64,000 nucleotides of DNA, taken from Parvibaculum lavamentivorans DS-1. GTDB lineage: Bacteria; Pseudomonadota; Alphaproteobacteria; Parvibaculales; Parvibaculaceae. How positions within the stretch are numbered: position 1 is the stretch's first letter; every line of letters begins with the position of its first letter. The DNA lies in NCBI RefSeq assembly GCF_000017565.1, contig NC_009719.1:2029001-2093000 (forward strand), given 5' to 3'. The notes under the pieces are model-generated. The model was not told the origin of the DNA. It was given only the letters and a program-made list of their open reading frames with translations, and ran no database searches. Both the position numbers and the translations under genes were made by a program. Of this stretch, positions 1 through 64,000 are shown one piece after another.

Positions 1-1323
1 CGGCTTCGCATCGCCGTTATCGGCACCGGCATTTCGGGCCTTTCGGCCGCATGGCTGCTGTCCTCGCGGCACGACGTCACCGTTTACGAAAAGAACGCCC
101 GGCTGGGCGGGCATTCGAACACGGTGGCGGCGGAATGCGCGGAGGGGCCGGTGCCGGTCGATACCGGCTTCATCGTCTATAATGAGCTCAACTATCCGAA
201 CCTGACGGCGATGTTCGCGCATCTCGATGTCGAGACGCAGGCGAGCAATATGTCGTTCGCGGCGTCGCTGGAAACAGGCGGCGCGCGGCGTTTCGAATAT
301 TCGGGCTCGGGGCTTAACGGGATTTTCGCCGACCGGCTGAACCTCGTCAGCCCGCGTATGTGGCGGATGATCGGCGACATCGTGAAGCTTTACCGCGCGG
401 CGCCCGATCTCATTTCCATGACGGGGCTCGACGAGAAGCCGCTTGGCCAGTTCCTGCGGGAGCAGGGATATTCCGCATCGCTGCGCGACGACCACCTGCT
501 GCCCATGTGCGCGGCGATCTGGTCGCTGCCGGTCGAGCGGGTGGAACAGTTTCCGGCGCTCGCCTTTCTCAGGTTTTTCGACAATCACGGATTGATGCGG
601 CTCAAGGGACGGCCGGCCTGGCGGACGGTGAAGGGCGGTTCGCGCGAATATGTGACGAAGCTTGCAGGCGCGCTTGAGGGCCGCATCCGGCTCGGGACCG
701 GCGTCAGCGCGGTAACGCGCGACGCGGGGGGCGTACTTGTCGTCGACGACAGGGACGGCGTGGAACGCTACGATCATGTGGTCATCGGATCGCATAGCGA
801 CGAGGCGCTTGCCATGCTGACCGACGCGGACGGGCACGAGCGGGAATTGCTGGGCGCGATGCCCTATCAGCGCAATGTGGCGTGGCTCCACTCCGACACG
901 AGCTTCATGCCGGATAATCGCCGCGTGTGGTCGAGCTGGAACTATATGGGCGGCGGGGCGGGAACGCCCGTCTGCGTCAGCTACTGGATGAACCGGCTGC
1001 AGAAGCTGCCAACGGAGCGGCAGCTTTTCGTGACGCTCAATCCTTCGCATGAACCGGCGCCGGAGAGCGTGGTGACGCGGATCGACTACGATCATCCGGT
1101 GTTCGACTCGGGCGCCTTTGCGGCGCAGCGGCGGCTCTGGCAGATGCAGGGGCGGCGGCGGACATGGTTTTGCGGCGCCTATTTCGGTTCGGGATTTCAC
1201 GAGGACGGGCTGCAGGCGGGGCTGGCGGTGGCGGAAGAACTGGGCGGCGTGACGCGGCCCTGGAGGGTGGCGAACCCGTCAGGGCGGATCAGCCTTGCGC
1301 CGGTTCTGAAAGAGGTTGCATGA
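1..1323 (+). CDS. FAD-dependent amine oxidase-like protein (COG2907), 5' truncated by window edge
   Basis: The reading frame is open from base 1, so the start lies upstream of the window. The visible N-terminus carries a dinucleotide-binding GxGxxG motif (VIGTGISGLSAAW), followed by the acidic end of the second strand (YEKN) and the GGHSNT segment typical of flavin amine oxidase/phytoene desaturase-like proteins. About 440 residues are visible, close to full length for the family. Its stop overlaps the start of the DUF1365 gene (ATGA), so the two are translationally coupled. In other proteobacteria this pair usually accompanies a cyclopropane-fatty-acid-synthase-like gene and is linked to membrane lipid modification or oxidative stress. 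That third partner is not visible here and may lie upstream. The exact substrate is unknown. Confidence 0.85.
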   Translation, partial: RLRIAVIGTGISGLSAAWLLSSRHDVTVYEKNARLGGHSNTVAAECAEGPVPVDTGFIVYNELNYPNLTAMFAHLDVETQASNMSFAASLETGGARRFEYSGSGLNGIFADRLNLVSPRMWRMIGDIVKLYRAAPDLISMTGLDEKPLGQFLREQGYSASLRDDHLLPMCAAIWSLPVERVEQFPALAFLRFFDNHGLMRLKGRPAWRTVKGGSREYVTKLAGALEGRIRLGTGVSAVTRDAGGVLVVDDRDGVERYDHVVIGSHSDEALAMLTDADGHERELLGAMPYQRNVAWLHSDTSFMPDNRRVWSSWNYMGGGAGTPVCVSYWMNRLQKLPTERQLFVTLNPSHEPAPESVVTRIDYDHPVFDSGAFAAQRRLWQMQGRRRTWFCGAYFGSGFHEDGLQAGLAVAEELGGVTRPWRVANPSGRISLAPVLKEVA

Positions 1324-2126
1324 AGACGGCATTCCGTTCACGGATCTATCCGGGGCGGGTTTTTCACCGCCGGCTGAGGCCGCGCGTGCATGCGCTTTCC
1401 TACAGCGTTTTCTACATGGCGCTCGATCTCGACGAGCTGCCGGCACTTGACCGCAGCTCGCGGCTTTTTTCCTATAACGGGTTTTCGCTGTTCGGCTTTC
1501 ATGACGCGGATCACGGCGATGGCGGCAGGCTTCGGCCCTGGATCGAGGCGCAACTGGCGCGGGCGGGGATCGAGGATGGCGGTGCGCGGATCGTCGCACT
1601 CACTTTTCCGCGTGTGCTCGGCTATGTGTTCAATCCGCTGACGATTTATTTCTGCCACCGCGAGGATGGCGGGCTTGCCGCCATGCTTTACGAGGTGAAC
1701 AACACGTTCGGAGACCGGCACAGCTATCTCATTCCGGTGGAAGACGGCGCGGCGAAAACGGTTGCGCAGGAATGCGAGAAGGCATTCTACGTGTCGCCTT
1801 TCATTCCGGTGAGCGGGCGTTATCACTTCAAGGTGCGGCGGCCGGGCGCGCGGGTGACGATGACCATTCGCGAAAGCGACGGGGAGGGGGCGCTGCTCAC
1901 CGCTTCCTTCGCGGGCGAGGCGCGGGCCTTCAGCGACGGGGAGCTCGCGCTCACCTTCCTCCGGCATCCGCTGATGACGCTGAAAGTAGTCGGCGGCATC
2001 CATTTCGAGGCGCTGAGGCTCTGGCTCAAGGGCGTGAAGCTCGCCGAGCGGCCGGCGGCGCCTGCCAGCCCGGTTACGATTGTTCCGTTTCGGGACAAAG
2101 CGCCTGGTCCGGGTGTGTGCGCGTAA
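1320..2126 (+). CDS. DUF1365 family protein
   Basis: A 268-residue protein starting MKTAFRSRIYPGRVFHRRL, the usual opening of DUF1365 proteins, with the family segment FPRVLGYVFNPLTIYFC in the first half. The ATG at 1320 overlaps the TGA of the flavoprotein gene by four bases (ATGA). Longer in-frame extensions upstream lie inside that gene and are rejected. The family has no firm biochemical function. It is nearly always found next to the amine-oxidase-like flavoprotein and is thought to act in fatty-acid or envelope lipid modification; that role is inferred from neighbourhood only. Confidence 0.85.
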   Translation: MKTAFRSRIYPGRVFHRRLRPRVHALSYSVFYMALDLDELPALDRSSRLFSYNGFSLFGFHDADHGDGGRLRPWIEAQLARAGIEDGGARIVALTFPRVLGYVFNPLTIYFCHREDGGLAAMLYEVNNTFGDRHSYLIPVEDGAAKTVAQECEKAFYVSPFIPVSGRYHFKVRRPGARVTMTIRESDGEGALLTASFAGEARAFSDGELALTFLRHPLMTLKVVGGIHFEALRLWLKGVKLAERPAAPASPVTIVPFRDKAPGPGVCA

Positions 2127-2202
2127 CGCAATCTTAGCTTCCCTCCCAATATAAAAGCTTGAGTTTCCGAGAGAACCGGCCGCCTGGCGGGCGAGACGGA
2201 AG

Positions 2203-4440
2203 GTGCAAGTGGCTATCAGCAGCGAAGGCGAGAACAAGCCCGATGGCTTGACCAGCCCCGTGGAGAACGTGCCGATGCGGCGCGATCCGCGCGCATGGGC
2301 GCGCGCCTGTGCAACCGCGCTCCAATTGCGCTTCAAGAGCCATTTCGTTTCGGTGCGCGCCAAGGTGGTGAGCCTGCTGACGCTTGTCGGCGGCGTGCTC
2401 ATCGCGGTGAGCGGGGCTCTCACGGTCTACGACTTCAATGAGGCGCTGCGCGCGCAGATGGAAATGCGCGCGGTGGGCGCGGTGGATGTGCTGACGCTGG
2501 CGGCGCGGCGGGCGGGCAGCCTCGAGGAGATGGAGCCGGTGCTGTCGGCCATTACCGGCGCGGTCACGATCCGCGATGCGGCGGTGGCGGGCGAAGACGG
2601 GCGCGTGGCGGTGTCGTCGCATTCGGGATGGCTCGGCCAGGGGCTGCGCGGCGCGGCGGTGAAGGAAGCGGCTATCGGCCGCGCCGTTCCGGCGGGGACG
2701 CTCCGATATCTCCCCGGATATGGAAAACATGGAGGCGACTTCATCATCGGCATCGAGCTGCCGCGGCTCGGCAAGAGCGCGCTGGCGGTGGTGCGTGTCG
2801 ATGCGGACCTGCTGGCGGAGCGGATTTCGGCGCAGGCCTGGACCAGGATGATGTGGCTCACCATTTCGGTGATCCTCGCGGTGCTGACGGTTTCGATGCT
2901 GATCCACCGCGTGGTGGTGGCGCCGATCGAGGCGCTGCGGCGCTATGCGGAAGCGGGCGGCGGCGCGGAAGCGGATGTCGCCGGACCCGATGACGAAATC
3001 GGGATCGTGGCGCGGGCGCTGTCGGATTCGTTCCAGGCGAAGCGGGACGGGGAAGACCGGCTGGAGCGGCTTGCGGCGACGGACGGGCTGACCGAACTCG
3101 GCAACCGCAGCTTCTTCAAGTCGCGCCTCGGCGATGAAATCTCGCGGGCGGAGCGGCATGGAGGCGTCGTCGGCGTGATGATCCTCAATCTCGACAATTT
3201 CAAGGACATCAACGATACGCTGGGCCATGACGCGGGCGACCAGGTGCTGCGGCGCACGGCGGATATTCTCAAGGGATGCCGGCGCGGCGAAGACGTGGTG
3301 GCGCGCATCGGCGGCGACGAATTCGGCGTCATCGTGACGGATATCAAGAATGCGGATGATGTGCTGCAGCTGGCGAGCCGGCTGGTGCGGGCGGTGAGCG
3401 CACCGTTCCGGCTGGGCACACAGGAGCTGACGCAGGGCGCCTGTGTGGGCCTTACGCTCTATCCGCAGGACGGGCGCGACGCCGATGTGCTGGTGAAGAA
3501 TGCCGACCTTGCGCTGTCGCGCGCGAAGCATGAAGGCTCGGGCGCCTGCGTGCTATACCGCCACGAACTGCATTTGCGCGCGATCGAACGCAACACGATT
3601 GAACGCGACCTGCGCGTGGCGATGGCGCGGAATGAACTGAAACTTTTCTACCAGCCGAAGATCGACATGGCGACCGGCCGCGTGACCGGCGCGGAGGCGC
3701 TGATCCGCTGGCGGCACGAGGAGCGCGGCTTCATCTCGCCGGCGCAGTTCATTCCCGTGGCCGAGCGGACGGGGCTTATCGTGCCGCTGACGAAATGGGT
3801 GCTGGACGAGGCCTGCCGCCAGAACCGCGAATGGCAGGAGCTCGGGTTGCCGAAGATCGGCGTTGCGGTGAACGTATCGGCGGTGGACCTGAAGCGGACC
3901 GACCTCACCGACACGATCGCGAGCACGCTGATCCGAAGGGGCCTGTCGCCGCAATATCTCGAACTCGAAGTCACCGAGAGCATGGTGATGCAGGATGTGG
4001 ACGTGGTGATCGGCACGCTTCGGCGGCTGCGCGGCCTCGGCCTCGGCATCGGCATCGACGATTTCGGGACGGGTTATTCATCGCTCGCCTATCTGAAACG
4101 CTTCCCCGTGAAGCGGCTGAAGATCGACCGCACCTTCGTCAGCGATATTGCCGACGGGCGGGACGGGCATGTGATCCCGAAGGTCATCATCGACCTTGCG
4201 CATGCGCTTGGCGTGATGGTGGTGGCGGAGGGCGTGGAAAGCGCCGACCAGTACGACATGCTGCGCGATCTTGGCTGTGACGAGGTGCAGGGCTATTTCG
4301 CCGGGCGGCCGATGCCGGCGGCGGAGTTCGAAGTGTTTCTGCGCAATTCGCCGGCGGGACGGGGCATCGCGCAGATCGAGGCTTCCGCGGAGACGGCCGA
4401 CAGGACGGCGGACGACGCCTCGCGCGGTTCGGCCGCCTGA
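2203..4440 (+). CDS. Membrane-bound GGDEF-EAL cyclic di-GMP turnover protein
   Basis: A 745-residue protein with two predicted membrane helices (about residues 55-75 and 215-237) bracketing a short periplasmic sensor region, then a HAMP-like linker, a GGDEF domain and an EAL domain. The cyclase signature GGDEF is intact at residues 370-374. An RxxD inhibitory site (RGED) sits exactly five residues before it, so product inhibition is likely. The EAL motif is intact at 498-500, and the metal/loop-6 motif DDFGTGYSS begins at 619. Both synthesis and hydrolysis of cyclic di-GMP are therefore possible. The start is a GTG preceded by GGAAGG; a second GTG two codons later is an alternative. It stands alone, about 75 bp after the DUF1365 gene. 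The environmental signal is unknown. Confidence 0.92.
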   Translation: MQVAISSEGENKPDGLTSPVENVPMRRDPRAWARACATALQLRFKSHFVSVRAKVVSLLTLVGGVLIAVSGALTVYDFNEALRAQMEMRAVGAVDVLTLAARRAGSLEEMEPVLSAITGAVTIRDAAVAGEDGRVAVSSHSGWLGQGLRGAAVKEAAIGRAVPAGTLRYLPGYGKHGGDFIIGIELPRLGKSALAVVRVDADLLAERISAQAWTRMMWLTISVILAVLTVSMLIHRVVVAPIEALRRYAEAGGGAEADVAGPDDEIGIVARALSDSFQAKRDGEDRLERLAATDGLTELGNRSFFKSRLGDEISRAERHGGVVGVMILNLDNFKDINDTLGHDAGDQVLRRTADILKGCRRGEDVVARIGGDEFGVIVTDIKNADDVLQLASRLVRAVSAPFRLGTQELTQGACVGLTLYPQDGRDADVLVKNADLALSRAKHEGSGACVLYRHELHLRAIERNTIERDLRVAMARNELKLFYQPKIDMATGRVTGAEALIRWRHEERGFISPAQFIPVAERTGLIVPLTKWVLDEACRQNREWQELGLPKIGVAVNVSAVDLKRTDLTDTIASTLIRRGLSPQYLELEVTESMVMQDVDVVIGTLRRLRGLGLGIGIDDFGTGYSSLAYLKRFPVKRLKIDRTFVSDIADGRDGHVIPKVIIDLAHALGVMVVAEGVESADQYDMLRDLGCDEVQGYFAGRPMPAAEFEVFLRNSPAGRGIAQIEASAETADRTADDASRGSAA

Positions 4441-4593
4441 CATCTTTTTCTCATAGCAAGCTTCCTTCGTTGACGCAGCGGGCGCCTTGGCACGCGGGCG
4501 GTGCTTTACGCGGGCACCGCGTGGGCTAAACTCCCGGCAGCAAACATAATGAGCGAGGGCCCACGAGCCCGCGCCGATACCGGGAGACGCCAG

Positions 4594-5787
4594 ATGGATC
4601 TCGCCTATGGGCCCGAATACGAGGCCTTTCGCGCGGAAGTGCGCAAGTTTACCGAGACGCACAAGGACCAGGCGCCGAAACGCTTCGGCGTATCGCGGCC
4701 GTCCGAAGAATCGCTCGCCTGGCAGCGGCTGCTGCTCGAACATGGCTATGCGGCGCGGACGGTGCCGAAGGAATATGGCGGCTATGGCGCGGAGCCGGAT
4801 ATCCTGAAGTCGCGGATCATCGCGGAGGAGTTCACGCGGGCGAAGCTGCCGATGGGGCTGGCGAGCCAGGGCATTTCGATGCTGGTGCCGACGCTGCTGG
4901 AACTCGGTACGGAAGAGCAGAAGAAGAAATGGATCGCGCCGACGCTCCGGGGCGAAGTGATCTGGTGCCAGGGCTATTCGGAGCCTGGATCGGGCTCGGA
5001 CCTTGCCTCGCTGCAAACGAAGGCGACGGAAGACGGCGACGATTTCATTATCAACGGGCAGAAGATATGGACCTCGACGGCGCATGCGTCGGACATGATT
5101 TTCTGCCTTGTGCGGACGGAGCCGGACAAGCCGAAGCATGAAGGCATTTCCTATCTGATCTTTCCGATGACGACGCCCGGCATCGAGGTGCGGCCGCTGA
5201 AGACGATGACGGGGCACGCGGAATTCAACGAGGTGTTCTTCACCGATGTGCGCGTACCGCAGAAGGACATCGTGGCGGGGCGCGGCCAGGGTTGGTTCGT
5301 CGCCAACGCCACGCTGAAGCATGAACGCGGGATGCTGGGCGATCCGAACCAGGCGGGTACGCGGCTGAAGGACATCATCGACCTCATGCATGAGGAGACG
5401 GTGGGCGGGGAGCGGCTGATCGACAATCCGCTTTACCGCGACCGGCTGGTGCATCTGCAGAGCCGTGTGCTCGCCATGCAGTTTCACGGGCTGCGGCTGC
5501 TGACGGCTTCCGCGAAGAAGGAAGACCCCGGCATCGCGCGGCTGATCGTCAAATTGCAGGGCTGCGAGATCAACCACCAGCTTGCGGCGCTCGCCATCGA
5601 CGCGCTGGGCGAGCTTGGCGTGCTTTACGAGGACAGCCCGCATTTGCGCGCGCGGGGGAGCTGGCAGCATCGCTACATGTTCGATCTCGGCCTCATCATT
5701 GGCGGCGGCACGGCGCAGATCCAGAAGAACATCATTTCGGAACGCGGCCTCGGCATGCCGCGTGAACCGAAGCTCGTGAAAGCGTAA
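4594..5787 (+). CDS. Acyl-CoA dehydrogenase, subunit/paralogue 1
   Basis: A 397-residue acyl-CoA dehydrogenase of full family length. Visible signatures are the flavin/substrate segment WCQGYSEPGSGSDLASL, the second-strand segment DDFIINGQKIWTS, and the C-terminal GGGTAQIQKNIISERGLG that closes most family members. The Glu in LKHERG lies where LCAD/IVD-type enzymes place their catalytic base; that assignment is by analogy. I chose ATG 4594, preceded by GGGAGA. An upstream GTG at 4501 would add 31 residues not typical of the family. It forms a two-gene operon with the next dehydrogenase (11-nt gap). Such pairs often make heteromeric enzymes for branched, aromatic or steroid-type acyl-CoA substrates; the substrate here is not known. 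Confidence 0.93.
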   Translation: MDLAYGPEYEAFRAEVRKFTETHKDQAPKRFGVSRPSEESLAWQRLLLEHGYAARTVPKEYGGYGAEPDILKSRIIAEEFTRAKLPMGLASQGISMLVPTLLELGTEEQKKKWIAPTLRGEVIWCQGYSEPGSGSDLASLQTKATEDGDDFIINGQKIWTSTAHASDMIFCLVRTEPDKPKHEGISYLIFPMTTPGIEVRPLKTMTGHAEFNEVFFTDVRVPQKDIVAGRGQGWFVANATLKHERGMLGDPNQAGTRLKDIIDLMHEETVGGERLIDNPLYRDRLVHLQSRVLAMQFHGLRLLTASAKKEDPGIARLIVKLQGCEINHQLAALAIDALGELGVLYEDSPHLRARGSWQHRYMFDLGLIIGGGTAQIQKNIISERGLGMPREPKLVKA

Positions 5788-5798
5788 GGAGCGGACCC

Positions 5799-6893
5799 AT
5801 GGAATTCGGATTGTCGGAAGACCAGAAGCTGCTTCAGGAAAGCGTCGGGCGGACACTGGAGAAGGTGTCGTCTCTCGACCGGGTGCGGAAGGCGGCGGAG
5901 ACGCGCGAGGATTATGCCCGCGACGTGTGGACGGCGCTTGTCGAGCTTGGCGTTCCCGGCATGATGGTGCCGGAAGATTTCGGTGGCATGGGCATGAAGC
6001 TGCTCGACGCGGCGCTGGTGGCGGAAATGCTCGGGCGGCACATTGCGCCGGTGCCTTTCGTTGCGACCGCGGTAATGGCGCCCATCGCGCTTACCGGCGC
6101 GGGAAGCGCGACGCAGCAGGAAGCGTGGCTACCGAAGCTTGCCGGCGGTGAGGCGATTGCGGGCGTGGCGGTGGCGGAGCGCGCGGCGGGCGCGCGCGAC
6201 GGCGCGGGCGTGACGGCGGCGGGCGGCAAGCTCAGCGGGAGCGCGCTCTTCGCGATGGACGCGACAGGCGCCGACATTCTGATCGTTGCGGACAAGGCGG
6301 GCGGGCTTCATCTCGTCAAGGGCGACGCAAAGGGGCTGACCAAGGTTGCGTTGACCAGCATCGACCTTACGCGCTCGCTGACGGAATTGCAGTTTGAGGC
6401 GGTGGAGGCGGAGGCGCTGACGGCAGGCGATGCGGGCGCGACGCTTACGCGGATGATCGATGCGGGGCGCGTGATGCTGGCGGCGGACACGCTGGGCGCG
6501 GGCTGGGCGATGATCGACAAGGCGGTGGCCTATGCAGCGGAGCGCAAGCAGTTCGGCCGGGTGATCGGCTCGTTCCAGGCGGTGAAGCATATGTGCGCGG
6601 AGATGGCGTCGGAGCTTGAGCCGTGCCGTTCGCTCATCTGGTATGCGGGCCATGCCTTTGACGAGGTGCCGGAAGAGTCGAGCCTGATGGCGGCACATGC
6701 GAAATCGCTGACGACGGAGGTGGGCCGCTTCGTCGCCCGCACCGCGACGGAGGTGCATGGCGGCATGGGCTTTACCGATCTCGTGGGGCTTCACTACTGG
6801 TTCAAGCGGATCGGTCTCGACCGGCAGTTGCTGGGGAGCCCGGAGCGGGTGCGCGGCGAGGCGGCGAAGATGCAGGGCTGGGCGGCGGATTAA
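5799..6893 (+). CDS. Acyl-CoA dehydrogenase, subunit/paralogue 2
   Basis: A 364-residue acyl-CoA dehydrogenase opening with MEFGLSEDQKLLQESV and carrying the C-terminal segment TEVHGGMGFTDLVGLHYWF. It is less conserved in the middle flavin-binding part than its neighbour. In paired dehydrogenases of this kind (for example actinobacterial ChsE-type alpha/beta enzymes) one subunit is often catalytically reduced, which may apply here. A strong AAGGAG lies eight bases before the ATG. It follows the first dehydrogenase by 11 nt in the same operon, implying co-translation and perhaps a mixed complex. Assignment to the superfamily is safe; substrate and heteromer status are inferred. Confidence 0.92.
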   Translation: MEFGLSEDQKLLQESVGRTLEKVSSLDRVRKAAETREDYARDVWTALVELGVPGMMVPEDFGGMGMKLLDAALVAEMLGRHIAPVPFVATAVMAPIALTGAGSATQQEAWLPKLAGGEAIAGVAVAERAAGARDGAGVTAAGGKLSGSALFAMDATGADILIVADKAGGLHLVKGDAKGLTKVALTSIDLTRSLTELQFEAVEAEALTAGDAGATLTRMIDAGRVMLAADTLGAGWAMIDKAVAYAAERKQFGRVIGSFQAVKHMCAEMASELEPCRSLIWYAGHAFDEVPEESSLMAAHAKSLTTEVGRFVARTATEVHGGMGFTDLVGLHYWFKRIGLDRQLLGSPERVRGEAAKMQGWAAD

Positions 6894-6929
6894 ACCTCGA
6901 GAGGTTTATGCCACAAGGCGACATCAGCG

Positions 6930-6985
6930 ACCCCTCCCCAAACGGCTTGCAGCCGTTTGACCCTCCCACAGGGGGAGGGTGGGAA
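6930..6985. repeat. Palindromic GC-rich repeat, copy 1 (two adjacent hairpins)
   Basis: Two stem-loops lie side by side after the acyl-CoA dehydrogenase operon. The first has arms AAACGGCT (6940-6947) and AGCCGTTT (6951-6958) around a 3-base loop. The second has CCCTCCC (6961-6967) and GGGAGGG (6973-6979). The second hairpin and its flank (GAGGGTGGGA) recur near 9171-9194, so this is a dispersed palindromic element rather than a one-off terminator. It has no T-tract. It may protect transcript ends or act as a REP-like element. Confidence 0.6.
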
Positions 6986-7048
6986 GAGAGGGCTTGAATT
7001 TCCATGAGTTTGTAGCTACGTTGGGCCTACAAATCCATGGAGGCCGAG

Positions 7049-7306
7049 ATGGCTGCCGACAGCGTCGTTCGCGCGCGTATCGATTCCGGAACCAAGAAGA
7101 AGGCCGCCGCTGCGCTCGACGCGATGGGACTGTCGATTTCAGATGCCATTCGCCTGCTGTTGCTACGGGTTGCCGACGAGAAGCGATTGCCTTTCGATGT
7201 GAAGGTGCCGAACGCAACAACAGCCAAGGCGATTGAGCAGCTTGAAAAAGGCAAAGGCAAGAAGTTTACGTCCGCAAAGGAATTGTTCGACGATATGGGG
7301 CTTTAG
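7049..7306 (+). CDS. RelB/DinJ-family antitoxin
   Basis: An 85-residue type II antitoxin with the ribbon-helix-helix N-terminus VVRARIDSGTKKKAAAALD, then MGLSISDAIRLLLLRV, the standard RelB/DinJ layout, and a C-terminal toxin-binding tail. I chose ATG 7049 because GGAGG (7039-7043) sits five bases before it. An in-frame ATG at 7037 would place this sequence inside the coding region. The length matches E. coli DinJ. The stop TAG is followed directly, with no gap, by the toxin ATG at 7307. It should repress its own promoter together with the toxin; the promoter is expected within 6986-7040. Confidence 0.88.
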   Translation: MAADSVVRARIDSGTKKKAAAALDAMGLSISDAIRLLLLRVADEKRLPFDVKVPNATTAKAIEQLEKGKGKKFTSAKELFDDMGL

Positions 7307-7580
7307 ATGCTGTCGCCCGTCCGTTCGACGCAATTCAAGCGTGACGTGAAGCGAGCGGAAAAGCGTGGCAAGGATCTCGGCAAGCTGAAACGGTTGCTCG
7401 CATTGCTGATCGAACGGCAGCCTCTGCCTTCAGCCTATCGCGACCATCCGCTCAAAGGAAAACTGGAGCGGATTCAGGGATGCTCACATTGAGCCCGACT
7501 GGCTCCTTATTTATCGGATAGCGGGCGATGAACTGCTCCTCGCCCGGACAGGGTCTCACGCCGATCTCTTTCAAGAATAG
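7307..7580 (+). pseudogene. yafQ: YafQ-family mRNA interferase toxin, frameshifted
   Basis: The first 51 codons encode a YafQ-like N-terminus (STQFKRDVKRAEKRGKDLGK) up to DHPLKG. The frame then runs into nonsense and stops at 7492. Dropping one A from the AAAA run at 7459-7462 joins it to a frame reading NWSGFRDAHIEPDWLLIYR and ending SHADLFQE at the TAG 7578-7580. This restores the family histidines and aspartate (DHPL, AHIEPDW, GSHADLF) that form the ribosome-dependent RNase active site in E. coli YafQ. So the gene is complete apart from a +1 shift in a homopolymer. It may be a true inactivation, a phase-variable or slippery site, or a sequencing error. As written, the product lacks most catalytic residues, so only the antitoxin is functional. 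Confidence 0.85.
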
Positions 7581-7646
7581 ACCAGCTTGCCAAAGGCCAG
7601 CGGCGGGTCTCATATGCGCGGCGTTGGTTTCCCTTGCCGGTGCATC

Positions 7647-7934
7647 ATGGACAATCTCGGTTATATCGCGGCTTTTCTCACGACGTTTGCCTTCATTCCG
7701 CAGGCGATAAAGACGATCCGCACGCGCGACACGTCGGGGCTGTCACTGGCCATGTATGCCTGCCTGACGGTCGGCATCTTTTTCTGGCTGATGCACGGAC
7801 TCAACAAGCAGGATTATGCGCTGATTGGCGCGAACGGGGCGACGCTGCTGCTGGCGCTGCCGATTTTCCTCATCATTCTGTCAAATGAGCGGGCGGCGCG
7901 GCGGGCGCTCAAGGAGAAGTCCCGCGCCCAATAA
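7647..7934 (+). CDS. SemiSWEET sugar transporter (PQ-loop, MtN3-like)
   Basis: A 95-residue protein with three predicted membrane helices and the PQ motif in TFAFIPQAIKTIRTRDTSGLS, diagnostic of the SemiSWEET/PQ-loop family. These proteins dimerise to make a sugar uniporter in the inner membrane. I chose ATG 7647 (MDNLGYIAAF), which starts directly before the first helix. An ATG at 7614 would add an atypical Cys-containing leader. The gene stands alone between the toxin-antitoxin pair and a dehydrogenase. The transported sugar cannot be read from the sequence. Confidence 0.85.
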   Translation: MDNLGYIAAFLTTFAFIPQAIKTIRTRDTSGLSLAMYACLTVGIFFWLMHGLNKQDYALIGANGATLLLALPIFLIILSNERAARRALKEKSRAQ

Positions 7935-7935
7935 C

Positions 7936-7949
7936 TAGACCCCGGTCTA
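7936..7949. promoter_or_regulatory. Inverted repeat, possible TetR-type operator
   Basis: TAGACC and GGTCTA form perfect 6-bp inverted arms around a CC spacer, in the 89-bp gap directly upstream of the zinc-type dehydrogenase gene. The arms resemble operators of TetR-family repressors that control oxidoreductase genes. No regulator gene is adjacent, so the binding protein is unknown. Confidence 0.45.
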
Positions 7950-8023
7950 TTTATTGCTTGCGCGGCGGGCCGCCGCCTGCTTGCATGTCGCCAACAAAAT
8001 AATCTCCAAGGGAGGATATCCTC

Positions 8024-9118
8024 ATGCGCGCGGCCGTATTCCGTCAGGGCGATCTTGTCGCCGCCACCATTCCCGATCCCGAACCCCAGGCAGGGCAGGT
8101 GCTCGTCAAGACGCTGGCCTGCGGGATTTGCGGCTCGGACCTGCATGCCTTTCATCACGCGGACAAGATGGTCGAGACGGCGCAACGCTCCGGCTCCAGT
8201 TTCTCGATGGACCTGACACGGGACATCGTGTTCGGGCATGAGTTCTGCGCGGAGGTGCTGGATCACGGGCCGGGGACGGAAAAGAAGCTGAAGGCGGGCA
8301 CGCGCGTCTGCTCCATGCCGCTTGCCATCACCATGAATGGCGACAAGGCGAATGTGCAGCCGGTCGGCTATTCGAACACGATGCCGGGCGGCTTTGCCGA
8401 GCAGATGGTGCTGAACGAGCTGATGCTGCTTGAAGTGCCGAACGGATTGCCGACGGAGCAGGCGGCGCTGACCGAGCCGATGGCTGTGGGCTGGCACGCG
8501 GTGCAGAAGGCAAACATGACGACGGAAGACATTCCGCTCGTCATCGGCTGCGGACCTGTGGGGCTTGCGGTCATTGCAGGACTGAAGATCAAGGGCATTC
8601 ATCCGATCATCGCGGCGGATTTCAGCCCGGCGCGGCGGAAGCTTGCCGAGCAGATGGGCGCCGATATCGTGCTCGACCCGAAGGTCGACGCGCCTTACGC
8701 GCGCTGGACCAAGGAAGCGACGCCGGAGGGCTACGACCCGACCAACATCATGACGCTGCTCGGGATGGGGCCGAAGCTGCGGCCGGGCGTCATTTTCGAA
8801 TGTGTCGGCGTGCCGGGCGTCATCCAGCAGATTTTCGAGGGCGCGCCGCGCCAGGCGCGTGTCGTCGTTGTCGGCGTCTGCATGGAGCAGGACAAGTTCG
8901 AGCCGTTCTTCGGCATCAACAAGGAACTGAACGTGCAATTCGTGCTCGGCTATACGCCGGAGGAATTTGCACTGACGCTGACGCATCTCGCGGAAGGGAA
9001 GATCGACGGATCGCCGCTCGTCACGGGCAAGGTGGGCGTCGAGGGCGTGAAGGAAGCGTTCAGCGAGCTGGGCAATCCGGAGAAGCACGCGAAGATTCTG
9101 GTGGAGCCCTGGAGGTAG
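8024..9118 (+). CDS. Zinc-type alcohol dehydrogenase-like oxidoreductase (MDR family)
   Basis: A 364-residue medium-chain dehydrogenase/reductase. The catalytic zinc site is visible as Cys36 in ACGICGSDLH and the GHE motif at 71-73. The nucleotide-binding turn VIGCGPVGLAVIAGL is present. The four-cysteine structural zinc lobe found in many alcohol dehydrogenases is missing: the region after GTRVCSMPL has no Cys cluster. SD GGGAGGA lies 8-9 bases before the ATG. The gene is monocistronic and preceded by the TAGACC/GGTCTA inverted repeat, suggesting induction by an aldehyde, alcohol or electrophile. The substrate is unknown. Confidence 0.88.
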   Translation: MRAAVFRQGDLVAATIPDPEPQAGQVLVKTLACGICGSDLHAFHHADKMVETAQRSGSSFSMDLTRDIVFGHEFCAEVLDHGPGTEKKLKAGTRVCSMPLAITMNGDKANVQPVGYSNTMPGGFAEQMVLNELMLLEVPNGLPTEQAALTEPMAVGWHAVQKANMTTEDIPLVIGCGPVGLAVIAGLKIKGIHPIIAADFSPARRKLAEQMGADIVLDPKVDAPYARWTKEATPEGYDPTNIMTLLGMGPKLRPGVIFECVGVPGVIQQIFEGAPRQARVVVVGVCMEQDKFEPFFGINKELNVQFVLGYTPEEFALTLTHLAEGKIDGSPLVTGKVGVEGVKEAFSELGNPEKHAKILVEPWR

Positions 9119-9147
9119 GGGCTCCGTCAGCGCCGCGACCCCGCCCC

Positions 9148-9197
9148 GAAAAATTTTTCAAATTTTTCGACCCTCCCCCAAGGGGAGGGTGGGAGAT
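9148..9197. repeat. Palindromic GC-rich repeat, copy 2
   Basis: CCCTCCCC (9171-9178) and GGGGAGGG (9182-9189) make a perfect 8-bp stem with loop CAA, followed by TGGGAG as in copy 1. It is preceded by two direct copies of AAATTTTTC. It sits between the convergent dehydrogenase and glutathione-transferase genes, where it could end transcripts from both sides, although the T-tracts are not in standard position. Confidence 0.6.
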
Positions 9198-9208
9198 TTT
9201 TCGGTTTC

Positions 9209-9811
9209 TTACGCGGGGGGCGCCGTTTCCACGAGAGAGGGGCGCTTCGCGAAGTCTTTCCACCAGCCGGCGAGCTCGGGGGCTTTCGATTGCCAGTCGA
9301 GTCCGGCATGGCGGAAATCGAGATAGCCGAGCGCCGCGCCGGTGGCGATGCCGCCGAGGTCGAGGGCGCCGTCGAGATCCGTTACTTCCGCCTCGAGCAC
9401 CGCGATGCCCCGCTCGATGGCGCGGCGCCAGCGGCCCATCCACATTTCCGACCGCTGCGCCTCCGGCCTCATTCTCTCGAAGGTGAGGGAGACGGATGCG
9501 TCCATGATGCCATCGGCAAGCGCGTGGAGGCGCTGGACGCGCCAGCGCTCGATATTGGAGGCGGGGATGAAGGTTGGACCTTCGAGCGCGACGTCGAGAT
9601 ATTCGCAGATGAGCGGGCTGTCGAAATAGGACGTGCCGTCATTCATCACCAGCGCGGGAATTTTTCCGAGGGGATTTGCAGCATGAAGGGCAGCGGGATC
9701 TTCCATGGTGGAGATCAGCTCTTCGCTCACGCGGTTTGCCGCGCCCTTTTCGCGGATGAGGATGCGCACCTTGCGCGCGAAGGGCGAGGTCGGCGAATGA
9801 TAAAGCTTCAT
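9209..9811 (-). CDS. Glutathione S-transferase family protein
   Basis: A 200-residue protein with the thioredoxin-like N-terminus MKLYHSPTSPFARKVRILI, whose SPFARKV segment holds the usual glutathione-activating Ser/Cys position. The family segments NPLGKIPALV and FDSPLICEYLD follow, binding the gamma-glutamyl part of glutathione. The rest is an all-helical C-terminal domain. Length is normal for bacterial GSTs. It is likely cytosolic and involved in detoxification or an unassigned glutathione-dependent reaction. Monocistronic and convergent with the dehydrogenase gene. Confidence 0.93.
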   Translation of the reverse strand: MKLYHSPTSPFARKVRILIREKGAANRVSEELISTMEDPAALHAANPLGKIPALVMNDGTSYFDSPLICEYLDVALEGPTFIPASNIERWRVQRLHALADGIMDASVSLTFERMRPEAQRSEMWMGRWRRAIERGIAVLEAEVTDLDGALDLGGIATGAALGYLDFRHAGLDWQSKAPELAGWWKDFAKRPSLVETAPPA

Positions 9812-9836
9812 GAGATTTCTTCGCGTGAGGGCCGGC

Positions 9837-10328
9837 CTAGAGGCAGGCCGTGCCGGAGGTGTGGCCGTTCATGCCGCGCAGTGTACGCCACTCGACGAAT
9901 TCGCGGCAGCGGCGGCCGCGTTCATCGGTGAATTCGCGGGTGGGGGTTATCTTGCCGCTCGCCTTTTCAGAGGCGGTGAACCATGTGACCTGTTCGCGGA
10001 GCGGCACCGTCATCATTTTCGCGACGGCTTCATTTCGTGCCTGGGCGGGGAGGCCGGAAAGCGTCGGGCCTTCCGAGCCGCCGACCATGTAGCCGAGGAT
10101 GACGCCGGCGCCGACCGCAACCTCCGTGCCGCCGCCCGTGCCGATGGCCATGCCGAGCAGGGCGCCGCCGGCGGGGCCGGCAAGCCGCGTGCCGCTATCG
10201 TCGACCGGGACATCGACCATGCCTTGCGGCTGGCGCATCGTCACATCCGGCTGCGGCAGGCGCTGGTCCGCGCAGGCGGCCAGCACGCCCGCGAGAATGA
10301 ACAGTGTGACGACGCGAGGGCCGCGCAT
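9837..10328 (-). CDS. Surface-antigen-like lipoprotein (17 kDa antigen/RT0821 type)
   Basis: A 163-residue protein with a lipoprotein signal: positive start, hydrophobic stretch and lipobox LAAC with Cys19. A glycine-rich hydrophobic hairpin (AGPAGGALLGMAIGTGGG) follows, typical of Rickettsia 17 kDa antigen-like outer-membrane lipoproteins, then a C-terminal domain with RRCREFVEWRT. It is the last gene of a three-gene operon with YqjE-like and YqjD-like genes, only two bases after the former. A role in envelope stability is likely, but no activity is known. Confidence 0.8.
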   Translation of the reverse strand: MRGPRVVTLFILAGVLAACADQRLPQPDVTMRQPQGMVDVPVDDSGTRLAGPAGGALLGMAIGTGGGTEVAVGAGVILGYMVGGSEGPTLSGLPAQARNEAVAKMMTVPLREQVTWFTASEKASGKITPTREFTDERGRRCREFVEWRTLRGMNGHTSGTACL

Positions 10329-10330
10329 GA

Positions 10331-10840
10331 TTATTTCTTTCGCAGGAGAAACGGAAGAAGAGGAAGGATGAAGGCGCGGAGCTTGGGACTGAAGGCCGCG
10401 ACCGCGCCCAGGAGGATGGTCGGCAGGGAAAGGCCGCCGCCATCATTCTTCGTGCTGAAGAGGCCGAAGGTCATGTTGTTGAACTTGCGGTCCATCAGGT
10501 CGAGCTCAAGCTGAACCTCGGCACGGGCCTGCTCGACATTGCGGTTCGCAAGTTCGATTTCGAGCCTGCGCGAACGCGAGGGACCGCGCGAGGAAATGAA
10601 GAGCGCGATGCCGGCGAGGGCGATGAGGACGCCGCCGGTGATGAGGGCGCCGAGCGGATAGCCATAGATTTCGGAGAGGGCGAGGAAGCCCGACACCGTC
10701 AGCATGGCGAAGGCGAAAAGCGCGACCAGGAAAGCGATGGCGATGAAGAGACCGCGGCGCGCGAGGCTGCGGGCCTCGATCTCAGCCCGGGAAAATTCGG
10801 CAAGCGCCAGATTGCGGACCTTGTTGACGGGGCTGGACAA
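10331..10840 (-). CDS. Phage-holin-like/DUF1469 (YqjE-type) membrane protein
   Basis: A 169-residue protein with two strong hydrophobic helices (LFIAIAFLVALFAFAML and LGALITGGVLIALAGIALF) after an amphipathic start, then a charged helix and a third hydrophobic segment near the C-terminus ending LLPFLLRKK. This matches the holin superfamily III/DUF1469 pattern; E. coli YqjE is the best-known relative. It lies nine bases downstream of the YqjD-like gene. YqjD-type partners bind ribosomes and anchor at the inner membrane in E. coli, so a stationary-phase or stress role is a reasonable inference. Confidence 0.75.
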   Translation of the reverse strand: MSSPVNKVRNLALAEFSRAEIEARSLARRGLFIAIAFLVALFAFAMLTVSGFLALSEIYGYPLGALITGGVLIALAGIALFISSRGPSRSRRLEIELANRNVEQARAEVQLELDLMDRKFNNMTFGLFSTKNDGGGLSLPTILLGAVAAFSPKLRAFILPLLPFLLRKK

Positions 10841-10849
10841 TCCTGTCTC

Positions 10850-11119
10850 CTATCGCGCGAGCAGGCGGCCGAGGAGAAAGCCGACGCCGAAAGCGACAAG
10901 GGCGCTCGGGATCGGATTTTCGTCGATACGCCTCTGCACGTCGTGCAGGCTTTCCTGCATCCGCTCACGCAGCATTTCGAGGCTTTCGAGGCCTTGCTCC
11001 AGCCCTTCGGCCGTTGCGGCGGCAGCGGCGGCATGAGCCTCCTCCAGCGCGGCTTTCAGCGACTCGACCTGGGCCTGAAGATCTTCGATCGAACTGTCTT
11101 GAGCCTTTTTTTCGGCCAT
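10850..11119 (-). CDS. YqjD/ElaB-type DUF883 family protein
   Basis: An 89-residue protein: a long coiled-coil-prone helix rich in Ala, Glu and Gln, then RRIDENPIPSALVAFGVGFLLGRLL, the C-terminal tail anchor typical of DUF883 proteins. I chose ATG 11119 with GGGAGA about ten bases upstream. The longer in-frame extension to 11185 has no family resemblance. It is the first gene of the operon with the YqjE-like and lipoprotein genes, the same pairing as yqjD-yqjE in enterobacteria. Likely inner-membrane, possibly ribosome-associated in slow growth (inferred from E. coli). Confidence 0.8.
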   Translation of the reverse strand: MAEKKAQDSSIEDLQAQVESLKAALEEAHAAAAAATAEGLEQGLESLEMLRERMQESLHDVQRRIDENPIPSALVAFGVGFLLGRLLAR

Positions 11120-11227
11120 TTGCGGCGTCTCCCGGATGGGCGCTACAGGCGTAACGCAGGTTTGCCGCCCCCGTTGAGTAAGCATAGCGCAGGAGGCGCG
11201 GCAAACAAGCCCGGGCCGGGGCTTCTG

Positions 11228-12676
11228 CTAGAGGTAGGGCGAGGCGAGGCGGAAGGCGGCGTCGCGGAGGCGGATGGGGAGCGAGCGGTCCGCCAGCTCC
11301 TGCCGGGTGACGGGGTGGGCCGTCGAAATCTTGCGCTCGATCAGGCTGTCGAGCTCGCCGGCGAATGTCTCGCCGTAGCATTCGAGGTTGAACTCGAAAT
11401 TGAGACGGAGGCTGCGGTCGTCCCAGTTGGCGGAGCCGACCATCGCCCACATGCCGTCGACCGTCATCATCTTGGAATGGTCGAAGGGGCCCGTCGTCTT
11501 CCAGATGCGGCAGCCGGCGCGTGCGAGCCATTCGAGCTGCGGCGTGGCGGCCCAGTCGCAGAAGGGGAGGTTGTTGGTGGAGGGGAGGACGATGTCCACG
11601 ATGACGCCGCGCATGGCGGCCAGCGACAGGTTGGTGCGGAGCGTCGCATCGGGAATGAAGTAGGGGGTGACGATGCGGACATTGTGACGGGCTTCGGCGA
11701 GCGCGCCGAGAAGCGTCCAGCGGATCGGATTGAGGCCCATGTCGGGGCCGGCCGGCAGACCGCGCGCCACAACTTCCCCCATGGGGGCAATTTCGGGGAA
11801 CCAGTCCGGGCCTTCGAGAAGCTCGCCGGTCGTGAAATTCCACTCATAGGCGAATGTGTGCATGAGCTGCGCGACAACGGGCCCTTCGACGCGGAAATGG
11901 CAATCATGGATCGGTTTGCGCGGATCGGCGGAGATCTGATTGCCCTCGGCGATGTTCATGCCGCCGGTGAAGGCGTGGCGGCCATCTACGACGAAAATCT
12001 TCTGATGATTGCGCATGTTGAGGTAAGGCATCTGCCAAGGCATGAACGAATGCAGGAAGCGCGCATAATCGATGCCGCGCTCATCGAGCAGGGGGATCAG
12101 CGAGGGGCGCGAATACCATGAGCCGACGCCGTCGATCAGCAGGCGGACGCGGACACCCCGATCCATCGCGCGGGAAAGCGCATCGACGAAGCGGCGGCCG
12201 ACGGGATCGTTGTTGAAGATGTAGGTGGAGATGGCGACCGAACGCTCGGCGCGGTCGATCGCGTCGATCATGGCGGGATAGGCTTCGTCGCCGTTCAGCA
12301 GCACGCGGATGGCATTGCCGGATTCAAAGCTTTCGGGAAGGATTTTCTGACCGAAACGGGCGAGGCCTTCCAGCTCGCGCAGCTTGGCGATGCCTTCCGT
12401 CGCGCGGAGGGCAGAGCGAGCGGGGAGCGGCGCGATGAGAAGCATATCGTGCTGCTGGCCACGCAGCTCGCGCGCCCGGCGCTCGATGCGATTGATACCG
12501 AAGAGAAGATAGATGACCCAGCCGGCGAAGGGCACGAGCACGACGAAGCCGACCCAGCCGGCGGCCGCCCGCTCGTCCGTCTTCGTCAGCATGACATGAA
12601 TGGCCGCTCCCGCCATTCCGCCAAACTGAATGACGGCGAGAAGGAACGGCCAGATATCCCAAAATCCGGTTTCCAT
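11228..12676 (-). CDS. cls: Cardiolipin synthase (phospholipase D family)
   Basis: A 482-residue enzyme with two N-terminal membrane helices (about residues 8-30 and 40-60, including FGINRIERRARELRG) and two phospholipase D half-sites: H224-Q-K226 with D231, and H400-S-K402 with D407. Both HKD motifs are complete, so the enzyme should condense two phosphatidylglycerols (or related lipids) into cardiolipin at the inner membrane. Length matches bacterial ClsA-type enzymes. Monocistronic, about 50 bp downstream of the TonB receptor gene on the same strand. Confidence 0.93.
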   Translation of the reverse strand: METGFWDIWPFLLAVIQFGGMAGAAIHVMLTKTDERAAAGWVGFVVLVPFAGWVIYLLFGINRIERRARELRGQQHDMLLIAPLPARSALRATEGIAKLRELEGLARFGQKILPESFESGNAIRVLLNGDEAYPAMIDAIDRAERSVAISTYIFNNDPVGRRFVDALSRAMDRGVRVRLLIDGVGSWYSRPSLIPLLDERGIDYARFLHSFMPWQMPYLNMRNHQKIFVVDGRHAFTGGMNIAEGNQISADPRKPIHDCHFRVEGPVVAQLMHTFAYEWNFTTGELLEGPDWFPEIAPMGEVVARGLPAGPDMGLNPIRWTLLGALAEARHNVRIVTPYFIPDATLRTNLSLAAMRGVIVDIVLPSTNNLPFCDWAATPQLEWLARAGCRIWKTTGPFDHSKMMTVDGMWAMVGSANWDDRSLRLNFEFNLECYGETFAGELDSLIERKISTAHPVTRQELADRSLPIRLRDAAFRLASPYL

Positions 12677-12727
12677 CGGGCTCCAGAATAGTGCAGGCGG
12701 CGAGGCGCGTCCCGCCCAATCGCCCGG

Positions 12728-14836
12728 TCAGAAACGCAAGGACGCGCCGAGGATCAGGCCACGGTCCTCGCCGGGGAAATAACGCTCGTTGCCGAAGGCG
12801 AAATCGGCACGATCGGCATAGCGGGTGTCGAAGACGTTGGTGACCTTGCCGAACAGCGCGAGGTGCTCGGTGAGCGTGTAATCGAGGCGGATGTTGAAGA
12901 TGTCGTGACCGTCATATTTTGCGGTGTTGGCGGCATCCATCCAGTAGGCGCCCATGTGGACCCATTCGATTTCAGCCCGGCCCGCGCCTTCGTTGAAGAC
13001 GTAGCCGAGGCGGACATTGGCGAGGGTGCGCGGGGCGGTATCGACATCGTCACCGTCGCGGATGGTTTCGGTGGAGGTCGGAGAAATGAAATTGTCGAAG
13101 GCATAGGTGTGACGCGCATAGGTGGCGGCGGCGGCGATGTCGAAGCCCGCGCCGAGGGGGGCGGCGATCTCCGCCTCTATGCCCGCATGATCCGTCTTGC
13201 CGTCGGAGACGTTGAAGCCATTGGCATCGCGGAAATAGAAATTGCTCTTTTCCATGTAGAAGAGATTGGTCTCGTAGCTCACGCCCATCCACTCGCCACG
13301 TGCACCGATTTCGATGCTGTCGAGTTCTTCCGACTTCGCCTCGCCCGGCACCTGGAATTGCTGCAGGCGATAGAGGTCTGTCGTCTGGGGCGCGCGGGAG
13401 CCGCGCGCAATGTTCACATAGCCCGTGATGGCGTCATTGAATTTGTGCAGCACGCCGAATTTCGGTGTGACATCCGCAAATTCGTCGACGCGGCTCGGAA
13501 TGCGAAGAAAGCGGCCGAAGGTGCCGTTCGGCGCGTGGTTGGTGTAGTCGTAGCGCGTATATTCGAAACGGACGCCTGCGGTGAACAATGTGGCCGGAGA
13601 GAGGCGCCATTCGCTATGGAGATAGGGTGCCAGCACGAGCGCCTTCACGGTGTAGTCGTAATGGAGCCCTTGAGGCGAGATGCCCACTGTTGGGCCTTCC
13701 TGGAATTCGGTAAGCGTCCCGTCTGTATATTCGCTGTCGAAGCCGAATATGAGACGGTGCCCATCGTCGAGATCCTTGACGAGACTTGAGAGCAGGCCGC
13801 CGCTCCAGTGTGCGTTTTCCTCGACGGGCGTTCCCGGCATGAAGTGCATCAGGAAATTCATGTCGTTTTTTCGCGCATAGGGCGTCAGCACGAGCATGAG
13901 ATCGTCGGCGAGGTCGCGTTCGATACGAACTGCCGCGCGGACGGCCCATGCATCTCGATAGGCATCAGGGTCGGGATTGGTCTTGTAGAGCGCGGGGTTC
14001 TTGTAGGCATCCGGGCCGACGACGAAGCCCGCCGTTTCCTGATTGACGTTCACCGCCGTGAGCGTTGCCTGCATGCGTGTTTCAGGTGTTTCGAAATCAT
14101 AACGCAGCCGCGCCTTCTGCTGATCGAGGCCGGAGGAGGCGCGGAAGCCGCCATCATGGAGGGTGGAGAAGCTGCCGCGAAAGCCATGCGTGGCGAGACC
14201 TTCGCCGCGCAGGGTCTTGCTCGCGGTGCCGGCGATCTTGAAGAGATCGTGCGGGCCCGCCCAGGCGGAAAGTTCGGCGTCGCTGTCGGGCGCGGGCGGG
14301 CGGCTCAGGAAATTGATGAGGCCGTGTTCGGCGTTCGAGCCGTAACGCGCGCCGCCGGGGCCGCGCACCACCTCGATGCCGCCCGAGACTTCGTCCATCG
14401 CCTCCATCAGCGCGTTCACATTGGCGAAGCCCGCCGCGCGCATCGGCACGCCGTCTTCCAGGTAGAGGAAGGAGCCCGCGCCCGCGCCGCCCGAAAGGAC
14501 GGGCGAGCGGATGGCTGTCAGATGTTCGGCACCGCTGCCTTGCTGGATACCGACACCGGGCAGGCGGTTCAGCGCCTCGGCGGGCTGAACAGGGGCGATG
14601 AAATCGACATCGTCGCCGGAAATTTTGGCGATGTTGCCCGTATGGGTCGCACGCGGCGTGCCGAGGCCGGTGGTCGTGACCGTAATCTGGTCGAGGCCCC
14701 AGACGCGAGGAGGCTGTTCCCCGGCTTCCCCGGTTGTGACGGTTTCCGGCGTCTCGGGCTGCTGGGCGGCGGCAGGACCGGCGGATGCCAGCAGAGGAAT
14801 GGCCAGCAACCCGGCCGCGAACCGAAAATCGATCAC
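12728..14836 (-). CDS. TonB-dependent outer-membrane receptor
   Basis: A receptor of about 702 residues with a signal peptide ending PAAAQQ, a TonB-box-like segment (LDQITVTTTG), the plug domain (LNRLPGVGIQQGSG, YLEDGVPMRAAG, IEVVRGPGGARYGSNAEHG) and a C-terminal barrel ending in an aromatic residue (ASLRF). I chose the GTG at 14836, preceded by GGGGGAG; a longer frame to 14899 adds a charged leader that would spoil the signal peptide. It imports a scarce ligand (siderophore, metal complex, vitamin or sugar) using TonB energy. No transporter or regulator gene is adjacent, so the ligand is unknown. I found no cobalamin riboswitch in the 217 bp upstream. An AT-rich stretch near 14900-14925 may contain the promoter. 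Confidence 0.9.
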   Translation of the reverse strand: MIDFRFAAGLLAIPLLASAGPAAAQQPETPETVTTGEAGEQPPRVWGLDQITVTTTGLGTPRATHTGNIAKISGDDVDFIAPVQPAEALNRLPGVGIQQGSGAEHLTAIRSPVLSGGAGAGSFLYLEDGVPMRAAGFANVNALMEAMDEVSGGIEVVRGPGGARYGSNAEHGLINFLSRPPAPDSDAELSAWAGPHDLFKIAGTASKTLRGEGLATHGFRGSFSTLHDGGFRASSGLDQQKARLRYDFETPETRMQATLTAVNVNQETAGFVVGPDAYKNPALYKTNPDPDAYRDAWAVRAAVRIERDLADDLMLVLTPYARKNDMNFLMHFMPGTPVEENAHWSGGLLSSLVKDLDDGHRLIFGFDSEYTDGTLTEFQEGPTVGISPQGLHYDYTVKALVLAPYLHSEWRLSPATLFTAGVRFEYTRYDYTNHAPNGTFGRFLRIPSRVDEFADVTPKFGVLHKFNDAITGYVNIARGSRAPQTTDLYRLQQFQVPGEAKSEELDSIEIGARGEWMGVSYETNLFYMEKSNFYFRDANGFNVSDGKTDHAGIEAEIAAPLGAGFDIAAAATYARHTYAFDNFISPTSTETIRDGDDVDTAPRTLANVRLGYVFNEGAGRAEIEWVHMGAYWMDAANTAKYDGHDIFNIRLDYTLTEHLALFGKVTNVFDTRYADRADFAFGNERYFPGEDRGLILGASLRF

Positions 14837-15053
14837 TACAATGCTCCCCCGGGGCGGGACCCCTTGTCTCTCTCCACCTCTGCGGCACTCACCGGCCACT
14901 TAATATGCATTGTTATCATGGCGGGCGGCGAGGTCGACCCTGTTGCAGCGGCTTAGTGCCGTGAAGGTTCCGAAAAATGTGGCAATCGGCCACGCCTGTG
15001 GCGGCCGGTTCGGCTTGCCCCACCGGACCCCCCCGTCCTAGAGTTCGGCCGTC

Positions 15054-15704
15054 ATGAAAATATTCGGTACCTCCATTCCGCCCGTCACCTTGTCCGTGGC
15101 GATTCTCGCCGTTGCCACGACGGCTGTCGTCTATTCGCCGACCCTCTACCGGATGTTCTGCGAGGCGACGGGTTATGGCGGCACGGTGAGTGTGAGCCGG
15201 GCGCTGAATGTGGAAGAAAGCGCCATCGGCCCCGCCATCAAGGTGCGGTTCGACGCGAACATCTCGCCGGGGCTCGACTGGGATTTCCGCCCGGCGCAGC
15301 GCGAGGTGGAGACGCATATCGGTGTGCCGACCACGGTTTTCTATCACGCGACGAACAACAGCGACGAGACGCTGGTTGGGCGCGCTACCTATAATGTGAC
15401 GCCGGACACCGCCGGCTATTACTTCAACAAGACCGATTGCTTCTGCTTCGTGGAGCAGAAGCTGGCGCCCGGCGAAAGCGCGGAAATGCCGATCGTCTTC
15501 TTCATCGACCCCGACATGGTGGAAGATGTCGACGCGAAGCATATTCGCGTCATCACACTCTCCTACACATTCTTCCGGCAGGCCTCCGACGAGGAGGCAA
15601 TCGCCGCCGCCCGGCCGCTGCGTGAGGGATCCGAGGCGCAGGTGCGGGAGCTTTCGAGCGCGGAGACGGCCGAGTTCACCAACCACGTGCAGCGGCGCCA
15701 ATAA
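15054..15704 (+). CDS. ctaG: Cytochrome c oxidase assembly protein CtaG/Cox11
   Basis: A 216-residue protein with one N-terminal membrane anchor (about residues 8-28) and a periplasmic Cu(I)-binding domain carrying the family CFCF motif at Cys129 and Cys131, within the conserved run KTDCFCFVEQKLAPGE. It delivers copper to the CuB site of cytochrome c oxidase. The gene is usually embedded in the cox operon; here it stands apart, followed by a rhomboid-type protease gene. No other oxidase gene is in the window, so this may be a second or relocated copy. Confidence 0.95.
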   Translation: MKIFGTSIPPVTLSVAILAVATTAVVYSPTLYRMFCEATGYGGTVSVSRALNVEESAIGPAIKVRFDANISPGLDWDFRPAQREVETHIGVPTTVFYHATNNSDETLVGRATYNVTPDTAGYYFNKTDCFCFVEQKLAPGESAEMPIVFFIDPDMVEDVDAKHIRVITLSYTFFRQASDEEAIAAARPLREGSEAQVRELSSAETAEFTNHVQRRQ

Positions 15705-15782
15705 GAACAGGCGCGTGGGGCTGGCCGCGGCCGGAACAATCCCTGTAGGCTGGCCTGAACCGCCACCCGGAGCGCAGGGCCC

Positions 15783-16523
15783 ATGTTTCCCATTTCAGAC
15801 GACAATCCCGAACCGGGGACGCCCATCGTTACCTGGGCGATCATCGCCGCCTGTGTCGGTGTGTTCTTCTGGCAGTTTTCGCAGGCGCCCGGCGCAGCGG
15901 AGCTTGCGGTCTATCAGTTCGGCCTCATTCCCGGCGTGCTGTTCGGCTCGACGGAAATGACGGATGCGCCGGTGCCCGCATGGGCGACGGTCATCACCTC
16001 CATGTTCATGCATGGCGGGCTCGCCCATCTCGGCGGCAACATGCTTTATCTCTGGATATTCGGCGACAATATCGAGCTGGCGATGGGCCGGCTTCGCTTC
16101 ATCCTGTTCTATATCGTCTGCGGCGTGGCCGCCGCGCTGAGCCATGCGCTGCTGGTGCCGGCTTCCACGGTGCCGCTTGTCGGCGCGAGCGGGGCGATAT
16201 CCGGCGTGCTTGGCGCTTATCTGCTGCTTTATCCGCGCGGGCGCGTGCGCGTTCTCTTCATTCCCTTTCCAGTCATTCTGCTGCGCACCTTCTATGTGCC
16301 GGCGATCATCGTGCTCGGTCTCTGGTTCGTCATTCAGGTGGCGAGCGGGCTTGCCAGTCCGGTCGAGGAAGCAGGCGTCGCCTTCTGGGCGCATGTCGGC
16401 GGCTTTGTCGCCGGCATGGTGCTGGTGCCGTTTTTCAAGCGGCGCGATGTGCCCTTGTTTCACAAGGCGGCGCCGAAAGTGTTCGACGGCCGGAACGCGG
16501 GCCGGCGCGGGCCGTGGGGCTAG
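15783..16523 (+). CDS. Rhomboid family intramembrane serine protease
   Basis: A 246-residue polytopic membrane protein with the rhomboid signatures HLGGNMLYLW (HxxxN, helix 2), the nucleophile Ser136 in GASGAISG and the partner His204 in WAHVGGFVAG. Both catalytic dyad residues are present, so it should be active. It cleaves transmembrane segments of unknown targets in the inner membrane. ATG 15783 follows the ctaG stop by about 78 bp on the same strand. The 3' end overlaps the convergent epimerase gene by four bases. Confidence 0.93.
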   Translation: MFPISDDNPEPGTPIVTWAIIAACVGVFFWQFSQAPGAAELAVYQFGLIPGVLFGSTEMTDAPVPAWATVITSMFMHGGLAHLGGNMLYLWIFGDNIELAMGRLRFILFYIVCGVAAALSHALLVPASTVPLVGASGAISGVLGAYLLLYPRGRVRVLFIPFPVILLRTFYVPAIIVLGLWFVIQVASGLASPVEEAGVAFWAHVGGFVAGMVLVPFFKRRDVPLFHKAAPKVFDGRNAGRRGPWG

Positions 16524-17413
16524 GCTTCTTCCACAAGGAAGCGGCAGAGGAGCTCCATGGTTTCGCCGGGGACGAGGGTGCGGAGGCCGGTGACGTCTTC
16601 ACGCTCCGGGCGGTTCACAGCGTCTGGCGCGTGGCTCACGGGCTCGGCGCAGAAGAAGTCCTCGCCGGGCGGCGCATAAACAATGGCGTGCGGCGCGCCA
16701 GTGGCCTCGATCCGAAGAGCGAAGGGACGGTCTGTCCAGTCGACGCGGAAGCGGCCTTCGCTTCGCGAGAAGCAGTGATCGACATCCACATCCTTCATGT
16801 CGCGCGGCTCGTCGAAACGCCACTTCTCCGGCACCGGCGCGAGGCCCGTTGGCGTGCCGTCGGGGCCGCTTTCCCAGACTTCCGGGAGCCGCGCCTGCAG
16901 GCGGGCGCTGGCACGGCCATTGAAGAAGGGATGGAGGCCGAGGCCGCCCGGCATTGGCGCGGATGAGAGGTTCGTCAGCCGCATCGCGACCGAGAGACCT
17001 TCGAGGCCGAGCGAGAAATGCTGCTCCGTCTCGAAGGACCAGGGCCAGGACCAGCCGCCGGCATCTTCCGGCTTGTGGACAAAGCGGAGGCGGGCGGTAT
17101 TGGCCGATGCTTCGAGAACCTCCCAGGGCGCGCGCCAGCCGCGGCCATGGATCGCATGCGGCACGCAGATCGGATCCGGTGGAAGCGCAACATCCTCGGC
17201 GCCGAAGCGGAAACGGCCATTGGTGATACGGCCCGAGAAGGGGACCAGCGGGTAGCACGCCATGTCGAGAGGACCAGGCGAGGCGTGGTCATGCGCCAGC
17301 GGCCGCAACAATTGCTGTATGCCTCCATCATGGCGCAACGAAAAGCGCGCGATGCAGCCGCCTGTTTCCGGCGCGAGGACGGCTTCGAGCCGGCTATGGG
17401 CGAGGGTCAGCAT
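16520..17413 (-). CDS. Aldose 1-epimerase family protein (galactose mutarotase-like)
   Basis: A 297-residue protein of the galactose mutarotase-like fold, with APETGGCIARFSLRHDG near the start, the sugar-binding PFSGRITNGRF, HAIHGRGWRAPWEV and GLGLHPFF, and a C-terminal VSHAPDAVNRP. I chose ATG 17413 directly before the first beta strand; a longer open frame to 17719 runs through the riboswitch region and is not coding. It interconverts sugar anomers or related hexose derivatives. It is transcribed divergently from the guanidine locus and is unlikely to be functionally tied to it. Confidence 0.85.
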   Translation of the reverse strand: MLTLAHSRLEAVLAPETGGCIARFSLRHDGGIQQLLRPLAHDHASPGPLDMACYPLVPFSGRITNGRFRFGAEDVALPPDPICVPHAIHGRGWRAPWEVLEASANTARLRFVHKPEDAGGWSWPWSFETEQHFSLGLEGLSVAMRLTNLSSAPMPGGLGLHPFFNGRASARLQARLPEVWESGPDGTPTGLAPVPEKWRFDEPRDMKDVDVDHCFSRSEGRFRVDWTDRPFALRIEATGAPHAIVYAPPGEDFFCAEPVSHAPDAVNRPEREDVTGLRTLVPGETMELLCRFLVEEA

Positions 17414-17577
17414 GAAATCCGCATCCGGTATTGGCGTTTGCTCAAACAAAAGGCAGGCCGCGTTGCGGTCTGCTTGATTTCTAAGCCTGCACTGCCGGAC
17501 GGCCCGCGCCAAGCCCCCGATTGCAGCGGTTGCCACCGGCAAAAGCTCTGGCACGGCCCTTGCGAAGCAGTGGTTGG

Positions 17578-17692
17578 CAGCGGCTAGGGTTCCGGCTTCG
17601 CGTGTAGTTGTTTGCGAAGTGCTGGTCCGAGAGCCGCACCCTGTCCGGTGAACAGCGGGCAGGTACACGGCGGGACAAAAGCCCGGGAGACG
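17578..17692 (+). ncRNA. Guanidine-I riboswitch (ykkC class)
   Basis: The highly conserved ykkC core can be read directly: CTAGGGTTCCG near 17584-17594, CTGGTCCGAGAG at 17622-17633 and ACGGCGGGACAAAAGCCCGG at 17667-17686, followed by GAGA. Basal pairing GCGGC (17580-17584) with GCCGC (17633-17637) and an inner stem CTTCGC/GCGAAG (17596-17601/17614-17619) fit the known secondary structure. It lies about 90 bp before the start of the ABC transporter operon. This class senses guanidinium and switches genes on. It fixes the substrate of the downstream transporter as guanidine rather than urea or taurine. The first 160 bp of this intergenic region (17414-17577) hold nothing else I can identify. 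Confidence 0.93.
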
Positions 17693-17703
17693 GATGTAAT
17701 GCG

Positions 17704-17740
17704 AGGATTGGCATTGCAATACCGCCGTGACGCCGATCCT
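17704..17740 (+). promoter_or_regulatory. Stem-loop between guanidine-I aptamer and first gene, possible expression platform
   Basis: AGGATTGGC (17704-17712) can pair with GCCGATCCT (17732-17740), giving nine pairs with one G-U. A short T run (TTTT) follows at about 17746-17749. This could be a weak terminator whose formation depends on the aptamer. The SD CGGAGGA (about 17769-17775) and ATG 17784 lie outside the hairpin, so control by termination is more likely than SD masking. Confidence 0.45.
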
Positions 17741-17783
17741 CCGACTTTTGAAACGCGATCACTTGATCCGGAGGACTGGCTAT

Positions 17784-18863
17784 ATGACTTCTTTCAAACT
17801 CTCATCGAAATTATTCGCCGCGGCTCTTGCCGCCATGGCGCTTGTTTTCATGTCGTTTTCTCCTGCCTATGCCGCGCCGAAAAAGGACTTCAAGGTCGGC
17901 TGGTCGATCTATGTCGGCTGGATGCCCTGGGGTTATGCGCAGGACAACGGCATTGTGAAGAAGTGGGCCGACAAATACGGCCTCAACATCGAGCTGGTGC
18001 AGTTCAACGATTATATCGAAGGTATCAACCAGTTCACGGCCGGCGCCTATGACGGCATCATGTCGACCAACATGGATGCGCTCGCCATTCCCTCCGCCGG
18101 TGGCGTCGACTCGACCATTCTCATCATCTGCGATTATTCCAACGGCAACGACGTGATCATCCTGAAGGACAAGGATGCGCTTGAGGACATAAAGGGGCAG
18201 AAGGTCAATCTCGTCGAACTCTCCGTTTCGCATTACACGCTGGCGCGCGGCCTTGAATCCGTGGGCATGAGCGAAAAGGACGTGACGGTGGTGAACACCT
18301 CGGATGCCGACATGATCGCGGCGTGGGGCACCAATGATGTGACCGCGATGGTGACCTGGAACCCGATGGCGGCCGAAATCCTCACCGGGGAAAATGCCAA
18401 CAACGTGTTCGACTCGGAGAAGCTGCCGGGCGAAATCCAGGACTCGCTTGTCGTCAACACGAAGACGCTGGAAGAGAACCCGGACTTCGGCAAGGCGATG
18501 ACGGGCATCTGGTACGAGACGATGGCGCTGATGTCCGCCGACAATGAAGCCGCTATCGCCGCGAAGACCGCGATGGGCACCGCTTCCGGCACCGACCTCG
18601 AAGGCTATGAGGCGCAGCTTGCGGCGACGGAAATGTTCTACACGCCGCAGGACTATATCTCGTTCGCGGAGAGCGACCTCGAAAAGACAACCACCTTCGT
18701 GACCAAGTTCCTGTTCGATCACGGGCTGCTTGGCCAGGACGCGACGTCGCCCGGCTATATCGGCATCGAGCTTGCCGACGGAAAAGTCGTCGGGAACGCG
18801 GACAATGTATTGCTCCGCTACACGACGGAATACGCAAAGCTCGCCGCCGACGGCAAGCTCTAA
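17784..18863 (+). CDS. ABC transporter substrate-binding protein, guanidine-type (NitT/TauT fold)
   Basis: A 359-residue periplasmic protein with a signal peptide ending PAYAAP and a two-lobe binding fold of the NitT/TauT/SsuA type (FKVGWSIYVGWMPWGYAQDNG, then NDYIEGINQFTAGAYDG). Homologues are commonly labelled urea or taurine binding proteins. The upstream guanidine-I riboswitch and downstream degradation genes indicate guanidine or a close derivative. I chose ATG 17784, with GGAGGA upstream and a clean signal peptide; an upstream GTG at 17727 would overlap the leader hairpin. First gene of the uptake operon. Confidence 0.88.
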   Translation: MTSFKLSSKLFAAALAAMALVFMSFSPAYAAPKKDFKVGWSIYVGWMPWGYAQDNGIVKKWADKYGLNIELVQFNDYIEGINQFTAGAYDGIMSTNMDALAIPSAGGVDSTILIICDYSNGNDVIILKDKDALEDIKGQKVNLVELSVSHYTLARGLESVGMSEKDVTVVNTSDADMIAAWGTNDVTAMVTWNPMAAEILTGENANNVFDSEKLPGEIQDSLVVNTKTLEENPDFGKAMTGIWYETMALMSADNEAAIAAKTAMGTASGTDLEGYEAQLAATEMFYTPQDYISFAESDLEKTTTFVTKFLFDHGLLGQDATSPGYIGIELADGKVVGNADNVLLRYTTEYAKLAADGKL

Positions 18864-18893
18864 CAGACCAGCGAGTACAAGGTCAGTAACGCC

Positions 18894-19715
18894 ATGCGCA
18901 GACTCATCAACCGGCGGCCGGATGCGGTGACGCAGCTCGCGCTCATGCTTCTGCCGTTCGTCATCGTCGTCATCTGCTACATGGTGGCCTCCGAGGCGCG
19001 GCTTTCGGAAAATCCGAACGACAAGCTGCTTCCCGGATGGTCGACCATTGCAGCGGCGATCGAGCGCATGGCGTTTCTGCCCGACCCGCGCACGGGCAAC
19101 TATCTTCTATGGAGCGACACGGTTTCGAGCCTGACGCGGCTCGGTATCGGCGTCGCGGTGGCAACGGTCATCGGCGGGATCTTCGGCATTCTTCAGGGAC
19201 TCGTCCCCTACTTCCGGGCGACGTTCAACGCCTTTACCGGCGTTCTGTCGATGATCCCGCCGCTTGCCGTGCTGCCTATTCTCTTCATCATCTTCGGGCT
19301 TGGCGAACTGGCGAAAGTGGTTCTGGTCGCGGTCGGCATCACGCCTTTTATCATTCGCGACCTTGCCTTGCGCACCGCCGAAATTCCGCATGAGGAAATC
19401 ATCAAGGCGCAAACGCTTGGTGCTTCGACATGGCAGATCATCCTGCGCGTCGTGGTGCCGCAGATGCTGCCGCGCCTCATCGACGGCGTGCGGCTTTCGC
19501 TTGGCGCCGCCTGGCTCTTTCTGATCGCGGCGGAAGCCATCGCTTCCGACAGCGGGCTCGGCTACCGGATATTCCTGATGCGCCGCTATCTCGCGATGGA
19601 TGTGATCCTGCCTTATGTCGCTTGGATCACCATCCTTGCCTTCTCGCTCGACCTTGCGCTGCGGCTCTTCCAGAGAGTTGCCTTCCGCTGGATGTATCGG
19701 GGGAACGGGCTATGA
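18894..19715 (+). CDS. ABC transporter permease, guanidine uptake
   Basis: A 273-residue inner-membrane permease with about six hydrophobic helices and the EAA loop (EEIIKAQTLGASTWQIILRV) that contacts the ATPase. It belongs to the NitT/TauT permease family. It starts 30 bp after the binding-protein gene and ends in an ATGA overlap with the ATPase gene, so subunit stoichiometry is coupled. It should form the channel for guanidinium; this substrate follows from the riboswitch and neighbours. Confidence 0.9.
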   Translation: MRRLINRRPDAVTQLALMLLPFVIVVICYMVASEARLSENPNDKLLPGWSTIAAAIERMAFLPDPRTGNYLLWSDTVSSLTRLGIGVAVATVIGGIFGILQGLVPYFRATFNAFTGVLSMIPPLAVLPILFIIFGLGELAKVVLVAVGITPFIIRDLALRTAEIPHEEIIKAQTLGASTWQIILRVVVPQMLPRLIDGVRLSLGAAWLFLIAAEAIASDSGLGYRIFLMRRYLAMDVILPYVAWITILAFSLDLALRLFQRVAFRWMYRGNGL

Positions 19716-20485
19716 CGCGCGTAACGGTTGAAAACCTCTGGAAGTCCTATGGCGACCAGACAGTGCTGGAGAATATCAACTTCGTGACGGAGCCCGGCTC
19801 CTTCATCTCGCTGGTGGGGCCGTCCGGCTGCGGCAAGTCGACCTTCCTTCGCATGATGCTGGGCGACGAGGCGCCGTCGAAGGGACGCATCCTCATCGAC
19901 GGCGTGGCTCTCGAAGCGGAGCCTTCGCCGGACCGGGGCGTGGTGTTCCAGAAATACTCCGTCTTTCCGCATCTTACCGCGCTTCAAAACGTGATGCTGG
20001 GCCTGGAGTTTGCCGGGAGTCCGATCGCGGGGCGGCTTTTCGGGCGCGCGCGACGGCAGGCGCGGGCGGCGTCGCTCGAAATGTTGCAAGGCGTGGGGCT
20101 CGAGCAGTCGGCGAACAAATATCCTTCAGAGCTTTCCGGCGGCATGCAGCAACGTCTTGCGATCGCGCAGGCGCTGGTCAAGAAGCCGAAAATAGTGCTT
20201 CTGGATGAGCCCTTCGGCGCGCTCGATCCCGGCATACGCGCGGAGGTGCACGAGATCATGCTGCGGCTGTGGCGCGAAGAGGGCATGACCATTTTCATGG
20301 TGACGCATGACCTTTCGGAAGCCTTCAAGCTCGGTACGCGCGTCATCGCATTCGACCGGCGGCGCACGCGGCCGGAGGAACTCAAGGCCTATGGCGCGAC
20401 GGTGACATTCGATCTGATGGTCGACGGAAAAATCATTCCGCCAAGGCCGGAAACGCCCGCACCGCTCGCGGCGGCGGCGCAATAG
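19712..20485 (+). CDS. ABC transporter ATP-binding protein, guanidine uptake
   Basis: A 257-residue ATPase with Walker A GPSGCGKST (residues 36-44), a Q-loop (VVFQKYSVFPHLT), signature LSGGMQQRLAIAQAL near residue 141, Walker B VLLDEPFGALD and the switch His in MVTHDLSEA. All catalytic elements are present. ATG 19712 overlaps the permease stop (ATGA). It drives the NitT/TauT-like importer. The guanidine-II element follows three bases after its stop. Confidence 0.93.
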   Translation: MTRVTVENLWKSYGDQTVLENINFVTEPGSFISLVGPSGCGKSTFLRMMLGDEAPSKGRILIDGVALEAEPSPDRGVVFQKYSVFPHLTALQNVMLGLEFAGSPIAGRLFGRARRQARAASLEMLQGVGLEQSANKYPSELSGGMQQRLAIAQALVKKPKIVLLDEPFGALDPGIRAEVHEIMLRLWREEGMTIFMVTHDLSEAFKLGTRVIAFDRRRTRPEELKAYGATVTFDLMVDGKIIPPRPETPAPLAAAAQ

Positions 20486-20487
20486 AA

Positions 20488-20536
20488 GGTCGCGGGACGG
20501 CCCGCGAACCTGAACCTACCGCCTGGACGGCCAGGT
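20488..20536 (+). ncRNA. Guanidine-II riboswitch (mini-ykkC class)
   Basis: Two short hairpins each carry the loop ACGG, the hallmark ACGR loop of this class. The first is CGCGGG-ACGG-CCCGCG (20491-20506) and the second CCTGG-ACGG-CCAGG (20522-20535), joined by a 15-nt linker. In known members each loop binds one guanidinium and the two loops kiss, exposing the SD. It sits 44 bp before the carboxyguanidine deiminase gene, exactly where regulation is expected. It is short, but the paired identical loops, stems and context together make the call strong. Confidence 0.85.
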
Positions 20537-20540
20537 TTGA

Positions 20541-20560
20541 ACCGGGAGTGCGCTTCCGGT
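20541..20560 (+). promoter_or_regulatory. Third hairpin between guanidine-II element and SD
   Basis: ACCGGGAG (20541-20548) pairs with CTTCCGGT (20553-20560) over eight positions with one G-U, closing on a TGCG loop. It ends a few bases before the SD AGAGGAGA (about 20566-20573) of the DUF1989 gene. It may be part of the switch's expression platform or a simple mRNA stabiliser. Confidence 0.4.
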
Positions 20561-20579
20561 ACGTCAGAGGAGACGCGCG

Positions 20580-21416
20580 ATGGCAGAGGCATCATCCCGC
20601 AGCGAAACCGCAAGCCCCTATGCGGCGAACAAGGCGCGCTACGAAGCGCTTTACAGCGGCGCGAAAGCGAAGCGCCGGGATTTCAGCGAGGCAAAAGGAA
20701 ATCCCGCCACGCTGGACCCCGGCCTCATCACTTTCCGGGAGACGGTTCCCGCCGGCTGGGGCTGGTCCGGCCTCGTGCGGCGCGGCGATACGATGCGCGT
20801 CATCAACACAGGCGGAACGGCGGGCGTTTCGCTGCTGCTCTACAATGCCGCCGATCCGACGGAGCGCTTCAACGCAGGCGATACGGTGAAAATCCAGTGG
20901 ACGGCACGGCTTTCGCGCGGGCGTGTCCTCTTTTCCGACATGGGCCGGGTGCTTGCTTCCATTACCGATGACAGTTTCGGCTTCAACGATGCTCTCGCCG
21001 GGGGCTCCACCGCTCAAACCAATAAAGAGAAATATGGCGACGAGGCGCTCCGCAACACGCGCGACAATTTCATTCTGCTCGCCGCGAAGCATGGGCTCGG
21101 CAAGCGCGACGTGCCGCCTTGTCTGACGCTTTTCGCGCCGGTCGGCGTCGACGCGTCAGGTCATCTCGCCTGGCAAGACAAGGGGGCGGCGGACGGCGAT
21201 TATGTCGATCTTCGCGCTGAGCTCGACCTTCTCGTCTTTGTGTCGAATGCACCGCATCCGCTGGCGCCCGGCGATTATGCGCCGAAGGATATCGAGATCG
21301 TCACATGGTCCTCGCCGCCACCGGAGCGGGACGATTTCTGTCGGACGGCAACAGAGGAGGCGCAACGCGGCTTCGACAACAACGAGTATTATCTCGCGCA
21401 GGGGAGGAACGCCTGA
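20580..21416 (+). CDS. DUF1989 urea-amidolyase-associated protein 1; carboxyguanidine deiminase subunit
   Basis: A 278-residue DUF1989 protein of the kind annotated as urea carboxylase-associated protein 1. Typical segments are TFRETVPAGWGWSGLVRRGDTMRVIN, seen here in shorter matching pieces (FRETVPAGWGWSG, RGDTMRVIN), TRDNFILLAAKHGLGKRDVP and DYVDLRAELDLLVF. Work on homologues showed that the two DUF1989 proteins together (CgdA/CgdB) deaminate carboxyguanidine to allophanate. Start ATG 20580 has AGAGGAG upstream. It overlaps the next gene by one base (TGATG), as expected for subunits of one enzyme. Confidence 0.88.
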   Translation: MAEASSRSETASPYAANKARYEALYSGAKAKRRDFSEAKGNPATLDPGLITFRETVPAGWGWSGLVRRGDTMRVINTGGTAGVSLLLYNAADPTERFNAGDTVKIQWTARLSRGRVLFSDMGRVLASITDDSFGFNDALAGGSTAQTNKEKYGDEALRNTRDNFILLAAKHGLGKRDVPPCLTLFAPVGVDASGHLAWQDKGAADGDYVDLRAELDLLVFVSNAPHPLAPGDYAPKDIEIVTWSSPPPERDDFCRTATEEAQRGFDNNEYYLAQGRNA

Positions 21417-22051
21417 TGACACTTGCAACATCGCCGCGCGATCCCGCCACCGCCAGCTATGATTTCACCGTGCCCGCCAACAGGCCCTGGTCCCATATCG
21501 TCAAGAAAGGGCAGGTGCTGCGCATTGTCGATCTTCACGGGCAGCAGGCTGTGGATACGCTGTTCTACAGCGCGTCCGATCCGGAAGAACGCTATTGCGC
21601 GCAGGAGACTGTGCGCCGGCAAGGCTCGCCCTATCTCAGCACCGGCTCACGCCTCTTCACGAATGAGGGAAATGCGATGGGCATCATTGTCGCCGATACA
21701 GCGGGGGCACATGACACATCGGCGGGCGCATGCTCCTCGGAGGCAAACACCGTGCGCTTCGGGCACGAGACGAAATACATGCATAGCTGTCGCGACAATT
21801 TCGTCATGGAGCTTTCGCGGCATGGCATGACGAAGAGGGACATCGTCTCGAACATCAACTTTTTCATGAATGTGCCGGTCGAACCGGATGGGACGCTCGC
21901 CATTGTCGATGGCGTGTCGAAGCCGGGCGACTATGTGGAAATCCGCGCGGAGATGGACATTCTCTGCGTCATTTCCAATTGCCCGCAGGTGAACAATCCC
22001 TGCAATGGCTTCAATCCCACACCGATCCGCACATTGATCTGGGACGCGTAA
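21416..22051 (+). CDS. DUF1989 urea-amidolyase-associated protein 2; carboxyguanidine deiminase subunit
   Basis: A 211-residue DUF1989 protein, shorter than its partner. Recognisable pieces are VLRIVDLHGQQAVDTLFY, the Cys-containing GACSSEANTVRFGHETKYM and SCRDNFVMEL, and the C-terminal SNCPQVNNPCNGFNPTPIR, which ends most members. Several conserved Cys and His residues suggest a metal site. I chose ATG 21416, overlapping the previous stop and preceded by GGGGAGG; a frame open to 21305 lies inside the previous gene. It acts with its neighbour as carboxyguanidine deiminase. Confidence 0.9.
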   Translation: MTLATSPRDPATASYDFTVPANRPWSHIVKKGQVLRIVDLHGQQAVDTLFYSASDPEERYCAQETVRRQGSPYLSTGSRLFTNEGNAMGIIVADTAGAHDTSAGACSSEANTVRFGHETKYMHSCRDNFVMELSRHGMTKRDIVSNINFFMNVPVEPDGTLAIVDGVSKPGDYVEIRAEMDILCVISNCPQVNNPCNGFNPTPIRTLIWDA

Positions 22052-22084
22052 TGTCCCGCCCTTTCGGGGGCAGTTGGAGGCCAG

Positions 22085-25000
22085 ATGTTCACGAGAGTCC
22101 TTATTGCCAATCGCGGCGAGATCGCGGTTCGCGTCATCAAGACGCTGCGGCGCATGGGTGTGTCGCCTGTCGCCATCTATTCGGAGGCGGACCGCTTTGC
22201 GCCGCATGTGCAGCTTGCCGACGATGCGTTCTGCGTCGGCCCGGCTTCCGTTGCCGAAAGCTATTTGAACGTGGATGCCATTCTCGACGCCGTACGGGAG
22301 TCGGGGGCGGAGGCTGTGCATCCCGGCTATGGTTTCCTGAGCGAGAACCCGGAATTTGCGAGCGCGCTGTCGCGGGACGGCGTTGCGTTCATCGGCCCGA
22401 GGCCGGAGCATATGTGTGCCTTTGCGTTGAAGCATACGGCGCGCGAACTGGCGGAGAAAAGCGGCGTGCCGCTGCTGCCGGGTTCAGGGCTGATCGTCGA
22501 TCTCGACGATGCGCTGACGCAGGCGGAGGAGATCGGCTATCCGGTGATGCTGAAGAGCACGGCGGGAGGCGGCGGGATCGGGCTGCAGCTTTGCCGCTCA
22601 GCCGCCGACATGCCACGCCTTTATGACACGGTGCGGCGGCTTGCCTTGGCGAACTTCAAGGATAGCGGGCTCTTTCTCGAAAAATACGTGGCTGCCGCGC
22701 GGCATATCGAGGTGCAGATTTTCGGCGATGGCGATGGCAACGTCATTGCGCTTGGCGAACGCGACTGTTCGGCGCAAAGGCGCAACCAGAAGGTCATCGA
22801 GGAGACGCCGGCACCGAACCTTGAAGCCGGCATGCGCGCGGCGCTGCATGAAGCGGCGGTGCGGCTTGGAGAGAGCGTTTCCTATGCCTCGGCAGGCACG
22901 GTTGAATTCATCTATGACGAGACGGAAAGGAAGTTCTACTTCCTGGAAGTGAACACGCGGCTTCAAGTGGAGCATCCCGTGACCGAGGAGGTGACGGGGC
23001 TCGACCTGGTCGAGATGATGGTGCGGCAGGCGGCGGGCGAGCTGGGCGATCTTTCGGCCTGTGCGCGCGAGCCGAAGAGACATGCTATCGAGGTGCGGCT
23101 CTATGCGGAAGACGCCGGGCGCAACTTCCAGCCGAGTTCCGGCCTGCTCACCGAAGTTTCGTTCCCGGCCGATGCGCGCATCGACGGATGGATTGCGACG
23201 GGAACGGAGGTGACGCCCTTCTACGATCCGATGCTAGCCAAGATCATCGTCAAGGGCGAGACGAGAGAAGAAGCATCGGCGAAGCTCGCCTCCGCGCTCG
23301 ATGCGACCAGTGTCTACGGCATCGAGACCAATCTCGATTACCTGCGCTCCCTGGCGAGGTCCGCCGCATTTCTCGAAGGGCGGATGCTGACCTCGACGCT
23401 TGGCAGCTATGATTATGAGAGCGCCGGTATCGATGTTCTCGCGCCGGGCGCACAGTCGAGCCTGCAGGATTATCCCGGCCGCGTAGGGCTCTGGAATGTC
23501 GGGGTTCCGCCGTCGGGACCAATGGACCCGCTGTCGCACAGGCTGGCCAATCGTCTTGTCGGGAACCCCGATGAGGCGGCAACCCTCGAAATGACGCTGA
23601 ACGGACCCACATTGCGGTTCCGCAGCGATGCAACGATTGCCCTTTGCGGCGCGGAAATGAAAGCGACGCTTGATGGCGCGGCAGTCCCGTTCTGGCAGCC
23701 GGTAGATGTAGCGCGCGGGCAGACGCTCGCGCTCGGCGCGGTCGAAGGCGCGGGGCAGCGCGCCTATCTCGCCGTGCGCAACGGTTTTGACGCACCTGTC
23801 TATCTCGGTTCGCGCTCGGCCTTCACGCTGGGGCGCTTCGGCGGGCATGCGCCGGGTGCGCTGAAGACGGGCGATGTGCTGCGCATCAATCGCCAGGGCG
23901 CGGTTTTGCCTGTTGCCGCGGGGCTCCCTGTTTCCGCGCGGCCCGCGCTCGCTCGCGAATGGGAAATCGCGGCTCTCTATGGGCCGCATGGTGCGCCGGA
24001 CTTTTTTCTCGATGACGACATCGAGACATTGTTCGGAACGGAATACGAGGTGCATTACAACTCCGCCCGAACGGGTGTGCGCCTTATCGGGCCGAAGCCC
24101 GGCTGGGCGCGAAAGGATGGCGGCGAGGCAGGTCTTCATCCATCGAACATTCACGACAATGCCTATGCCGTGGGTACGATCGATTTCACCGGCGACATGC
24201 CGATCATTCTCGGGCCGGACGGACCGAGCCTTGGCGGCTTTGTCTGTCCGGCGACGCTCGCCAAGGCGGAGCTCTGGAAACTTGGGCAGTTGAGGCCCGG
24301 CGACAAGGTTCGCTTCCGCCGCGTGTCGGACGAGGAAGCAGCGGAGATGCGCCGGGCGGAAGAAATATGGATTGCGACGCTCGCGCGGCCCGCCGCGCCC
24401 GCACGCCTTTCAACGCCGCAGGAGGATGCCGTCCTCGCGCGGCTCACCGACCTCGAAACGGCGGTGACCTATCGCCGGGCGGGCGACGATTATCTGCTGA
24501 TCGAATACGGGCCCATCGTGCTCGACTTTGCATTGCGCTTCCGCGCCCATGCGATGATGACGGCGCTGGAGGCGCGGGCGCTTGCCGGCATTCTCGAGAT
24601 GACGCCGGGCATCCGCTCGCTGCAGATTCATTTCGATCCGGATGTACTGCCGGCACGAAAGCTGCTCGCCATTCTGGAAGAAATGGAGCGTGCGCTGCCG
24701 GCAAGCGCGGATATCGAAGTGCCGAGCCGCATCGTGCATCTGCCATTGTCTTGGGATGATGAGGCGGCGCAGGAGGCCGTGCGAAAATACGGAACGCTGG
24801 TCCGGCCGGATGCGCCATGGGTGCCGAGCAATATCGAGTTCATCCGCCGCATCAACGGGCTTGCGCATATCGATGATGTAAGGCGCATCGTCTTCGACGC
24901 GGACTACATGGTGTTTGGGCTCGGCGACGTTTATCTCGGCGCGCCCGTGGCGACCCCGCTCGATCCAAGGCACAGGCTCGTTACCACAAAGTACAATCCC

Positions 25001-25702
25001 GCGCGCACATGGACGCCGGAAAATGCCGTCGGCATCGGCGGCGCCTATCTCTGCGTCTACGGCATGGAAGGGCCGGGCGGCTACCAACTTGTCGGCCGCA
25101 CGGTGCAGATGTGGAACAGCTGGCGGCAGACGGAGAATTTCCAGAAGCCCTGGCTGCTGCGCTTCTTCGATAGGTTGCGCTTCTTTCCGGTATCGGCGGA
25201 AGAGTTGCTTGAGGCGCGTGAGGCTTTCCCGCATGGCAAGTATCAAGTGCGTGTGGAGGAAGGAAGCTTTCGTCTCAGCGATTATCTCTCCTATCTCGAC
25301 GAGAATGCCGCGGCGATTGACGATTTTCGGTCGATGCAACGGCAGGCTTTCGAGGAGGAGCGGCACCGCTGGGAGGCGCAAGGCATCGCCATGGCCTCGA
25401 TGGAGCCCGAAGTGGCCGCTATCGAGGAAATTTCCGATCTGCCGGAAGGAGGGCAACTTGTGGAAGCGGGTGTGCCCGGAAATGTCTGGTCGATAGGGGT
25501 TTCGCCCGGCGACGAGGTGGCGGCCGATCAGACGCTCGTCATTCTCGAGTCGATGAAAATGGAGATTGAGGTGCGCGCGCCGATGCCCGCCCGCGTGCAT
25601 GAGGTGCATTGCGCGCCTGGCAAGATGGTGCAGGCAGGGCAGGCGCTGGTAACGCTGGTGCCGCTCGATGAAGTGCAACCCAGGCTGGAGGCCGCGTCAT
25701 GA
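22085..25702 (+). CDS. Biotin-dependent guanidine/urea carboxylase
   Basis: A 1205-residue multidomain carboxylase. Residues 1 to about 445 are a biotin carboxylase (ANRGEIAVRVIKTLRRM, ATP-grasp glycine loop STAGGGGIGLQ, EVNTRLQVEHPVTEEVTG). About 450-770 is a KipA/AHS2-like and about 790-1060 a KipI/AHS1-like carboxyltransferase half. The C-terminus is a biotinyl domain with ESMKM, the biotin Lys being residue 1158. Homologues were called urea carboxylase, but those next to DUF1989 genes and guanidine riboswitches prefer guanidine, producing carboxyguanidine. The context here strongly supports guanidine. A 33-bp gap precedes it, and its stop overlaps the allophanate hydrolase start (ATGA). 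Confidence 0.92.
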   Translation: MFTRVLIANRGEIAVRVIKTLRRMGVSPVAIYSEADRFAPHVQLADDAFCVGPASVAESYLNVDAILDAVRESGAEAVHPGYGFLSENPEFASALSRDGVAFIGPRPEHMCAFALKHTARELAEKSGVPLLPGSGLIVDLDDALTQAEEIGYPVMLKSTAGGGGIGLQLCRSAADMPRLYDTVRRLALANFKDSGLFLEKYVAAARHIEVQIFGDGDGNVIALGERDCSAQRRNQKVIEETPAPNLEAGMRAALHEAAVRLGESVSYASAGTVEFIYDETERKFYFLEVNTRLQVEHPVTEEVTGLDLVEMMVRQAAGELGDLSACAREPKRHAIEVRLYAEDAGRNFQPSSGLLTEVSFPADARIDGWIATGTEVTPFYDPMLAKIIVKGETREEASAKLASALDATSVYGIETNLDYLRSLARSAAFLEGRMLTSTLGSYDYESAGIDVLAPGAQSSLQDYPGRVGLWNVGVPPSGPMDPLSHRLANRLVGNPDEAATLEMTLNGPTLRFRSDATIALCGAEMKATLDGAAVPFWQPVDVARGQTLALGAVEGAGQRAYLAVRNGFDAPVYLGSRSAFTLGRFGGHAPGALKTGDVLRINRQGAVLPVAAGLPVSARPALAREWEIAALYGPHGAPDFFLDDDIETLFGTEYEVHYNSARTGVRLIGPKPGWARKDGGEAGLHPSNIHDNAYAVGTIDFTGDMPIILGPDGPSLGGFVCPATLAKAELWKLGQLRPGDKVRFRRVSDEEAAEMRRAEEIWIATLARPAAPARLSTPQEDAVLARLTDLETAVTYRRAGDDYLLIEYGPIVLDFALRFRAHAMMTALEARALAGILEMTPGIRSLQIHFDPDVLPARKLLAILEEMERALPASADIEVPSRIVHLPLSWDDEAAQEAVRKYGTLVRPDAPWVPSNIEFIRRINGLAHIDDVRRIVFDADYMVFGLGDVYLGAPVATPLDPRHRLVTTKYNPARTWTPENAVGIGGAYLCVYGMEGPGGYQLVGRTVQMWNSWRQTENFQKPWLLRFFDRLRFFPVSAEELLEAREAFPHGKYQVRVEEGSFRLSDYLSYLDENAAAIDDFRSMQRQAFEEERHRWEAQGIAMASMEPEVAAIEEISDLPEGGQLVEAGVPGNVWSIGVSPGDEVAADQTLVILESMKMEIEVRAPMPARVHEVHCAPGKMVQAGQALVTLVPLDEVQPRLEAAS

Positions 25703-27489
25703 AGGGCTTTTCTTTTTCGGTCGCCTCGCTTCGGGCGGGCTTCGCCGCAGGCGTCCGGGCGGAAGATGTCGCGGCGGAGGCGCTCGCGCGCGCGGATGCC
25801 TGCGCCGACCCCGCGATCTGGATTTCACGTGTGCCGCATGAGGATGTGCTGGCGCGGGCCCGCGAACTCGACGCATTACCGCGTGAGCAGCGGGCGCGGA
25901 TGCCCTTGTTTGGCGTGCCGATTGCGATCAAGGACAATATCGATCTCACGGGGCTGCCGACAACGGCGGCCTGTCCCGAATTTTCCTATTCGCCGAAGGA
26001 AAGCGCGGCGGTCGTTCAGCGGCTGGTCGAGGCGGGCGCGATACCGATGGGCAAGACAAATCTCGACCAGTTCGCCACCGGCCTGGTCGGCACGCGCTCT
26101 CCGCACGGCGCGCCGCGCTCGGTCTTCAACGGCGATTACATTTCCGGCGGATCGTCGTCCGGTTCTGCCGTTGCCGTGGCCGCGGGGCTTGTCGGCTTTG
26201 CGCTTGGCACGGACACGGCGGGTTCGGGCCGCGTACCGGCGGCCTTCAACAATATTGTCGGGTTGAAGCCGACGCGGGGCTTGCTCTCCACGCGCGGCGT
26301 CGTTCCCGCTTGCCGTTCGCTCGATTGCGTATCCATCTTCGCGCTGACGGCGGAGGATGCGCAAACCGTGTTCGAGGCAGCGGCAGTGTTCGATCCTGCG
26401 GATGTCTATGCGCGCGCTCGAATGCCGGGAACACCGCCTCTGCCCAACGCGGGTTTCACCTTCGCGGTGCCGCGCGCATCGGACCTGCAATTCTTCGGCG
26501 ATGACGAGGCGGCGCGTCTTTTCGGTGAGGCATCCGAACGGTTGGAAGAGCTGGGCGGGCGAGCGCGCTGGATCGATTTTTCGATGTTTTCCGAGGCTGC
26601 CGCCCTGCTTTATGACGGACCGTGGGTTGCGGAACGTACGGCAGCTGTGGGCGGCTTTATCCAGAAGCACGAGGCGGCCGCCGATCCGACCGTGCGCGGC
26701 ATCGTGCTGGGCGGAGGTGCGCGCAGCGCGGTCGAGACATTCGAGGCGATGTACAAGCTCGAGGCGCTGAAGCGGCGCATGACGACGCTGTTCGCCGATA
26801 TCGATTTTCTCGTCGTGCCGACCGCGCCGACGATCTATCGGGTGGATGAGGTGATGGCGGAGCCGGTGAAGCTCAACAGCCGGCTCGGCACCTACACGAA
26901 TTTCATGAACCTGCTCGACATGGCGGGCATCGCGGTGCCAGCCGGCATCGGCGCGAAGGGATTGCCTTTCGGCATCACGTTGGCGGCTCCCGCCTTCTCC
27001 GAGGCAAAGCTTATCGGTCTTGCTTCCGCTTTTGCGGCAGCTCAGGGGCTTGCGCCCGGTGCGCCGGGGCGTCTTGTCGAGGATGAAGGCTTTATCGAAC
27101 TTGCCGTTGTCGGCGCGCATATGTCCGGCCTGCCGCTCAATCATGAGCTGACATCGCGGGGGGGCATGTTCGTCGAGCGGACGCGCACGATGCCGGGCTA
27201 CCGCTTCTATGCGCTGGCGGGCGGCCCGCCCTTCCGGCCGGGCCTCGTACGAGTTGCCTCCGGCGGCGCTTCGATCGAGCTTGAAGTCTGGAGGCTGCCG
27301 CGCGCGGCGTTTGGCGGCTTCATAGCCGGCGTGCCGCAGCCCTTGTGCATCGGCACGCTCGATCTTGCGAGCGGACGCAAGGTGAAGGGTTTTCTCTGCG
27401 AGGAAAGCGGGCTCGACGGCGCGGAGGAGATCACGGCGCTGGGCGGCTGGCGCGCCTATATGGCGCGGAAGCTGGAGAAGGCGAGCTAG
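25699..27489 (+). CDS. atzF: Allophanate hydrolase
   Basis: A 596-residue enzyme. The N-terminal amidase-signature domain has a complete Ser-cisSer-Lys triad: Lys78 in AIKDNIDL, a Ser in GGSSSGSA (about 152-154) and nucleophile Ser176 in TDTAGSGRVPAAFNN. The C-terminal domain (from about residue 470, LAVVGAHMSGLPLNHEL) matches the allophanate-hydrolase C domain, which completes decarboxylation. It converts allophanate to two ammonium and two CO2, the last step of guanidine (or urea) breakdown. Start ATG 25699 overlaps the carboxylase stop. Its 3' end overlaps convergent gmhB by four bases. Confidence 0.94.
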   Translation: MKGFSFSVASLRAGFAAGVRAEDVAAEALARADACADPAIWISRVPHEDVLARARELDALPREQRARMPLFGVPIAIKDNIDLTGLPTTAACPEFSYSPKESAAVVQRLVEAGAIPMGKTNLDQFATGLVGTRSPHGAPRSVFNGDYISGGSSSGSAVAVAAGLVGFALGTDTAGSGRVPAAFNNIVGLKPTRGLLSTRGVVPACRSLDCVSIFALTAEDAQTVFEAAAVFDPADVYARARMPGTPPLPNAGFTFAVPRASDLQFFGDDEAARLFGEASERLEELGGRARWIDFSMFSEAAALLYDGPWVAERTAAVGGFIQKHEAAADPTVRGIVLGGGARSAVETFEAMYKLEALKRRMTTLFADIDFLVVPTAPTIYRVDEVMAEPVKLNSRLGTYTNFMNLLDMAGIAVPAGIGAKGLPFGITLAAPAFSEAKLIGLASAFAAAQGLAPGAPGRLVEDEGFIELAVVGAHMSGLPLNHELTSRGGMFVERTRTMPGYRFYALAGGPPFRPGLVRVASGGASIELEVWRLPRAAFGGFIAGVPQPLCIGTLDLASGRKVKGFLCEESGLDGAEEITALGGWRAYMARKLEKAS

Positions 27490-28121
27490 AACGCGCTGTC
27501 GAGAAAGCCGCGCGCTTCGATGAGATCGGGCAGGACGGCGACCTTGAAAGTGCCGCCGGCGAGCGCGAGCGCCGCCTCGCGTTCCCTGGCGCCATAGCCG
27601 GTGAGCACGAGGAGGGCGCCCTTGAGGCCCGCGCGTTTCGCGGCCTCGATGTCGGCCGCCTTGTCGCCGATGAGCCAGCTTGCGGCGAGATCGAGGCCGA
27701 GCCGCTCGGCGGCATATTCGAGCATCCGGCAGCCGGGCTTGCGCCATGCGTCCTCGGCGGAGCCATAGCCGGGGGTGAAGTCGGGATGAAAGGGGCAGGC
27801 GATGGTGAGGTCGAGCGCAGCGCCCTTGCCGGCCAGTTGCCGTGTGATCTCGGCTTCCACAGCCTCGAATTCCGGCCATGAAACAAGCCCCCGCGCGATG
27901 CCGGACTGGTTGGTGACGCAGATGGCGGCATATTCCCGGGGCCACCCCTTCGCCCAGTTGATGATCTCGGCCGCGCCTGCCTCCAGCGCCACATCTTCCT
28001 TGTTTTTCAGATAGTTGACCTCCTTGACCAGCACCCCGTCCCGGTCGAGAAAGAGCGCCGGGGCGCCCTTGCCGGAGGGTTCGTCGCCGGTCGAAAGCCA
28101 GATGCCGTCCTGGGTGAGCAT
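27486..28121 (-). CDS. gmhB: D-glycero-D-manno-heptose 1,7-bisphosphate 7-phosphatase (GmhB-type HAD)
   Basis: A 211-residue HAD phosphatase with the nucleophile motif FLDRDGVL (Asp26 and Asp28), TNQSGIARG and the late IGDKAADIEAAKRAG motif, all typical of GmhB. It removes the 7-phosphate in ADP-heptose synthesis for LPS inner core. The four zinc ligands usual in GmhB (CPxH and CxC before RKP) are degraded here: CPFHP keeps Cys109 but shifts the His, and the CxC pair reads DAW before RKPG. I chose ATG 28121; the frame extends to a TTG at 28148 with no better SD. It is divergent from hldE, 100 bp away, supporting the heptose role. Confidence 0.85.
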   Translation of the reverse strand: MLTQDGIWLSTGDEPSGKGAPALFLDRDGVLVKEVNYLKNKEDVALEAGAAEIINWAKGWPREYAAICVTNQSGIARGLVSWPEFEAVEAEITRQLAGKGAALDLTIACPFHPDFTPGYGSAEDAWRKPGCRMLEYAAERLGLDLAASWLIGDKAADIEAAKRAGLKGALLVLTGYGAREREAALALAGGTFKVAVLPDLIEARGFLDSAF

Positions 28122-28221
28122 GAAGGAGCCTTGATGGGAGCCGAACAATTCAGCCGTTTTTACGCTATCTTGAGCGCCGCTTCGCCATGATTGCGCCCGC
28201 CAGTTTACCAGAGACCGCCTT

Positions 28222-29688
28222 ATGACCGTAAAAAGCCCGGATATTCAATCGCTTGTCGAGGGGCTCGGCCATGCGCGGGTGGCGCTTGCCGGCGATGTCA
28301 TGCTCGACCGTTTCGTCTATGGCCATGTAGAGCGGATCTCGCCGGAGGCGCCGATCCCCGTGCTGCGGGTGGATGAGGAGCGGGCGATGCCGGGCGGTGC
28401 GGGCAATGTGGCGCGCAATCTCGCCGCGCTCGGGGCCGAGGTCACCTTTCTCTCGGCGGTTGGCGACGATGAAGCGGGCGCCGACCTGAAGGCGGCACTC
28501 GAGCGCGAGGGCGGCATCGAGGCGGCGCTCACCGTCGTTCCGGGCCGGACCACGACCCAGAAAACCCGCTTCGTCGCGATGAGCCAGCAGATCCTGCGTG
28601 CCGACCGCGAGACGACGCAACCGCTCGATGCGGCATCGGCGGAAAGGCTTCTCGCCGCGCTCACCTCCGCACTGAAAGACCGGCAGGTGCTTGTGTTGTC
28701 CGATTACGGCAAGGGAGTGCTGACGCCTGCCTTCGCGCGCGGCGCGATTGCCGCCGCCAGGGCGGCCGGCATTCCCGTGATCGTCGATCCCAAGGGCCGC
28801 GATTATTCACTCTATGCGGGCGCAAGCGTCGTAACGCCGAACCGCAAGGAACTCGGCGAGGCGACGGGCGCCGCCGTCGATACGGATGAGGAAATCGTTG
28901 CCGCCGCGCGCGCGCTCATGAAAGCGCATGACATCGGCGCCGTTGTCGTAACGCGGGCACAGGCGGGCATGAGCGTCATCACTGCGGATGGCGCGGTTAC
29001 GCATCTCAAGGCGGAAGCACGGGAAGTGTTCGACGTGTCGGGTGCGGGAGATACGGTCGTCTCCACGCTCGCCGCCGCGCTCGGCACCGGCCTCACGCTG
29101 GCGGAGGCGGCGGGTCTCGCCAATTCTGCGGCGGGCATCGTCGTCGGCAAGGTTGGCACCGCCGTGGTGCACCAGGACGAGCTTCTGGCGAAATTGCGCG
29201 AACGCGAACTCTCCATGCTCGAAGCCAAGGTCGCCGGTCTCAAAAGCGCCGAGGACATCGTGGCGGGCTGGCGTGCGCGCGGGCTCACGGTCGGCTTCAC
29301 CAATGGCTGCTTCGATCTTCTGCATCCTGGACATGTAACGCTGCTGGAGCGGTCGCGCGCGCTGTGCGACAGGCTCGTCGTCGGCCTCAACAGCGATGCA
29401 TCCGTCAGCCGCCTCAAGGGGCCGGAGCGTCCCGTCCAGCCGGATATCGCGCGGGCAACCGTGCTTGCGGCCCTCGCCTCTGTCGATCTCGTGGTGATTT
29501 TCGAAGAGGATACGCCGGAGGCGCTCATCAAGGCGCTCAGGCCCGATATTCTGGTCAAGGGCGGCGACTACACGATAGACAAGATCGTCGGCGCCGATTT
29601 CGTGCAGGCGCATGGCGGACGCGTCGAGATCGTCGACATCGTGCCGGGCTTCAGCACCACGGGCACGCTCGCGCGTCTCAAGGGCTAG
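28222..29688 (+). CDS. hldE: Bifunctional heptose 7-phosphate kinase / heptose 1-phosphate adenyltransferase
   Basis: A 488-residue fusion. The N-terminal ribokinase-type domain has [15 protein letters not shown] and the anion hole/catalytic Asp [14 protein letters not shown]. The C-terminal nucleotidyltransferase begins near residue 340 with [16 protein letters not shown] (360-375) and [16 protein letters not shown]. The two activities phosphorylate D-glycero-D-manno-heptose 7-phosphate at C1 and, after GmhB action, transfer AMP to give ADP-heptose. Both active sites look complete. gmhB and gmhA lie on either side on the opposite strand, so the heptose pathway is clustered but not in one operon. 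Confidence 0.96.
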
Positions 29689-29696
29689 GAAAACAT

Positions 29697-30479
29697 ATGC
29701 CGGGCCTGGAAGAAGAACCGGCGTCGCGTCCTCCTCACTCCTGGTGGGATATTGTGGCGGTGCCGCTGCTCGCCATGGCGATGGCGGCTGTGGCTGCAGG
29801 AGGTGCGGCCCTTCTCTATGTTTTCATGCAGGAAATTCCGCTGGCGGAACTCCGGGAGACGGCAACGCGCGCGTTCCGCTCGACCTATGTCGTTTATGGC
29901 GCACAGGCGGTGCTCTATCTGGCAATCGTCTTTTCGGTCTGGGTGGTTCTGGCGTTGCGCGGATACCGCCTCCTTCCAACGCATTTTGCCGCCACTCGCG
30001 CGCGCTCCTTGCTGGCGGCTGTCGCTATCGGCGCCATGCTTGCGATCCTCGCCGTGCTTTTGCTGTCGCTTCTGCCGGAGGACACGCAGCGCCAGCTTGT
30101 CGAGGGGAGCGAACTTCTGATGCCGGAGACGGTGGGGGAAGCCCTGATGCTGCTCGTCATTGCCGCCCTGCTGGCGCCGCTGGTGGAGGAGCTCTACTTT
30201 CGCGGCATCGTGCTCCGCGTGCTCGAGGGCAGGTTTTCCTTTGCCGTGGCTGCGGCGATCACCGCCGTCTTTTTCACGCTGATGCACGGGCATCTGTTCA
30301 ACCTTCCCGGCCTTGGCGGGTGGGTGCTGACAGGCGTGATTTTCATTCTCGGTATGGTGCTGGCATGGTCGGTACGGTGGAGCGGCTCGCTCCGCCCCGC
30401 CATTGCCATGCATGCGGCCTATAATTTCACGCTTCTGGCGCCCGGCATGGCGGCCATGCTGACGGGCGTTCAGACGTAG
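29697..30479 (+). CDS. CPBP family intramembrane metalloprotease (Abi/CAAX-like)
   Basis: A 260-residue polytopic membrane protein. The CPBP signature is complete: EELYFRG (glutamate pair and Arg), FTLMHGH and the late HAAYNF. ATG 29697 is eight bases after the hldE stop, with AGGAAA just upstream, so it shares the hldE transcript. Family members are membrane proteases or prenyl-protein processing-like enzymes; in bacteria most have no known substrate. Its placement with heptose genes may be incidental. The 3' end overlaps convergent gmhA by ten bases. Confidence 0.85.
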   Translation: MPGLEEEPASRPPHSWWDIVAVPLLAMAMAAVAAGGAALLYVFMQEIPLAELRETATRAFRSTYVVYGAQAVLYLAIVFSVWVVLALRGYRLLPTHFAATRARSLLAAVAIGAMLAILAVLLLSLLPEDTQRQLVEGSELLMPETVGEALMLLVIAALLAPLVEELYFRGIVLRVLEGRFSFAVAAAITAVFFTLMHGHLFNLPGLGGWVLTGVIFILGMVLAWSVRWSGSLRPAIAMHAAYNFTLLAPGMAAMLTGVQT

Positions 30480-31078
30480 CCGAGCTGTTCCTCCAGCGCG
30501 CCGCACAGCATGTGGCCGAGCGTGATGTGCATTTCCTGGATGCGGGCGGTGGTTTTCGACGGCACGCAGAGAATGTGATCGGCGAGACCTTCCATGAGGT
30601 TCGCCTCGGCGCCGGCAAAGGCGGCGGTGACGAGGCCCTGCTTCCGCGCCGCCTCAAGCGCCAGAACCACGTTGCGGCTCTTGCCCGAGGTCGAGAAGCC
30701 GATGGCGAGATCGCCGCGCCGTCCCAGCGCCTCGATCTGCCGTTCGAAGACGCGCTCATAGCCCATGTCGTTTGCCGCCGCCGTCAGCACCGAGGTGTCG
30801 GTCGTGAGCGCGATGGCGGCGATGGCCGGGCGGTCCTTGATGAAGCGCACGGAAAGTTCTGCGGCAATATGCTGTGCATCCGCCGCGCTGCCGCCATTTC
30901 CGAAAAAGAGCAGCTTGCCGCCGCCCGCCACCGCTTCGGAGCAGGCCGCCACGAGGCCGGCGAAGTCCTGTTCGAGCTTTTTCGCCGTCTCATGCGCCAC
31001 TTTCATGTGTTCGTCGAAAGCGGCGTGGAAAATATCGTGTGCGCCCAAGGCCAGCGTCTCCCGCGTTTGTGACGGCAC
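30470..31078 (-). CDS. gmhA: Phosphoheptose isomerase
   Basis: A 202-residue SIS-domain protein with FFGNGGSAADAQHIAAEL, the classic GmhA signature, TTDTSVLTAAANDMGYE and GFSTSGKSRNV. It converts sedoheptulose 7-phosphate to D-glycero-D-manno-heptose 7-phosphate, the first step towards ADP-heptose. Length is standard. It is convergent with the hldE-CPBP operon, and with hldE and gmhB completes the pathway except for the HldD epimerase, which is not in the window. Confidence 0.94.
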   Translation of the reverse strand: MPSQTRETLALGAHDIFHAAFDEHMKVAHETAKKLEQDFAGLVAACSEAVAGGGKLLFFGNGGSAADAQHIAAELSVRFIKDRPAIAAIALTTDTSVLTAAANDMGYERVFERQIEALGRRGDLAIGFSTSGKSRNVVLALEAARKQGLVTAAFAGAEANLMEGLADHILCVPSKTTARIQEMHITLGHMLCGALEEQLGYV

Positions 31079-31303
31079 TCATTATATAGGGACGGTTGCC
31101 CCTGACGAGCGACGCGGCGCGACATATCCGCGCCCTTTCTCCCTCTTTTAGTCCAATTGCGTCATGCGGTCGCCTGCCGCGTTTTCCTAATGTGCCCCGA
31201 GGCGCCGAGCGCCTTCCGATTCACCAATGCGACGCAGGGCGGCGAAAGCCGGCCGGCGCCTTTCCGGTGAAGCGGGTGTTAGATGTAAAAACGGGGTGAA
31301 ACG

Positions 31304-32680
31304 ATGAACGGGCGATGGGGGGCGGGCAGGTCCGCATTCAGTAAATTGGGCCGGAGCCGCGTACGGCCGGTGGCATTCGCGGCGGCGCTGGCGCTTTGCG
31401 CGGCTGGGGTGGCGACAGCGGGCACGCTTGAGGATGCCTCGCAGCGCCTCGCCCAGGGCGATCCGGGCGGCGCCTATCAGATATTGAAACCGGAAGAACG
31501 GGCCCGGGCGGGCAAGCCCGATTACGACTACATGCTCGGTATCGCGGCCATCGATTCAGGCCGTCCGGCGGAAGCCGTCGCGGCTTTCGAGCGCGTGCTC
31601 GCCGTCGAGCCCAATCATCTGCAGGCGCGGGCGGAGCTTGGCCGCGCCTATATCGCGATGAACGAGCCGGAAGCGGCGCGGCGCGAACTCGCCACCGTGG
31701 AAGCGCAACGGGACGTCCCGGACAGTGTCCGCGCCACCATCGACCGCTATGTCGCGGCCCTCGATACGGGGCTGTCGGGCGGCGGCACGACCATCGACAA
31801 TCGCGTCACGCTGCGTGCGGGCTATGACACCAACGTCAACAATTCGACCAGCGACAGCCGAATCCTGATCCCGGCCTTTGCCGGCCTCGGCTTCGCGACG
31901 CTCGGCGCGGGCGCGACATCGGAGGAGGATTTCTTCGGCGAGATCTCGGGCCGCACCTCGCTTACTCATGGCCTCGCCATCGACAAGCAGCTTCTGGTCG
32001 ATCTGAATGCGTCCTACAGGGCGAACTCCGACTTCGACCAGTTCAATCAGGGCCTTGCCGGCCTCAATGTCGGCTTCGCGCAGCGCACGCCCGATTACGG
32101 CACTTTCGCCATCACGGCACAGCTCCAGTCCTACTGGGTCGATGACGAGGCTTACCGCTACACCTATGGCGCGCTCGGCCAGTGGACCTATCGCACGGCG
32201 GGCATGACGGATTACGCCGTCTATCTGCAATACGCGAAGCTCAATTATCCGAACAACAGCGCCCAGAACGCGAACCGCTACACGGCGGGCGCGACCATCG
32301 GCCAGTTGCTCGGCGGCGAAAGCGAGCCTTACATCTATGGCGGCGGCTATGCGGGCTACGAAAAGCTCACCGACGGCACCTTCGATCATCTCTCCTATGT
32401 CTTTGCCGGTCTGCGGGCTGGCGGCGAGCTCACTCTGATGCCGCGCTTGCGTGGCTATGCGGTCGCCGCCGTCGAAGTCTCGGAATATGAGGAGCCCGAT
32501 CCCCTCTTCCTCGAAGAGCGGTCTACGGTGCGCAGCGACCTCTCGGCGGGCTTGCGCTATCAGCTCAGCAACGACCTCACCCTCGGTACGGAACTCGCCT
32601 ATACGCGCTCCGACAGCAACATCGTGCTCTACGAGTATGACCGCGTCGTTGCTTCCGTTTCCCTCAGCCTCGACTTCTGA
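31304..32680 (+). CDS. Slam/DUF560-type (type XI secretion) outer-membrane translocon candidate
   Basis: A 458-residue protein with a signal peptide (about residues 20-40), a TPR-like helical domain (about 42-140: GGAYQILKPEERARAGK, AVAAFERVLAVEPNHLQARAELGRAY) and a beta barrel (about 160-458) rich in alternating aromatic strands, ending in VASVSLSLDF with a terminal Phe as in outer-membrane barrels. TPR plus DUF560-like barrel is the Slam architecture, which moves proteins to the cell surface. SD GGGGTG precedes ATG 31304. It lies 18 bp before a large exported protein gene, as Slam genes do with their cargo. The family assignment is by architecture; plain barrel-TPR porin-like proteins are the alternative. 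Confidence 0.7.
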   Translation: MNGRWGAGRSAFSKLGRSRVRPVAFAAALALCAAGVATAGTLEDASQRLAQGDPGGAYQILKPEERARAGKPDYDYMLGIAAIDSGRPAEAVAAFERVLAVEPNHLQARAELGRAYIAMNEPEAARRELATVEAQRDVPDSVRATIDRYVAALDTGLSGGGTTIDNRVTLRAGYDTNVNNSTSDSRILIPAFAGLGFATLGAGATSEEDFFGEISGRTSLTHGLAIDKQLLVDLNASYRANSDFDQFNQGLAGLNVGFAQRTPDYGTFAITAQLQSYWVDDEAYRYTYGALGQWTYRTAGMTDYAVYLQYAKLNYPNNSAQNANRYTAGATIGQLLGGESEPYIYGGGYAGYEKLTDGTFDHLSYVFAGLRAGGELTLMPRLRGYAVAAVEVSEYEEPDPLFLEERSTVRSDLSAGLRYQLSNDLTLGTELAYTRSDSNIVLYEYDRVVASVSLSLDF

Positions 32681-32698
32681 TCCCAGGGAGCCTTGATC

Positions 32699-35600
32699 AT
32701 GAAAACGACTACGCTCAACCGGCTTCTCTCGACGACGGCGCTTGCCGCCGCGCTGGCGCTCCTTCCCGCCGCCGCATCCGCCTTGCCCGTCCTTTTCGGC
32801 GAGGCGAGCGTCGATGGCGTGACCATGGACGTCGCCAATATCGAACCGGGCCAGACCGTGACGGCAACGACGCTTCTCCAGCTTGTCGCGCCGGATGGCA
32901 GCATCATCACGGTCGAGCCCGGCTCGGTCTTCACCATGACGGGCGAGGGCGACAGCCTCTCCTTCGAGCTCGTCTCGGGCGCCATGCGCGTTGCTTCCAG
33001 TGGCACGCCGATTTCGGTCTCGCGCGGCGGCGTCACCGTCACCACGGAGGGTGGCGTCTTCAGCGCCTATGGCAATGATGAGGGCGGGCTCGATGGCCGC
33101 GTCAATCAGGGCACGGCAACGGTTCAGAACGGATCGGGCACGCGCGAGTTCGCACGCGGCGAGGGTTACGAGGCGAGCGAGACGAGCCTTGCGGGCACCT
33201 TCACGCCGCCCGTGCCGGGCAGCACGCAACTCGCGCAGCAGACGGGACCCGACGACGACACGAACTACTCGCCGGCCGATCAGCAGGGCTCGGGCGGGTC
33301 GCAGATCGTCGAGGAAGCCGCGGGCGGGGGAAGCGGCGGCGGTGGCAGCTATGGCGGTACGCCGCCTGTAACCGGTGTCGTCGTGCCGCTCGAAGGCGAC
33401 GAGGAGGCGGGCTATTCGGTGGTCTATGCGGCGGATGCCATCGGCATCGACGCGCGTGACCCGGCGAAGGTGACGATCGGCGCCAATGGCGAGCTCAATC
33501 AATATGATGTCGAACCCGATTTTGATGAGCGGCTGGAGCGGAATTCGAACGAATCCCTTGAGCGCGGCAATTCGGGCAATGCGGTCTTCATCGAACGTTG
33601 GGCGGGCGGCGAGACGCGCGGCAATTACTACAACAGCAACAATGGCACGTTCTATTCGGATATGGGCCGTACCAGCCATCAAGGCTTTCACATCGCCTAC
33701 GGCAAACCGACAGTGGACATGCCTGCAGCCGGCGTCGCCACCTATGCGCTGGCGGCGGCGACCAATCCCACCATCGATGACGGGAGCTTTGCGCCAGGCA
33801 GTTTCTCGGGGGAGATGTCGGTCCTGTTCGGGGCGACGCTCGGCATCGGTATCGACTTCGATATCGATATGCCTGGTGACCACCTCTACAACATCCGCAC
33901 GCCGGGCGGCGTCGGCAGCCCGACGACGGGCGGCATCTACTGGGACAATGCGGCGCGCGTCTTCCGCCTGAGCAACATTGCGATGTCGCAGGGCGGTGCG
34001 GCCTGTCCGACGGCGAATTGCAACGCGGTTGTCTATGGGCTCTTCGGTGGAACGGATGCCTCCGATATCGGTGTCAGCTACCAGATCATGGATTTCTCCA
34101 TCGCTCCCGACAGTCTCGGCCGGGCCAAGCGGATTTCCGGTGCGGCCGCCTTCTCGCAGGCGAGCTACGATGCGGGTGGCGGGCCGGACACGCCGCTGCC
34201 GATGGAGAGCGGCGCGGTCGATGCGCTTCTCGTCGCCTCCCCGGGGACGACCAAATGGCATGGCGGCGTCTATTACATTCCGCAGATCAATTTCTCGAGC
34301 GGGAAGAGCCTCGGCATGCAGAACGACATCGTTGCCTGGGGCGACGATGGGGCGGTGACCTTCATCCAGGCGACCGAGACATCGCTTGCGAGTTTCGATC
34401 GGGGCACGGCCGTCACGGCGGATCTCTATGGTACGGAGTATTTGCAGATTGGCCGCTGGAATGGCGGCGACATTGACGTCTATATGAGTGGCGACCAGAC
34501 CTTTTCGCCCAATGGCTATCAGGGCATTGTCTATCTTGTCGGCAATATGCTCGGCAGCACGCTGCGGCCCGAAAGTATCACCGCGACCTATGATCTTGCC
34601 GGCGCAACCGCGCCGATCTTTGCGGGCGGCAATTTTGCGCCGGGCGTATTCGACGGCACGGCGGCGATCCAGTTCGGGGCTTCCAATGCCAATGCCAAGA
34701 TGGGCCTCAATGCCACGGTCACGATGGACGAAGGCGACGATATCATCGTCTACAATATCTCGACCACGGGCGGCACAGCGACGCCAGGCACCAGCGAGAT
34801 CGACGTCTTCGGCAGCCAGATTTCCGGCAGCTATCAGGTGCAGGCGCCGAACGGCGCTGCTTGCTCCGGCTCAGCCGTAAACTGCAATGTCAGCATTCAA
34901 GGGCTGCTTGCCGGACCGCAGGCGCGCGAGGCCGGCATCCGCTATGCGGTCGGCAACACGGCGGCCAACTCCATCTACGGTGCAGCGATCTTCGCCCGCG
35001 ACGATGTGGGCGATACGCTGGACGGTTATCTGATGGGCATGACCTATGCGATCCGCAGTCCGCAAAGCGGGGTGCTCGCCGGCAGCTTCGGCGATATCAG
35101 CGCCGGTGCGACCGACATCACCATCATCGCGAACGAAGTGAAGGAGATTCACGGCTTCAACAATTCCTATGCGCCCGGCGATGCCACCGTGTCTGAAGTG
35201 GGCGGTGTGCAGAGCGTCGTCTCGTGGCAGCGCTGGTCCGATGGCCTGATCGGCGGAGAAAGCTTCGGAAATCCACGCACCACGGTGCTCGGCGAAGATC
35301 AGGGCATGCACGTGCTCGCCTGGTCGCCGGCAACGAATTTGCCGTCGGAAGGCGTCGCCACCTACACGCTGGCCGGCGCCACCAATCCGACGGTTGCGGA
35401 CGGTTCGCTTGCTCCCGGCAGCTTTGCGGGCGAGATGGCCGTTGCCTTCGGCTTCAATGCGGCAAATACGAAGATCGGCCTCGATCTCGACGTCTCGATC
35501 GGCGGCCACACCTACAATATCGCGACGACAGGCGGCACGGCGACGCCGGGATCGAGCCAGGTGAGCCTGAGCAACTTCTCCGGCTTCTCCAGTACGATCG

Positions 35601-35785
35601 ATGTTGCGACGGGCGGCGTTGCCTGTCCCGACGCGACATGTCAGGCGAAGGTTGCGGGCGCGCTGGCCGGCAGCGGCGCCAGCCATGCCGCGCTTGCCTA
35701 TACGATCTCGGCCAACGGCAATCCGACGGCGAAAGCGGTTCAGGGCGTCGCGGGCTTCGAGCGCGGTCCGATCGTGCTGCCATAA
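32699..35785 (+). CDS. Exported FecR-domain protein with three TbpB-barrel-like repeats, probable Slam cargo
   Basis: A 1028-residue exported protein. Residues 1 to about 28 are a Sec signal ending AAASALP with no lipobox Cys. About 30-165 is a FecR-like beta domain (VTMDVANIEPGQTVTATTLL, GSVFTMTGEGDSLSFELVSG). A Gly/Gln-rich linker follows (190-225). Three related modules then follow, each with an RW motif (Trp301, Trp587, Trp846), an ATY strand (near 345, 627, 885), an APGxFxGxxxVxFG strand and a Cys pair (436/441, 722/729, 976/981) that could form a disulphide. The ATY and FxG strands resemble the TbpB-type barrel carried by Slam cargo. ATG 32699 has CAGGGAG upstream. A terminator follows the stop. 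Ligand or partner is unknown. Confidence 0.7.
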   Translation: MKTTTLNRLLSTTALAAALALLPAAASALPVLFGEASVDGVTMDVANIEPGQTVTATTLLQLVAPDGSIITVEPGSVFTMTGEGDSLSFELVSGAMRVASSGTPISVSRGGVTVTTEGGVFSAYGNDEGGLDGRVNQGTATVQNGSGTREFARGEGYEASETSLAGTFTPPVPGSTQLAQQTGPDDDTNYSPADQQGSGGSQIVEEAAGGGSGGGGSYGGTPPVTGVVVPLEGDEEAGYSVVYAADAIGIDARDPAKVTIGANGELNQYDVEPDFDERLERNSNESLERGNSGNAVFIERWAGGETRGNYYNSNNGTFYSDMGRTSHQGFHIAYGKPTVDMPAAGVATYALAAATNPTIDDGSFAPGSFSGEMSVLFGATLGIGIDFDIDMPGDHLYNIRTPGGVGSPTTGGIYWDNAARVFRLSNIAMSQGGAACPTANCNAVVYGLFGGTDASDIGVSYQIMDFSIAPDSLGRAKRISGAAAFSQASYDAGGGPDTPLPMESGAVDALLVASPGTTKWHGGVYYIPQINFSSGKSLGMQNDIVAWGDDGAVTFIQATETSLASFDRGTAVTADLYGTEYLQIGRWNGGDIDVYMSGDQTFSPNGYQGIVYLVGNMLGSTLRPESITATYDLAGATAPIFAGGNFAPGVFDGTAAIQFGASNANAKMGLNATVTMDEGDDIIVYNISTTGGTATPGTSEIDVFGSQISGSYQVQAPNGAACSGSAVNCNVSIQGLLAGPQAREAGIRYAVGNTAANSIYGAAIFARDDVGDTLDGYLMGMTYAIRSPQSGVLAGSFGDISAGATDITIIANEVKEIHGFNNSYAPGDATVSEVGGVQSVVSWQRWSDGLIGGESFGNPRTTVLGEDQGMHVLAWSPATNLPSEGVATYTLAGATNPTVADGSLAPGSFAGEMAVAFGFNAANTKIGLDLDVSIGGHTYNIATTGGTATPGSSQVSLSNFSGFSSTIDVATGGVACPDATCQAKVAGALAGSGASHAALAYTISANGNPTAKAVQGVAGFERGPIVLP

Positions 35786-35810
35786 GCGAAGCGCTTTACG
35801 ACGCCGTGGA

Positions 35811-35838
35811 AAAGCGGGACGAAGATGTCCCGCTTTTT
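35811..35838 (+). terminator. Rho-independent terminator of the Slam-like/cargo operon
   Basis: AAAGCGGGAC (35811-35820) and GTCCCGCTTT (35827-35836) form a ten-pair stem with loop GAAGAT, followed by further T residues to 35838. It lies 26 bp after the cargo stop and fits a strong forward terminator. Confidence 0.88.
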
Positions 35839-35861
35839 CATGTCACCAATACTCAGCAAGC

Positions 35862-35899
35862 GGACAAATAAAAGGGCTGGATGGCGACATCCAGCCCTT
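35862..35899 (-). terminator. Rho-independent terminator for the small minus-strand peptide gene
   Basis: AAGGGCTGGATG (35872-35883) and CATCCAGCCCTT (35888-35899) form a perfect 12-bp stem with loop GCGA. Read on the minus strand the stem is followed by TTTATTTG, a usable U-tract. On the plus strand it is followed by GTTCCG, so it points leftwards, 18 bp after the stop of the 24-residue gene. Confidence 0.85.
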
Positions 35900-35917
35900 G
35901 TTCCGTTCAGGGGGCGA

Positions 35918-35992
35918 TCAGAATATGCCGATCAGCCAGAGCACGATGATAAGGCTGACAGGTACGCCAAGAAGCCACAGGATGATTGGCAT
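35918..35992 (-). CDS. 24-residue single-helix membrane peptide
   Basis: A tiny gene encoding 24 residues, starting MPIILWLLGVPV and ending LIGIF, almost wholly hydrophobic and enough for one membrane helix. A perfect SD GGGAGGAA lies five to six bases before the ATG (35992), and a strong leftward terminator follows the stop, so it is a self-contained transcription unit or the end of the BrkB-gene transcript. No homologue function is known to me. It could be a regulatory peptide, a small membrane-protein partner of the neighbouring YihY protein, or a toxin-like peptide. Identity is inferred from SD, start, stop and terminator alone. Confidence 0.65.
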   Translation of the reverse strand: MPIILWLLGVPVSLIIVLWLIGIF

Positions 35993-36069
35993 TTGATTCC
36001 TCCCGTTCCGTGTGGATTTCCAACTGTCTTTCTTAACGAAAGAGCCGCCAATAGGTTCCCTGATGCCGC

Positions 36070-37038
36070 TTACGGCACTTCGCCCAGCGTATCGGCGACG
36101 GTCGCGCCGCGCTCTCCCATCGGTTTCGGATCGCCGGTCGTCGAATCCCGCGCTGTCTGGTGTTCCATCTCGGCGTTTATCTCGGCGCCGATCAGGATGA
36201 TCATCACCGAAATCCAGGTCCACATCATCAGGCCGATGACGGCGCCGAGCGCGCCATAGGTAGCGTTGTAGTTGGCGAAGTTTTCAAGATAGTAGGAGAA
36301 GCCGACAGAGGCCGCGATCCAGACCAATGTTGCCAGCGCCGCGCCCCAGCTTAGCCAGCGAAGTTTCGCGTGCTCGCGGCTCGGTCCGTAGCGATAGATC
36401 AGCGAGATGGCGATGCCGACCGCAATCAGCATCACCGGCCAGCGGCCGAGGCGGATCAGCGTTTCGGCCCAGCTCTCGATGCGCAGAACGGCGAGTGCCG
36501 CCGGAACGATACCAACCGTCAGCAGAAAGAGAACGCCGATGGCGATCGCGCCCAGCGTGAACGAAAACGAGACGAGATGCCGCTTCACGAAGGAGCGCTT
36601 CTCCTCCTCCTCATAGGCGACATTCATCGCCTCGAAGAGCGCCTTCACGCTGTTGTTCGCGCTCCAGAGTGCAACGCCGAGCCCGAGCAGGAAGCCCAGT
36701 CCGAGCGAGTTCGGCTTTTGCCGGAGCAACCCGTCGAGTTGCGCACGGATGAGCTCTAGCCCGTCAGTGGGCAGGAAGCCGCCGAGAAAGGCGATGTGGT
36801 CGGCGATGGTTTTGGGGTCGGCGACGAAGCCATAGATCGAAACGAAAGCGGCGAGGGCGGGGAAGAGTGCGAGCAGAATGTAGAAGCTGACGCCCGCCGC
36901 CACCAGCATCACGCTGTCCTCGTTGATTTTCGCCCAGACACGAAGAGCGACATCGCGCCAGCCCTTCGCCGGGATGTCGGAGGGTTGCTCTGCGCTACGG
37001 CCGCGGCCGCTTTGTCTTTGCCGTTCTTCTTCCGTCAT
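36070..37038 (-). CDS. YihY/BrkB family membrane protein
   Basis: A 322-residue integral membrane protein of the YihY/BrkB family, formerly misnamed ribonuclease BN. It has about six helices and the family stretches AAGVSFYILLALFPALAAF, LWSANNSVKALFEAMNVAY and NYNATYGALGAVIGLMMW. The N-terminal 30 residues and C-terminal tail are charged and cytosolic. Function is uncertain; Bordetella BrkB is linked to serum resistance and other members to transport. The 24-residue peptide gene lies 77 bp downstream and a 47-codon frame 31 bp upstream, both on the same strand. Confidence 0.9.
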   Translation of the reverse strand: MTEEERQRQSGRGRSAEQPSDIPAKGWRDVALRVWAKINEDSVMLVAAGVSFYILLALFPALAAFVSIYGFVADPKTIADHIAFLGGFLPTDGLELIRAQLDGLLRQKPNSLGLGFLLGLGVALWSANNSVKALFEAMNVAYEEEEKRSFVKRHLVSFSFTLGAIAIGVLFLLTVGIVPAALAVLRIESWAETLIRLGRWPVMLIAVGIAISLIYRYGPSREHAKLRWLSWGAALATLVWIAASVGFSYYLENFANYNATYGALGAVIGLMMWTWISVMIILIGAEINAEMEHQTARDSTTGDPKPMGERGATVADTLGEVP

Positions 37039-37069
37039 CTTTGCCGTGGCCTTGTGGTTGTGCCGGGCA

Positions 37070-37213
37070 TTACGCCATGGCCGATTCCGGCTGAGGCGCC
37101 GTCAATGCGCCGAGGCTCAGCCAGAGATGGAGGGCGATGGCCAGCAGCAAGCCGGCGGCGGCAAAGATCGTTATCCCGGTGCCGGACCGATTTCGTTCAG
37201 GGGCGCGTTCCAT
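37070..37213 (-). CDS. Possible 47-residue single-pass membrane protein
   Basis: An open frame starting MERAPERNRSGTG with one hydrophobic segment (ITIFAAAGLLLAIALHLWLS) and ending PESAMA. It fills the gap between kpsF (44 bp before) and the BrkB gene (31 bp after) on the same strand. AGGAAG lies just two to three bases before the ATG, closer than ideal, so translation is uncertain. Charged N-terminus plus one helix looks protein-like rather than random. No family recognised. Confidence 0.4.
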   Translation of the reverse strand: MERAPERNRSGTGITIFAAAGLLLAIALHLWLSLGALTAPQPESAMA

Positions 37214-37257
37214 ACTTCCTGAAAAACGCCGGCAGGGCCCGGACGTTCCGTCGCCGT

Positions 37258-38247
37258 CTAGATGACGCCCGCTTTCAGGAAATCATGGATATGGACCAGG
37301 CCGACCGGCCGTCCGTCCTCGACGACGAAGAGGCTGGTGATCTTTTTCTCGTTGAGGATTTTTACCGCTTCGGAGGCGAGGAGGCCGGGGGCGACCGTTT
37401 TCGGCGACCGGTTCATGATGTCGCTCGCGTTCCGCCCGAGCAGGCCCTCGCCCGAATTGCGGCGGATGTCGCCATCGGTGATGACGCCGACAAGCTTGCC
37501 CGCGCCGTCCACGATGCCGGCGCAGCCGAGGCTCTTCTGCGACATGACGAGGAGGACTTCGGACATCGGGGTGGCGGGCGCTGCCAGCGGCAGGGCGTCG
37601 CCGGTATGCATGACCTCGGAGACATGGCGGAGCATGGCGCCGAGCTTGCCGCCCGGATGGAAAACGCTGAAGTCGCGGGCGGAAAAACCTTTCCGTTCGA
37701 GCAGCGCCATCGCCAGCGCGTCGCCCAGCGCGAGCTGCATGGTGGTGGAGGTGGTCGGTGCGAGCTTGTTTGGGCAGGCCTCTTCGGCACGCGGCAGGAA
37801 GAGGCCGATATCGGCGGCGGTGCCGAGCGCGCTTTTTGCCTCCGCCGTCATGGCGACGAGCGGGATGGCGAACCGTTTTGCGTGCGAAATGATGCTGGAG
37901 AGTTCCGCCGTCTCGCCGGACCAGGACAGCGCCAGGATGACGTCGCCCGAGGTGATCATGCCGAGGTCGCCATGGCTTGCCTCTCCGGGATGGACGTAAT
38001 GGGCCGGTGTGCCGGTGGAGGCGAGGGTCGCGGCGATCTTGCGGGCGATATGGCCGGATTTGCCCATGCCCGTCACGATGACGCGGCCGGTGGCCTCGCC
38101 GAGTTGTTCGACCGCCTCCGTGAAGGGCCCGTCAAGCGAGGCGGCGAGCTGCTTCAGCCCTTCGATTTCGAGCATCAGCGTGCGCTGGGCAGAGGCGAGA
38201 TGGGCGGCGCGGGTATCCGGGATTTTCTGGTCGGTGGGACGGGGCAA
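37258..38247 (-). CDS. kpsF: D-arabinose-5-phosphate isomerase (KpsF/KdsD)
   Basis: A 329-residue protein with an N-terminal SIS domain (VTGMGKSGHIARKIAATLAST, ALSWSGETAEL, PTTSTTMQLALGDALAMALL) and two C-terminal CBS domains (VITDGDIRRN, SLFVVEDGRPVGLVHIHDFL), the full KdsD/KpsF layout. It converts ribulose 5-phosphate to arabinose 5-phosphate, the precursor of Kdo for LPS or capsule. Located between heptose genes and the polysaccharide locus, it fits an envelope-glycan neighbourhood. Confidence 0.95.
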   Translation of the reverse strand: MPRPTDQKIPDTRAAHLASAQRTLMLEIEGLKQLAASLDGPFTEAVEQLGEATGRVIVTGMGKSGHIARKIAATLASTGTPAHYVHPGEASHGDLGMITSGDVILALSWSGETAELSSIISHAKRFAIPLVAMTAEAKSALGTAADIGLFLPRAEEACPNKLAPTTSTTMQLALGDALAMALLERKGFSARDFSVFHPGGKLGAMLRHVSEVMHTGDALPLAAPATPMSEVLLVMSQKSLGCAGIVDGAGKLVGVITDGDIRRNSGEGLLGRNASDIMNRSPKTVAPGLLASEAVKILNEKKITSLFVVEDGRPVGLVHIHDFLKAGVI

Positions 38248-38464
38248 GCTCTTCTCCTTGAGGCCGCCGCAGCCCGGTGGCGGTGCGGCGCCGGTCCTTT
38301 ATATAACAGCTCGGGGGCGCTTGGCAGGCGGCGGCGTGATCTATTTGCCTCACTGCCGGGTTTCGGATCGGAAGTGGTGGGGCCTTTGCTTGTTTGTGAA
38401 ACTGAAATCTCTACTCTCAGCCAGACGGACAAGTGAAACGGGGCCGGGAGCGGTGCCGAAAAGG

Positions 38465-39271
38465 ATGGTTGTGTTCAACGGACTGGTAAGCCGATTACGT
38501 GGCGCGCTCGGGTCGGGCGGAAGCCCGGCCCAGGCTCCCGAGAACACGCGTCTTTACGCAATCGGCGACATCCATGGCCGCGCCGATCTGCTGACCCAGC
38601 TTCTGGAGCGCATCGCGGAAGATGCGCGGCGTCAGCCCTTCGACCGTAACATATTGATATTCCTTGGAGATTATGTCGACCGGGGGCTCCAGTCGCGGCA
38701 GGTGCTCGACCGGCTGACGGACGGTTTGATACCGGGCTTCGAACCGGTGTTTCTCAAGGGCAATCATGAGCAGGCGCTTCTGCAATTCCTCTCCGACGCC
38801 GCCTTCGGCCGCACCTGGAAATATTATGGCGGCCTCGAGACGCTTCATTCCTACGGTATCAAGGAACTCACCCTCTCCGACGACCCGCGCGATTTCGAGC
38901 AGGCGCGGGAACATTTCAGCGAGGTCCTCCCGGAGAGCCACCGGCGGTTCCTGACCGATCTCGCGCTCTCCGCAGAGTTCGGCGACTATTTCTTTACCCA
39001 TGCCGGCGTTCGGCCGGGCGTGGCGCTGCACCGCCAGATCGAGGAGGACCTGCTATGGATTCGCGAGGATTTCCTCGAATCCGGCAGTCATTTCGGAAAA
39101 GTCGTGGTCCATGGCCATACGCCGAGAGAGGAAGTCGTGTTCCGGGCCAATCGCATTGGTGTCGATACCGGCGCCTATATGACGGGCGTGTTGACGGCGC
39201 TGGTTCTGGAGGGCGCATCGCGCCGCCTTCTCCAGACCGGAGAAGCGATGTCCTTCGCGGCTGCCAGCTAG
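38465..39271 (+). CDS. Serine/threonine-phosphatase-like metallophosphoesterase
   Basis: A 268-residue calcineurin-type phosphoesterase with the metal-site motifs GDIHGR, GDYVDRG and GNHEQ in order, then THAGVRPG and VVHGHTPREE, giving all metal and phosphate ligands. Closest in pattern to bacterial protein phosphatases (PrpA/lambda type). It may dephosphorylate proteins, possibly the tyrosine autokinase encoded downstream, but that is only a neighbourhood inference. ATG 38465 is preceded by AAAAGG; an open frame extends upstream into the kpsF region and is not supported. Confidence 0.85.
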   Translation: MVVFNGLVSRLRGALGSGGSPAQAPENTRLYAIGDIHGRADLLTQLLERIAEDARRQPFDRNILIFLGDYVDRGLQSRQVLDRLTDGLIPGFEPVFLKGNHEQALLQFLSDAAFGRTWKYYGGLETLHSYGIKELTLSDDPRDFEQAREHFSEVLPESHRRFLTDLALSAEFGDYFFTHAGVRPGVALHRQIEEDLLWIREDFLESGSHFGKVVVHGHTPREEVVFRANRIGVDTGAYMTGVLTALVLEGASRRLLQTGEAMSFAAAS

Positions 39272-39463
39272 CGGCCGAGATTTCCGGCCGGGAGGTTGGC
39301 ATTTGCCTGTTTTGAAGTCATAAAACGGACAAGGTGTTACATAATATCGAGTTCCGGCTGCTGAAGGGCTTCCCCAGCCACCCGAGCGGCCCGGTTCGCG
39401 GCAGAACGATTTCGCCCAAGACCCCTCCCGGGCGGAAATTCGAGCGATAACAGAGGCTTACCC

Positions 39464-40129
39464 ATGCGTTGGACTGCGGATTTTTTCGATTTTATGCCCG
39501 GTGACGGCAGCAGGTTTTTGGCCGCCGGATGGTTGCGCCGCGCGGCGCTGGCGGCTGGCGGGCTGCTTGTCCTGGTCCTGCTCTCCGCCTGCACGGATGG
39601 TCCGCGGACCAATGCGGCCGGCCCCGCTGCCGCCACCTCGGAGGGCGACGTGCCTTTGCCGCCGGATGCCGATATCGATTACAAGCTCGGCTCGGGCGAC
39701 AGGCTCCGCGTCATCGTCTTCGGCGAGCCGGATCTTTCCGGCGAGTTCGATGTCAGCGGCTCCGGCAGGGCGGCCCTGCCTCTCATCGGCCAGGTCCAGG
39801 CGGAAGGTCTTACCCTCAGCACCTTCGAGGATGCGGTCGAGCAGAAGCTGCAGGAAGGCTATCTGACCAGCCCGCGCGTCAGCGTCGAGGTTCTGAATTA
39901 CCGGCCCTTCTATATCTATGGCGAGGTGGGCGAACCGGGACAATATCCATACACGAGCGGCCTCACCGTGCTTAACGCGGTGGCCGTGGCGGGCGGCTAT
40001 ACCTACCGGGCGAACCAGAGCCGGGTCTACATCACACGCGGCACGGGCGACGAGGTCGAGTATCCGGCGAGCCAGGCCGTGAAGGTTCTCCCCGGCGACG
40101 TGGTCCGCGTGCCCGAGCGATTCTTCTGA
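39464..40129 (+). CDS. Short polysaccharide export (OPX/Wza-like) lipoprotein
   Basis: A 221-residue protein with a long charged leader, hydrophobic segment and lipobox LLSAC (Cys43), then a polysaccharide-export domain (DYKLGSGDRLRVIVFGEPDL, GQVQAEGLTLSTFEDAVEQ) and an SLBB-like domain (VYGEV-type strand FYIYGEVGEPGQYPYTSGLT, LNAVAVAGGYTYRA). It stops at RVPERFF, with no C-terminal helix or further SLBB domains, so it is much shorter than E. coli Wza and cannot form the outer-membrane pore itself. Such short OPX proteins work with a separate beta-barrel, which is encoded two genes downstream. First gene of the export block. Confidence 0.9.
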   Translation: MRWTADFFDFMPGDGSRFLAAGWLRRAALAAGGLLVLVLLSACTDGPRTNAAGPAAATSEGDVPLPPDADIDYKLGSGDRLRVIVFGEPDLSGEFDVSGSGRAALPLIGQVQAEGLTLSTFEDAVEQKLQEGYLTSPRVSVEVLNYRPFYIYGEVGEPGQYPYTSGLTVLNAVAVAGGYTYRANQSRVYITRGTGDEVEYPASQAVKVLPGDVVRVPERFF

Positions 40130-40482
40130 CGTGACTGGCTGTCGACCGGCCTGTGCAGCAGAAAAAAGCCCCCCGGCTGGAAACAAAACCCGCGCCGCGC
40201 ATTCATGCTGCGGGGCAGTATAGCTATTTAAACCGGCGGTTGCAGAAGCGAGGTATTTTCGCAACGGCGAGAAAAAACTTCGACCGTCAGGGCGCCTGCG
40301 GCCCGCGGGAGCAAGAGTCGCGCGGGACTCGGATGCGGCTTGTGGTAAGATTTTGTTAGGAATGAATGGTCTGCAGGCTTCCGTTTCCGCTTCGCCGTTC
40401 TGTTGTATTTTTGTGAGACTGTGGGATTGGAACCGGCCCTTTCCGGCGCCGGTTTATCGGGTCTGACAGGGGAGTTAAGTCC
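40130..40482. other. Intergenic region, 353 bp, before the secreted-protein gene
   Basis: No convincing gene. It is more AT-rich than its surroundings in 40210-40280 (TATAGCTATTTAAA) and 40345-40420, which probably hold promoters. A short inverted repeat AACCGGC (40431-40437) / GCCGGTT (40448-40454) lies in the leader just before the SD GGGGAG of the next gene. I cannot assign a regulator. Confidence 0.4.
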
Positions 40483-41010
40483 ATGATGAAGAACTTCTTT
40501 GCGGCAGCTGTGCTGGCGTTTGGCCTTGCTCTTGCCCCGGCGATGCTGGCTGTCTCGCCCGCCGCCGCACAAGGCAGCGTTGAGATGCAGGCTGAAGTCG
40601 AGGCCTTGATCCTGGCAAACCAGGATGACGAGGCGGCTCTCGAACTGGCGATCTCCACCTACATCACCTCCGCCGAGGATCCCGAGCTCGCCACCCAGGC
40701 CGTCATTGCGGCCCTCGTGAATTCGCAGAACCCGGAACTGGTGCAGCTGCTGATCGAAAAGCCCGGCCTCAAGCTCGCGGCCGGTCGCGGCATTGGCGCT
40801 GCGATCGCCATCGTTGCGCTCACTAATCCGACTGCTGCGGAAAACATGCTTGCCCTGGTGCAGGCGTCGGGCGATCAAACGCTGATCGCCGCCGTCGTCG
40901 AGGGTCGCGATGCCCAGACGGCGTCGCTTGTCGGTCGCGGTGTGGATACCGGTGCGGATGTGCTTGAGGGTGAAGAATCGACGCCTGAAGAGGCTGCGAG
41001 CGGCAACTGA
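40483..41010 (+). CDS. Secreted helical protein of unknown function in polysaccharide locus
   Basis: A 175-residue protein with a clear signal peptide (MMKNFFAAAVLAFGLALAP, cleavage after SPAAAQ). The mature part is predicted to be alpha-helical, with HEAT-like or ARM-like alternation (AALELAISTYITSAEDPELA, AVIAALVNSQNPELVQLLIE), and ends in an acidic tail (EGEESTPEEAASGN). SD GGGGAG lies upstream of the ATG. It sits between the short OPX lipoprotein and the outer-membrane barrel genes, so it likely serves the export machine as a periplasmic accessory. I recognise no family. Confidence 0.75.
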   Translation: MMKNFFAAAVLAFGLALAPAMLAVSPAAAQGSVEMQAEVEALILANQDDEAALELAISTYITSAEDPELATQAVIAALVNSQNPELVQLLIEKPGLKLAAGRGIGAAIAIVALTNPTAAENMLALVQASGDQTLIAAVVEGRDAQTASLVGRGVDTGADVLEGEESTPEEAASGN

Positions 41011-41108
41011 AGATTTACAATTGCGTCGGTACGACGTTCCGCCCGGATGGCCGGTGCGGGGCGGTTTTGGGGGTGCGAGTCGTGACTAGTTTCAGCGGGA
41101 GAATATCC

Positions 41109-42380
41109 ATGACACGTGGCAAAGCACGCGTTGCATCCCTGGCTGCGGGGATTTTGATGGCGTCTGCCTTCGCGGCCGACGCCCAGGAAGCCGAGGCAAA
41201 TCTTGTTGATGCGCGCGGCCAGAGCGTCATGGAGCGGGAGCGTCCCGGTTACGATGCCGCCGGCATCCGCGCAGGCGGCTTCATGGTTTATCCCGAAGCC
41301 TCCATCTCGGGCGCCTTTAACGACAACATCTACGCGCTGCCCGGCAACGAGACGGATGATTTCATCACCACCGTTGCCGCCCGCGTCAATGCGAACTCCA
41401 CCTGGAGCCGCCATGCAATCAGCCTGCGGGCCGGTGTTGCGCAGGATTTCTACGCCGACAATACCGACGAGAACCGTTTCAACTGGAATGTCGGCGTCGG
41501 CGGCCGGCTCGATGTGACGCGCGACACCTCGATCAATGCGAATGCGGGTTATGCCGTGCTTCATGAAGATCGCGGCGATCCGAATGCGCCTGCAGCGGCT
41601 GACGAACCCATTGAATACACGCTCTTCAATGCGGCGGCCGGCATCCAGCACAGGTTCAACCGGATCAGCGTGGGCCTCGATGGCGAATATCTCAGCTATG
41701 ATTTCGACAACGCCGTTACCACGGCCGGCGCCCCGATCCTGCAGGATGACCGCGACCGCGAGGAATTCATCCAGCGTCTCCGTCTCGGGTATAATGTCTC
41801 GCCCGATACGCTCGTCTATGTGGAAGGGCAGCTCGATCAGCGCAAATACGACCTGCAGCCGCCCGCCGTCGCCACCAATCGCGACTCCGATGGTCGCCAG
41901 ATCGTCGTCGGTTCGGAATTCCGCCTCACCAATCTCGCGCAGGGTGGCGTCTATGTCGGCTATCAGGAGCGCGAATATGACGATGCCGCGTTCGGCGATA
42001 CGGACGGCATCGCTTATGGCGCCAATGTCGACTGGTTCGTGACGCCGCTTACGACGATCCAGTTCACGGCCGATGCCAGCGTGCAGGAAACCACTGTCGC
42101 CGGCTCTTCCGGCTACGACAGGCAGCAGTTCGGCGTTGGAGTGGACCATGAGCTGCTTCGCAACCTGATCCTGCGCGGCGCCTTGTCCTATGCCAATAAC
42201 GACTACAATGATGCGGCGCGCGAGGACGACATCATCGGTGCGCGGGCGGGTCTCGTCTATCTGCTCAACCGTAATCTCGATCTCGAATTCGGCTACAACT
42301 ACAGTGACCGGGATTCGAGCGTTCCGGCCTTCAGCTATACGCGGAACATCATCGGGCTCACCGTTACCGGCAAGCTCTGA
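41109..42380 (+). CDS. Outer-membrane beta-barrel protein (BBP2 type), polysaccharide export
   Basis: A 423-residue protein with a signal peptide (ending AADAQEAEA) and a barrel of many short amphipathic strands (AGGFMVYPEASISGAFNDNIYA, written here in part as FMVYPEASISG, then SLRAGVAQDFYA, LEFGYNYSDRD). This is the VpsM/BBP2-type barrel found in exopolysaccharide loci of Vibrio, Myxococcus and many alphaproteobacteria. It likely supplies the outer-membrane channel for the short OPX protein encoded upstream. I chose ATG 41109 with GGGAGA upstream; an earlier in-frame start at 41067 would precede the signal peptide with polar residues. Confidence 0.85.
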   Translation: MTRGKARVASLAAGILMASAFAADAQEAEANLVDARGQSVMERERPGYDAAGIRAGGFMVYPEASISGAFNDNIYALPGNETDDFITTVAARVNANSTWSRHAISLRAGVAQDFYADNTDENRFNWNVGVGGRLDVTRDTSINANAGYAVLHEDRGDPNAPAAADEPIEYTLFNAAAGIQHRFNRISVGLDGEYLSYDFDNAVTTAGAPILQDDRDREEFIQRLRLGYNVSPDTLVYVEGQLDQRKYDLQPPAVATNRDSDGRQIVVGSEFRLTNLAQGGVYVGYQEREYDDAAFGDTDGIAYGANVDWFVTPLTTIQFTADASVQETTVAGSSGYDRQQFGVGVDHELLRNLILRGALSYANNDYNDAAREDDIIGARAGLVYLLNRNLDLEFGYNYSDRDSSVPAFSYTRNIIGLTVTGKL

Positions 42381-42405
42381 ACAGCTGGCTTAGCCGGACG
42401 AAGAT

Positions 42406-42447
42406 ACAGGGGGCAGGCAAGGCGAAAGCCTCGGCCTGCCCTGTCTG
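42406..42447 (+). terminator. Probable terminator after the barrel gene
   Basis: ACAGG plus GGGCAGGC (42406-42418) pairs with GCCTGCCCTGT (42434-42444) leaving a small bulge, with an inner GGC-GAAA-GCC hairpin. TCTGTTT follows. It sits 26 bp after the barrel stop and would separate that gene from the autokinase operon. The U-tract is imperfect. Confidence 0.55.
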
Positions 42448-42537
42448 TTTGAGGGCCGGTAGTGACGGCTCCGCATAGGAACAAGAAACGGGCGTGTGTA
42501 TGCTAGTGTTTGAGGCTGCGGATATGGGAATTCGGCG

Positions 42538-44808
42538 ATGAATGCACCGGTTAAAGGCGCGTCGGCCAGGTCCGCCGGCGGTTCCCCCGACGGCCCGTCC
42601 GGGGCGCTCGACGACGGAATTCTCTCGCTGGACATTTCCGGTGTCGTGCGCGGCCTGCGTAAACGGCTGGGCATGATCGCCGGCATTACCGTCGTCCTGA
42701 CGGCGCTGGTTGCTCTCGCCGTTTCCCAGATGACACCCCTCTACACCGGCGAAACCGTCATACTGCTCAGCAATCAGCAGATGCAGGTGGTCGACATCGA
42801 ATCCGTGATGTCGGGCCGCACGAGCGAGGCCGCCGCCATCGACAGCGAAGTTCAGGTTCTTCAGTCGCGCAACCTGATCCGCCGGGTGGTCGAGGATCTG
42901 AACCTGGTTGAGGATCCCGAGCTCAACTGGCGCCTTGCGGAGCCGTCGCCGTGGCGCTGGGCAAACCCCGGCTACTGGATGAGGCTGGCGATGAGGGCGA
43001 TTTCTCCCTCGGCGCCGGAAGCCGAAGATGCGCCGGAAGCCGAAGAGCGGCCGGAAGAAGCTGTCATCAGCGCCGTTCTCAGCCGGATGACGGTTCTGCG
43101 CCGTGGCGCCACCTATGTGATCGAACTCACCTTCGAATCCGAGAGCCCCGAAAAGGCGGCACGGATCGCCAATGCCATCGCGGATGCCTATGTTGTCGAT
43201 CAGCTTGAGGCCAAGTTCGATGCGACGAAACAGGCCAATGAATGGCTGTCGCGCCGTCTCGACGATCTTCGGGTGCAGGTCTCCGAGGCAGAGCGCGCCG
43301 TGGAAATCTACCGTACCCAGCACGGGCTGGAGCAGGCATCCGGCCTCACCGTCGGTGAGCAGCAATTGTCGGAACTCAACGCCCAGTTGATTCTCGCGCG
43401 TGCGGCGCTGGTCGAGGCGAGGGCCAAATATTCCCGGGCGCGGCAGATCCGCAGCCAGGGTGGCAGCATCGAAAGCGTGGCGGACGTGCTCCAGTCGACC
43501 ACGATCTCCGGCCTTCGCCAGAAACAGGCGGAGCTTGCGCGCGAAAAGGCCAATCTCTCCGCGAAATACGGTCCCCGGCATCCGGCGATCATCAATATCG
43601 AAGCGCAGCAGGCGGATATCGGCTCCCAGATCGGCGCCGAAGTCGGGCGCATCATCGAGAGCATCGCGAACAATGTGTCGGTGGCGGAAACGCGCGTGAC
43701 GGCGCTTGAGGAAAGCCTCAGGCAGATCAAGGGCGACGCGGGCACGGACAATCAGGCGCTCATCCAGCTACGCGAACTCGAGCGAGAGGCGGCGTCGAGC
43801 CGTACCGTCTACGAGGCCTTCCTGAACCGCTTCAAGGAAACTTCCGAGCAGCAGGGCCTCCAGACGCCCGACACGCGGATCATTTCCGCCGCCATCGCTT
43901 CCTCCCGGCCCTCCTATCCGAACACCAAGCGCTTTGTCGGCATCGGCTTCGTTCTCGCGCTGTTCATCGCCATTGGCATCGCCCTTCTGGTCGAGCATTT
44001 CGATAATGCAATCCAGAGCGGGTCGGATATCGAGCAGGCGCTCGATCTGCCCCATCTGGTTTCGCTTCCCGTTGTGCCTTCCGAGAAGGGGGCGGACGGC
44101 AAGATCATGCCGCCGCATGACTATCTCCTCGCCAAACCGCTATCGGCTTTCTCTGAATCCCTGCGCAGTCTCCGCAGCGCGCTCCAATTGTCCAATGTCG
44201 ACAATCCGCCCAAGCTGATCCTTTTCACCTCCGCGCTGCCGAGCGAGGGCAAGACCACCACCTCGGCAAGCTTTGCCCGCGCGGCGGCGGCGTCCGGGCT
44301 GAAGGTCGTTCTGATCGATTGCGACCTGCGGCATCCCTCGGTCCACCGCACCTTCGGCCTCGCCCGGCCGCAAGAGGGGCTCGTCGAACTTCTGGCGGAA
44401 CGTCTCGAAGTTTCGGCGGTCGTCGTGAAGGATCCGAAATCCGACCTCGACATCATTCCGATCGCGGCCGGCACGGCCAATCCGCCCGACGTTCTCGGCT
44501 CCTCGCAAATGAAGCTGCTTCTGCAGCGTCTGGCGGATAGCTACGATCTGGTCGTGCTGGACAGCGCGCCGATCCTGCCGGTCTCGGATTCGCGCGTTCT
44601 CTCCCGGCTTGTCGACGAGACGGTGTTTGTCGTCCGCTGGGCGACGACTCCCCGCGATGCGGCGCAGACCGCGGTGAAAGAGCTCCGGCGCTACGAAGCC
44701 AATATCGCCGGCGTGGTTCTCGCCATTGTCGACACGGCCAAGCAGGCCCGCTACGGCTATGGCGATGGCGGCTATTACGGCCGCTACAGCAAGTACTATG
44801 TCAACTGA
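42538..44808 (+). CDS. Polysaccharide co-polymerase / tyrosine autokinase (Wzc/ExoP/HfsA-like)
   Basis: A 756-residue inner-membrane protein: Wzz domain with first helix at about residues 42-65, a long periplasmic coiled coil (residues about 200-400, QLEAKFDATKQANEWLSRR onward), second helix near 465-485, then a cytosolic BY-kinase domain with Walker A PSEGKTTTS (Lys572), Walker A' VVLIDCDLRHPS and VLDSAPILPVSDS. It ends in a tyrosine cluster with seven Tyr (RYGYGDGGYYGRYSKYY), the autophosphorylation tail. It controls chain length and export of the exopolysaccharide. The next gene's start overlaps its end by 11 bp. Confidence 0.95.
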   Translation: MNAPVKGASARSAGGSPDGPSGALDDGILSLDISGVVRGLRKRLGMIAGITVVLTALVALAVSQMTPLYTGETVILLSNQQMQVVDIESVMSGRTSEAAAIDSEVQVLQSRNLIRRVVEDLNLVEDPELNWRLAEPSPWRWANPGYWMRLAMRAISPSAPEAEDAPEAEERPEEAVISAVLSRMTVLRRGATYVIELTFESESPEKAARIANAIADAYVVDQLEAKFDATKQANEWLSRRLDDLRVQVSEAERAVEIYRTQHGLEQASGLTVGEQQLSELNAQLILARAALVEARAKYSRARQIRSQGGSIESVADVLQSTTISGLRQKQAELAREKANLSAKYGPRHPAIINIEAQQADIGSQIGAEVGRIIESIANNVSVAETRVTALEESLRQIKGDAGTDNQALIQLRELEREAASSRTVYEAFLNRFKETSEQQGLQTPDTRIISAAIASSRPSYPNTKRFVGIGFVLALFIAIGIALLVEHFDNAIQSGSDIEQALDLPHLVSLPVVPSEKGADGKIMPPHDYLLAKPLSAFSESLRSLRSALQLSNVDNPPKLILFTSALPSEGKTTTSASFARAAAASGLKVVLIDCDLRHPSVHRTFGLARPQEGLVELLAERLEVSAVVVKDPKSDLDIIPIAAGTANPPDVLGSSQMKLLLQRLADSYDLVVLDSAPILPVSDSRVLSRLVDETVFVVRWATTPRDAAQTAVKELRRYEANIAGVVLAIVDTAKQARYGYGDGGYYGRYSKYYVN

Positions 44809-45526
44809 CGGACGATCGCGGCGGATCGCGGCGGGTCTTTCCGTCGCAGCCGGCCTTCTACTGGTCGCTCTCGCCCTTCCGCGCGCCGCTGCCTATGGCA
44901 TGATTGCGGCTGACGGCGGCATCGCGCAGGCGGCGATGAGGGCGCAGAAGCCCTTGTCCGCCGATCGGCTGCTCGCCGCCCGGGACCGCTATTCGGCGGC
45001 TCATTCCCTTCATCCCTCGGACGGCAATATCGCGCTCGATCTCGGCAGGCTGGACCTTCGCCATGCTCATGCGGCCGGGGATCGGGACGGGATGGCGGCG
45101 GCGGAGGCCGAGATGCGCGATGCGGCCGCTTCCATGCCCAATAATACCTTTGTCTGGACCGAGCTTGCCCGGACCGCCTTGTTGCGCGATGCGCCGGCGG
45201 AGCGGGCATCGGCCTATCTCCGTCTGTCCTGGCTCACGGGGCGCTTCGAGAGATCGGCGATGCGGGTCCGGCCTGCCGTCGCGCTCGCCTATTGGGACAG
45301 TCTGTCCGCCGATTTGCAGCGCATGACGCGGCAGGATATCGAGCGGATGTGGGAGGACAGAACGCTGCGGCGGCAGCTCCGCCTTCTCTATCTATCGCTC
45401 GATTATCCCGAACGCGTCCGCTTTCTTGACGTCGCTTTCGGCGAGAAAGAAAAGCGGAATGCTTTCTTTCGCTACACGCTGTGGAAGGCCGGGCTGACGA
45501 AGGAACTGGAACGCCTGCCCCGCTAA
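44798..45526 (+). CDS. Membrane-anchored TPR-like protein of polysaccharide locus
   Basis: A 242-residue protein starting inside the autokinase tail (ATG 44798). One N-terminal hydrophobic segment (IAAGLSVAAGLLLVALALP) is followed by alpha-helical, TPR-like repeats (LLAARDRYSAAHSLHPSDGNI, LARTALLRDAPAERASAYLR). Such small helical proteins often accompany O-antigen polymerases in alphaproteobacterial loci. Translational coupling to the autokinase suggests they work together. No specific family assigned. The 3' end overlaps the convergent polymerase gene by four bases. Confidence 0.75.
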   Translation: MSTDGRSRRIAAGLSVAAGLLLVALALPRAAAYGMIAADGGIAQAAMRAQKPLSADRLLAARDRYSAAHSLHPSDGNIALDLGRLDLRHAHAAGDRDGMAAAEAEMRDAAASMPNNTFVWTELARTALLRDAPAERASAYLRLSWLTGRFERSAMRVRPAVALAYWDSLSADLQRMTRQDIERMWEDRTLRRQLRLLYLSLDYPERVRFLDVAFGEKEKRNAFFRYTLWKAGLTKELERLPR

Positions 45527-46941
45527 CGCGGGCTGCGGCTGCCTGCCTTCGGCCAGGACTGGCTCATCGCGAAGCCCATGATGAAGGCATAGAGCACCGA
45601 GACGGCGGGCATTTGCAGGCTGAAATCGAAAAAGGCATGCAGGCCGACAAGCACCGTCGCCGCCACGCCGATTGCGGGGCCCGTGCGGTCGCGCCGCCGC
45701 CGCCACAGGCCGCGCAGCGCCTCGGCCGCGAGCAGCAGGATCGACAGGTTGAGCGCGATGGCGGCGGGGAGGCCGAGTTCCAGTGCGTTTTCCAGATAGT
45801 CGTTATGCGCCTTGTCCCAATAGAATTGCGTCGGCAGGCCTTCGGGCCGGTAGGCGGTGAAGACTTCCCGATAGGTGCCGTAGCCCGTTCCCTTCCAGGG
45901 CGCCGTCGCCACAGCGTCCATGGTCGCCGCATAGACGATGCCCCGGTCGTTCGTGGCGAGGTTCGCGTCCGCCCGTGCGATGCGGTCGGCGAAGAGCCCG
46001 CCATTGACCGCGAAGATCGCCGCCATGAGGGCGGCGACAAGCGCCCCGGCCGCCGCCGCGTGGCTCGTCCGCAATGTCCCTCCGCCCGCGAAGGCCAGCA
46101 TGAGAACGCCGAGCGCCGCCATCGAACTCACGATGCCCGCGCGCGATCCCGTCAGAACCAGCGCCGTCATCAGCGCCAGCGTCGCGATGGTGCGGATGAG
46201 CGACTGGCTGAACATCGCCTCCGCGACAAGCGCCATGCGCTGGCGGGCTGGCCGCTCCAGCGTCAGCAGGTGGCGGAAACCGTTGATGAACCAGGCCACC
46301 GCGCAGAGCAGGGCGAGCCCCGCAAAGGTCGCGAAGGAGTTGCGGTTCACGAAGGTCGCGCTGAGCGCCTCGTGATAGTCCCATTTCCGCCAGATCAGGA
46401 TCCAGTTGTTGCCGGAGAAATAGACCGCGATGCCGTAAAGCGCGTAGGCCGCGCCGATGAAGGCGACGGCGGCGAGTGCTACGCGCGCATTGCCGTCATG
46501 CCGCGTCAGCTGCAGCGACAGCCAGAAGACGGCCGCATAGGAGAGAAGCCGCATCAGGCCGGACAAGGTGGCCGCCGGGTTCACCGACAGGCTGGCGGCG
46601 AGCGGTTCGCCCAGCGCCGCCGCGGCTTCGGTCCAGATCGGGTCCGCCCAGCTCGCGGGCATGATGGGCAGCGCCTGCACCGCGATCCACGCCGCCACCG
46701 CGCCGAACAGGATCAGCGGCAGGCGGAGCTTTGCGGGCGAAACGGCGATGCGCCCTCCAATCGCGATATGCGCGCCCCAGCCGATCAGCAGCAGGCCCGC
46801 CCCCAGCGCCAGCAGCGCCGCCGGCAGCGGCCGGTTGCTCGCCAGCGGCAAGGGCGCCAGCGCCACAAGCGCGATCAGCCCCCGGAAGAGCCACCGCTCG
46901 GCGGCCGCTCCGCGCGCGTCCTTCGCCGCCGCCTCGCTCAT
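45523..46941 (-). CDS. O-antigen ligase/polymerase family membrane protein (Wzy/WaaL-like), copy 1
   Basis: A 472-residue polytopic membrane protein with about 11-12 helices and the large periplasmic loop of the Wzy_C family (GSRAGIVSSMAALGVLML, WKGTGYGTYREVFTAYRP, KAHNDYLENALELGLPAA). The Arg and the H-N-D-Y-L-E motif are conserved ligase features. It joins or polymerises sugar repeat units at the periplasmic face. It is in a two-gene minus-strand operon, overlapping the acyltransferase gene by four bases. Whether it is ligase or polymerase cannot be decided from sequence. Confidence 0.9.
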   Translation of the reverse strand: MSEAAAKDARGAAAERWLFRGLIALVALAPLPLASNRPLPAALLALGAGLLLIGWGAHIAIGGRIAVSPAKLRLPLILFGAVAAWIAVQALPIMPASWADPIWTEAAAALGEPLAASLSVNPAATLSGLMRLLSYAAVFWLSLQLTRHDGNARVALAAVAFIGAAYALYGIAVYFSGNNWILIWRKWDYHEALSATFVNRNSFATFAGLALLCAVAWFINGFRHLLTLERPARQRMALVAEAMFSQSLIRTIATLALMTALVLTGSRAGIVSSMAALGVLMLAFAGGGTLRTSHAAAAGALVAALMAAIFAVNGGLFADRIARADANLATNDRGIVYAATMDAVATAPWKGTGYGTYREVFTAYRPEGLPTQFYWDKAHNDYLENALELGLPAAIALNLSILLLAAEALRGLWRRRRDRTGPAIGVAATVLVGLHAFFDFSLQMPAVSVLYAFIMGFAMSQSWPKAGSRSPR

Positions 46942-48965
46942 CCCCTGCCTCCCCGCCGCCGCCCTTCGATGAGGACGGCAATGCCCGGCGCGTGGCTCCG
47001 CGATGCGAGGTAGCTCATGTGATGTTCGTCGCGCACCACGATATGCCCGTCAAAGGTCGCATGGCAGAAGGCGCCCTCGCAGAACTTCTCCCAGCCCTGA
47101 TAGACGAGGACGCCCTCATCCTTCGCCGCGATGTCCGCGAGTACCGCGTGGGCGGGCGAGAGCATCGCTTCCTCATAGGCGCGGGGCACCTTGCATATCT
47201 CCCTGTCGTTCTTTTGCAGGAAGCGTTGGCGGATGACGCAGTCGCCGCCGCCATTCGGATAGACCGGTGCTTGTCCGAGCAGCACCACCCTCTTGCCCGC
47301 GCCGCGCAGGGCTGAGACGAGGCTCTGGAGGCCTTCGGCGAATTCGCGATAGGTCTCGGGTGCGGCCGGCGCGCGGGCGGCAACGGCTTCCCGGTCGGTC
47401 GTTGCATTCGACCAGAAGCCGGCAATGAAGACGGTGTCGATCCTCTCCATGCCGGCGAGCTTCGCGACGGCATTCTTCATGAAGGCGCGGCAGGAGCCGT
47501 CCGAATTGCCTTCGAGGATGCCGGTTGAAAGCGGTTCTGCCTCGAGAAGCGGCGTGCAGGCGGATTTCGTCCATTGCAGCGCGCCGAAGCCGCGCTCCTT
47601 GCCCGCCGCGTCGATGGCCGCGGCGTAGGAACCGGCATGGGAATCGCCGAGCAGCACCATGCGCGCTTCCGCCTCGCTGCCCGCGCCGAGCAGGCAGCCG
47701 TGCCCGCGCGGTTCCACCGCCTTGTTCGCATCCACCACGCATCCCTTCGGCCCGCGCGCGGGAACGTCGTGTTCCCGCTCCGCGATCAGCGTCGCCTCGC
47801 TCGCGCGTCCCGGCCAGCCGTCGCGTATATCGGTCGCAATGCCGGCGGCGAAGAGAAGGGCGAGTGTCGCAAGCGCCGTGCCGATGATGCGGCTGCGGGT
47901 TCGCGTCGTGGCGCTGTGCCCGCGAAAGGGTTTTTCGATGAAGTGCCAGCTCGCCACCGACACGGCGAGAATGACCGCCAGCGCCAGCGCGATTTCCACC
48001 GGTGTCAATGCGCGGGAGAGATAGATTTTCGTATAGACGAGGATCGGCCAGTGCCAGAGGTAAAGCGAATAGGAGATGAGCCCGATAAAGACCACCGGCC
48101 GCCAGGAAAGAAGCCGCCCCGCCGCGGTCGTCTCGTGCCGCCCGGAGATGATGATGAGCGCCGCGCCGAGGCAGGGAAAGAGAGCCGTGAGGCCGGGAAA
48201 GATCGTCTGTCCACTGACATAGATGAAGCAGGGCGCGATGGCGAGCGCCAGTCCCGCCCATGCCAGGCCTTCATTCGTCCTGCGTTCGAATACAGGCATA
48301 AAGCCGAGCGCAATGACGGCACCCATCAGCAACTCCCAGGCGCGCAGCGGCGAGTAATAGAATGCCGCCATCGGGCTCGCCACCGCCGCGTAGCAGGCAA
48401 GGGCGAAGGAGCCCCCCAGCGCAAGCCAGACAAGCGCGCGGCGGAAAGGCAGAAAGAAAGACGTCGCCAGCAGCGCCATGGCGAGCGGCCAGAGCAAATA
48501 GAATTGCTCCTCGACCGACAGCGACCATGTATGCAGCAGCGGGTTGTCGCCCGCCGCCGGCGCGAAATAATCGGTCTCCATCCTGAAATAGAAATTGGAC
48601 ACGAAGGCCGCCGTGGAGGCGAGCCTCGCCCCGTAATTCTCCATCTCGCCCGGCGGCAGGATGAACCAGGCGGCGAGGGAGGCGGCAATGGCCGCGGCGG
48701 CATAGGCCGGCAGGATGCGGCGGATGCGCCGGTCGTAGAAATTCAGCAGCGAAAAGCGCTTCTCCGCGACCTCGTCAAAGAGAATGCGGGTAATCAGATA
48801 GCCCGATATGACGAAGAAAATATCGACCCCGACAAAGCCGCCGGTGATGCCCGGCACGCCCGCATGGTAAAGAACCACGGACAGCACCGCGATGCACCGA
48901 AGACCATCGATGTCCCGGCGGTATTTCAGGCCGGGGCTGCCGGTAGCGGGGGCGCTGAACGACAT
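46938..48965 (-). CDS. OafA-type acyltransferase with C-terminal SGNH domain
   Basis: A 675-residue protein. The N-terminal acyltransferase-3 domain has about ten helices and YRRDIDGLRCIAVLSVVLYH, with the active-site His, FFVISGYLI, and HTWSLSVEEQFYLLWPL. The C-terminal periplasmic SGNH domain (from about residue 420) has MVLLGDSHAGSY with nucleophile Ser and the late DEHHMSY catalytic DxxH. It probably adds acetyl or similar groups to the exopolysaccharide. Its first codon (48965) lies about 150 bp from the divergent flippase gene, so the promoters share 48966-49118. Confidence 0.93.
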   Translation of the reverse strand: MSFSAPATGSPGLKYRRDIDGLRCIAVLSVVLYHAGVPGITGGFVGVDIFFVISGYLITRILFDEVAEKRFSLLNFYDRRIRRILPAYAAAAIAASLAAWFILPPGEMENYGARLASTAAFVSNFYFRMETDYFAPAAGDNPLLHTWSLSVEEQFYLLWPLAMALLATSFFLPFRRALVWLALGGSFALACYAAVASPMAAFYYSPLRAWELLMGAVIALGFMPVFERRTNEGLAWAGLALAIAPCFIYVSGQTIFPGLTALFPCLGAALIIISGRHETTAAGRLLSWRPVVFIGLISYSLYLWHWPILVYTKIYLSRALTPVEIALALAVILAVSVASWHFIEKPFRGHSATTRTRSRIIGTALATLALLFAAGIATDIRDGWPGRASEATLIAEREHDVPARGPKGCVVDANKAVEPRGHGCLLGAGSEAEARMVLLGDSHAGSYAAAIDAAGKERGFGALQWTKSACTPLLEAEPLSTGILEGNSDGSCRAFMKNAVAKLAGMERIDTVFIAGFWSNATTDREAVAARAPAAPETYREFAEGLQSLVSALRGAGKRVVLLGQAPVYPNGGGDCVIRQRFLQKNDREICKVPRAYEEAMLSPAHAVLADIAAKDEGVLVYQGWEKFCEGAFCHATFDGHIVVRDEHHMSYLASRSHAPGIAVLIEGRRRGGRG

Positions 48966-49118
48966 GGAGCGGGAGCCTTCTGGACGGTGCCGGGGAAAAG
49001 CAGAAGCGGGGCCGGGTGCGGCACCATCATTGCAAGAGAATCTTCGCCAAACCAGCGCGATATGATCCGCCCATTCGGATAGTATCGCAGCAGCGGCGTT
49101 TTAAAAGGGGTCCGGATC

Positions 49119-50681
49119 TTGAGCTTCGATGATGGCGAGCGGCCGGGTGCCGGAAAGGAAACCGGCGGCGCCGAGCCCGCCCGGCACAAGCCGGGCACCC
49201 TTGTGCAGAAATCATTGACGGGTGCCTTCTGGACCTTCGGCGGCTCCGTCGTCCAGGCGGTCATGAAGATGCTGGTCCTCGCCGTTCTGGCGCGCCTGCT
49301 GACACCGCATGATTTCGGCGTGGTCGGCGCGGCGATGGTCGTGGTCGGCCTGCTCAACATATTCACGCAGCTCGGCGTCGGCCCGGCCATTGTCCAGCGG
49401 GTGGATTTGACCGACACGCATATAAAGACCGGCCAGACGCTCTCTCTCGCCATGGGTTTCATCACCGGCGCCATCTTCTATTTCTCGGCGCCCGCCATCG
49501 AAGGCTTCTTCCGCATCGACGGGGTTGCCGATGTGGTCCGCGTGCTGGCTTTCGTTTTTCCGCTGAAGGGCATGGCGATCGTCGCAGAGGGCCTTCTCCA
49601 GCGCAACATGCGCTTCCGCGACATGGCCGCCGTTGAATCCGCCAGCTATATTTTCGGCTATGCGCCGGCGGCCATCGTGCTTGCCGCGCTCGGCTGGGGG
49701 GCGGAGGCGCTTGCCATCGGCCTTCTGGCGCAGGCATTCCTGCTGCGCGTCGCCTATCGCTTTCTGGTCCGGCAGAAATTTTCGCTGGCGCTGGATAGCG
49801 GCGCGATGAAGCAATTGCTGAATTATGGCGGCGGCCACACGCTGGCGCGGCTCGGCAATTTCTCCGCCCTCAATGCGGATAATCTGGTCGTCGGCCGCTG
49901 GCTGGGGGCAGAGGCGCTCGGCATCTATGCGCGCTCCTATCAACTTATCATGCAGCCTGCCAATCTTTTCGGCACCGTGGTCGACAAGGTGCTCTTCCCG
50001 GCCATGGCGAGCGTGCAGGATGACAAGGAGCGCCTCGCCCGCGCCTATGAGCGGCTTACCGGCGTCGTGGCGATGATAACCCTGCCATTGAGCTTTGTGC
50101 TGATCGTCCTCGCGGATGAACTGATCCTCACGGTTCTCGGCGGGCAGTGGGGCGGCGTCGTCCTGCCGTTCCAGATTCTGGTTGTCACGCTGGTTTTCCG
50201 CACGGCCTACAAATTGGGGGACTCCTTGTGGCGTGCGGTAGGGGCGACTTATCGCGGAGCGGCTCGTCAGTGGACATATGCTGCCGCAGTGCTAGCCGGG
50301 GCGGCGTTTGGGCAGTTTTGGGGCATATCCGGCGTGGCCACTGGTGTAGGAATTGCAATTGCGGTGAACTTCTGGCTTACGCTGCTGATGTGTCGCAAGC
50401 TGATTAATATATCGCTCAAGAAGATCGGTGGGGCCTTGTTGCGTCATTTCGCCATCGCCCTTGCGGTGGGGGGTATAGCGCTGGCAGGCAAGCTTGCAAT
50501 GTTGGAGTTTGGAGTTTCGGGGCCCGTCATACTGGTTGTAACCGGAGCCCTTTTGGCGGTATGCGCAATGTTGGCGTATCGTTTTTTAATAAGCATCTTC
50601 GGTGCCGAGGGCGAGTGGCTCAGAGATGTTGTTGTCGAAAAAATAAGTAAGAGAAAACGCTCCAGGACATTTGGGCGGTAG
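49119..50681 (+). CDS. Wzx-type lipid-linked oligosaccharide flippase (MOP/RfbX family)
   Basis: A 520-residue polytopic membrane protein with about 12-14 helices and the family features LTGAFWTFGGSVVQAVMKML, LARLLTPHDFGVVGAAMV and NADNLVVGRWLGAEALGIYARSY (seen in short pieces). It flips undecaprenyl-linked repeat units to the periplasm. The start is a TTG with AAAAGGGG about 10 bases before; no better ATG fits the N-terminus. Codon use and GC drop sharply within the gene from about 50210 to the end (GTA, TTG, ACT, ATA codons appear), continuing into the next gene. This suggests a recombination junction inside the gene. Confidence 0.9.
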   Translation: MSFDDGERPGAGKETGGAEPARHKPGTLVQKSLTGAFWTFGGSVVQAVMKMLVLAVLARLLTPHDFGVVGAAMVVVGLLNIFTQLGVGPAIVQRVDLTDTHIKTGQTLSLAMGFITGAIFYFSAPAIEGFFRIDGVADVVRVLAFVFPLKGMAIVAEGLLQRNMRFRDMAAVESASYIFGYAPAAIVLAALGWGAEALAIGLLAQAFLLRVAYRFLVRQKFSLALDSGAMKQLLNYGGGHTLARLGNFSALNADNLVVGRWLGAEALGIYARSYQLIMQPANLFGTVVDKVLFPAMASVQDDKERLARAYERLTGVVAMITLPLSFVLIVLADELILTVLGGQWGGVVLPFQILVVTLVFRTAYKLGDSLWRAVGATYRGAARQWTYAAAVLAGAAFGQFWGISGVATGVGIAIAVNFWLTLLMCRKLINISLKKIGGALLRHFAIALAVGGIALAGKLAMLEFGVSGPVILVVTGALLAVCAMLAYRFLISIFGAEGEWLRDVVVEKISKRKRSRTFGR

Positions 50682-50720
50682 CGTAGCGCGAATTTTTTAA
50701 AGCAAAACAGTGGGGCTCAT

Positions 50721-52145
50721 ATGACATCGGAACTTCGACGCAAGTGGCGCAAAGTCAAACCTTCGTTCGTCGATACTGCCCTACGCCGGGCATATCCTCT
50801 ATGGAGAGAGCTCAAGACTTTGTCGATGGCATGGCCCACGCTTTGGCGATATGCCATCGCATCTCAACGGGAATGGAAAAAAAGTCTGCCCGTTCAAGCG
50901 CATTCTTCCGTGCAAATATCGGGACTCCAAAATCTGGACGATATGGACGCCTTTTCTCGATGGCTGGGAATTATGGGCGCGCCGGAAGGGCATGACTCGT
51001 ACTACTTGTCTCCGAGCAACTGGCGGAAGTCTTCACTAGCATTTCTTCTGGATCGCTACCCTTCGAATGTGGGCCTGAAAGTAAGCAAGAGTGCTGGAGG
51101 CGTTGATGCGTTTTATTCTCGCTTGTTTGCGGGGCGAAAGGCTCAGCAACTGCTGTCTGGAAGTCACAAAAGCCAGACCCTTTTATATAATTTTCTGTGC
51201 CTGAAAGGAATAAGCCCGCGACTCTATGATTTGGTAGAGATGGTCGATGAAGCAGGGAATAAACGCACTGCATACGTGGTCGAGCATGTAGAAGGGTCTG
51301 CTCCGAGTGCGGATGAACTCGACAGCGTCGTCTCTCGGCTAAAGTCTCTTGAGAGAGAGGGAATGATCAGGCTTGTTAGTGGCGACGGTTGGGAAAGCAG
51401 GGATTTTCAACGGCCAGACGGAAATGGAAATGTCGTTGTCGTTTCAGGACAGCAACCTCTTTACGTGGACGTGCATAATTTCATATTGGGCCGCTACGAC
51501 CGGCATCTAAAGGAGACGGCGCGCGCAGTTTCCGGTGCGAGCCATTTTGGAAATAAAAGTATTCTTTTGGGCGGGAGCTATCTTTATCAAGAGATCCCCG
51601 GCATCCCTCTACCGGCAAAGCGGTCTCCGGCGCAGCGTATGAAAATCTATGACAGCTTGCTTGCCTCAGCAGGTGTCGATCTTTCTGGAAAAGTTGTTAT
51701 GGATGTGGGTTGCAACCTCGGCCTCATGGGGGCCGAATATCTGCGACGGGGTGCGGCATGGGTTCATGGTTGGGATATGCCTCACGTCGTGGATGCATCT
51801 CATCAAACACTTTTATCCATTGGGTGTACGCGGTTCTCGCATACACCTGCGCATCTTTCCGACGACCTAAATCTGTTTGAAAGCTTGCCGGATCATATAA
51901 AGACAATTGATCGCGACGATGGTGTGCTCAATTATCTTGCAATCCGAGGGCATGTCGGTTGGTTGCGCGACATAAAGAACCTGCCTTGGCGGTTCATGAT
52001 CTATGAGGGGCATCAAGACGACGCGCCTCTTGAACAATATGTTGCCGAGCTGAATGAATGGTTGCCTGTTCGCGTTGTAGCGCACAGCTCGGTGTTTGAT
52101 GCAAATTCAACCAGTAGGGACAGCGCCATTATACAGCGCATCTGA
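50721..52145 (+). CDS. SAM-dependent methyltransferase with N-terminal kinase-like region, low GC
   Basis: A 474-residue protein. The C-terminal half is a class I methyltransferase with motif I VVMDVGCNLGLMGAEYL (Asp328 onward) and VHGWDMPHVVD as the adenosine-binding acidic loop. The N-terminal half (about residues 90-280) has kinase-fold hints: KSQTLLYNFLCLKGISPRLYDL, then AYVVEHVEG hinge-like and LYVDVHNFILGRYDRHL resembling a degenerate catalytic loop and metal motif. It may modify a glycan or glycolipid. Base composition is clearly lower in GC (about 45-50 %) than neighbours, with AT-rich codons, indicating recent acquisition. SD is weak. Architecture reading of the N-half is tentative. 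Confidence 0.65.
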   Translation: MTSELRRKWRKVKPSFVDTALRRAYPLWRELKTLSMAWPTLWRYAIASQREWKKSLPVQAHSSVQISGLQNLDDMDAFSRWLGIMGAPEGHDSYYLSPSNWRKSSLAFLLDRYPSNVGLKVSKSAGGVDAFYSRLFAGRKAQQLLSGSHKSQTLLYNFLCLKGISPRLYDLVEMVDEAGNKRTAYVVEHVEGSAPSADELDSVVSRLKSLEREGMIRLVSGDGWESRDFQRPDGNGNVVVVSGQQPLYVDVHNFILGRYDRHLKETARAVSGASHFGNKSILLGGSYLYQEIPGIPLPAKRSPAQRMKIYDSLLASAGVDLSGKVVMDVGCNLGLMGAEYLRRGAAWVHGWDMPHVVDASHQTLLSIGCTRFSHTPAHLSDDLNLFESLPDHIKTIDRDDGVLNYLAIRGHVGWLRDIKNLPWRFMIYEGHQDDAPLEQYVAELNEWLPVRVVAHSSVFDANSTSRDSAIIQRI

Positions 52146-52245
52146 TTTGGCGTTATGCTGTCATATTCTCGACATGAAAACTTCACACCACAGTCAAAAG
52201 GGTAGGCGATAATTCAAGTCCGATGTGTTTTGTGTGTGGCGTGTG

Positions 52246-53211
52246 ATGGTGATGATCGAGAGGCGGTATTTGCTGGCGGGTGGATGCCCTCGCAGCGGCA
52301 CCACGATGCTGGCGGCCATGCTGGGCGCATCGCCCGAATGTATCGCGCCGCCTGAATCCGATTTCCTCATACCTCTCGCGAAGGCCATAAAAGGCGGCGA
52401 AATTCCCGCCACCGTCGATGCCATGCGCGGTTTCATCTCCGGCCATTGGCGCTTCCGCTTCTGGAATGTCGAAATCGAGGACCGTCCGCTTGCAATCGAG
52501 CAGCCGAACGATCCGTGGAGCATCTACCGGGCCGTCATTTTCGATGCGGTCGATTGTTATGCCCGGGCAAACGGCAAGCCCGATTGGCGGGTCTGGGTCG
52601 ATCACCGGCCGGACAATATCCGCTGGGCGCGGTTCCTGGTCGACACCTTCCCGGATGCGGGCCTCGTGCATATCGTTCGCGACGGGCGGGCGGTGGCGCG
52701 CTCCGTCATTCCGCTCGACTGGGGCGCGAACGAAATTCTCTCTGCGGCCGATTTCTGGACCTCGCGCACGGCCTATGGTCTCGCCGCCGAGGCGTCCTTG
52801 CCCGGCAAGGTTCACCGCGTCCGCTATGAGGACATACTGGCCGAGCCGGAAGCCGAGCTTCGGCGTATTTGCGAGGCGATGGATATTTCCTTTACCGGGG
52901 ATATGATCGAAAATCCGTCTACGGATGTTCCCTCCTATACGCAGGGCCAGCACCGGCATGTCGGGCAGCAGGTCAACAAGGCGCAGGCCGAGGCATGGCG
53001 TCAGGGCCTCACCCCCCATGAGATTGAACTTTTCGAAAGCAAGGCAGCATGGCTGCTGGAGCAACTGGGCTATGACTGCGTGGCGGGCATGGTGTCGCGA
53101 GGGCCGACCTTCGCCGAACGTTTGCAGGCGCAGCTTCGGAGCAAACTTATCCGCGGGCCTCTCAACAAGTATCTCGGAAAGGCGCGCCGGCGCCGTGCAC
53201 TTGAGAGCTAG
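52246..53211 (+). CDS. Sulfotransferase family protein
   Basis: About 321 residues. The 5'-phosphosulphate loop is present near the N-terminus (LLAGGCPRSGTTML), with the 3'-phosphate site in VHIVRDGRAVARSVIPLDW and the later HRVRYEDILAEPEAELRRI. This is the PAPS-dependent sulfotransferase pattern. It may sulphate the secreted polysaccharide. Start is uncertain: ATG 52246, ATG 52252 and GTG 52225 are in frame and none has a good SD. GC content returns to the genome norm here, marking the right edge of the low-GC island near 52.2 kb. Confidence 0.88.
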   Translation: MVMIERRYLLAGGCPRSGTTMLAAMLGASPECIAPPESDFLIPLAKAIKGGEIPATVDAMRGFISGHWRFRFWNVEIEDRPLAIEQPNDPWSIYRAVIFDAVDCYARANGKPDWRVWVDHRPDNIRWARFLVDTFPDAGLVHIVRDGRAVARSVIPLDWGANEILSAADFWTSRTAYGLAAEASLPGKVHRVRYEDILAEPEAELRRICEAMDISFTGDMIENPSTDVPSYTQGQHRHVGQQVNKAQAEAWRQGLTPHEIELFESKAAWLLEQLGYDCVAGMVSRGPTFAERLQAQLRSKLIRGPLNKYLGKARRRRALES

Positions 53212-53293
53212 ACCGTCTTGTCTATCGGGAGGCACCGGGCGCGTCCCGCCTGCCCCGGGGATTAGTTCTCTTCCGCGTCCCGGCAATTCTCGC

Positions 53294-53322
53294 ATGACGG
53301 TTTCATGACAGTTCAATGACGG
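53294..53322 (-). promoter_or_regulatory. PHO-box-like array 1 (three 11-bp direct repeats)
   Basis: The plus strand shows ATGACGG, ATGACAG and ATGACGG starting at 53294, 53305 and 53316, exactly 11 bp apart with 4-bp spacers. On the minus strand these read CCGTCAT, CTGTCAT, CCGTCAT, matching the PhoB half-site CTGTCAT and its 7+4 spacing. It lies in the 339-bp gap (53212-53550) between the sulfotransferase and glycosyltransferase genes. An OmpR/ChvI-type regulator is an alternative. Confidence 0.6.
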
Positions 53323-53393
53323 TCATTTCCGCGCCTCGTCCGCAGCGCGAGAACCCGCCTCTATCTATCTGTCCGGCCTCGCCTTTCCGCTTT

Positions 53394-53422
53394 GCGACAA
53401 ATTCGCGACGGTTGCGTGACAG
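53394..53422 (-). promoter_or_regulatory. PHO-box-like array 2 (three 11-bp direct repeats)
   Basis: GCGACAA, GCGACGG and GTGACAG start at 53394, 53405 and 53416, again exactly 11 bp apart with 4-bp spacers. On the minus strand they read CTGTCAC, CCGTCGC, TTGTCGC, weaker matches to the PhoB half-site. It begins exactly 100 bp after array 1, and about 130 bp before the glycosyltransferase operon. The rest of 53212-53550 holds no gene I can support. Confidence 0.5.
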
Positions 53423-53550
53423 TGGCCTCCGGGCCCCGGCTTTTGGGGCTGTTTTGCTGCCGCGCTGCAGCATCCGGGCTGGCTTTCGCCTGCCGGGCGG
53501 GGCAATCTCTCCCCTGTGCCGGTTGAGGATAAGTAGCAGGATTTCCCCTC

Positions 53551-54696
53551 GTGATCGTGATGATGATCTGCCACTACGACGACACGAATTCGAGTGGCGG
53601 GCTCGACAAGCAGGCGCGGCTTTTGAGCCACACCCTGCGCGATGGCGGGGAAGACGTGATCATGCTGGCCAGTACGCGCAAATATGCGCGGGCCGGCTGG
53701 ACGGACGACCGAGGCGTGCCGGTCCGCTATTTCTGGACCTATGCAAGCCCACAGGTTTCCGGGCGTTATCTGCCCGCGGCGCTGATCTGGGCGGTGCAGC
53801 TTTTCTTCTGGGTCTGGCGCAACCGGGCGAAGATCGACGTCATTCACGGTCATCAGATCCGCATTCATGCCTTTGTCGGCGCGCTCGCGAACCGGTTTTT
53901 CGGCATTCCCGCCATTCTGAAATCGGCCACCGGCGGCGAGGGGGCGGACATCAAGGCGATAGGGTCGCGCAAATATTTTGGCGCGCCGGGCCGTAATTTC
54001 GTCATCCGGCACACCGATATTTTCATCGCGACCACGAAATCGATCGAGGAAGATTTGCTGCGTTTCAACGTGCCGGCCGAGAAAATCCGCATCATTCCCA
54101 ATGGTTTGCCGCTTGCGCCGCCCGCTCCCGGTGCGCCTGCGGAGGTCCGTTCGCGGCGCGCCCTTTTCCTCGGCCGCCTGGCGCCCGACAAGAACGCGCC
54201 GGAGCTTGCGCGTGCCGCATGTGAGCTTGCGGATGGCGCTTCGCTCACCGTCGATTTCTACGGGCGCGGGCGCGAGTTGCCGCAGCTTGAAGCGGCGCTG
54301 GCGGCGGCGGGCAATCCGGCCGTCACCTATCGCGGCTTCGTCGATCATCCGGGTACGATCCTGCGGGACTACGGCTATTTGCTGCTGCCCTCCAATGCGG
54401 AAGGCCTCTCCAACGCGATGCTCGAAGCGATGGCGCATGGTGTCGTTCCGGTCGCAACGCGGGTCAGCGGTTGTGTCGATCACATCACACCGGGGATAAC
54501 CGGCTTCTTTTTCGACAGCATTTCGCATGAGGATTTGCTGCGCGGTTTGCGGCTTGTCCCCGCCACCTCCGTTGAAGAATGGCAGCGCATGTCGGCGGCG
54601 GCGGAGACTTATGCCCGGGCGCATTTCGACATCAGCAACGTCGCCGGTTCCTACCGGCAGCTATACGGGCACCTCTCCGGCGGGCAGGCAGCATGA
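53551..54696 (+). CDS. Glycosyltransferase family 4 protein
   Basis: A 381-residue GT-B fold transferase with an N-terminal acceptor domain (MMICHYDDTNSSGGLDKQA, glycine-rich acceptor loop), IDVIHGHQIRIHAFVGAL and a C-terminal nucleotide-sugar domain with FLGRLAPDKNAPELARA and SNAEGLSNAMLEAMAHGVVPV (the E-x7-E motif). Start GTG 53551 is followed closely by an in-frame GTG/ATG; the exact codon is uncertain. First gene of a three-gene operon (next start overlaps its stop, ATGA). It adds a sugar to the lipid-linked repeat unit; donor and acceptor unknown. Confidence 0.9.
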   Translation: MIVMMICHYDDTNSSGGLDKQARLLSHTLRDGGEDVIMLASTRKYARAGWTDDRGVPVRYFWTYASPQVSGRYLPAALIWAVQLFFWVWRNRAKIDVIHGHQIRIHAFVGALANRFFGIPAILKSATGGEGADIKAIGSRKYFGAPGRNFVIRHTDIFIATTKSIEEDLLRFNVPAEKIRIIPNGLPLAPPAPGAPAEVRSRRALFLGRLAPDKNAPELARAACELADGASLTVDFYGRGRELPQLEAALAAAGNPAVTYRGFVDHPGTILRDYGYLLLPSNAEGLSNAMLEAMAHGVVPVATRVSGCVDHITPGITGFFFDSISHEDLLRGLRLVPATSVEEWQRMSAAAETYARAHFDISNVAGSYRQLYGHLSGGQAA

Positions 54697-55727
54697 AAAT
54701 CGTTATTGCGACACATGGGTTCCTGCCGAATATCGGCGGCGTTTCGACCAATGTATCGATCCTGGCAAAGGGCTTCGTCGCGGCTGGCCATGACGTCACC
54801 GTCGTCACGCTAAGTCCAGGCCCCACCGAGGGTTATGGCCACAGGGTGATCCGCCGGCCGATGCCGTGGCAGCTTTTCCGGCTCTATCGGGAAGCGGATA
54901 TCCTCATCCTGTCCAACCTCGCCATCAAGCTCATCTATCCCCTGCTTGTTCTGAAGCGTCCCTTCGCGCTCCGCCACCATTCGGAAAGCGCTTTCCGGCT
55001 CTCTTCCTCGCCTTTTTCCATCGATATGCTGCGCCGCGCCGTGTTGCCGCGCGCGCGGCATTTCATGACAAGTGCCTATGTCGGACGGCGGAGCGGCTTC
55101 CCGGACTATTCGATCACGCATCCCTTCGCGAACCCGCATCACATCACCGCCGACATCATCCTCCCTGCAAAAGACCGCGCAAATGCTGTGTTTGTGGGGA
55201 GGCTCGAGCCGGAAAAAGGCATCCTCTATCTGCTCGACCGCTGGGCGGATATCCGCGCCGCCCTTGGCGTCGACAGGCTCCGGGTCATCGGCAATGGCAG
55301 CCTCGTCGCCGAGGTCGAACGGCGTATTGCGGCCGGCGAAGTGAGCCATGTGGATTATGTCGGCCATTTGCAGCGCGGCGAAACGGCACGCGAAATGGGC
55401 CGCGCCGCCTTTTCGCTGGTGCCTTCCCTATGGGAAGAGCCCTTCGGCGCGGTCAGCCTCGAATCCCTCGCCGCAGGCGCCGTCGTCATCCATACCGATC
55501 GCGGCGGCTTGCCGGAAACGACCGGCGGCCTCGGCATTTCCTTCAATCCCGACGATCCGGCGAGCCTTGCCAAGGCGCTCGTCGAGGCGCGTGACCTGTG
55601 CGCAAGGCTGCTCGCGTCTCCCGATGAAGAAGCTCGCTACATGGCGGAAGTGGCTGCACATGCAGGGAAATTTCGGCCGGAAGTCGTCGTCGAGAAAATC
55701 ATTTCGGTCATGACCAGCCATGAGTGA
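54693..55727 (+). CDS. Glycosyltransferase family 4 protein
   Basis: A 344-residue GT-B transferase starting MKIVIATHGFLPNIGGVSTNV, typical of GT4 acceptor loops, with GRLEPEKGILYLLDRW and EEPFGAVSLESLAAGAVVIHT in the donor domain. It overlaps the upstream gene by four bases and the downstream gene by eight, so all three are translated together. A frame open upstream to 54579 lies inside the previous gene. Sugar specificity is not readable. Confidence 0.92.
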   Translation: MKIVIATHGFLPNIGGVSTNVSILAKGFVAAGHDVTVVTLSPGPTEGYGHRVIRRPMPWQLFRLYREADILILSNLAIKLIYPLLVLKRPFALRHHSESAFRLSSSPFSIDMLRRAVLPRARHFMTSAYVGRRSGFPDYSITHPFANPHHITADIILPAKDRANAVFVGRLEPEKGILYLLDRWADIRAALGVDRLRVIGNGSLVAEVERRIAAGEVSHVDYVGHLQRGETAREMGRAAFSLVPSLWEEPFGAVSLESLAAGAVVIHTDRGGLPETTGGLGISFNPDDPASLAKALVEARDLCARLLASPDEEARYMAEVAAHAGKFRPEVVVEKIISVMTSHE

Positions 55728-56787
55728 CCTTTCCGCACCGCGCCATGCAGGCATGACGGCTCTTGCCGCGCGGCATGACGAGATTGCCGGACTTGTCCCC
55801 GGCGACAGGCGCATCGCCTATCTTGACTACCCGCTCGGCAAGAATGTCGGCGACCTGCTCATCATGCTGGGCACGCTGAAATTCTTCGAGCGGCATGGGC
55901 TGAAAGTGCGGTTGTCGCGGACGCTGAAGAACACGCCGCCGCGCGGCCGCCTGCCGATCGGTGAGGGGGATACGATCGTCCTGCAGGGCGGCGGCAATTT
56001 CGGCGATCTCTACCCGCATATCCAGAATTACCGCGAGCGCATCATCGAGGAATATCCAGACCACAAGGTTCTGATTTTTCCGCAAACGATCTTCTTCAAG
56101 GACAAGGAGAAGCTCAAGCGGTCCGCCGAGAAAATGATGAGGCATCCCGATCTCACATTTTTTGTCCGCGACAGGGCAAGCGAGGCGCTGGCGCGGCCGC
56201 TGTTCGGCGAAAAGGTCAGGCTGGTGCCCGACATGGCGCATCAGCTCTGGCCGGATCTCCATCAGCGGATCGGGAGTCGAGGAGAACAGGCGTCAAATCC
56301 GCTGTTCTTCATTCGAAAGGACGAAGAAGCGGGGGATTCCTTCGCGGCGATCGAGGCGCACAAGGCGCAATTTCTCGACTGGGAGGATGTGAACTACACA
56401 TCCTTGCGCGTCTGGAAGCGCGTGTTTGACGAACTCGCGCAGCTGGAGCTGCGGCTGGGCTTCTCCTTCGGACTGGAAGCCGCCTACTTCAATATCATCC
56501 GCGGCGAGGTGGATAAAGTTGCCCGCCGGATGGCTCGGCATGATGTGTGGATTACGTCGCGCCTGCACGGCTTTATCCTCGGACTGCTGCTCGGCAAGCC
56601 GGTCTTCGCCATCGACAACAGCTACGGCAAGCTTTCGTCCTATGTGGAGACGTGGCGGGAAGATATTCGCGACATCAAGCTTCTCTCCGGCGAAACCGAT
56701 GCTGAAGAGGCAATCGCCTTCCTCAACAAGGCGCGCGGGCTCGACCGCCATGCTCTCTGGCAGGCCTATAGCGACACTTGCCGGTAA
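55720..56787 (+). CDS. Polysaccharide pyruvyl transferase family protein
   Basis: A 355-residue protein with the family signatures YPLGKNVGDLLIMLGTLKFF, VLQGGGNFGDLYPH, FVRDRASEALARPLFG and TSRLHGFILGLLLGKPVFAID. It should transfer pyruvate ketals from phosphoenolpyruvate to a sugar of the polysaccharide, adding negative charge, as ExoV does for succinoglycan. Last gene of the plus-strand operon; its stop is one base from the convergent glycosyltransferase stop. Confidence 0.9.
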   Translation: MSDLSAPRHAGMTALAARHDEIAGLVPGDRRIAYLDYPLGKNVGDLLIMLGTLKFFERHGLKVRLSRTLKNTPPRGRLPIGEGDTIVLQGGGNFGDLYPHIQNYRERIIEEYPDHKVLIFPQTIFFKDKEKLKRSAEKMMRHPDLTFFVRDRASEALARPLFGEKVRLVPDMAHQLWPDLHQRIGSRGEQASNPLFFIRKDEEAGDSFAAIEAHKAQFLDWEDVNYTSLRVWKRVFDELAQLELRLGFSFGLEAAYFNIIRGEVDKVARRMARHDVWITSRLHGFILGLLLGKPVFAIDNSYGKLSSYVETWREDIRDIKLLSGETDAEEAIAFLNKARGLDRHALWQAYSDTCR

Positions 56788-56788
56788 T

Positions 56789-57925
56789 CTAGGCGGGATT
56801 GCTGTAGGTCCGGCGCGCCGTTTCGGCCCAGGAGAATTTGCGGGCATGCGCGCGGCACAGTTGAGCCACCGGAATCTTTTCTTTCAAGGCATTCAGGTCA
56901 TGTATCGCGCCGGCGATGGCCTTGGCGGTTTCGGAGCCGACGAGGATGCCGGTTTCTCCGTCGGCGACGACCTCGGAAATGCCGCCGCTGCGCGTCGCGA
57001 CCGAGGGGCATCCCAGGGCGGCTGCTTCCAGCAGCACAAGCCCGAAGCCCTCAATCTTTCCAGGCAGCGGCAGAGCGCATAGAAGCTGCATCGATGCTCT
57101 CCTGTACAGGCGCCCGAGATCATCGCGAGAGACGGCGCCAGCGAGCTTCATGTCAATGCCGAGAGCCGCCGCCTTGTCCCGGATCGCCTGCTCGTAAATC
57201 TTATCCACGGTGCGGCCGCAGACAACATAGTTGATCGTTTTCTCCGGATGGGTGGCCTGATACTCGGCTATGGCATCAAGCGCCAGGAGATGTCCCTTGC
57301 GAGGCTCAAGCCGCCCGACGGTGCAGATCACCTCGGCGCTTTCCGGTATTGCTGCGAGGTCCGGATGTTCGAAGGCGCCTGCCGGTTCGACAAACCAGTC
57401 TTCTCCGACGCCGAGCGGGACGGTGAAACAGGGCGCGCAGCGCGGAAAATTGCGGTCGTAAATCGACTTCGTGAAATCGGAATTGGAGAGAACACGGTCG
57501 GCGGCAAAATAGACGGCCCATGCCACAAGCTTGGAAGGAGACCAGCGGTCGAACTTCGCCACGTCGCTGCCATGTGCCATCACTATGTAATGGCGGCCCA
57601 TGAGGATGCGCGCCACGAGGCAGATTATGGCCGCGCGAATGTCCGCCGCATGGTTGAGTGTGTTGCGATCCAGCCGGGCGATGTGACGCAGGGTCGAAAA
57701 CAGGCCACGCAGCGTGAGCTTGTGGTGGCTCAGCAGCCGAGAGACAGGGAGATCGGTGTCGTGCGTATCCGGATAGACGGGCGCTACCACCGACACTTTT
57801 GTGAAAGCCGACGCTTCCGTCGCCAGATTATGCGCATAGCTCGCAATGCCGCCCGGAAAGGGCGGATATTCGAACGCGATCACGCATAAAGCCGGTGTGC
57901 TTCCGCGGGGCGTGGTTTCGTTCAT
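56789..57925 (-). CDS. Glycosyltransferase family 4 protein
   Basis: A 378-residue GT4 enzyme: CVIAFEYPPFPGGIASYAHN acceptor loop, IVMAHGSDVAKFDRW, TVGRLEPRKGHLLALDAI and the donor-site KIEGFGLVLLEAAALGCPSV. Last gene of a four-gene minus-strand operon with two other transferases and a polymerase. It is separated from the GT2 gene by 16 bp. Role: one sugar addition in repeat-unit assembly. Confidence 0.92.
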   Translation of the reverse strand: MNETTPRGSTPALCVIAFEYPPFPGGIASYAHNLATEASAFTKVSVVAPVYPDTHDTDLPVSRLLSHHKLTLRGLFSTLRHIARLDRNTLNHAADIRAAIICLVARILMGRHYIVMAHGSDVAKFDRWSPSKLVAWAVYFAADRVLSNSDFTKSIYDRNFPRCAPCFTVPLGVGEDWFVEPAGAFEHPDLAAIPESAEVICTVGRLEPRKGHLLALDAIAEYQATHPEKTINYVVCGRTVDKIYEQAIRDKAAALGIDMKLAGAVSRDDLGRLYRRASMQLLCALPLPGKIEGFGLVLLEAAALGCPSVATRSGGISEVVADGETGILVGSETAKAIAGAIHDLNALKEKIPVAQLCRAHARKFSWAETARRTYSNPA

Positions 57926-57941
57926 TCGCGAATCCAGTTCA

Positions 57942-58895
57942 TCAAGCGGTCCGGCCTCTTATGGCGCGTCGTACAGTCCAGAAGGATTGACGGAGGGCCG
58001 GGCCGATCCAGGCCGGCAGCAGAGATATCGCGAGATAGGCATAGATGCGCCAGTAAGGCGGATCCGACTGAAAGGCCTGCCACAGATAGCCGAGAGCCTC
58101 GTTTCTTTCGCCATGCTTCGCGCAATCATTGGCAGTCGCAGCATATCGACGTGCCATTCGCTTCGCGGCGAGAGGCTTCAACCGAGGGTTACGCGCGGTA
58201 AACCGTTCGGTGAGACGGATCGCGACGGGTAACAATCCGCCGAGCCTCGCCGTCAGGTTCTTCCCATGGCGGCGTTTGTAAAGAAAGCCGCCGGGTACGT
58301 GTTGAAAGCGCCAATTTTCGGCAATGCGAAGAAACATTTCCGTGTCTTCACCGAGGCGTATTTCGGCGTCGAACGGACCGACATCGTCGAATACCGCCCG
58401 CCGGATGATTGCCGTGGAGGGAATAACCGGCGCGTCGTGAATGAAATACTCTTCAAGCAACTTGTCGTTCGAGGCCTGGTATGCGCGAACAAGAACAAGA
58501 CGCGCATCAGAAGCGTCTGGAAGGGTGAAATCGTAGAAATCGCTATAGACAAGTCCGACGGTGGGCGCCTTTGCCAAAACGGCCAGTTGGGCGGCTGTTT
58601 TTCCCGGCGTCCAGTAGTCGTCACCGTCGAGGAGGGCGATGAGATCTCCCCGGGCTTCCTTCAGTGCGAGGTTTCTTGCGCCCGGGAGGCCTATGCCGTC
58701 AGCAGGAATTATCCGCAGCTTGTCTATTTCATCGGACAATTGCTCCAGCAGAGCTTGCGAGCCGTCACTTGAACCATCATTTACGACGATAATTTCGGCG
58801 ATCTCCGAATAGGCAGTCTGATCCACGACGCTTCTTATCGCCTGTTCAATGAATTGCTCTTCATTGTGACAAGTCATGATTACCGTTATGGCCAT
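57942..58895 (-). CDS. Glycosyltransferase family 2 protein
   Basis: A 317-residue GT-A transferase with TVIMTCHNEEQFIEQAIRSV, IIVVNDGSSDGSQALL, and the metal-binding ALLDGDDYWTPGK (DxD-type). The C-terminal part carries a basic, hydrophobic tail that may touch the membrane. ATG 58895 follows the polymerase stop by 33 bp. It likely adds a sugar from a nucleotide donor on the cytosolic face. Confidence 0.92.
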   Translation of the reverse strand: MAITVIMTCHNEEQFIEQAIRSVVDQTAYSEIAEIIVVNDGSSDGSQALLEQLSDEIDKLRIIPADGIGLPGARNLALKEARGDLIALLDGDDYWTPGKTAAQLAVLAKAPTVGLVYSDFYDFTLPDASDARLVLVRAYQASNDKLLEEYFIHDAPVIPSTAIIRRAVFDDVGPFDAEIRLGEDTEMFLRIAENWRFQHVPGGFLYKRRHGKNLTARLGGLLPVAIRLTERFTARNPRLKPLAAKRMARRYAATANDCAKHGERNEALGYLWQAFQSDPPYWRIYAYLAISLLPAWIGPALRQSFWTVRRAIRGRTA

Positions 58896-58928
58896 GCAAC
58901 CTTTTCCTGCTCGAACACGGATGCCGTA

Positions 58929-60191
58929 CTAACTCGTTGCGGTGCTCTCTTCGATGCCGGTCTGGACCCGTCTCGTGCTTGCGGCGGGCCTTGCTCTCTG
59001 CGAGACGGCCCAAAAGACCAGGCTGGGGGCCATGGATGCAAGAATCGTTGCCATGAAGACGCGCGTGCCGGTTGCCTCGAAGCCGACATAGAAGGCCGGT
59101 GGAAGCAGAAGCAAGATGGGCAGAATGCGCGCCTGCGCTTGCGTTATGCGCCGGTTCAGCTGGAGATGATGGGCAACCTTCAAGTTTCGCAGAAGCGCGA
59201 CTACCCATATCAGGATGTAGAAGGCGAGGCCGACAATGCCGTTCTCTACGATAATCCGTAGAAATTCGCCGTGAATGCTGACCAGGAGAAAAGACGGAAG
59301 AAAAGCGAACTCTCTTCGCATGATATCCGTGTAGGCGTTGGTGCCAATTCCGAAGAGCGGGTTTTCGGAAGACATGCGCTTCACCTGCTCGAACGAAAAC
59401 TCTCGCGCGGCGTTGCTCAACGATGTGGGCATCTGTCCCTCTGCCATTGCTGAAAGAGAGATATCCGTGGTCGTGGGTTCCAGCAGCGTGTTTACCTGCC
59501 TGGTGATGTAGGGGTCATCGACTAGCGTCGCGAGAATCGAGAGAGCAAAAATGCCGGCGGCCAACACGGGAATGGCAGCCACGAAGCGGCCACGGCTGAG
59601 AAGTGCAACGGTAATGATGCCGAACGCGAGTAGCGCCTTGCGTTCGCCCGAAAGGAATACGGCAATGCCGACTACAATCCACAACGCCCAGTAAAGGCGT
59701 CGGCGGGCGTCGGGCGCGAACAGAATGAAAACCGACAACAACATGGGCAGGAAGGTAAAAGCCGCCTTGGGATCGTTGAGGCGTTTCCAGCCGGACCATT
59801 GCCCTTGCGAAATGTGCCAGCCGATATTGTAGATCATTACGCCGATCAGGCCGATGAGGAGTATTTTCCCCATGAGCTTGTAGTCGAGGCGATCGCCCAC
59901 CGCGTTCAAGACGAATGCAAAGCCAAGGATCAGCGTTACCTGGAACAACTCGCGTATTCCGTTACCGGTGTAATACCCGAACGCGGAAAGCGTGTGGACG
60001 ATAAAGAAAGGGAGGAGGATCAGAAAGCCGAGATCAAGCCTCGCCCTCATGAACAGCCTGGGCTGTATTGCCACGAGCAGCAGGATAAAGGCGACGAGAA
60101 TGTCGAAGGGCCTCAGCTGGATAATGCCAAGACTCATTTTCGTGGCGAGAAAAAGTGTTACGGCGCTAACCGGAATAAGAAAATTCAGCAT
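58929..60191 (-). CDS. O-antigen ligase/polymerase family membrane protein, copy 2
   Basis: A 420-residue polytopic protein with about ten helices and the Wzy_C-type periplasmic region (SSENPLFGIGTNAYTDIMRR, VSIHGEFLRIIVENGIVGLA). Start ATG 60191 overlaps the upstream transferase stop (60185-60191). A frame open to 60233 adds residues inside that gene and is rejected. Together with the copy at 45.5 kb it gives the locus two such enzymes; one may polymerise and the other ligate. Confidence 0.88.
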   Translation of the reverse strand: MLNFLIPVSAVTLFLATKMSLGIIQLRPFDILVAFILLLVAIQPRLFMRARLDLGFLILLPFFIVHTLSAFGYYTGNGIRELFQVTLILGFAFVLNAVGDRLDYKLMGKILLIGLIGVMIYNIGWHISQGQWSGWKRLNDPKAAFTFLPMLLSVFILFAPDARRRLYWALWIVVGIAVFLSGERKALLAFGIITVALLSRGRFVAAIPVLAAGIFALSILATLVDDPYITRQVNTLLEPTTTDISLSAMAEGQMPTSLSNAAREFSFEQVKRMSSENPLFGIGTNAYTDIMRREFAFLPSFLLVSIHGEFLRIIVENGIVGLAFYILIWVVALLRNLKVAHHLQLNRRITQAQARILPILLLLPPAFYVGFEATGTRVFMATILASMAPSLVFWAVSQRARPAASTRRVQTGIEESTATS

Positions 60192-61408
60192 TCGGCCACA
60201 TCTGAATTTTGACGTTCCGCCGAGAGCGGCCATGCTCGCTGTCCGCGCGGCCGGCCGCCCCGGTCCGAGAAAAGCTGAGCGTACACTTCATGAATTTTTT
60301 CGCCCATCACCCGTGCGTCCCAGGGAGACAGATCGGCATCGGCGCTTGCCTGTGAAAAGCGCGCCCGAAGGTCCGGGTTCTCGAGCAGCTTCTCGATTGA
60401 CGATGCGAAGCCGGAGAAATCATCGGAGGCAACTACGTATCCATTCTCTCCGTGCCTTACCACCGCTTCGATGCCAGGAAGGCGCGTGACGACGATGGGC
60501 TTTCCGGCGAGACCGTATTGAACGATGGAGCGCGGCAAGCCTTCCCGCTGGGAGGTGAAGACACAAATGTCGCAAGCCGCGAGGACGCTCTCCACATCAT
60601 TCCGAAATCCGAGAATCCGCACACGGGCTGCAAGTGCCGCCTCGTCGATCATTTTCTGGAGAAGGGGGCGTTCGGGGCCGTCACCGGCCATGACGAGCAG
60701 TGCGCTCTTATGGCGGCCGAGCAAGGGCAGCAAAGTTTGCAGAAGCTCCCTGTGACGCTTTCGGCGCTCGAGAACCGCCACATAGCCTATTACCACTGCA
60801 CCCGGCGTTTCATGGCGCAGCGTGGCAATGTCGTTTGCCGGTGCGGCGCGGCGGAAGCGTTCGACATCCATGCCGCTCCGGACCACGAAATGATTTGTCA
60901 CATTGCCCAATCCGTTCGCAAGACACAGGTCCCGCATACCGTCGCTCACATCGATGAAGGCATGTGTCCGCAGAGCTGCCACTTTTTCGAGCAGGAGATA
61001 AATTGTCCGTTTAAGAAACGGTTCGTCTGTGAAAGGAAGGATATGAACCCCGTGGACGACGGCGGCCCTCGGAACGGCCAAGGCGGCCAGGCGGCCCACG
61101 AACCCGGCCTTGCTTGTGTGAGTGTGGATAATGTCCGGACGGATTTTCCGGTAGAGTCGCGCGAGGCTCACAAGCGCGATCAGATCGTTGAAGGGAGATG
61201 CATCCCTCACCAAGGAGGGAACGGCAATGGCGTTTACCCTCGGATCGAGAAGGTCGAGCATCCGTTTCGTGAACTCGTTCCCGTAAAGGAGCCAGACTTC
61301 AAACCCAGCCTCAGCCTGATGATTGCAGGTCAGGAGAGTATTTTCGTCCGCTCCGCCGTTAACGAAACGGGTGATAACGTGAACAATTTTAGGCACGGGC
61401 TCGCTCAT
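60185..61408 (-). CDS. Glycosyltransferase family 4 protein
   Basis: A 407-residue GT4 enzyme opening MSEPVPKIVHVITRFVNGG, with DIIHTHTSKAGFVGRLAALA, VAVLERRKRHRELLQTLL and the donor-site SQREGLPRSIVQYGLAGKPIV. The PxIVHVITRFxxGG start is common in transferases near the end of exopolysaccharide loci. ATG 61408 is chosen with GGAG just upstream; a GTG at 61459 is in frame but adds atypical residues. First gene of the four-gene minus-strand operon. Confidence 0.9.
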   Translation of the reverse strand: MSEPVPKIVHVITRFVNGGADENTLLTCNHQAEAGFEVWLLYGNEFTKRMLDLLDPRVNAIAVPSLVRDASPFNDLIALVSLARLYRKIRPDIIHTHTSKAGFVGRLAALAVPRAAVVHGVHILPFTDEPFLKRTIYLLLEKVAALRTHAFIDVSDGMRDLCLANGLGNVTNHFVVRSGMDVERFRRAAPANDIATLRHETPGAVVIGYVAVLERRKRHRELLQTLLPLLGRHKSALLVMAGDGPERPLLQKMIDEAALAARVRILGFRNDVESVLAACDICVFTSQREGLPRSIVQYGLAGKPIVVTRLPGIEAVVRHGENGYVVASDDFSGFASSIEKLLENPDLRARFSQASADADLSPWDARVMGEKIHEVYAQLFSDRGGRPRGQRAWPLSAERQNSDVAEC

Positions 61409-61556
61409 CCGCTCCACATGTCCCCGGGGTATCCACGGACTGTACTCTTTTGCTGACACAGCTTCAGTATCACAGAAATTCAGCCGATTTTCTTGTTCAA
61501 TTTAGGGCGCAGCGGGAAGCGCCGTTATTGTTCCACGGCATCGGTAGCCACTTTTT

Positions 61557-61599
61557 AATGAATGGAATTGGCATTCATTTAAATGCAGAATGAAGCATT
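61557..61599. promoter_or_regulatory. Two inverted repeats in divergent promoter region
   Basis: AATGAATG (61557-61564) and CATTCATT (61572-61579) are perfect inverted arms around a 7-base spacer. AATGC (61582-61586) and GCATT (61595-61599) form a second pair just downstream. They lie in the 221-bp AT-rich gap between the minus-strand glycosyltransferase operon and the plus-strand methyltransferase gene, a suitable operator position. The regulator is unknown. Confidence 0.45.
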
Positions 61600-61629
61600 C
61601 GCGATGGCGGACCGGTCAGGAGATTTGCA

Positions 61630-62307
61630 ATGGTTGCGTATGACAGGCAGACCTACAACGCTCCAAATCCAATGGCGCGTCTCGCACATCGGGCGCGTTA
61701 CGGAAATGCGGATAGGCTTATCGCCAAGTATCTGAAGCCCGATGGCGTGATGCTCGATTACGGTTGCGGCGATGGACGTATGTTACGCCGCGTCCGGGAA
61801 TTTGCTCCGGCCGCCGATCTCATCGGCTATGAACCCCTGATGCAGGGGGAAGGCGAGGGGTACAGGCGCTTTACGCATGAAGAAGACGCCAGAGGGTGTC
61901 GCTATGATCTGGTAACCGCCTTTGAGGTTCTGGAACACCTGTTGCCGGAAGACATCGGCAAATTTGTGACACTCACCAAGGACACCATCAAGGCCGATGG
62001 CCGTGTGATCATAAGTGTGCCGATCATGCTGGGGCCGGTTCTCATCCCCAAGGTGATAAATGCGCAGTTCATTCGCAAGTCAGCCTGGAAATACAGCTTT
62101 TCCGAACTTGTGCGGGGGGCGATTTTCCTCAAACCGGTGCCGCGTTACCACGGTTCGTAATATTTGTCGCATAAGGGCTTCGACTGGCGAGAGCTCCGGA
62201 CGCAACTCATGCAAGAGTTCAAGCTTCAGGAGGAATGCTTTTCACCATTCCCCGCCTTGCCCTGGGGGTTAAACAGCCAGTGGTTCGGCGTGTTCTCCCC
62301 GCGCTAG
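61630..62307 (+). pseudogene. Class I SAM-dependent methyltransferase with in-frame TAA
   Basis: The frame begins with a good SD (AGGAG, seven bases before ATG 61630) and encodes a methyltransferase with motif I VMLDYGCGDGRMLRRVREF and YDLVTAFEVLEHLLPEDI. It stops at TAA 62158-62160 after 176 codons. The same frame continues without further stops to TAG 62305-62307, reading LSHKGFDWRELRTQL and SQWFGVFSPR, a typical end for this family (HKGFD.R.L). So one sense codon, likely CAA, GAA or AAA, has become TAA, removing about 48 C-terminal residues. The truncated protein keeps the SAM site, so activity is uncertain. The 3' end overlaps ugd by four bases. Confidence 0.8.
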
Positions 62308-63608
62308 CGGCCGACACTCGTATAGTCGAATCCGAGGGGAACGATTTCCTCTGATTTGTAGATATTCCGAAGGTCGATCATCACCCGCCGGCGAAGCGCT
62401 TTTCCAAGACGCTCGATATTGAGCGCACGATATTCGTTCCATTCGGTGATGATCACCACGGCATCTGCGTCCTTGGCTGTCAAATAAGGGTCATCACAAT
62501 AGATCACGCTATCGGGCAAGAGGTGCTTTGCTTCCTTGATGCTTTGTGGATCGTGGGCCTGAACCGTGGCGCCGCGATCAATCAAGCCGGGCACGATATC
62601 GAGTGACGGTGCGTCCCGCATGTCGTCCGTTTCCGGTTTGAAGGCAAGGCCCAGAATGGCGATTGTCTTTCCTTTGACCGAGCCGCCACAGGCGCTCTCG
62701 ATCTTGTCCACCATGCGCTTCTTCCGGGCGGCGTTGGCTTCCACGACCGCTTCGACGATGCGGGTGGGTGCCTGGTACTGTTCTGCGGTGCGAACGAGCG
62801 CCATGGTGTCCTTTGGAAAGCAGGATCCGCCATAGCCAGGTCCGGCATGAAGAAATTTGGATCCGATGCGCCGGTCCAGACCGATGCCTCTCGCGACATC
62901 CTGAACATTCGCGCCGGTTTTTTCGCAAATATCGGCCATTTCGTTGATGAAGGTGATCTTGGTCGCCAGAAAAGCATTGGCCGCATATTTGATAAGTTCA
63001 GCGGTGCGCCGGTTTGTGAACATTATCGGCGTCTCGTTGAGGTTGAGCGGGCGGTAAAGCTTTCGAAGAACTTCTCTTGCTCGCTCATCATCGGCGCCAA
63101 CCACAACCCGGTCCGGCCGCTTGAAGTCGTCGATGGCAGCGCCTTCGCGCAGGAATTCAGGATTGGAGGCAACCGAAAAGTCAGCCTCCGGAGCGACGCG
63201 GCGGATGATCGCTTCAACTTCGTCGGCCGTACCGACGGGCACGGTGGATTTTGTCACAATAACCGTGTACCGCGAGAGCAGGGCGGCGATTTCCTCAGCT
63301 GCCGCATAAACATAGGAAAGATCGGCGTGACCATCTCCTCGGCGTGTGGGGGTGCCGACGGCGATGAAGACAGCATCGACATCTTTCATGGCGCTGGAAA
63401 GGTCGGTCGTGAAGGAGAGGCGGCCTGCGAAGCGGTTGCCATTCACCAGGACGTCCAATCCCGGCTCGTAGATCGGAATTTCCCCTTGGAGCAATGCGTT
63501 GATCTTCCGCTCGTCCTTATCGACACACGTGACCGTGTGGCCAAAGTCGGCGAAGCAGGCCCCCGAGACAAGCCCGACATAACCCGATCCAATCATTGCT
63601 ATTCGCAT
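62304..63608 (-). CDS. ugd: UDP-glucose 6-dehydrogenase
   Basis: A 434-residue enzyme with N-terminal NAD fold MIGSGYVGLVSGACFADFGH, VAVGTP-type segment VFIAVGTPTRRGDGHADLSY, the family segment FLREGAAIDDFKRPDRVVVG and the catalytic Cys in GYGGSCFPKDT. It oxidises UDP-glucose to UDP-glucuronate, supplying the acidic sugar of the exopolysaccharide. It is divergent from an epimerase gene at 63758 that may act on its product. Confidence 0.96.
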   Translation of the reverse strand: MRIAMIGSGYVGLVSGACFADFGHTVTCVDKDERKINALLQGEIPIYEPGLDVLVNGNRFAGRLSFTTDLSSAMKDVDAVFIAVGTPTRRGDGHADLSYVYAAAEEIAALLSRYTVIVTKSTVPVGTADEVEAIIRRVAPEADFSVASNPEFLREGAAIDDFKRPDRVVVGADDERAREVLRKLYRPLNLNETPIMFTNRRTAELIKYAANAFLATKITFINEMADICEKTGANVQDVARGIGLDRRIGSKFLHAGPGYGGSCFPKDTMALVRTAEQYQAPTRIVEAVVEANAARKKRMVDKIESACGGSVKGKTIAILGLAFKPETDDMRDAPSLDIVPGLIDRGATVQAHDPQSIKEAKHLLPDSVIYCDDPYLTAKDADAVVIITEWNEYRALNIERLGKALRRRVMIDLRNIYKSEEIVPLGFDYTSVGR

Positions 63609-63757
63609 ACTACGCCTCTGCTCAAGTTTGCCTCCCGGTTACGTCATAGCGTTTTTGCGAACTTAAATGAAGCGTTCGCGCGGGCTGGGTTGCATTCACC
63701 CTCGCTTGTGGCCCATCTTCTCTCGTGATCGGCGGCTATTCATTCCAAGGGAACATG

Positions 63758-64000
63758 ATGACGATTTTAGTGACAGGCGCTGCCGGATTTATCGGCAGTT
63801 ATCTTTGCCACTATCTTCTCGACCGGGGTGACGAGGTGGTTGGCGTCGATGATCTTAATGATTATTACGACCCGGCTCTCAAGGCTGCACGGCTCGAACG
63901 GCTAACCGGCCGCAACGGGTTTTCTTTTGTAAGGGCCGATATTTCAGACAAGGATGCTCTCGCTGAAGCCGTCAGCGGGCGTCGTATTGCCAAGGTGGCG
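63758..64000 (+). CDS. NAD-dependent nucleotide-sugar epimerase (UDP-glucuronate 4-epimerase-like), 3' cut by window edge
   Basis: The first 81 codons are visible, with the short-chain dehydrogenase nucleotide loop [17 protein letters not shown] and the epimerase-type segment [20 protein letters not shown], which is characteristic of UDP-glucuronate 4-epimerases. Two ATG codons are adjacent (63755 and 63758); AAGGG favours the second by spacing. Location next to ugd supports UDP-glucuronate to UDP-galacturonate conversion. The catalytic YxxxK region lies beyond the window. Confidence 0.85.

Follow-up and report, generated by a model that had tools for sequence, protein, structure and literature searches.

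The adjacent genes at positions 31304-35785 of the window, by which we mean the whole 64,000-nucleotide stretch of Parvibaculum lavamentivorans DS-1 DNA that was analyzed, probably form a type XI (Slam-like) secretion unit of two genes, and we read them as a variant of the type XI secretion system (T11SS) that serves a FecR-headed cargo, perhaps for sensing. Its new part is the FecR head; multi-barrel and non-lipidated T11SS cargos have already been published. The pair, which lies within a closed genome of 3.91 Mb, had originally been predicted as a gene for a TPR and barrel protein followed after 18 bp by a 1028-residue exported protein, and the ORFs at 31304-32680 and 32699-35785 confirm this arrangement, whose features are as follows:

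31304..32680, + strand: putative T11SS translocon, a Slam-like (PF04575, SlipAM) outer-membrane protein (OMP) of 458 aa, assigned by SlipAM score, model and C-terminal Phe
31424..31765, + strand: predicted periplasmic TPR region of the OMP, residues 41-154, 7 helices (Pfam TPR_19, 46.4 bits; helices of the model)
31787..32674, + strand: predicted 14-strand beta-barrel of the OMP, residues 162-457 (model; Foldseek match to OmpG, TMt 0.73; SlipAM over residues 209-457)
32681..32698, + strand: gap of 18 bp between OMP and cargo genes, with AGGGAG resembling a ribosome-binding site (sequence)
32699..35785, + strand: putative T11SS cargo of 1028 aa, with a FecR-like head and three barrel modules (translation; orthologues)
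32699..32782, + strand: putative signal peptide of the cargo, residues 1-28, without a lipobox Cys (inspection by eye; the first Cys is residue 436)
32786..33202, + strand: FecR-like domain of the cargo, residues about 30-168 (sub-cut-off Pfam FecR match; model compared with 4m0h and 6ovk)
33203..33406, + strand: predicted disordered linker of the cargo, Gly/Ser/Gln-rich, residues about 169-236 (pLDDT below 50 at model residues 139-207; composition)
33407..34177, + strand: cargo module 1, residues 237-493, a handle-like part and then a predicted barrel (model; matches to hemophilin, HphA, TbpB, fHbp and NHBA)
34178..35008, + strand: cargo module 2, residues 494-770, a homologue of module 1
35009..35782, + strand: cargo module 3, residues 771-1028, putative C-terminal barrel, a homologue of module 1
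35805..35842, + strand: terminator-like hairpin closing the two-gene unit (-26.8 kcal/mol, z -5.5, equalled in 0 of 200 shuffles)

The view of the first gene as translocon-like holds up well: its product scores 30.6 bits with Pfam SlipAM against a cut-off of 22, and an AlphaFold2 model built from nine sequences (mean pLDDT 76.6, pTM 0.65) comprises seven TPR helices and fourteen strands. This strand number equals that given for Slam, described as a TPR region with a predicted 14-strand barrel in the available text of PMC5449769. The model is accordingly that of a predicted Slam-type translocon architecture, with export of the cargo across the outer membrane as its putative function; the TPR_Slam model reaches 18.1 on the OMP, under its cut-off of 35.2. 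Fold alone, however, cannot separate Slam from other TPR porins, because BcsC ranks first among the PDB matches of the model (Foldseek), where PelBC is also present, and no Slam stands in the best 50.

The BcsC match, together with the presence of Poly_export, BBP2_2 and GNVR genes in the neighborhood, speaks for an alternative in which the OMP would be a TPR porin of the BcsC, PgaA or PelB type for polysaccharide export that belongs to the nearby heptose-type and exopolysaccharide genes, the cargo being a separately exported matrix protein. The barrels of BcsC and PgaA have 16 strands, whereas that of our model has 14; moreover, SlipAM is above its cut-off while Pfam gives no polysaccharide-porin family on the OMP. 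The NCBIfam BcsC model matches over the TPR part only (22.5 versus 858 bits), and the best phmmer matches of the OMP against solved structures lie in the same part. In favor of this alternative, a mostly-PgaA cluster had to be filtered from the DUF560 similarity network of PMC8406197; yet a porin of this kind would fit poorly with the single presence pattern common to OMP and cargo and with the recurrence of a like pairing in other genera, and we do not favor this alternative, which we consider improbable.

The presence pattern was obtained from the own genome and 60 relatives: of these 61 genomes 12 carry the cargo (E <= 0.001), exactly these 12 also carry the OMP (E <= 1e-20), and the two genes adjoin in all 12, in keeping with the earlier treatment of the two genes as a unit. 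All carriers are within Parvibaculum, 27 genomes of which, own included, were searched; in one of them (G010) the cargo is divided between two contigs. Of the 12 aligned cargo rows, ten have three modules; G022 has two, and a contig titled Hoeflea has one. The latter, a short contig (L026:125-3008), encodes an 82% identical OMP and a one-module cargo, and may represent either a form that naturally has a single module or a MAG contig under a wrong label. When the cargo profile was run over 289 genomes of the class, matches were obtained in three, namely the own genome, G232 and G134, and in the last two the OMP directly precedes a one-module cargo; FecR reaches 40.8 bits, above the Pfam cut-off, in the cargo of G134, and Pfam lists nothing for that of G232. 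The Parvibaculum OMP groups with those of G232 and G134 (support 100/99). G323, which belongs to the genus of G232, also has an OMP and cargo pair; apart from it, a search for intermediates in the vicinity of G134 and G232 yielded just G322, a partial match.

As for the surroundings, upstream neighbors of the Parvibaculum pair are also found upstream of the pair in several relatives. The pair is flanked by HAD-like hydrolase, PfkB/cytidylyltransferase and SIS-domain genes, which we take to be of heptose type (27486-31078), and by a SIS-CBS gene (37258-38247). Farther downstream, the domain scan places exopolysaccharide export genes at 39464-44808 (Poly_export/SLBB, a BBP2_2 barrel and a GNVR/AAA chain-length type). 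At 22085-27489 lie a biotin-dependent carboxylase (CT_A_B, CT_C_D) and then an amidase with AH_C, whose domains suggest a pair of urea carboxylase and allophanate hydrolase. The hairpin at 35805..35842 is absent from the output of a consensus scan, and a promoter scan found 1 site versus 1.2 in shuffles.

The cargo begins with what appears by eye to be a Sec-type N-terminus without lipobox. FecR is the only family that the Pfam scan reports on it, at 15.2 bits and below the cut-off of 24, and a FecR search of the own genome gives 0 matches. A model of head and module 1 (464 residues, 20 rows, modules 2 and 3 deepening the module part; mean pLDDT 70.6, pTM 0.55) predicts the FecR-like head fairly, with ten-residue pLDDT means of 73-88 over model residues 1-130; the linker poorly; the handle-like part of module 1 also poorly (pLDDT mostly 48-61); and the barrel part of module 1 well (mostly 83-96 over model residues 301-464, falling to 77 and 70 in places). 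Compared with the PDB by Foldseek, the head retrieves 4m0h (E 9.1e-5) and 6ovk (E 2.3e-4), its fold matching the FecR/PupR periplasmic domain (4m0h, 4m0n, 6ovk) at 3.5 A across 123 columns. The FecR-like domain claimed for the N-terminus is upheld by the predicted fold but not by Pfam at its cut-off. A head of this fold might also suggest classical FecI-FecR cell-surface signalling with the cargo as anti-sigma regulator, an explanation that we do not favor and regard as very improbable: inspection of the cargo shows an initial signal peptide and no anti-sigma region that would lie in the cytoplasm, and the domain scan of ten neighbors of the pair found neither a sigma factor nor a TonB receptor.

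The three cargo modules are repeats of one another well beyond chance; by sequence, modules 2 and 3 are homologues of module 1, and the assignment of a barrel to the C-terminal module 3 is by this homology alone. Each module holds one RW motif and one Cys pair; as the protein has no further cysteine, this would fit disulfides of an exported protein. In Foldseek comparisons the modelled barrel of module 1 matches hemophilin (7re4, E 5.6e-5), HphA (8gmm, 2.8e-4) and TbpB (4o3y, 3.7e-4), with fHbp and NHBA ranking lower; among the best of these barrel-protein matches the rmsd over the whole stretch is at least 9 A, and from residue 316 of the model onward DSSP assigns nine strand segments instead of eight. 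It is by this modelled fold, not by sequence, that the Parvibaculum modules are tied to TbpB barrels: TbpB_B_D (PF01298) has no Pfam match on the cargo and 0 in the own genome, phmmer of the cargo against solved structures returns nothing, and hhalign of the modules versus PF01298 barrels and versus FecR-cargo barrels gives probabilities of only 7.8 and 3.1. Because of this poor profile comparison we claim for module 1 a likely TbpB-type barrel fold, and not membership of PF01298; a sequence-level proof of the modules as TbpB barrels failed at the same two values. Of the three TbpB-barrel-like repeats originally proposed, the repetition, the motifs and the predicted fold of module 1 have stood, but hhalign and Pfam do not bear out the barrel.

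A broader survey shows that the FecR head is not peculiar to the Parvibaculum protein. A SlipAM search returned 38 matches, 36 of them above cut-off, and 30 loci were counted; a FecR neighbor is present at 7 of these 30 Pfam-selected loci, Parvibaculum's own included, two of the seven (Parvibaculum and G232) being recognized by the family profile only. Of 20 regions examined, 7 have a FecR ORF beside the OMP-profile match (L070, L071, L072, L075, L078, L079, L083); none was found there in the remaining 13, where the profile match is in some cases limited to the TPR part. Since 426 FecR matches in 289 genomes amount to roughly one per few Mb, chance neighbors are estimated at well under 1%.

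The midpoint-rooted OMP tree had 38 rows, 26 chosen by Pfam and 12 added; as 11 of the 12 were picked for their FecR neighbor, only the Pfam-chosen rows, one of which is Parvibaculum's own, are unbiased. Left out of the tree were L106 (a fragment), L098, L100 and L113 (no full frame) and L104 (short), the genome of L113 coming back as L146, and L102 and L141 were trimmed to the C-terminal part. All 18 FecR-adjacent OMPs fall inside one 20-row group (support 86/94, not starred), completed by G158 and G122, and the FecR label changes 3 times on the tree versus 13 in shuffles. Restricted to the Pfam-chosen rows (n=26), a FecR neighbor accompanies 7/9 inside the group and 0/17 outside, or 6/8 inside without Parvibaculum. 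When FecR-adjacent OMPs were scanned singly, SlipAM was found in only 2 of 9, one above cut-off.

Of 14 FecR-type neighbors scanned with Pfam, 13 clear the FecR cut-off (8/9 and 5/5 in two sets). TbpB_B_D appears sub-threshold in 4 of the 14 (17-22 bits, cut-off 26), all from the second set (4/5), the genomes of these four having been preselected by weak TbpB_B_D search matches; the first set has 0/9, though L071 has a weak FHBP_C. With hhalign, the C-terminal regions of nine FecR cargos align to eight PF01298 barrels with probability 97.8 and E 8e-13, where the nine-cargo profile includes the four with sub-threshold TbpB_B_D and the E value holds for one comparison. From these scans and this alignment it is likely that FecR-headed TbpB-type proteins exist beside Slam-like proteins independently of the diverged Parvibaculum case, and the FecR head marks a group of alphaproteobacterial Slam-like systems. 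In G158 (L144:4175-7129) an OMP of the same group stands beside a 985-aa protein with TbpB_B_D at 28.4 bits and no FecR match, perhaps another head type.

The Parvibaculum pair can be set against known systems. Like T11SS/Slam (DUF560, PF04575) with TbpB_B_D cargo, it joins a TPR and 14-strand barrel OMP to an exported protein that would end in a TbpB-type barrel; it differs by the FecR-like cargo head, by barrels too diverged for PF01298, and by having no TonB receptor in the ten neighbors scanned. Hemophilin and HphA, soluble T11SS cargos that give the best-ranked solved fold for module 1 and are likewise non-lipidated, have a single module and no FecR head, unlike the Parvibaculum cargo. 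Triplication and lack of lipidation, both once put forward as novel, had to be abandoned as new features: the available text of PMC12282271 describes cargos of Sphingomonas and Psychrobacter, some of them soluble, in which the handle-barrel unit is present two to three times, and that of PMC8406197 a large class of soluble, signal-peptidase-I T11SS cargos. The Sphingomonas and Psychrobacter cargos carry a Pro/Thr or PTD repeat N-terminus where Parvibaculum has its FecR-like domain (PMC12282271). That FecR on a cargo was undescribed fares better, FecR being absent from the main text of PMC8406197, PMC12282271 and PMC5449769; the feature is, however, common to a group of systems. In the open-licence literature we found no paper on FecR with T11SS, on FecR with surface lipoprotein assembly modifier, or on FecR with CHASE2 and tetratricopeptide, and among the matches listed in a broader search of titles and abstract starts of that literature none joined a FecR cargo to Slam.

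CHASE2 genes are a second recurrent companion: among the 18 FecR-OMP loci, 8 (G062, G118, G163, G182, G212, G214, G239, G309) have one within the flank retrieved, on the opposite strand in G182, and none was seen in the other 10, flanks being of unequal size. Four of the CHASE2 proteins (G118, G212, G214, G309) were scanned with Pfam and all were confirmed, three of them having a cyclase domain and the fourth being cut off by the end of the region. No CHASE2 match occurs within the 64-kb Parvibaculum window, and the sole match of the genome, at 2710912, is remote from the pair. On the 6.7-kb contig of G122 (L156:1099-4886), a CHASE2 ORF directly follows a Slam-like OMP and there is no FecR protein. 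The Parvibaculum pair would be a member, lacking a CHASE2 neighbor, of a wider alphaproteobacterial group in which Slam-like proteins stand beside a FecR-headed protein and, at several loci, a CHASE2 protein.

How the pair might work can be outlined under the T11SS reading. Sec would export both proteins, BAM would insert the barrel protein into the outer membrane, and the OMP would pass the barrels of the cargo outward, where they would fold and each may close one disulfide. The FecR-like part of the cargo, set off by a linker some 70 residues long, would be the functional head, either outside or periplasmic. FecR has a periplasmic role elsewhere, and this together with the long linker makes retention of the head inside attractive, if still tentative. 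As proposed for Slam in the available text of PMC9090332, the OMP may recognize the cargo, while still unfolded, by its C-terminal barrel, in which case the N-terminal head could come last or remain inside.

A special case of the T11SS reading, to which we give rather less than even weight, is an outside-in sensor: the barrels would be outside and the head periplasmic, the disordered linker would thread the translocon, and ligand binding outside would be read inside, in relatives by the CHASE2 neighbor, T11SS then serving signalling and not nutrient capture. It is favored by the Foldseek match of the head to the PupR cell-surface signalling domain, by the disorder of the linker in the model and by CHASE2 at 8/18 loci; conversely, the CHASE2-free Parvibaculum window with its remote single gene, the 10/18 loci where (with unequal flanks) none was seen, and the opposite strand of the G182 copy count against it. 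Precedents exist in other bacteria. A Campylobacterota cluster of CHASE2 cyclase, phosphodiesterase, FecR-domain and TPR proteins, proposed as one signalling path (PMC9239204), has the same domain types as the eight related loci; it differs in its phosphodiesterase, and from the Parvibaculum window in having CHASE2, and its main text mentions no Slam, T11SS, DUF560 or TbpB. A Burkholderia biofilm operon for LysM-FecR and a CHASE2 histidine kinase (PMC5192318) likewise encodes a FecR protein with a CHASE2 sensor, as in the relatives, but with FecR fused to LysM and, in the available text, no barrel translocon. In S. meliloti, the outer-membrane barrel protein NsrA acts upstream of CHASE2 cyclases and signals to them (PMC7529298, PMC13001267, as far as the available texts go), and a FecR-domain protein figures in a study of the same regulon (PMC5498481, available text).

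These findings single out an alphaproteobacterial Slam-like group with a recurrent FecR-headed neighbor as offering a named, testable cargo class, and the CHASE2 neighbors hint at a tie between T11SS and cyclic-nucleotide signalling that we did not find in the open-licence literature. It is conceivable, though we hold it only tentatively, that a distinct T11SS branch acts as a trans-envelope sensor, in which a Slam-like pore displays FecR-headed barrels and the periplasmic head signals to CHASE2, Parvibaculum having a form without CHASE2 neighbor and with multiplied modules. According to the available text of PMC8406197, nine of ten T11SS clusters are without a characterized protein and likely have as-yet-unknown cargo, and few barrel cargos were found in the marine cluster 3 (PMC12282271, available text). 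Were the sensor branch real, some of those nine clusters would gain a cargo class.
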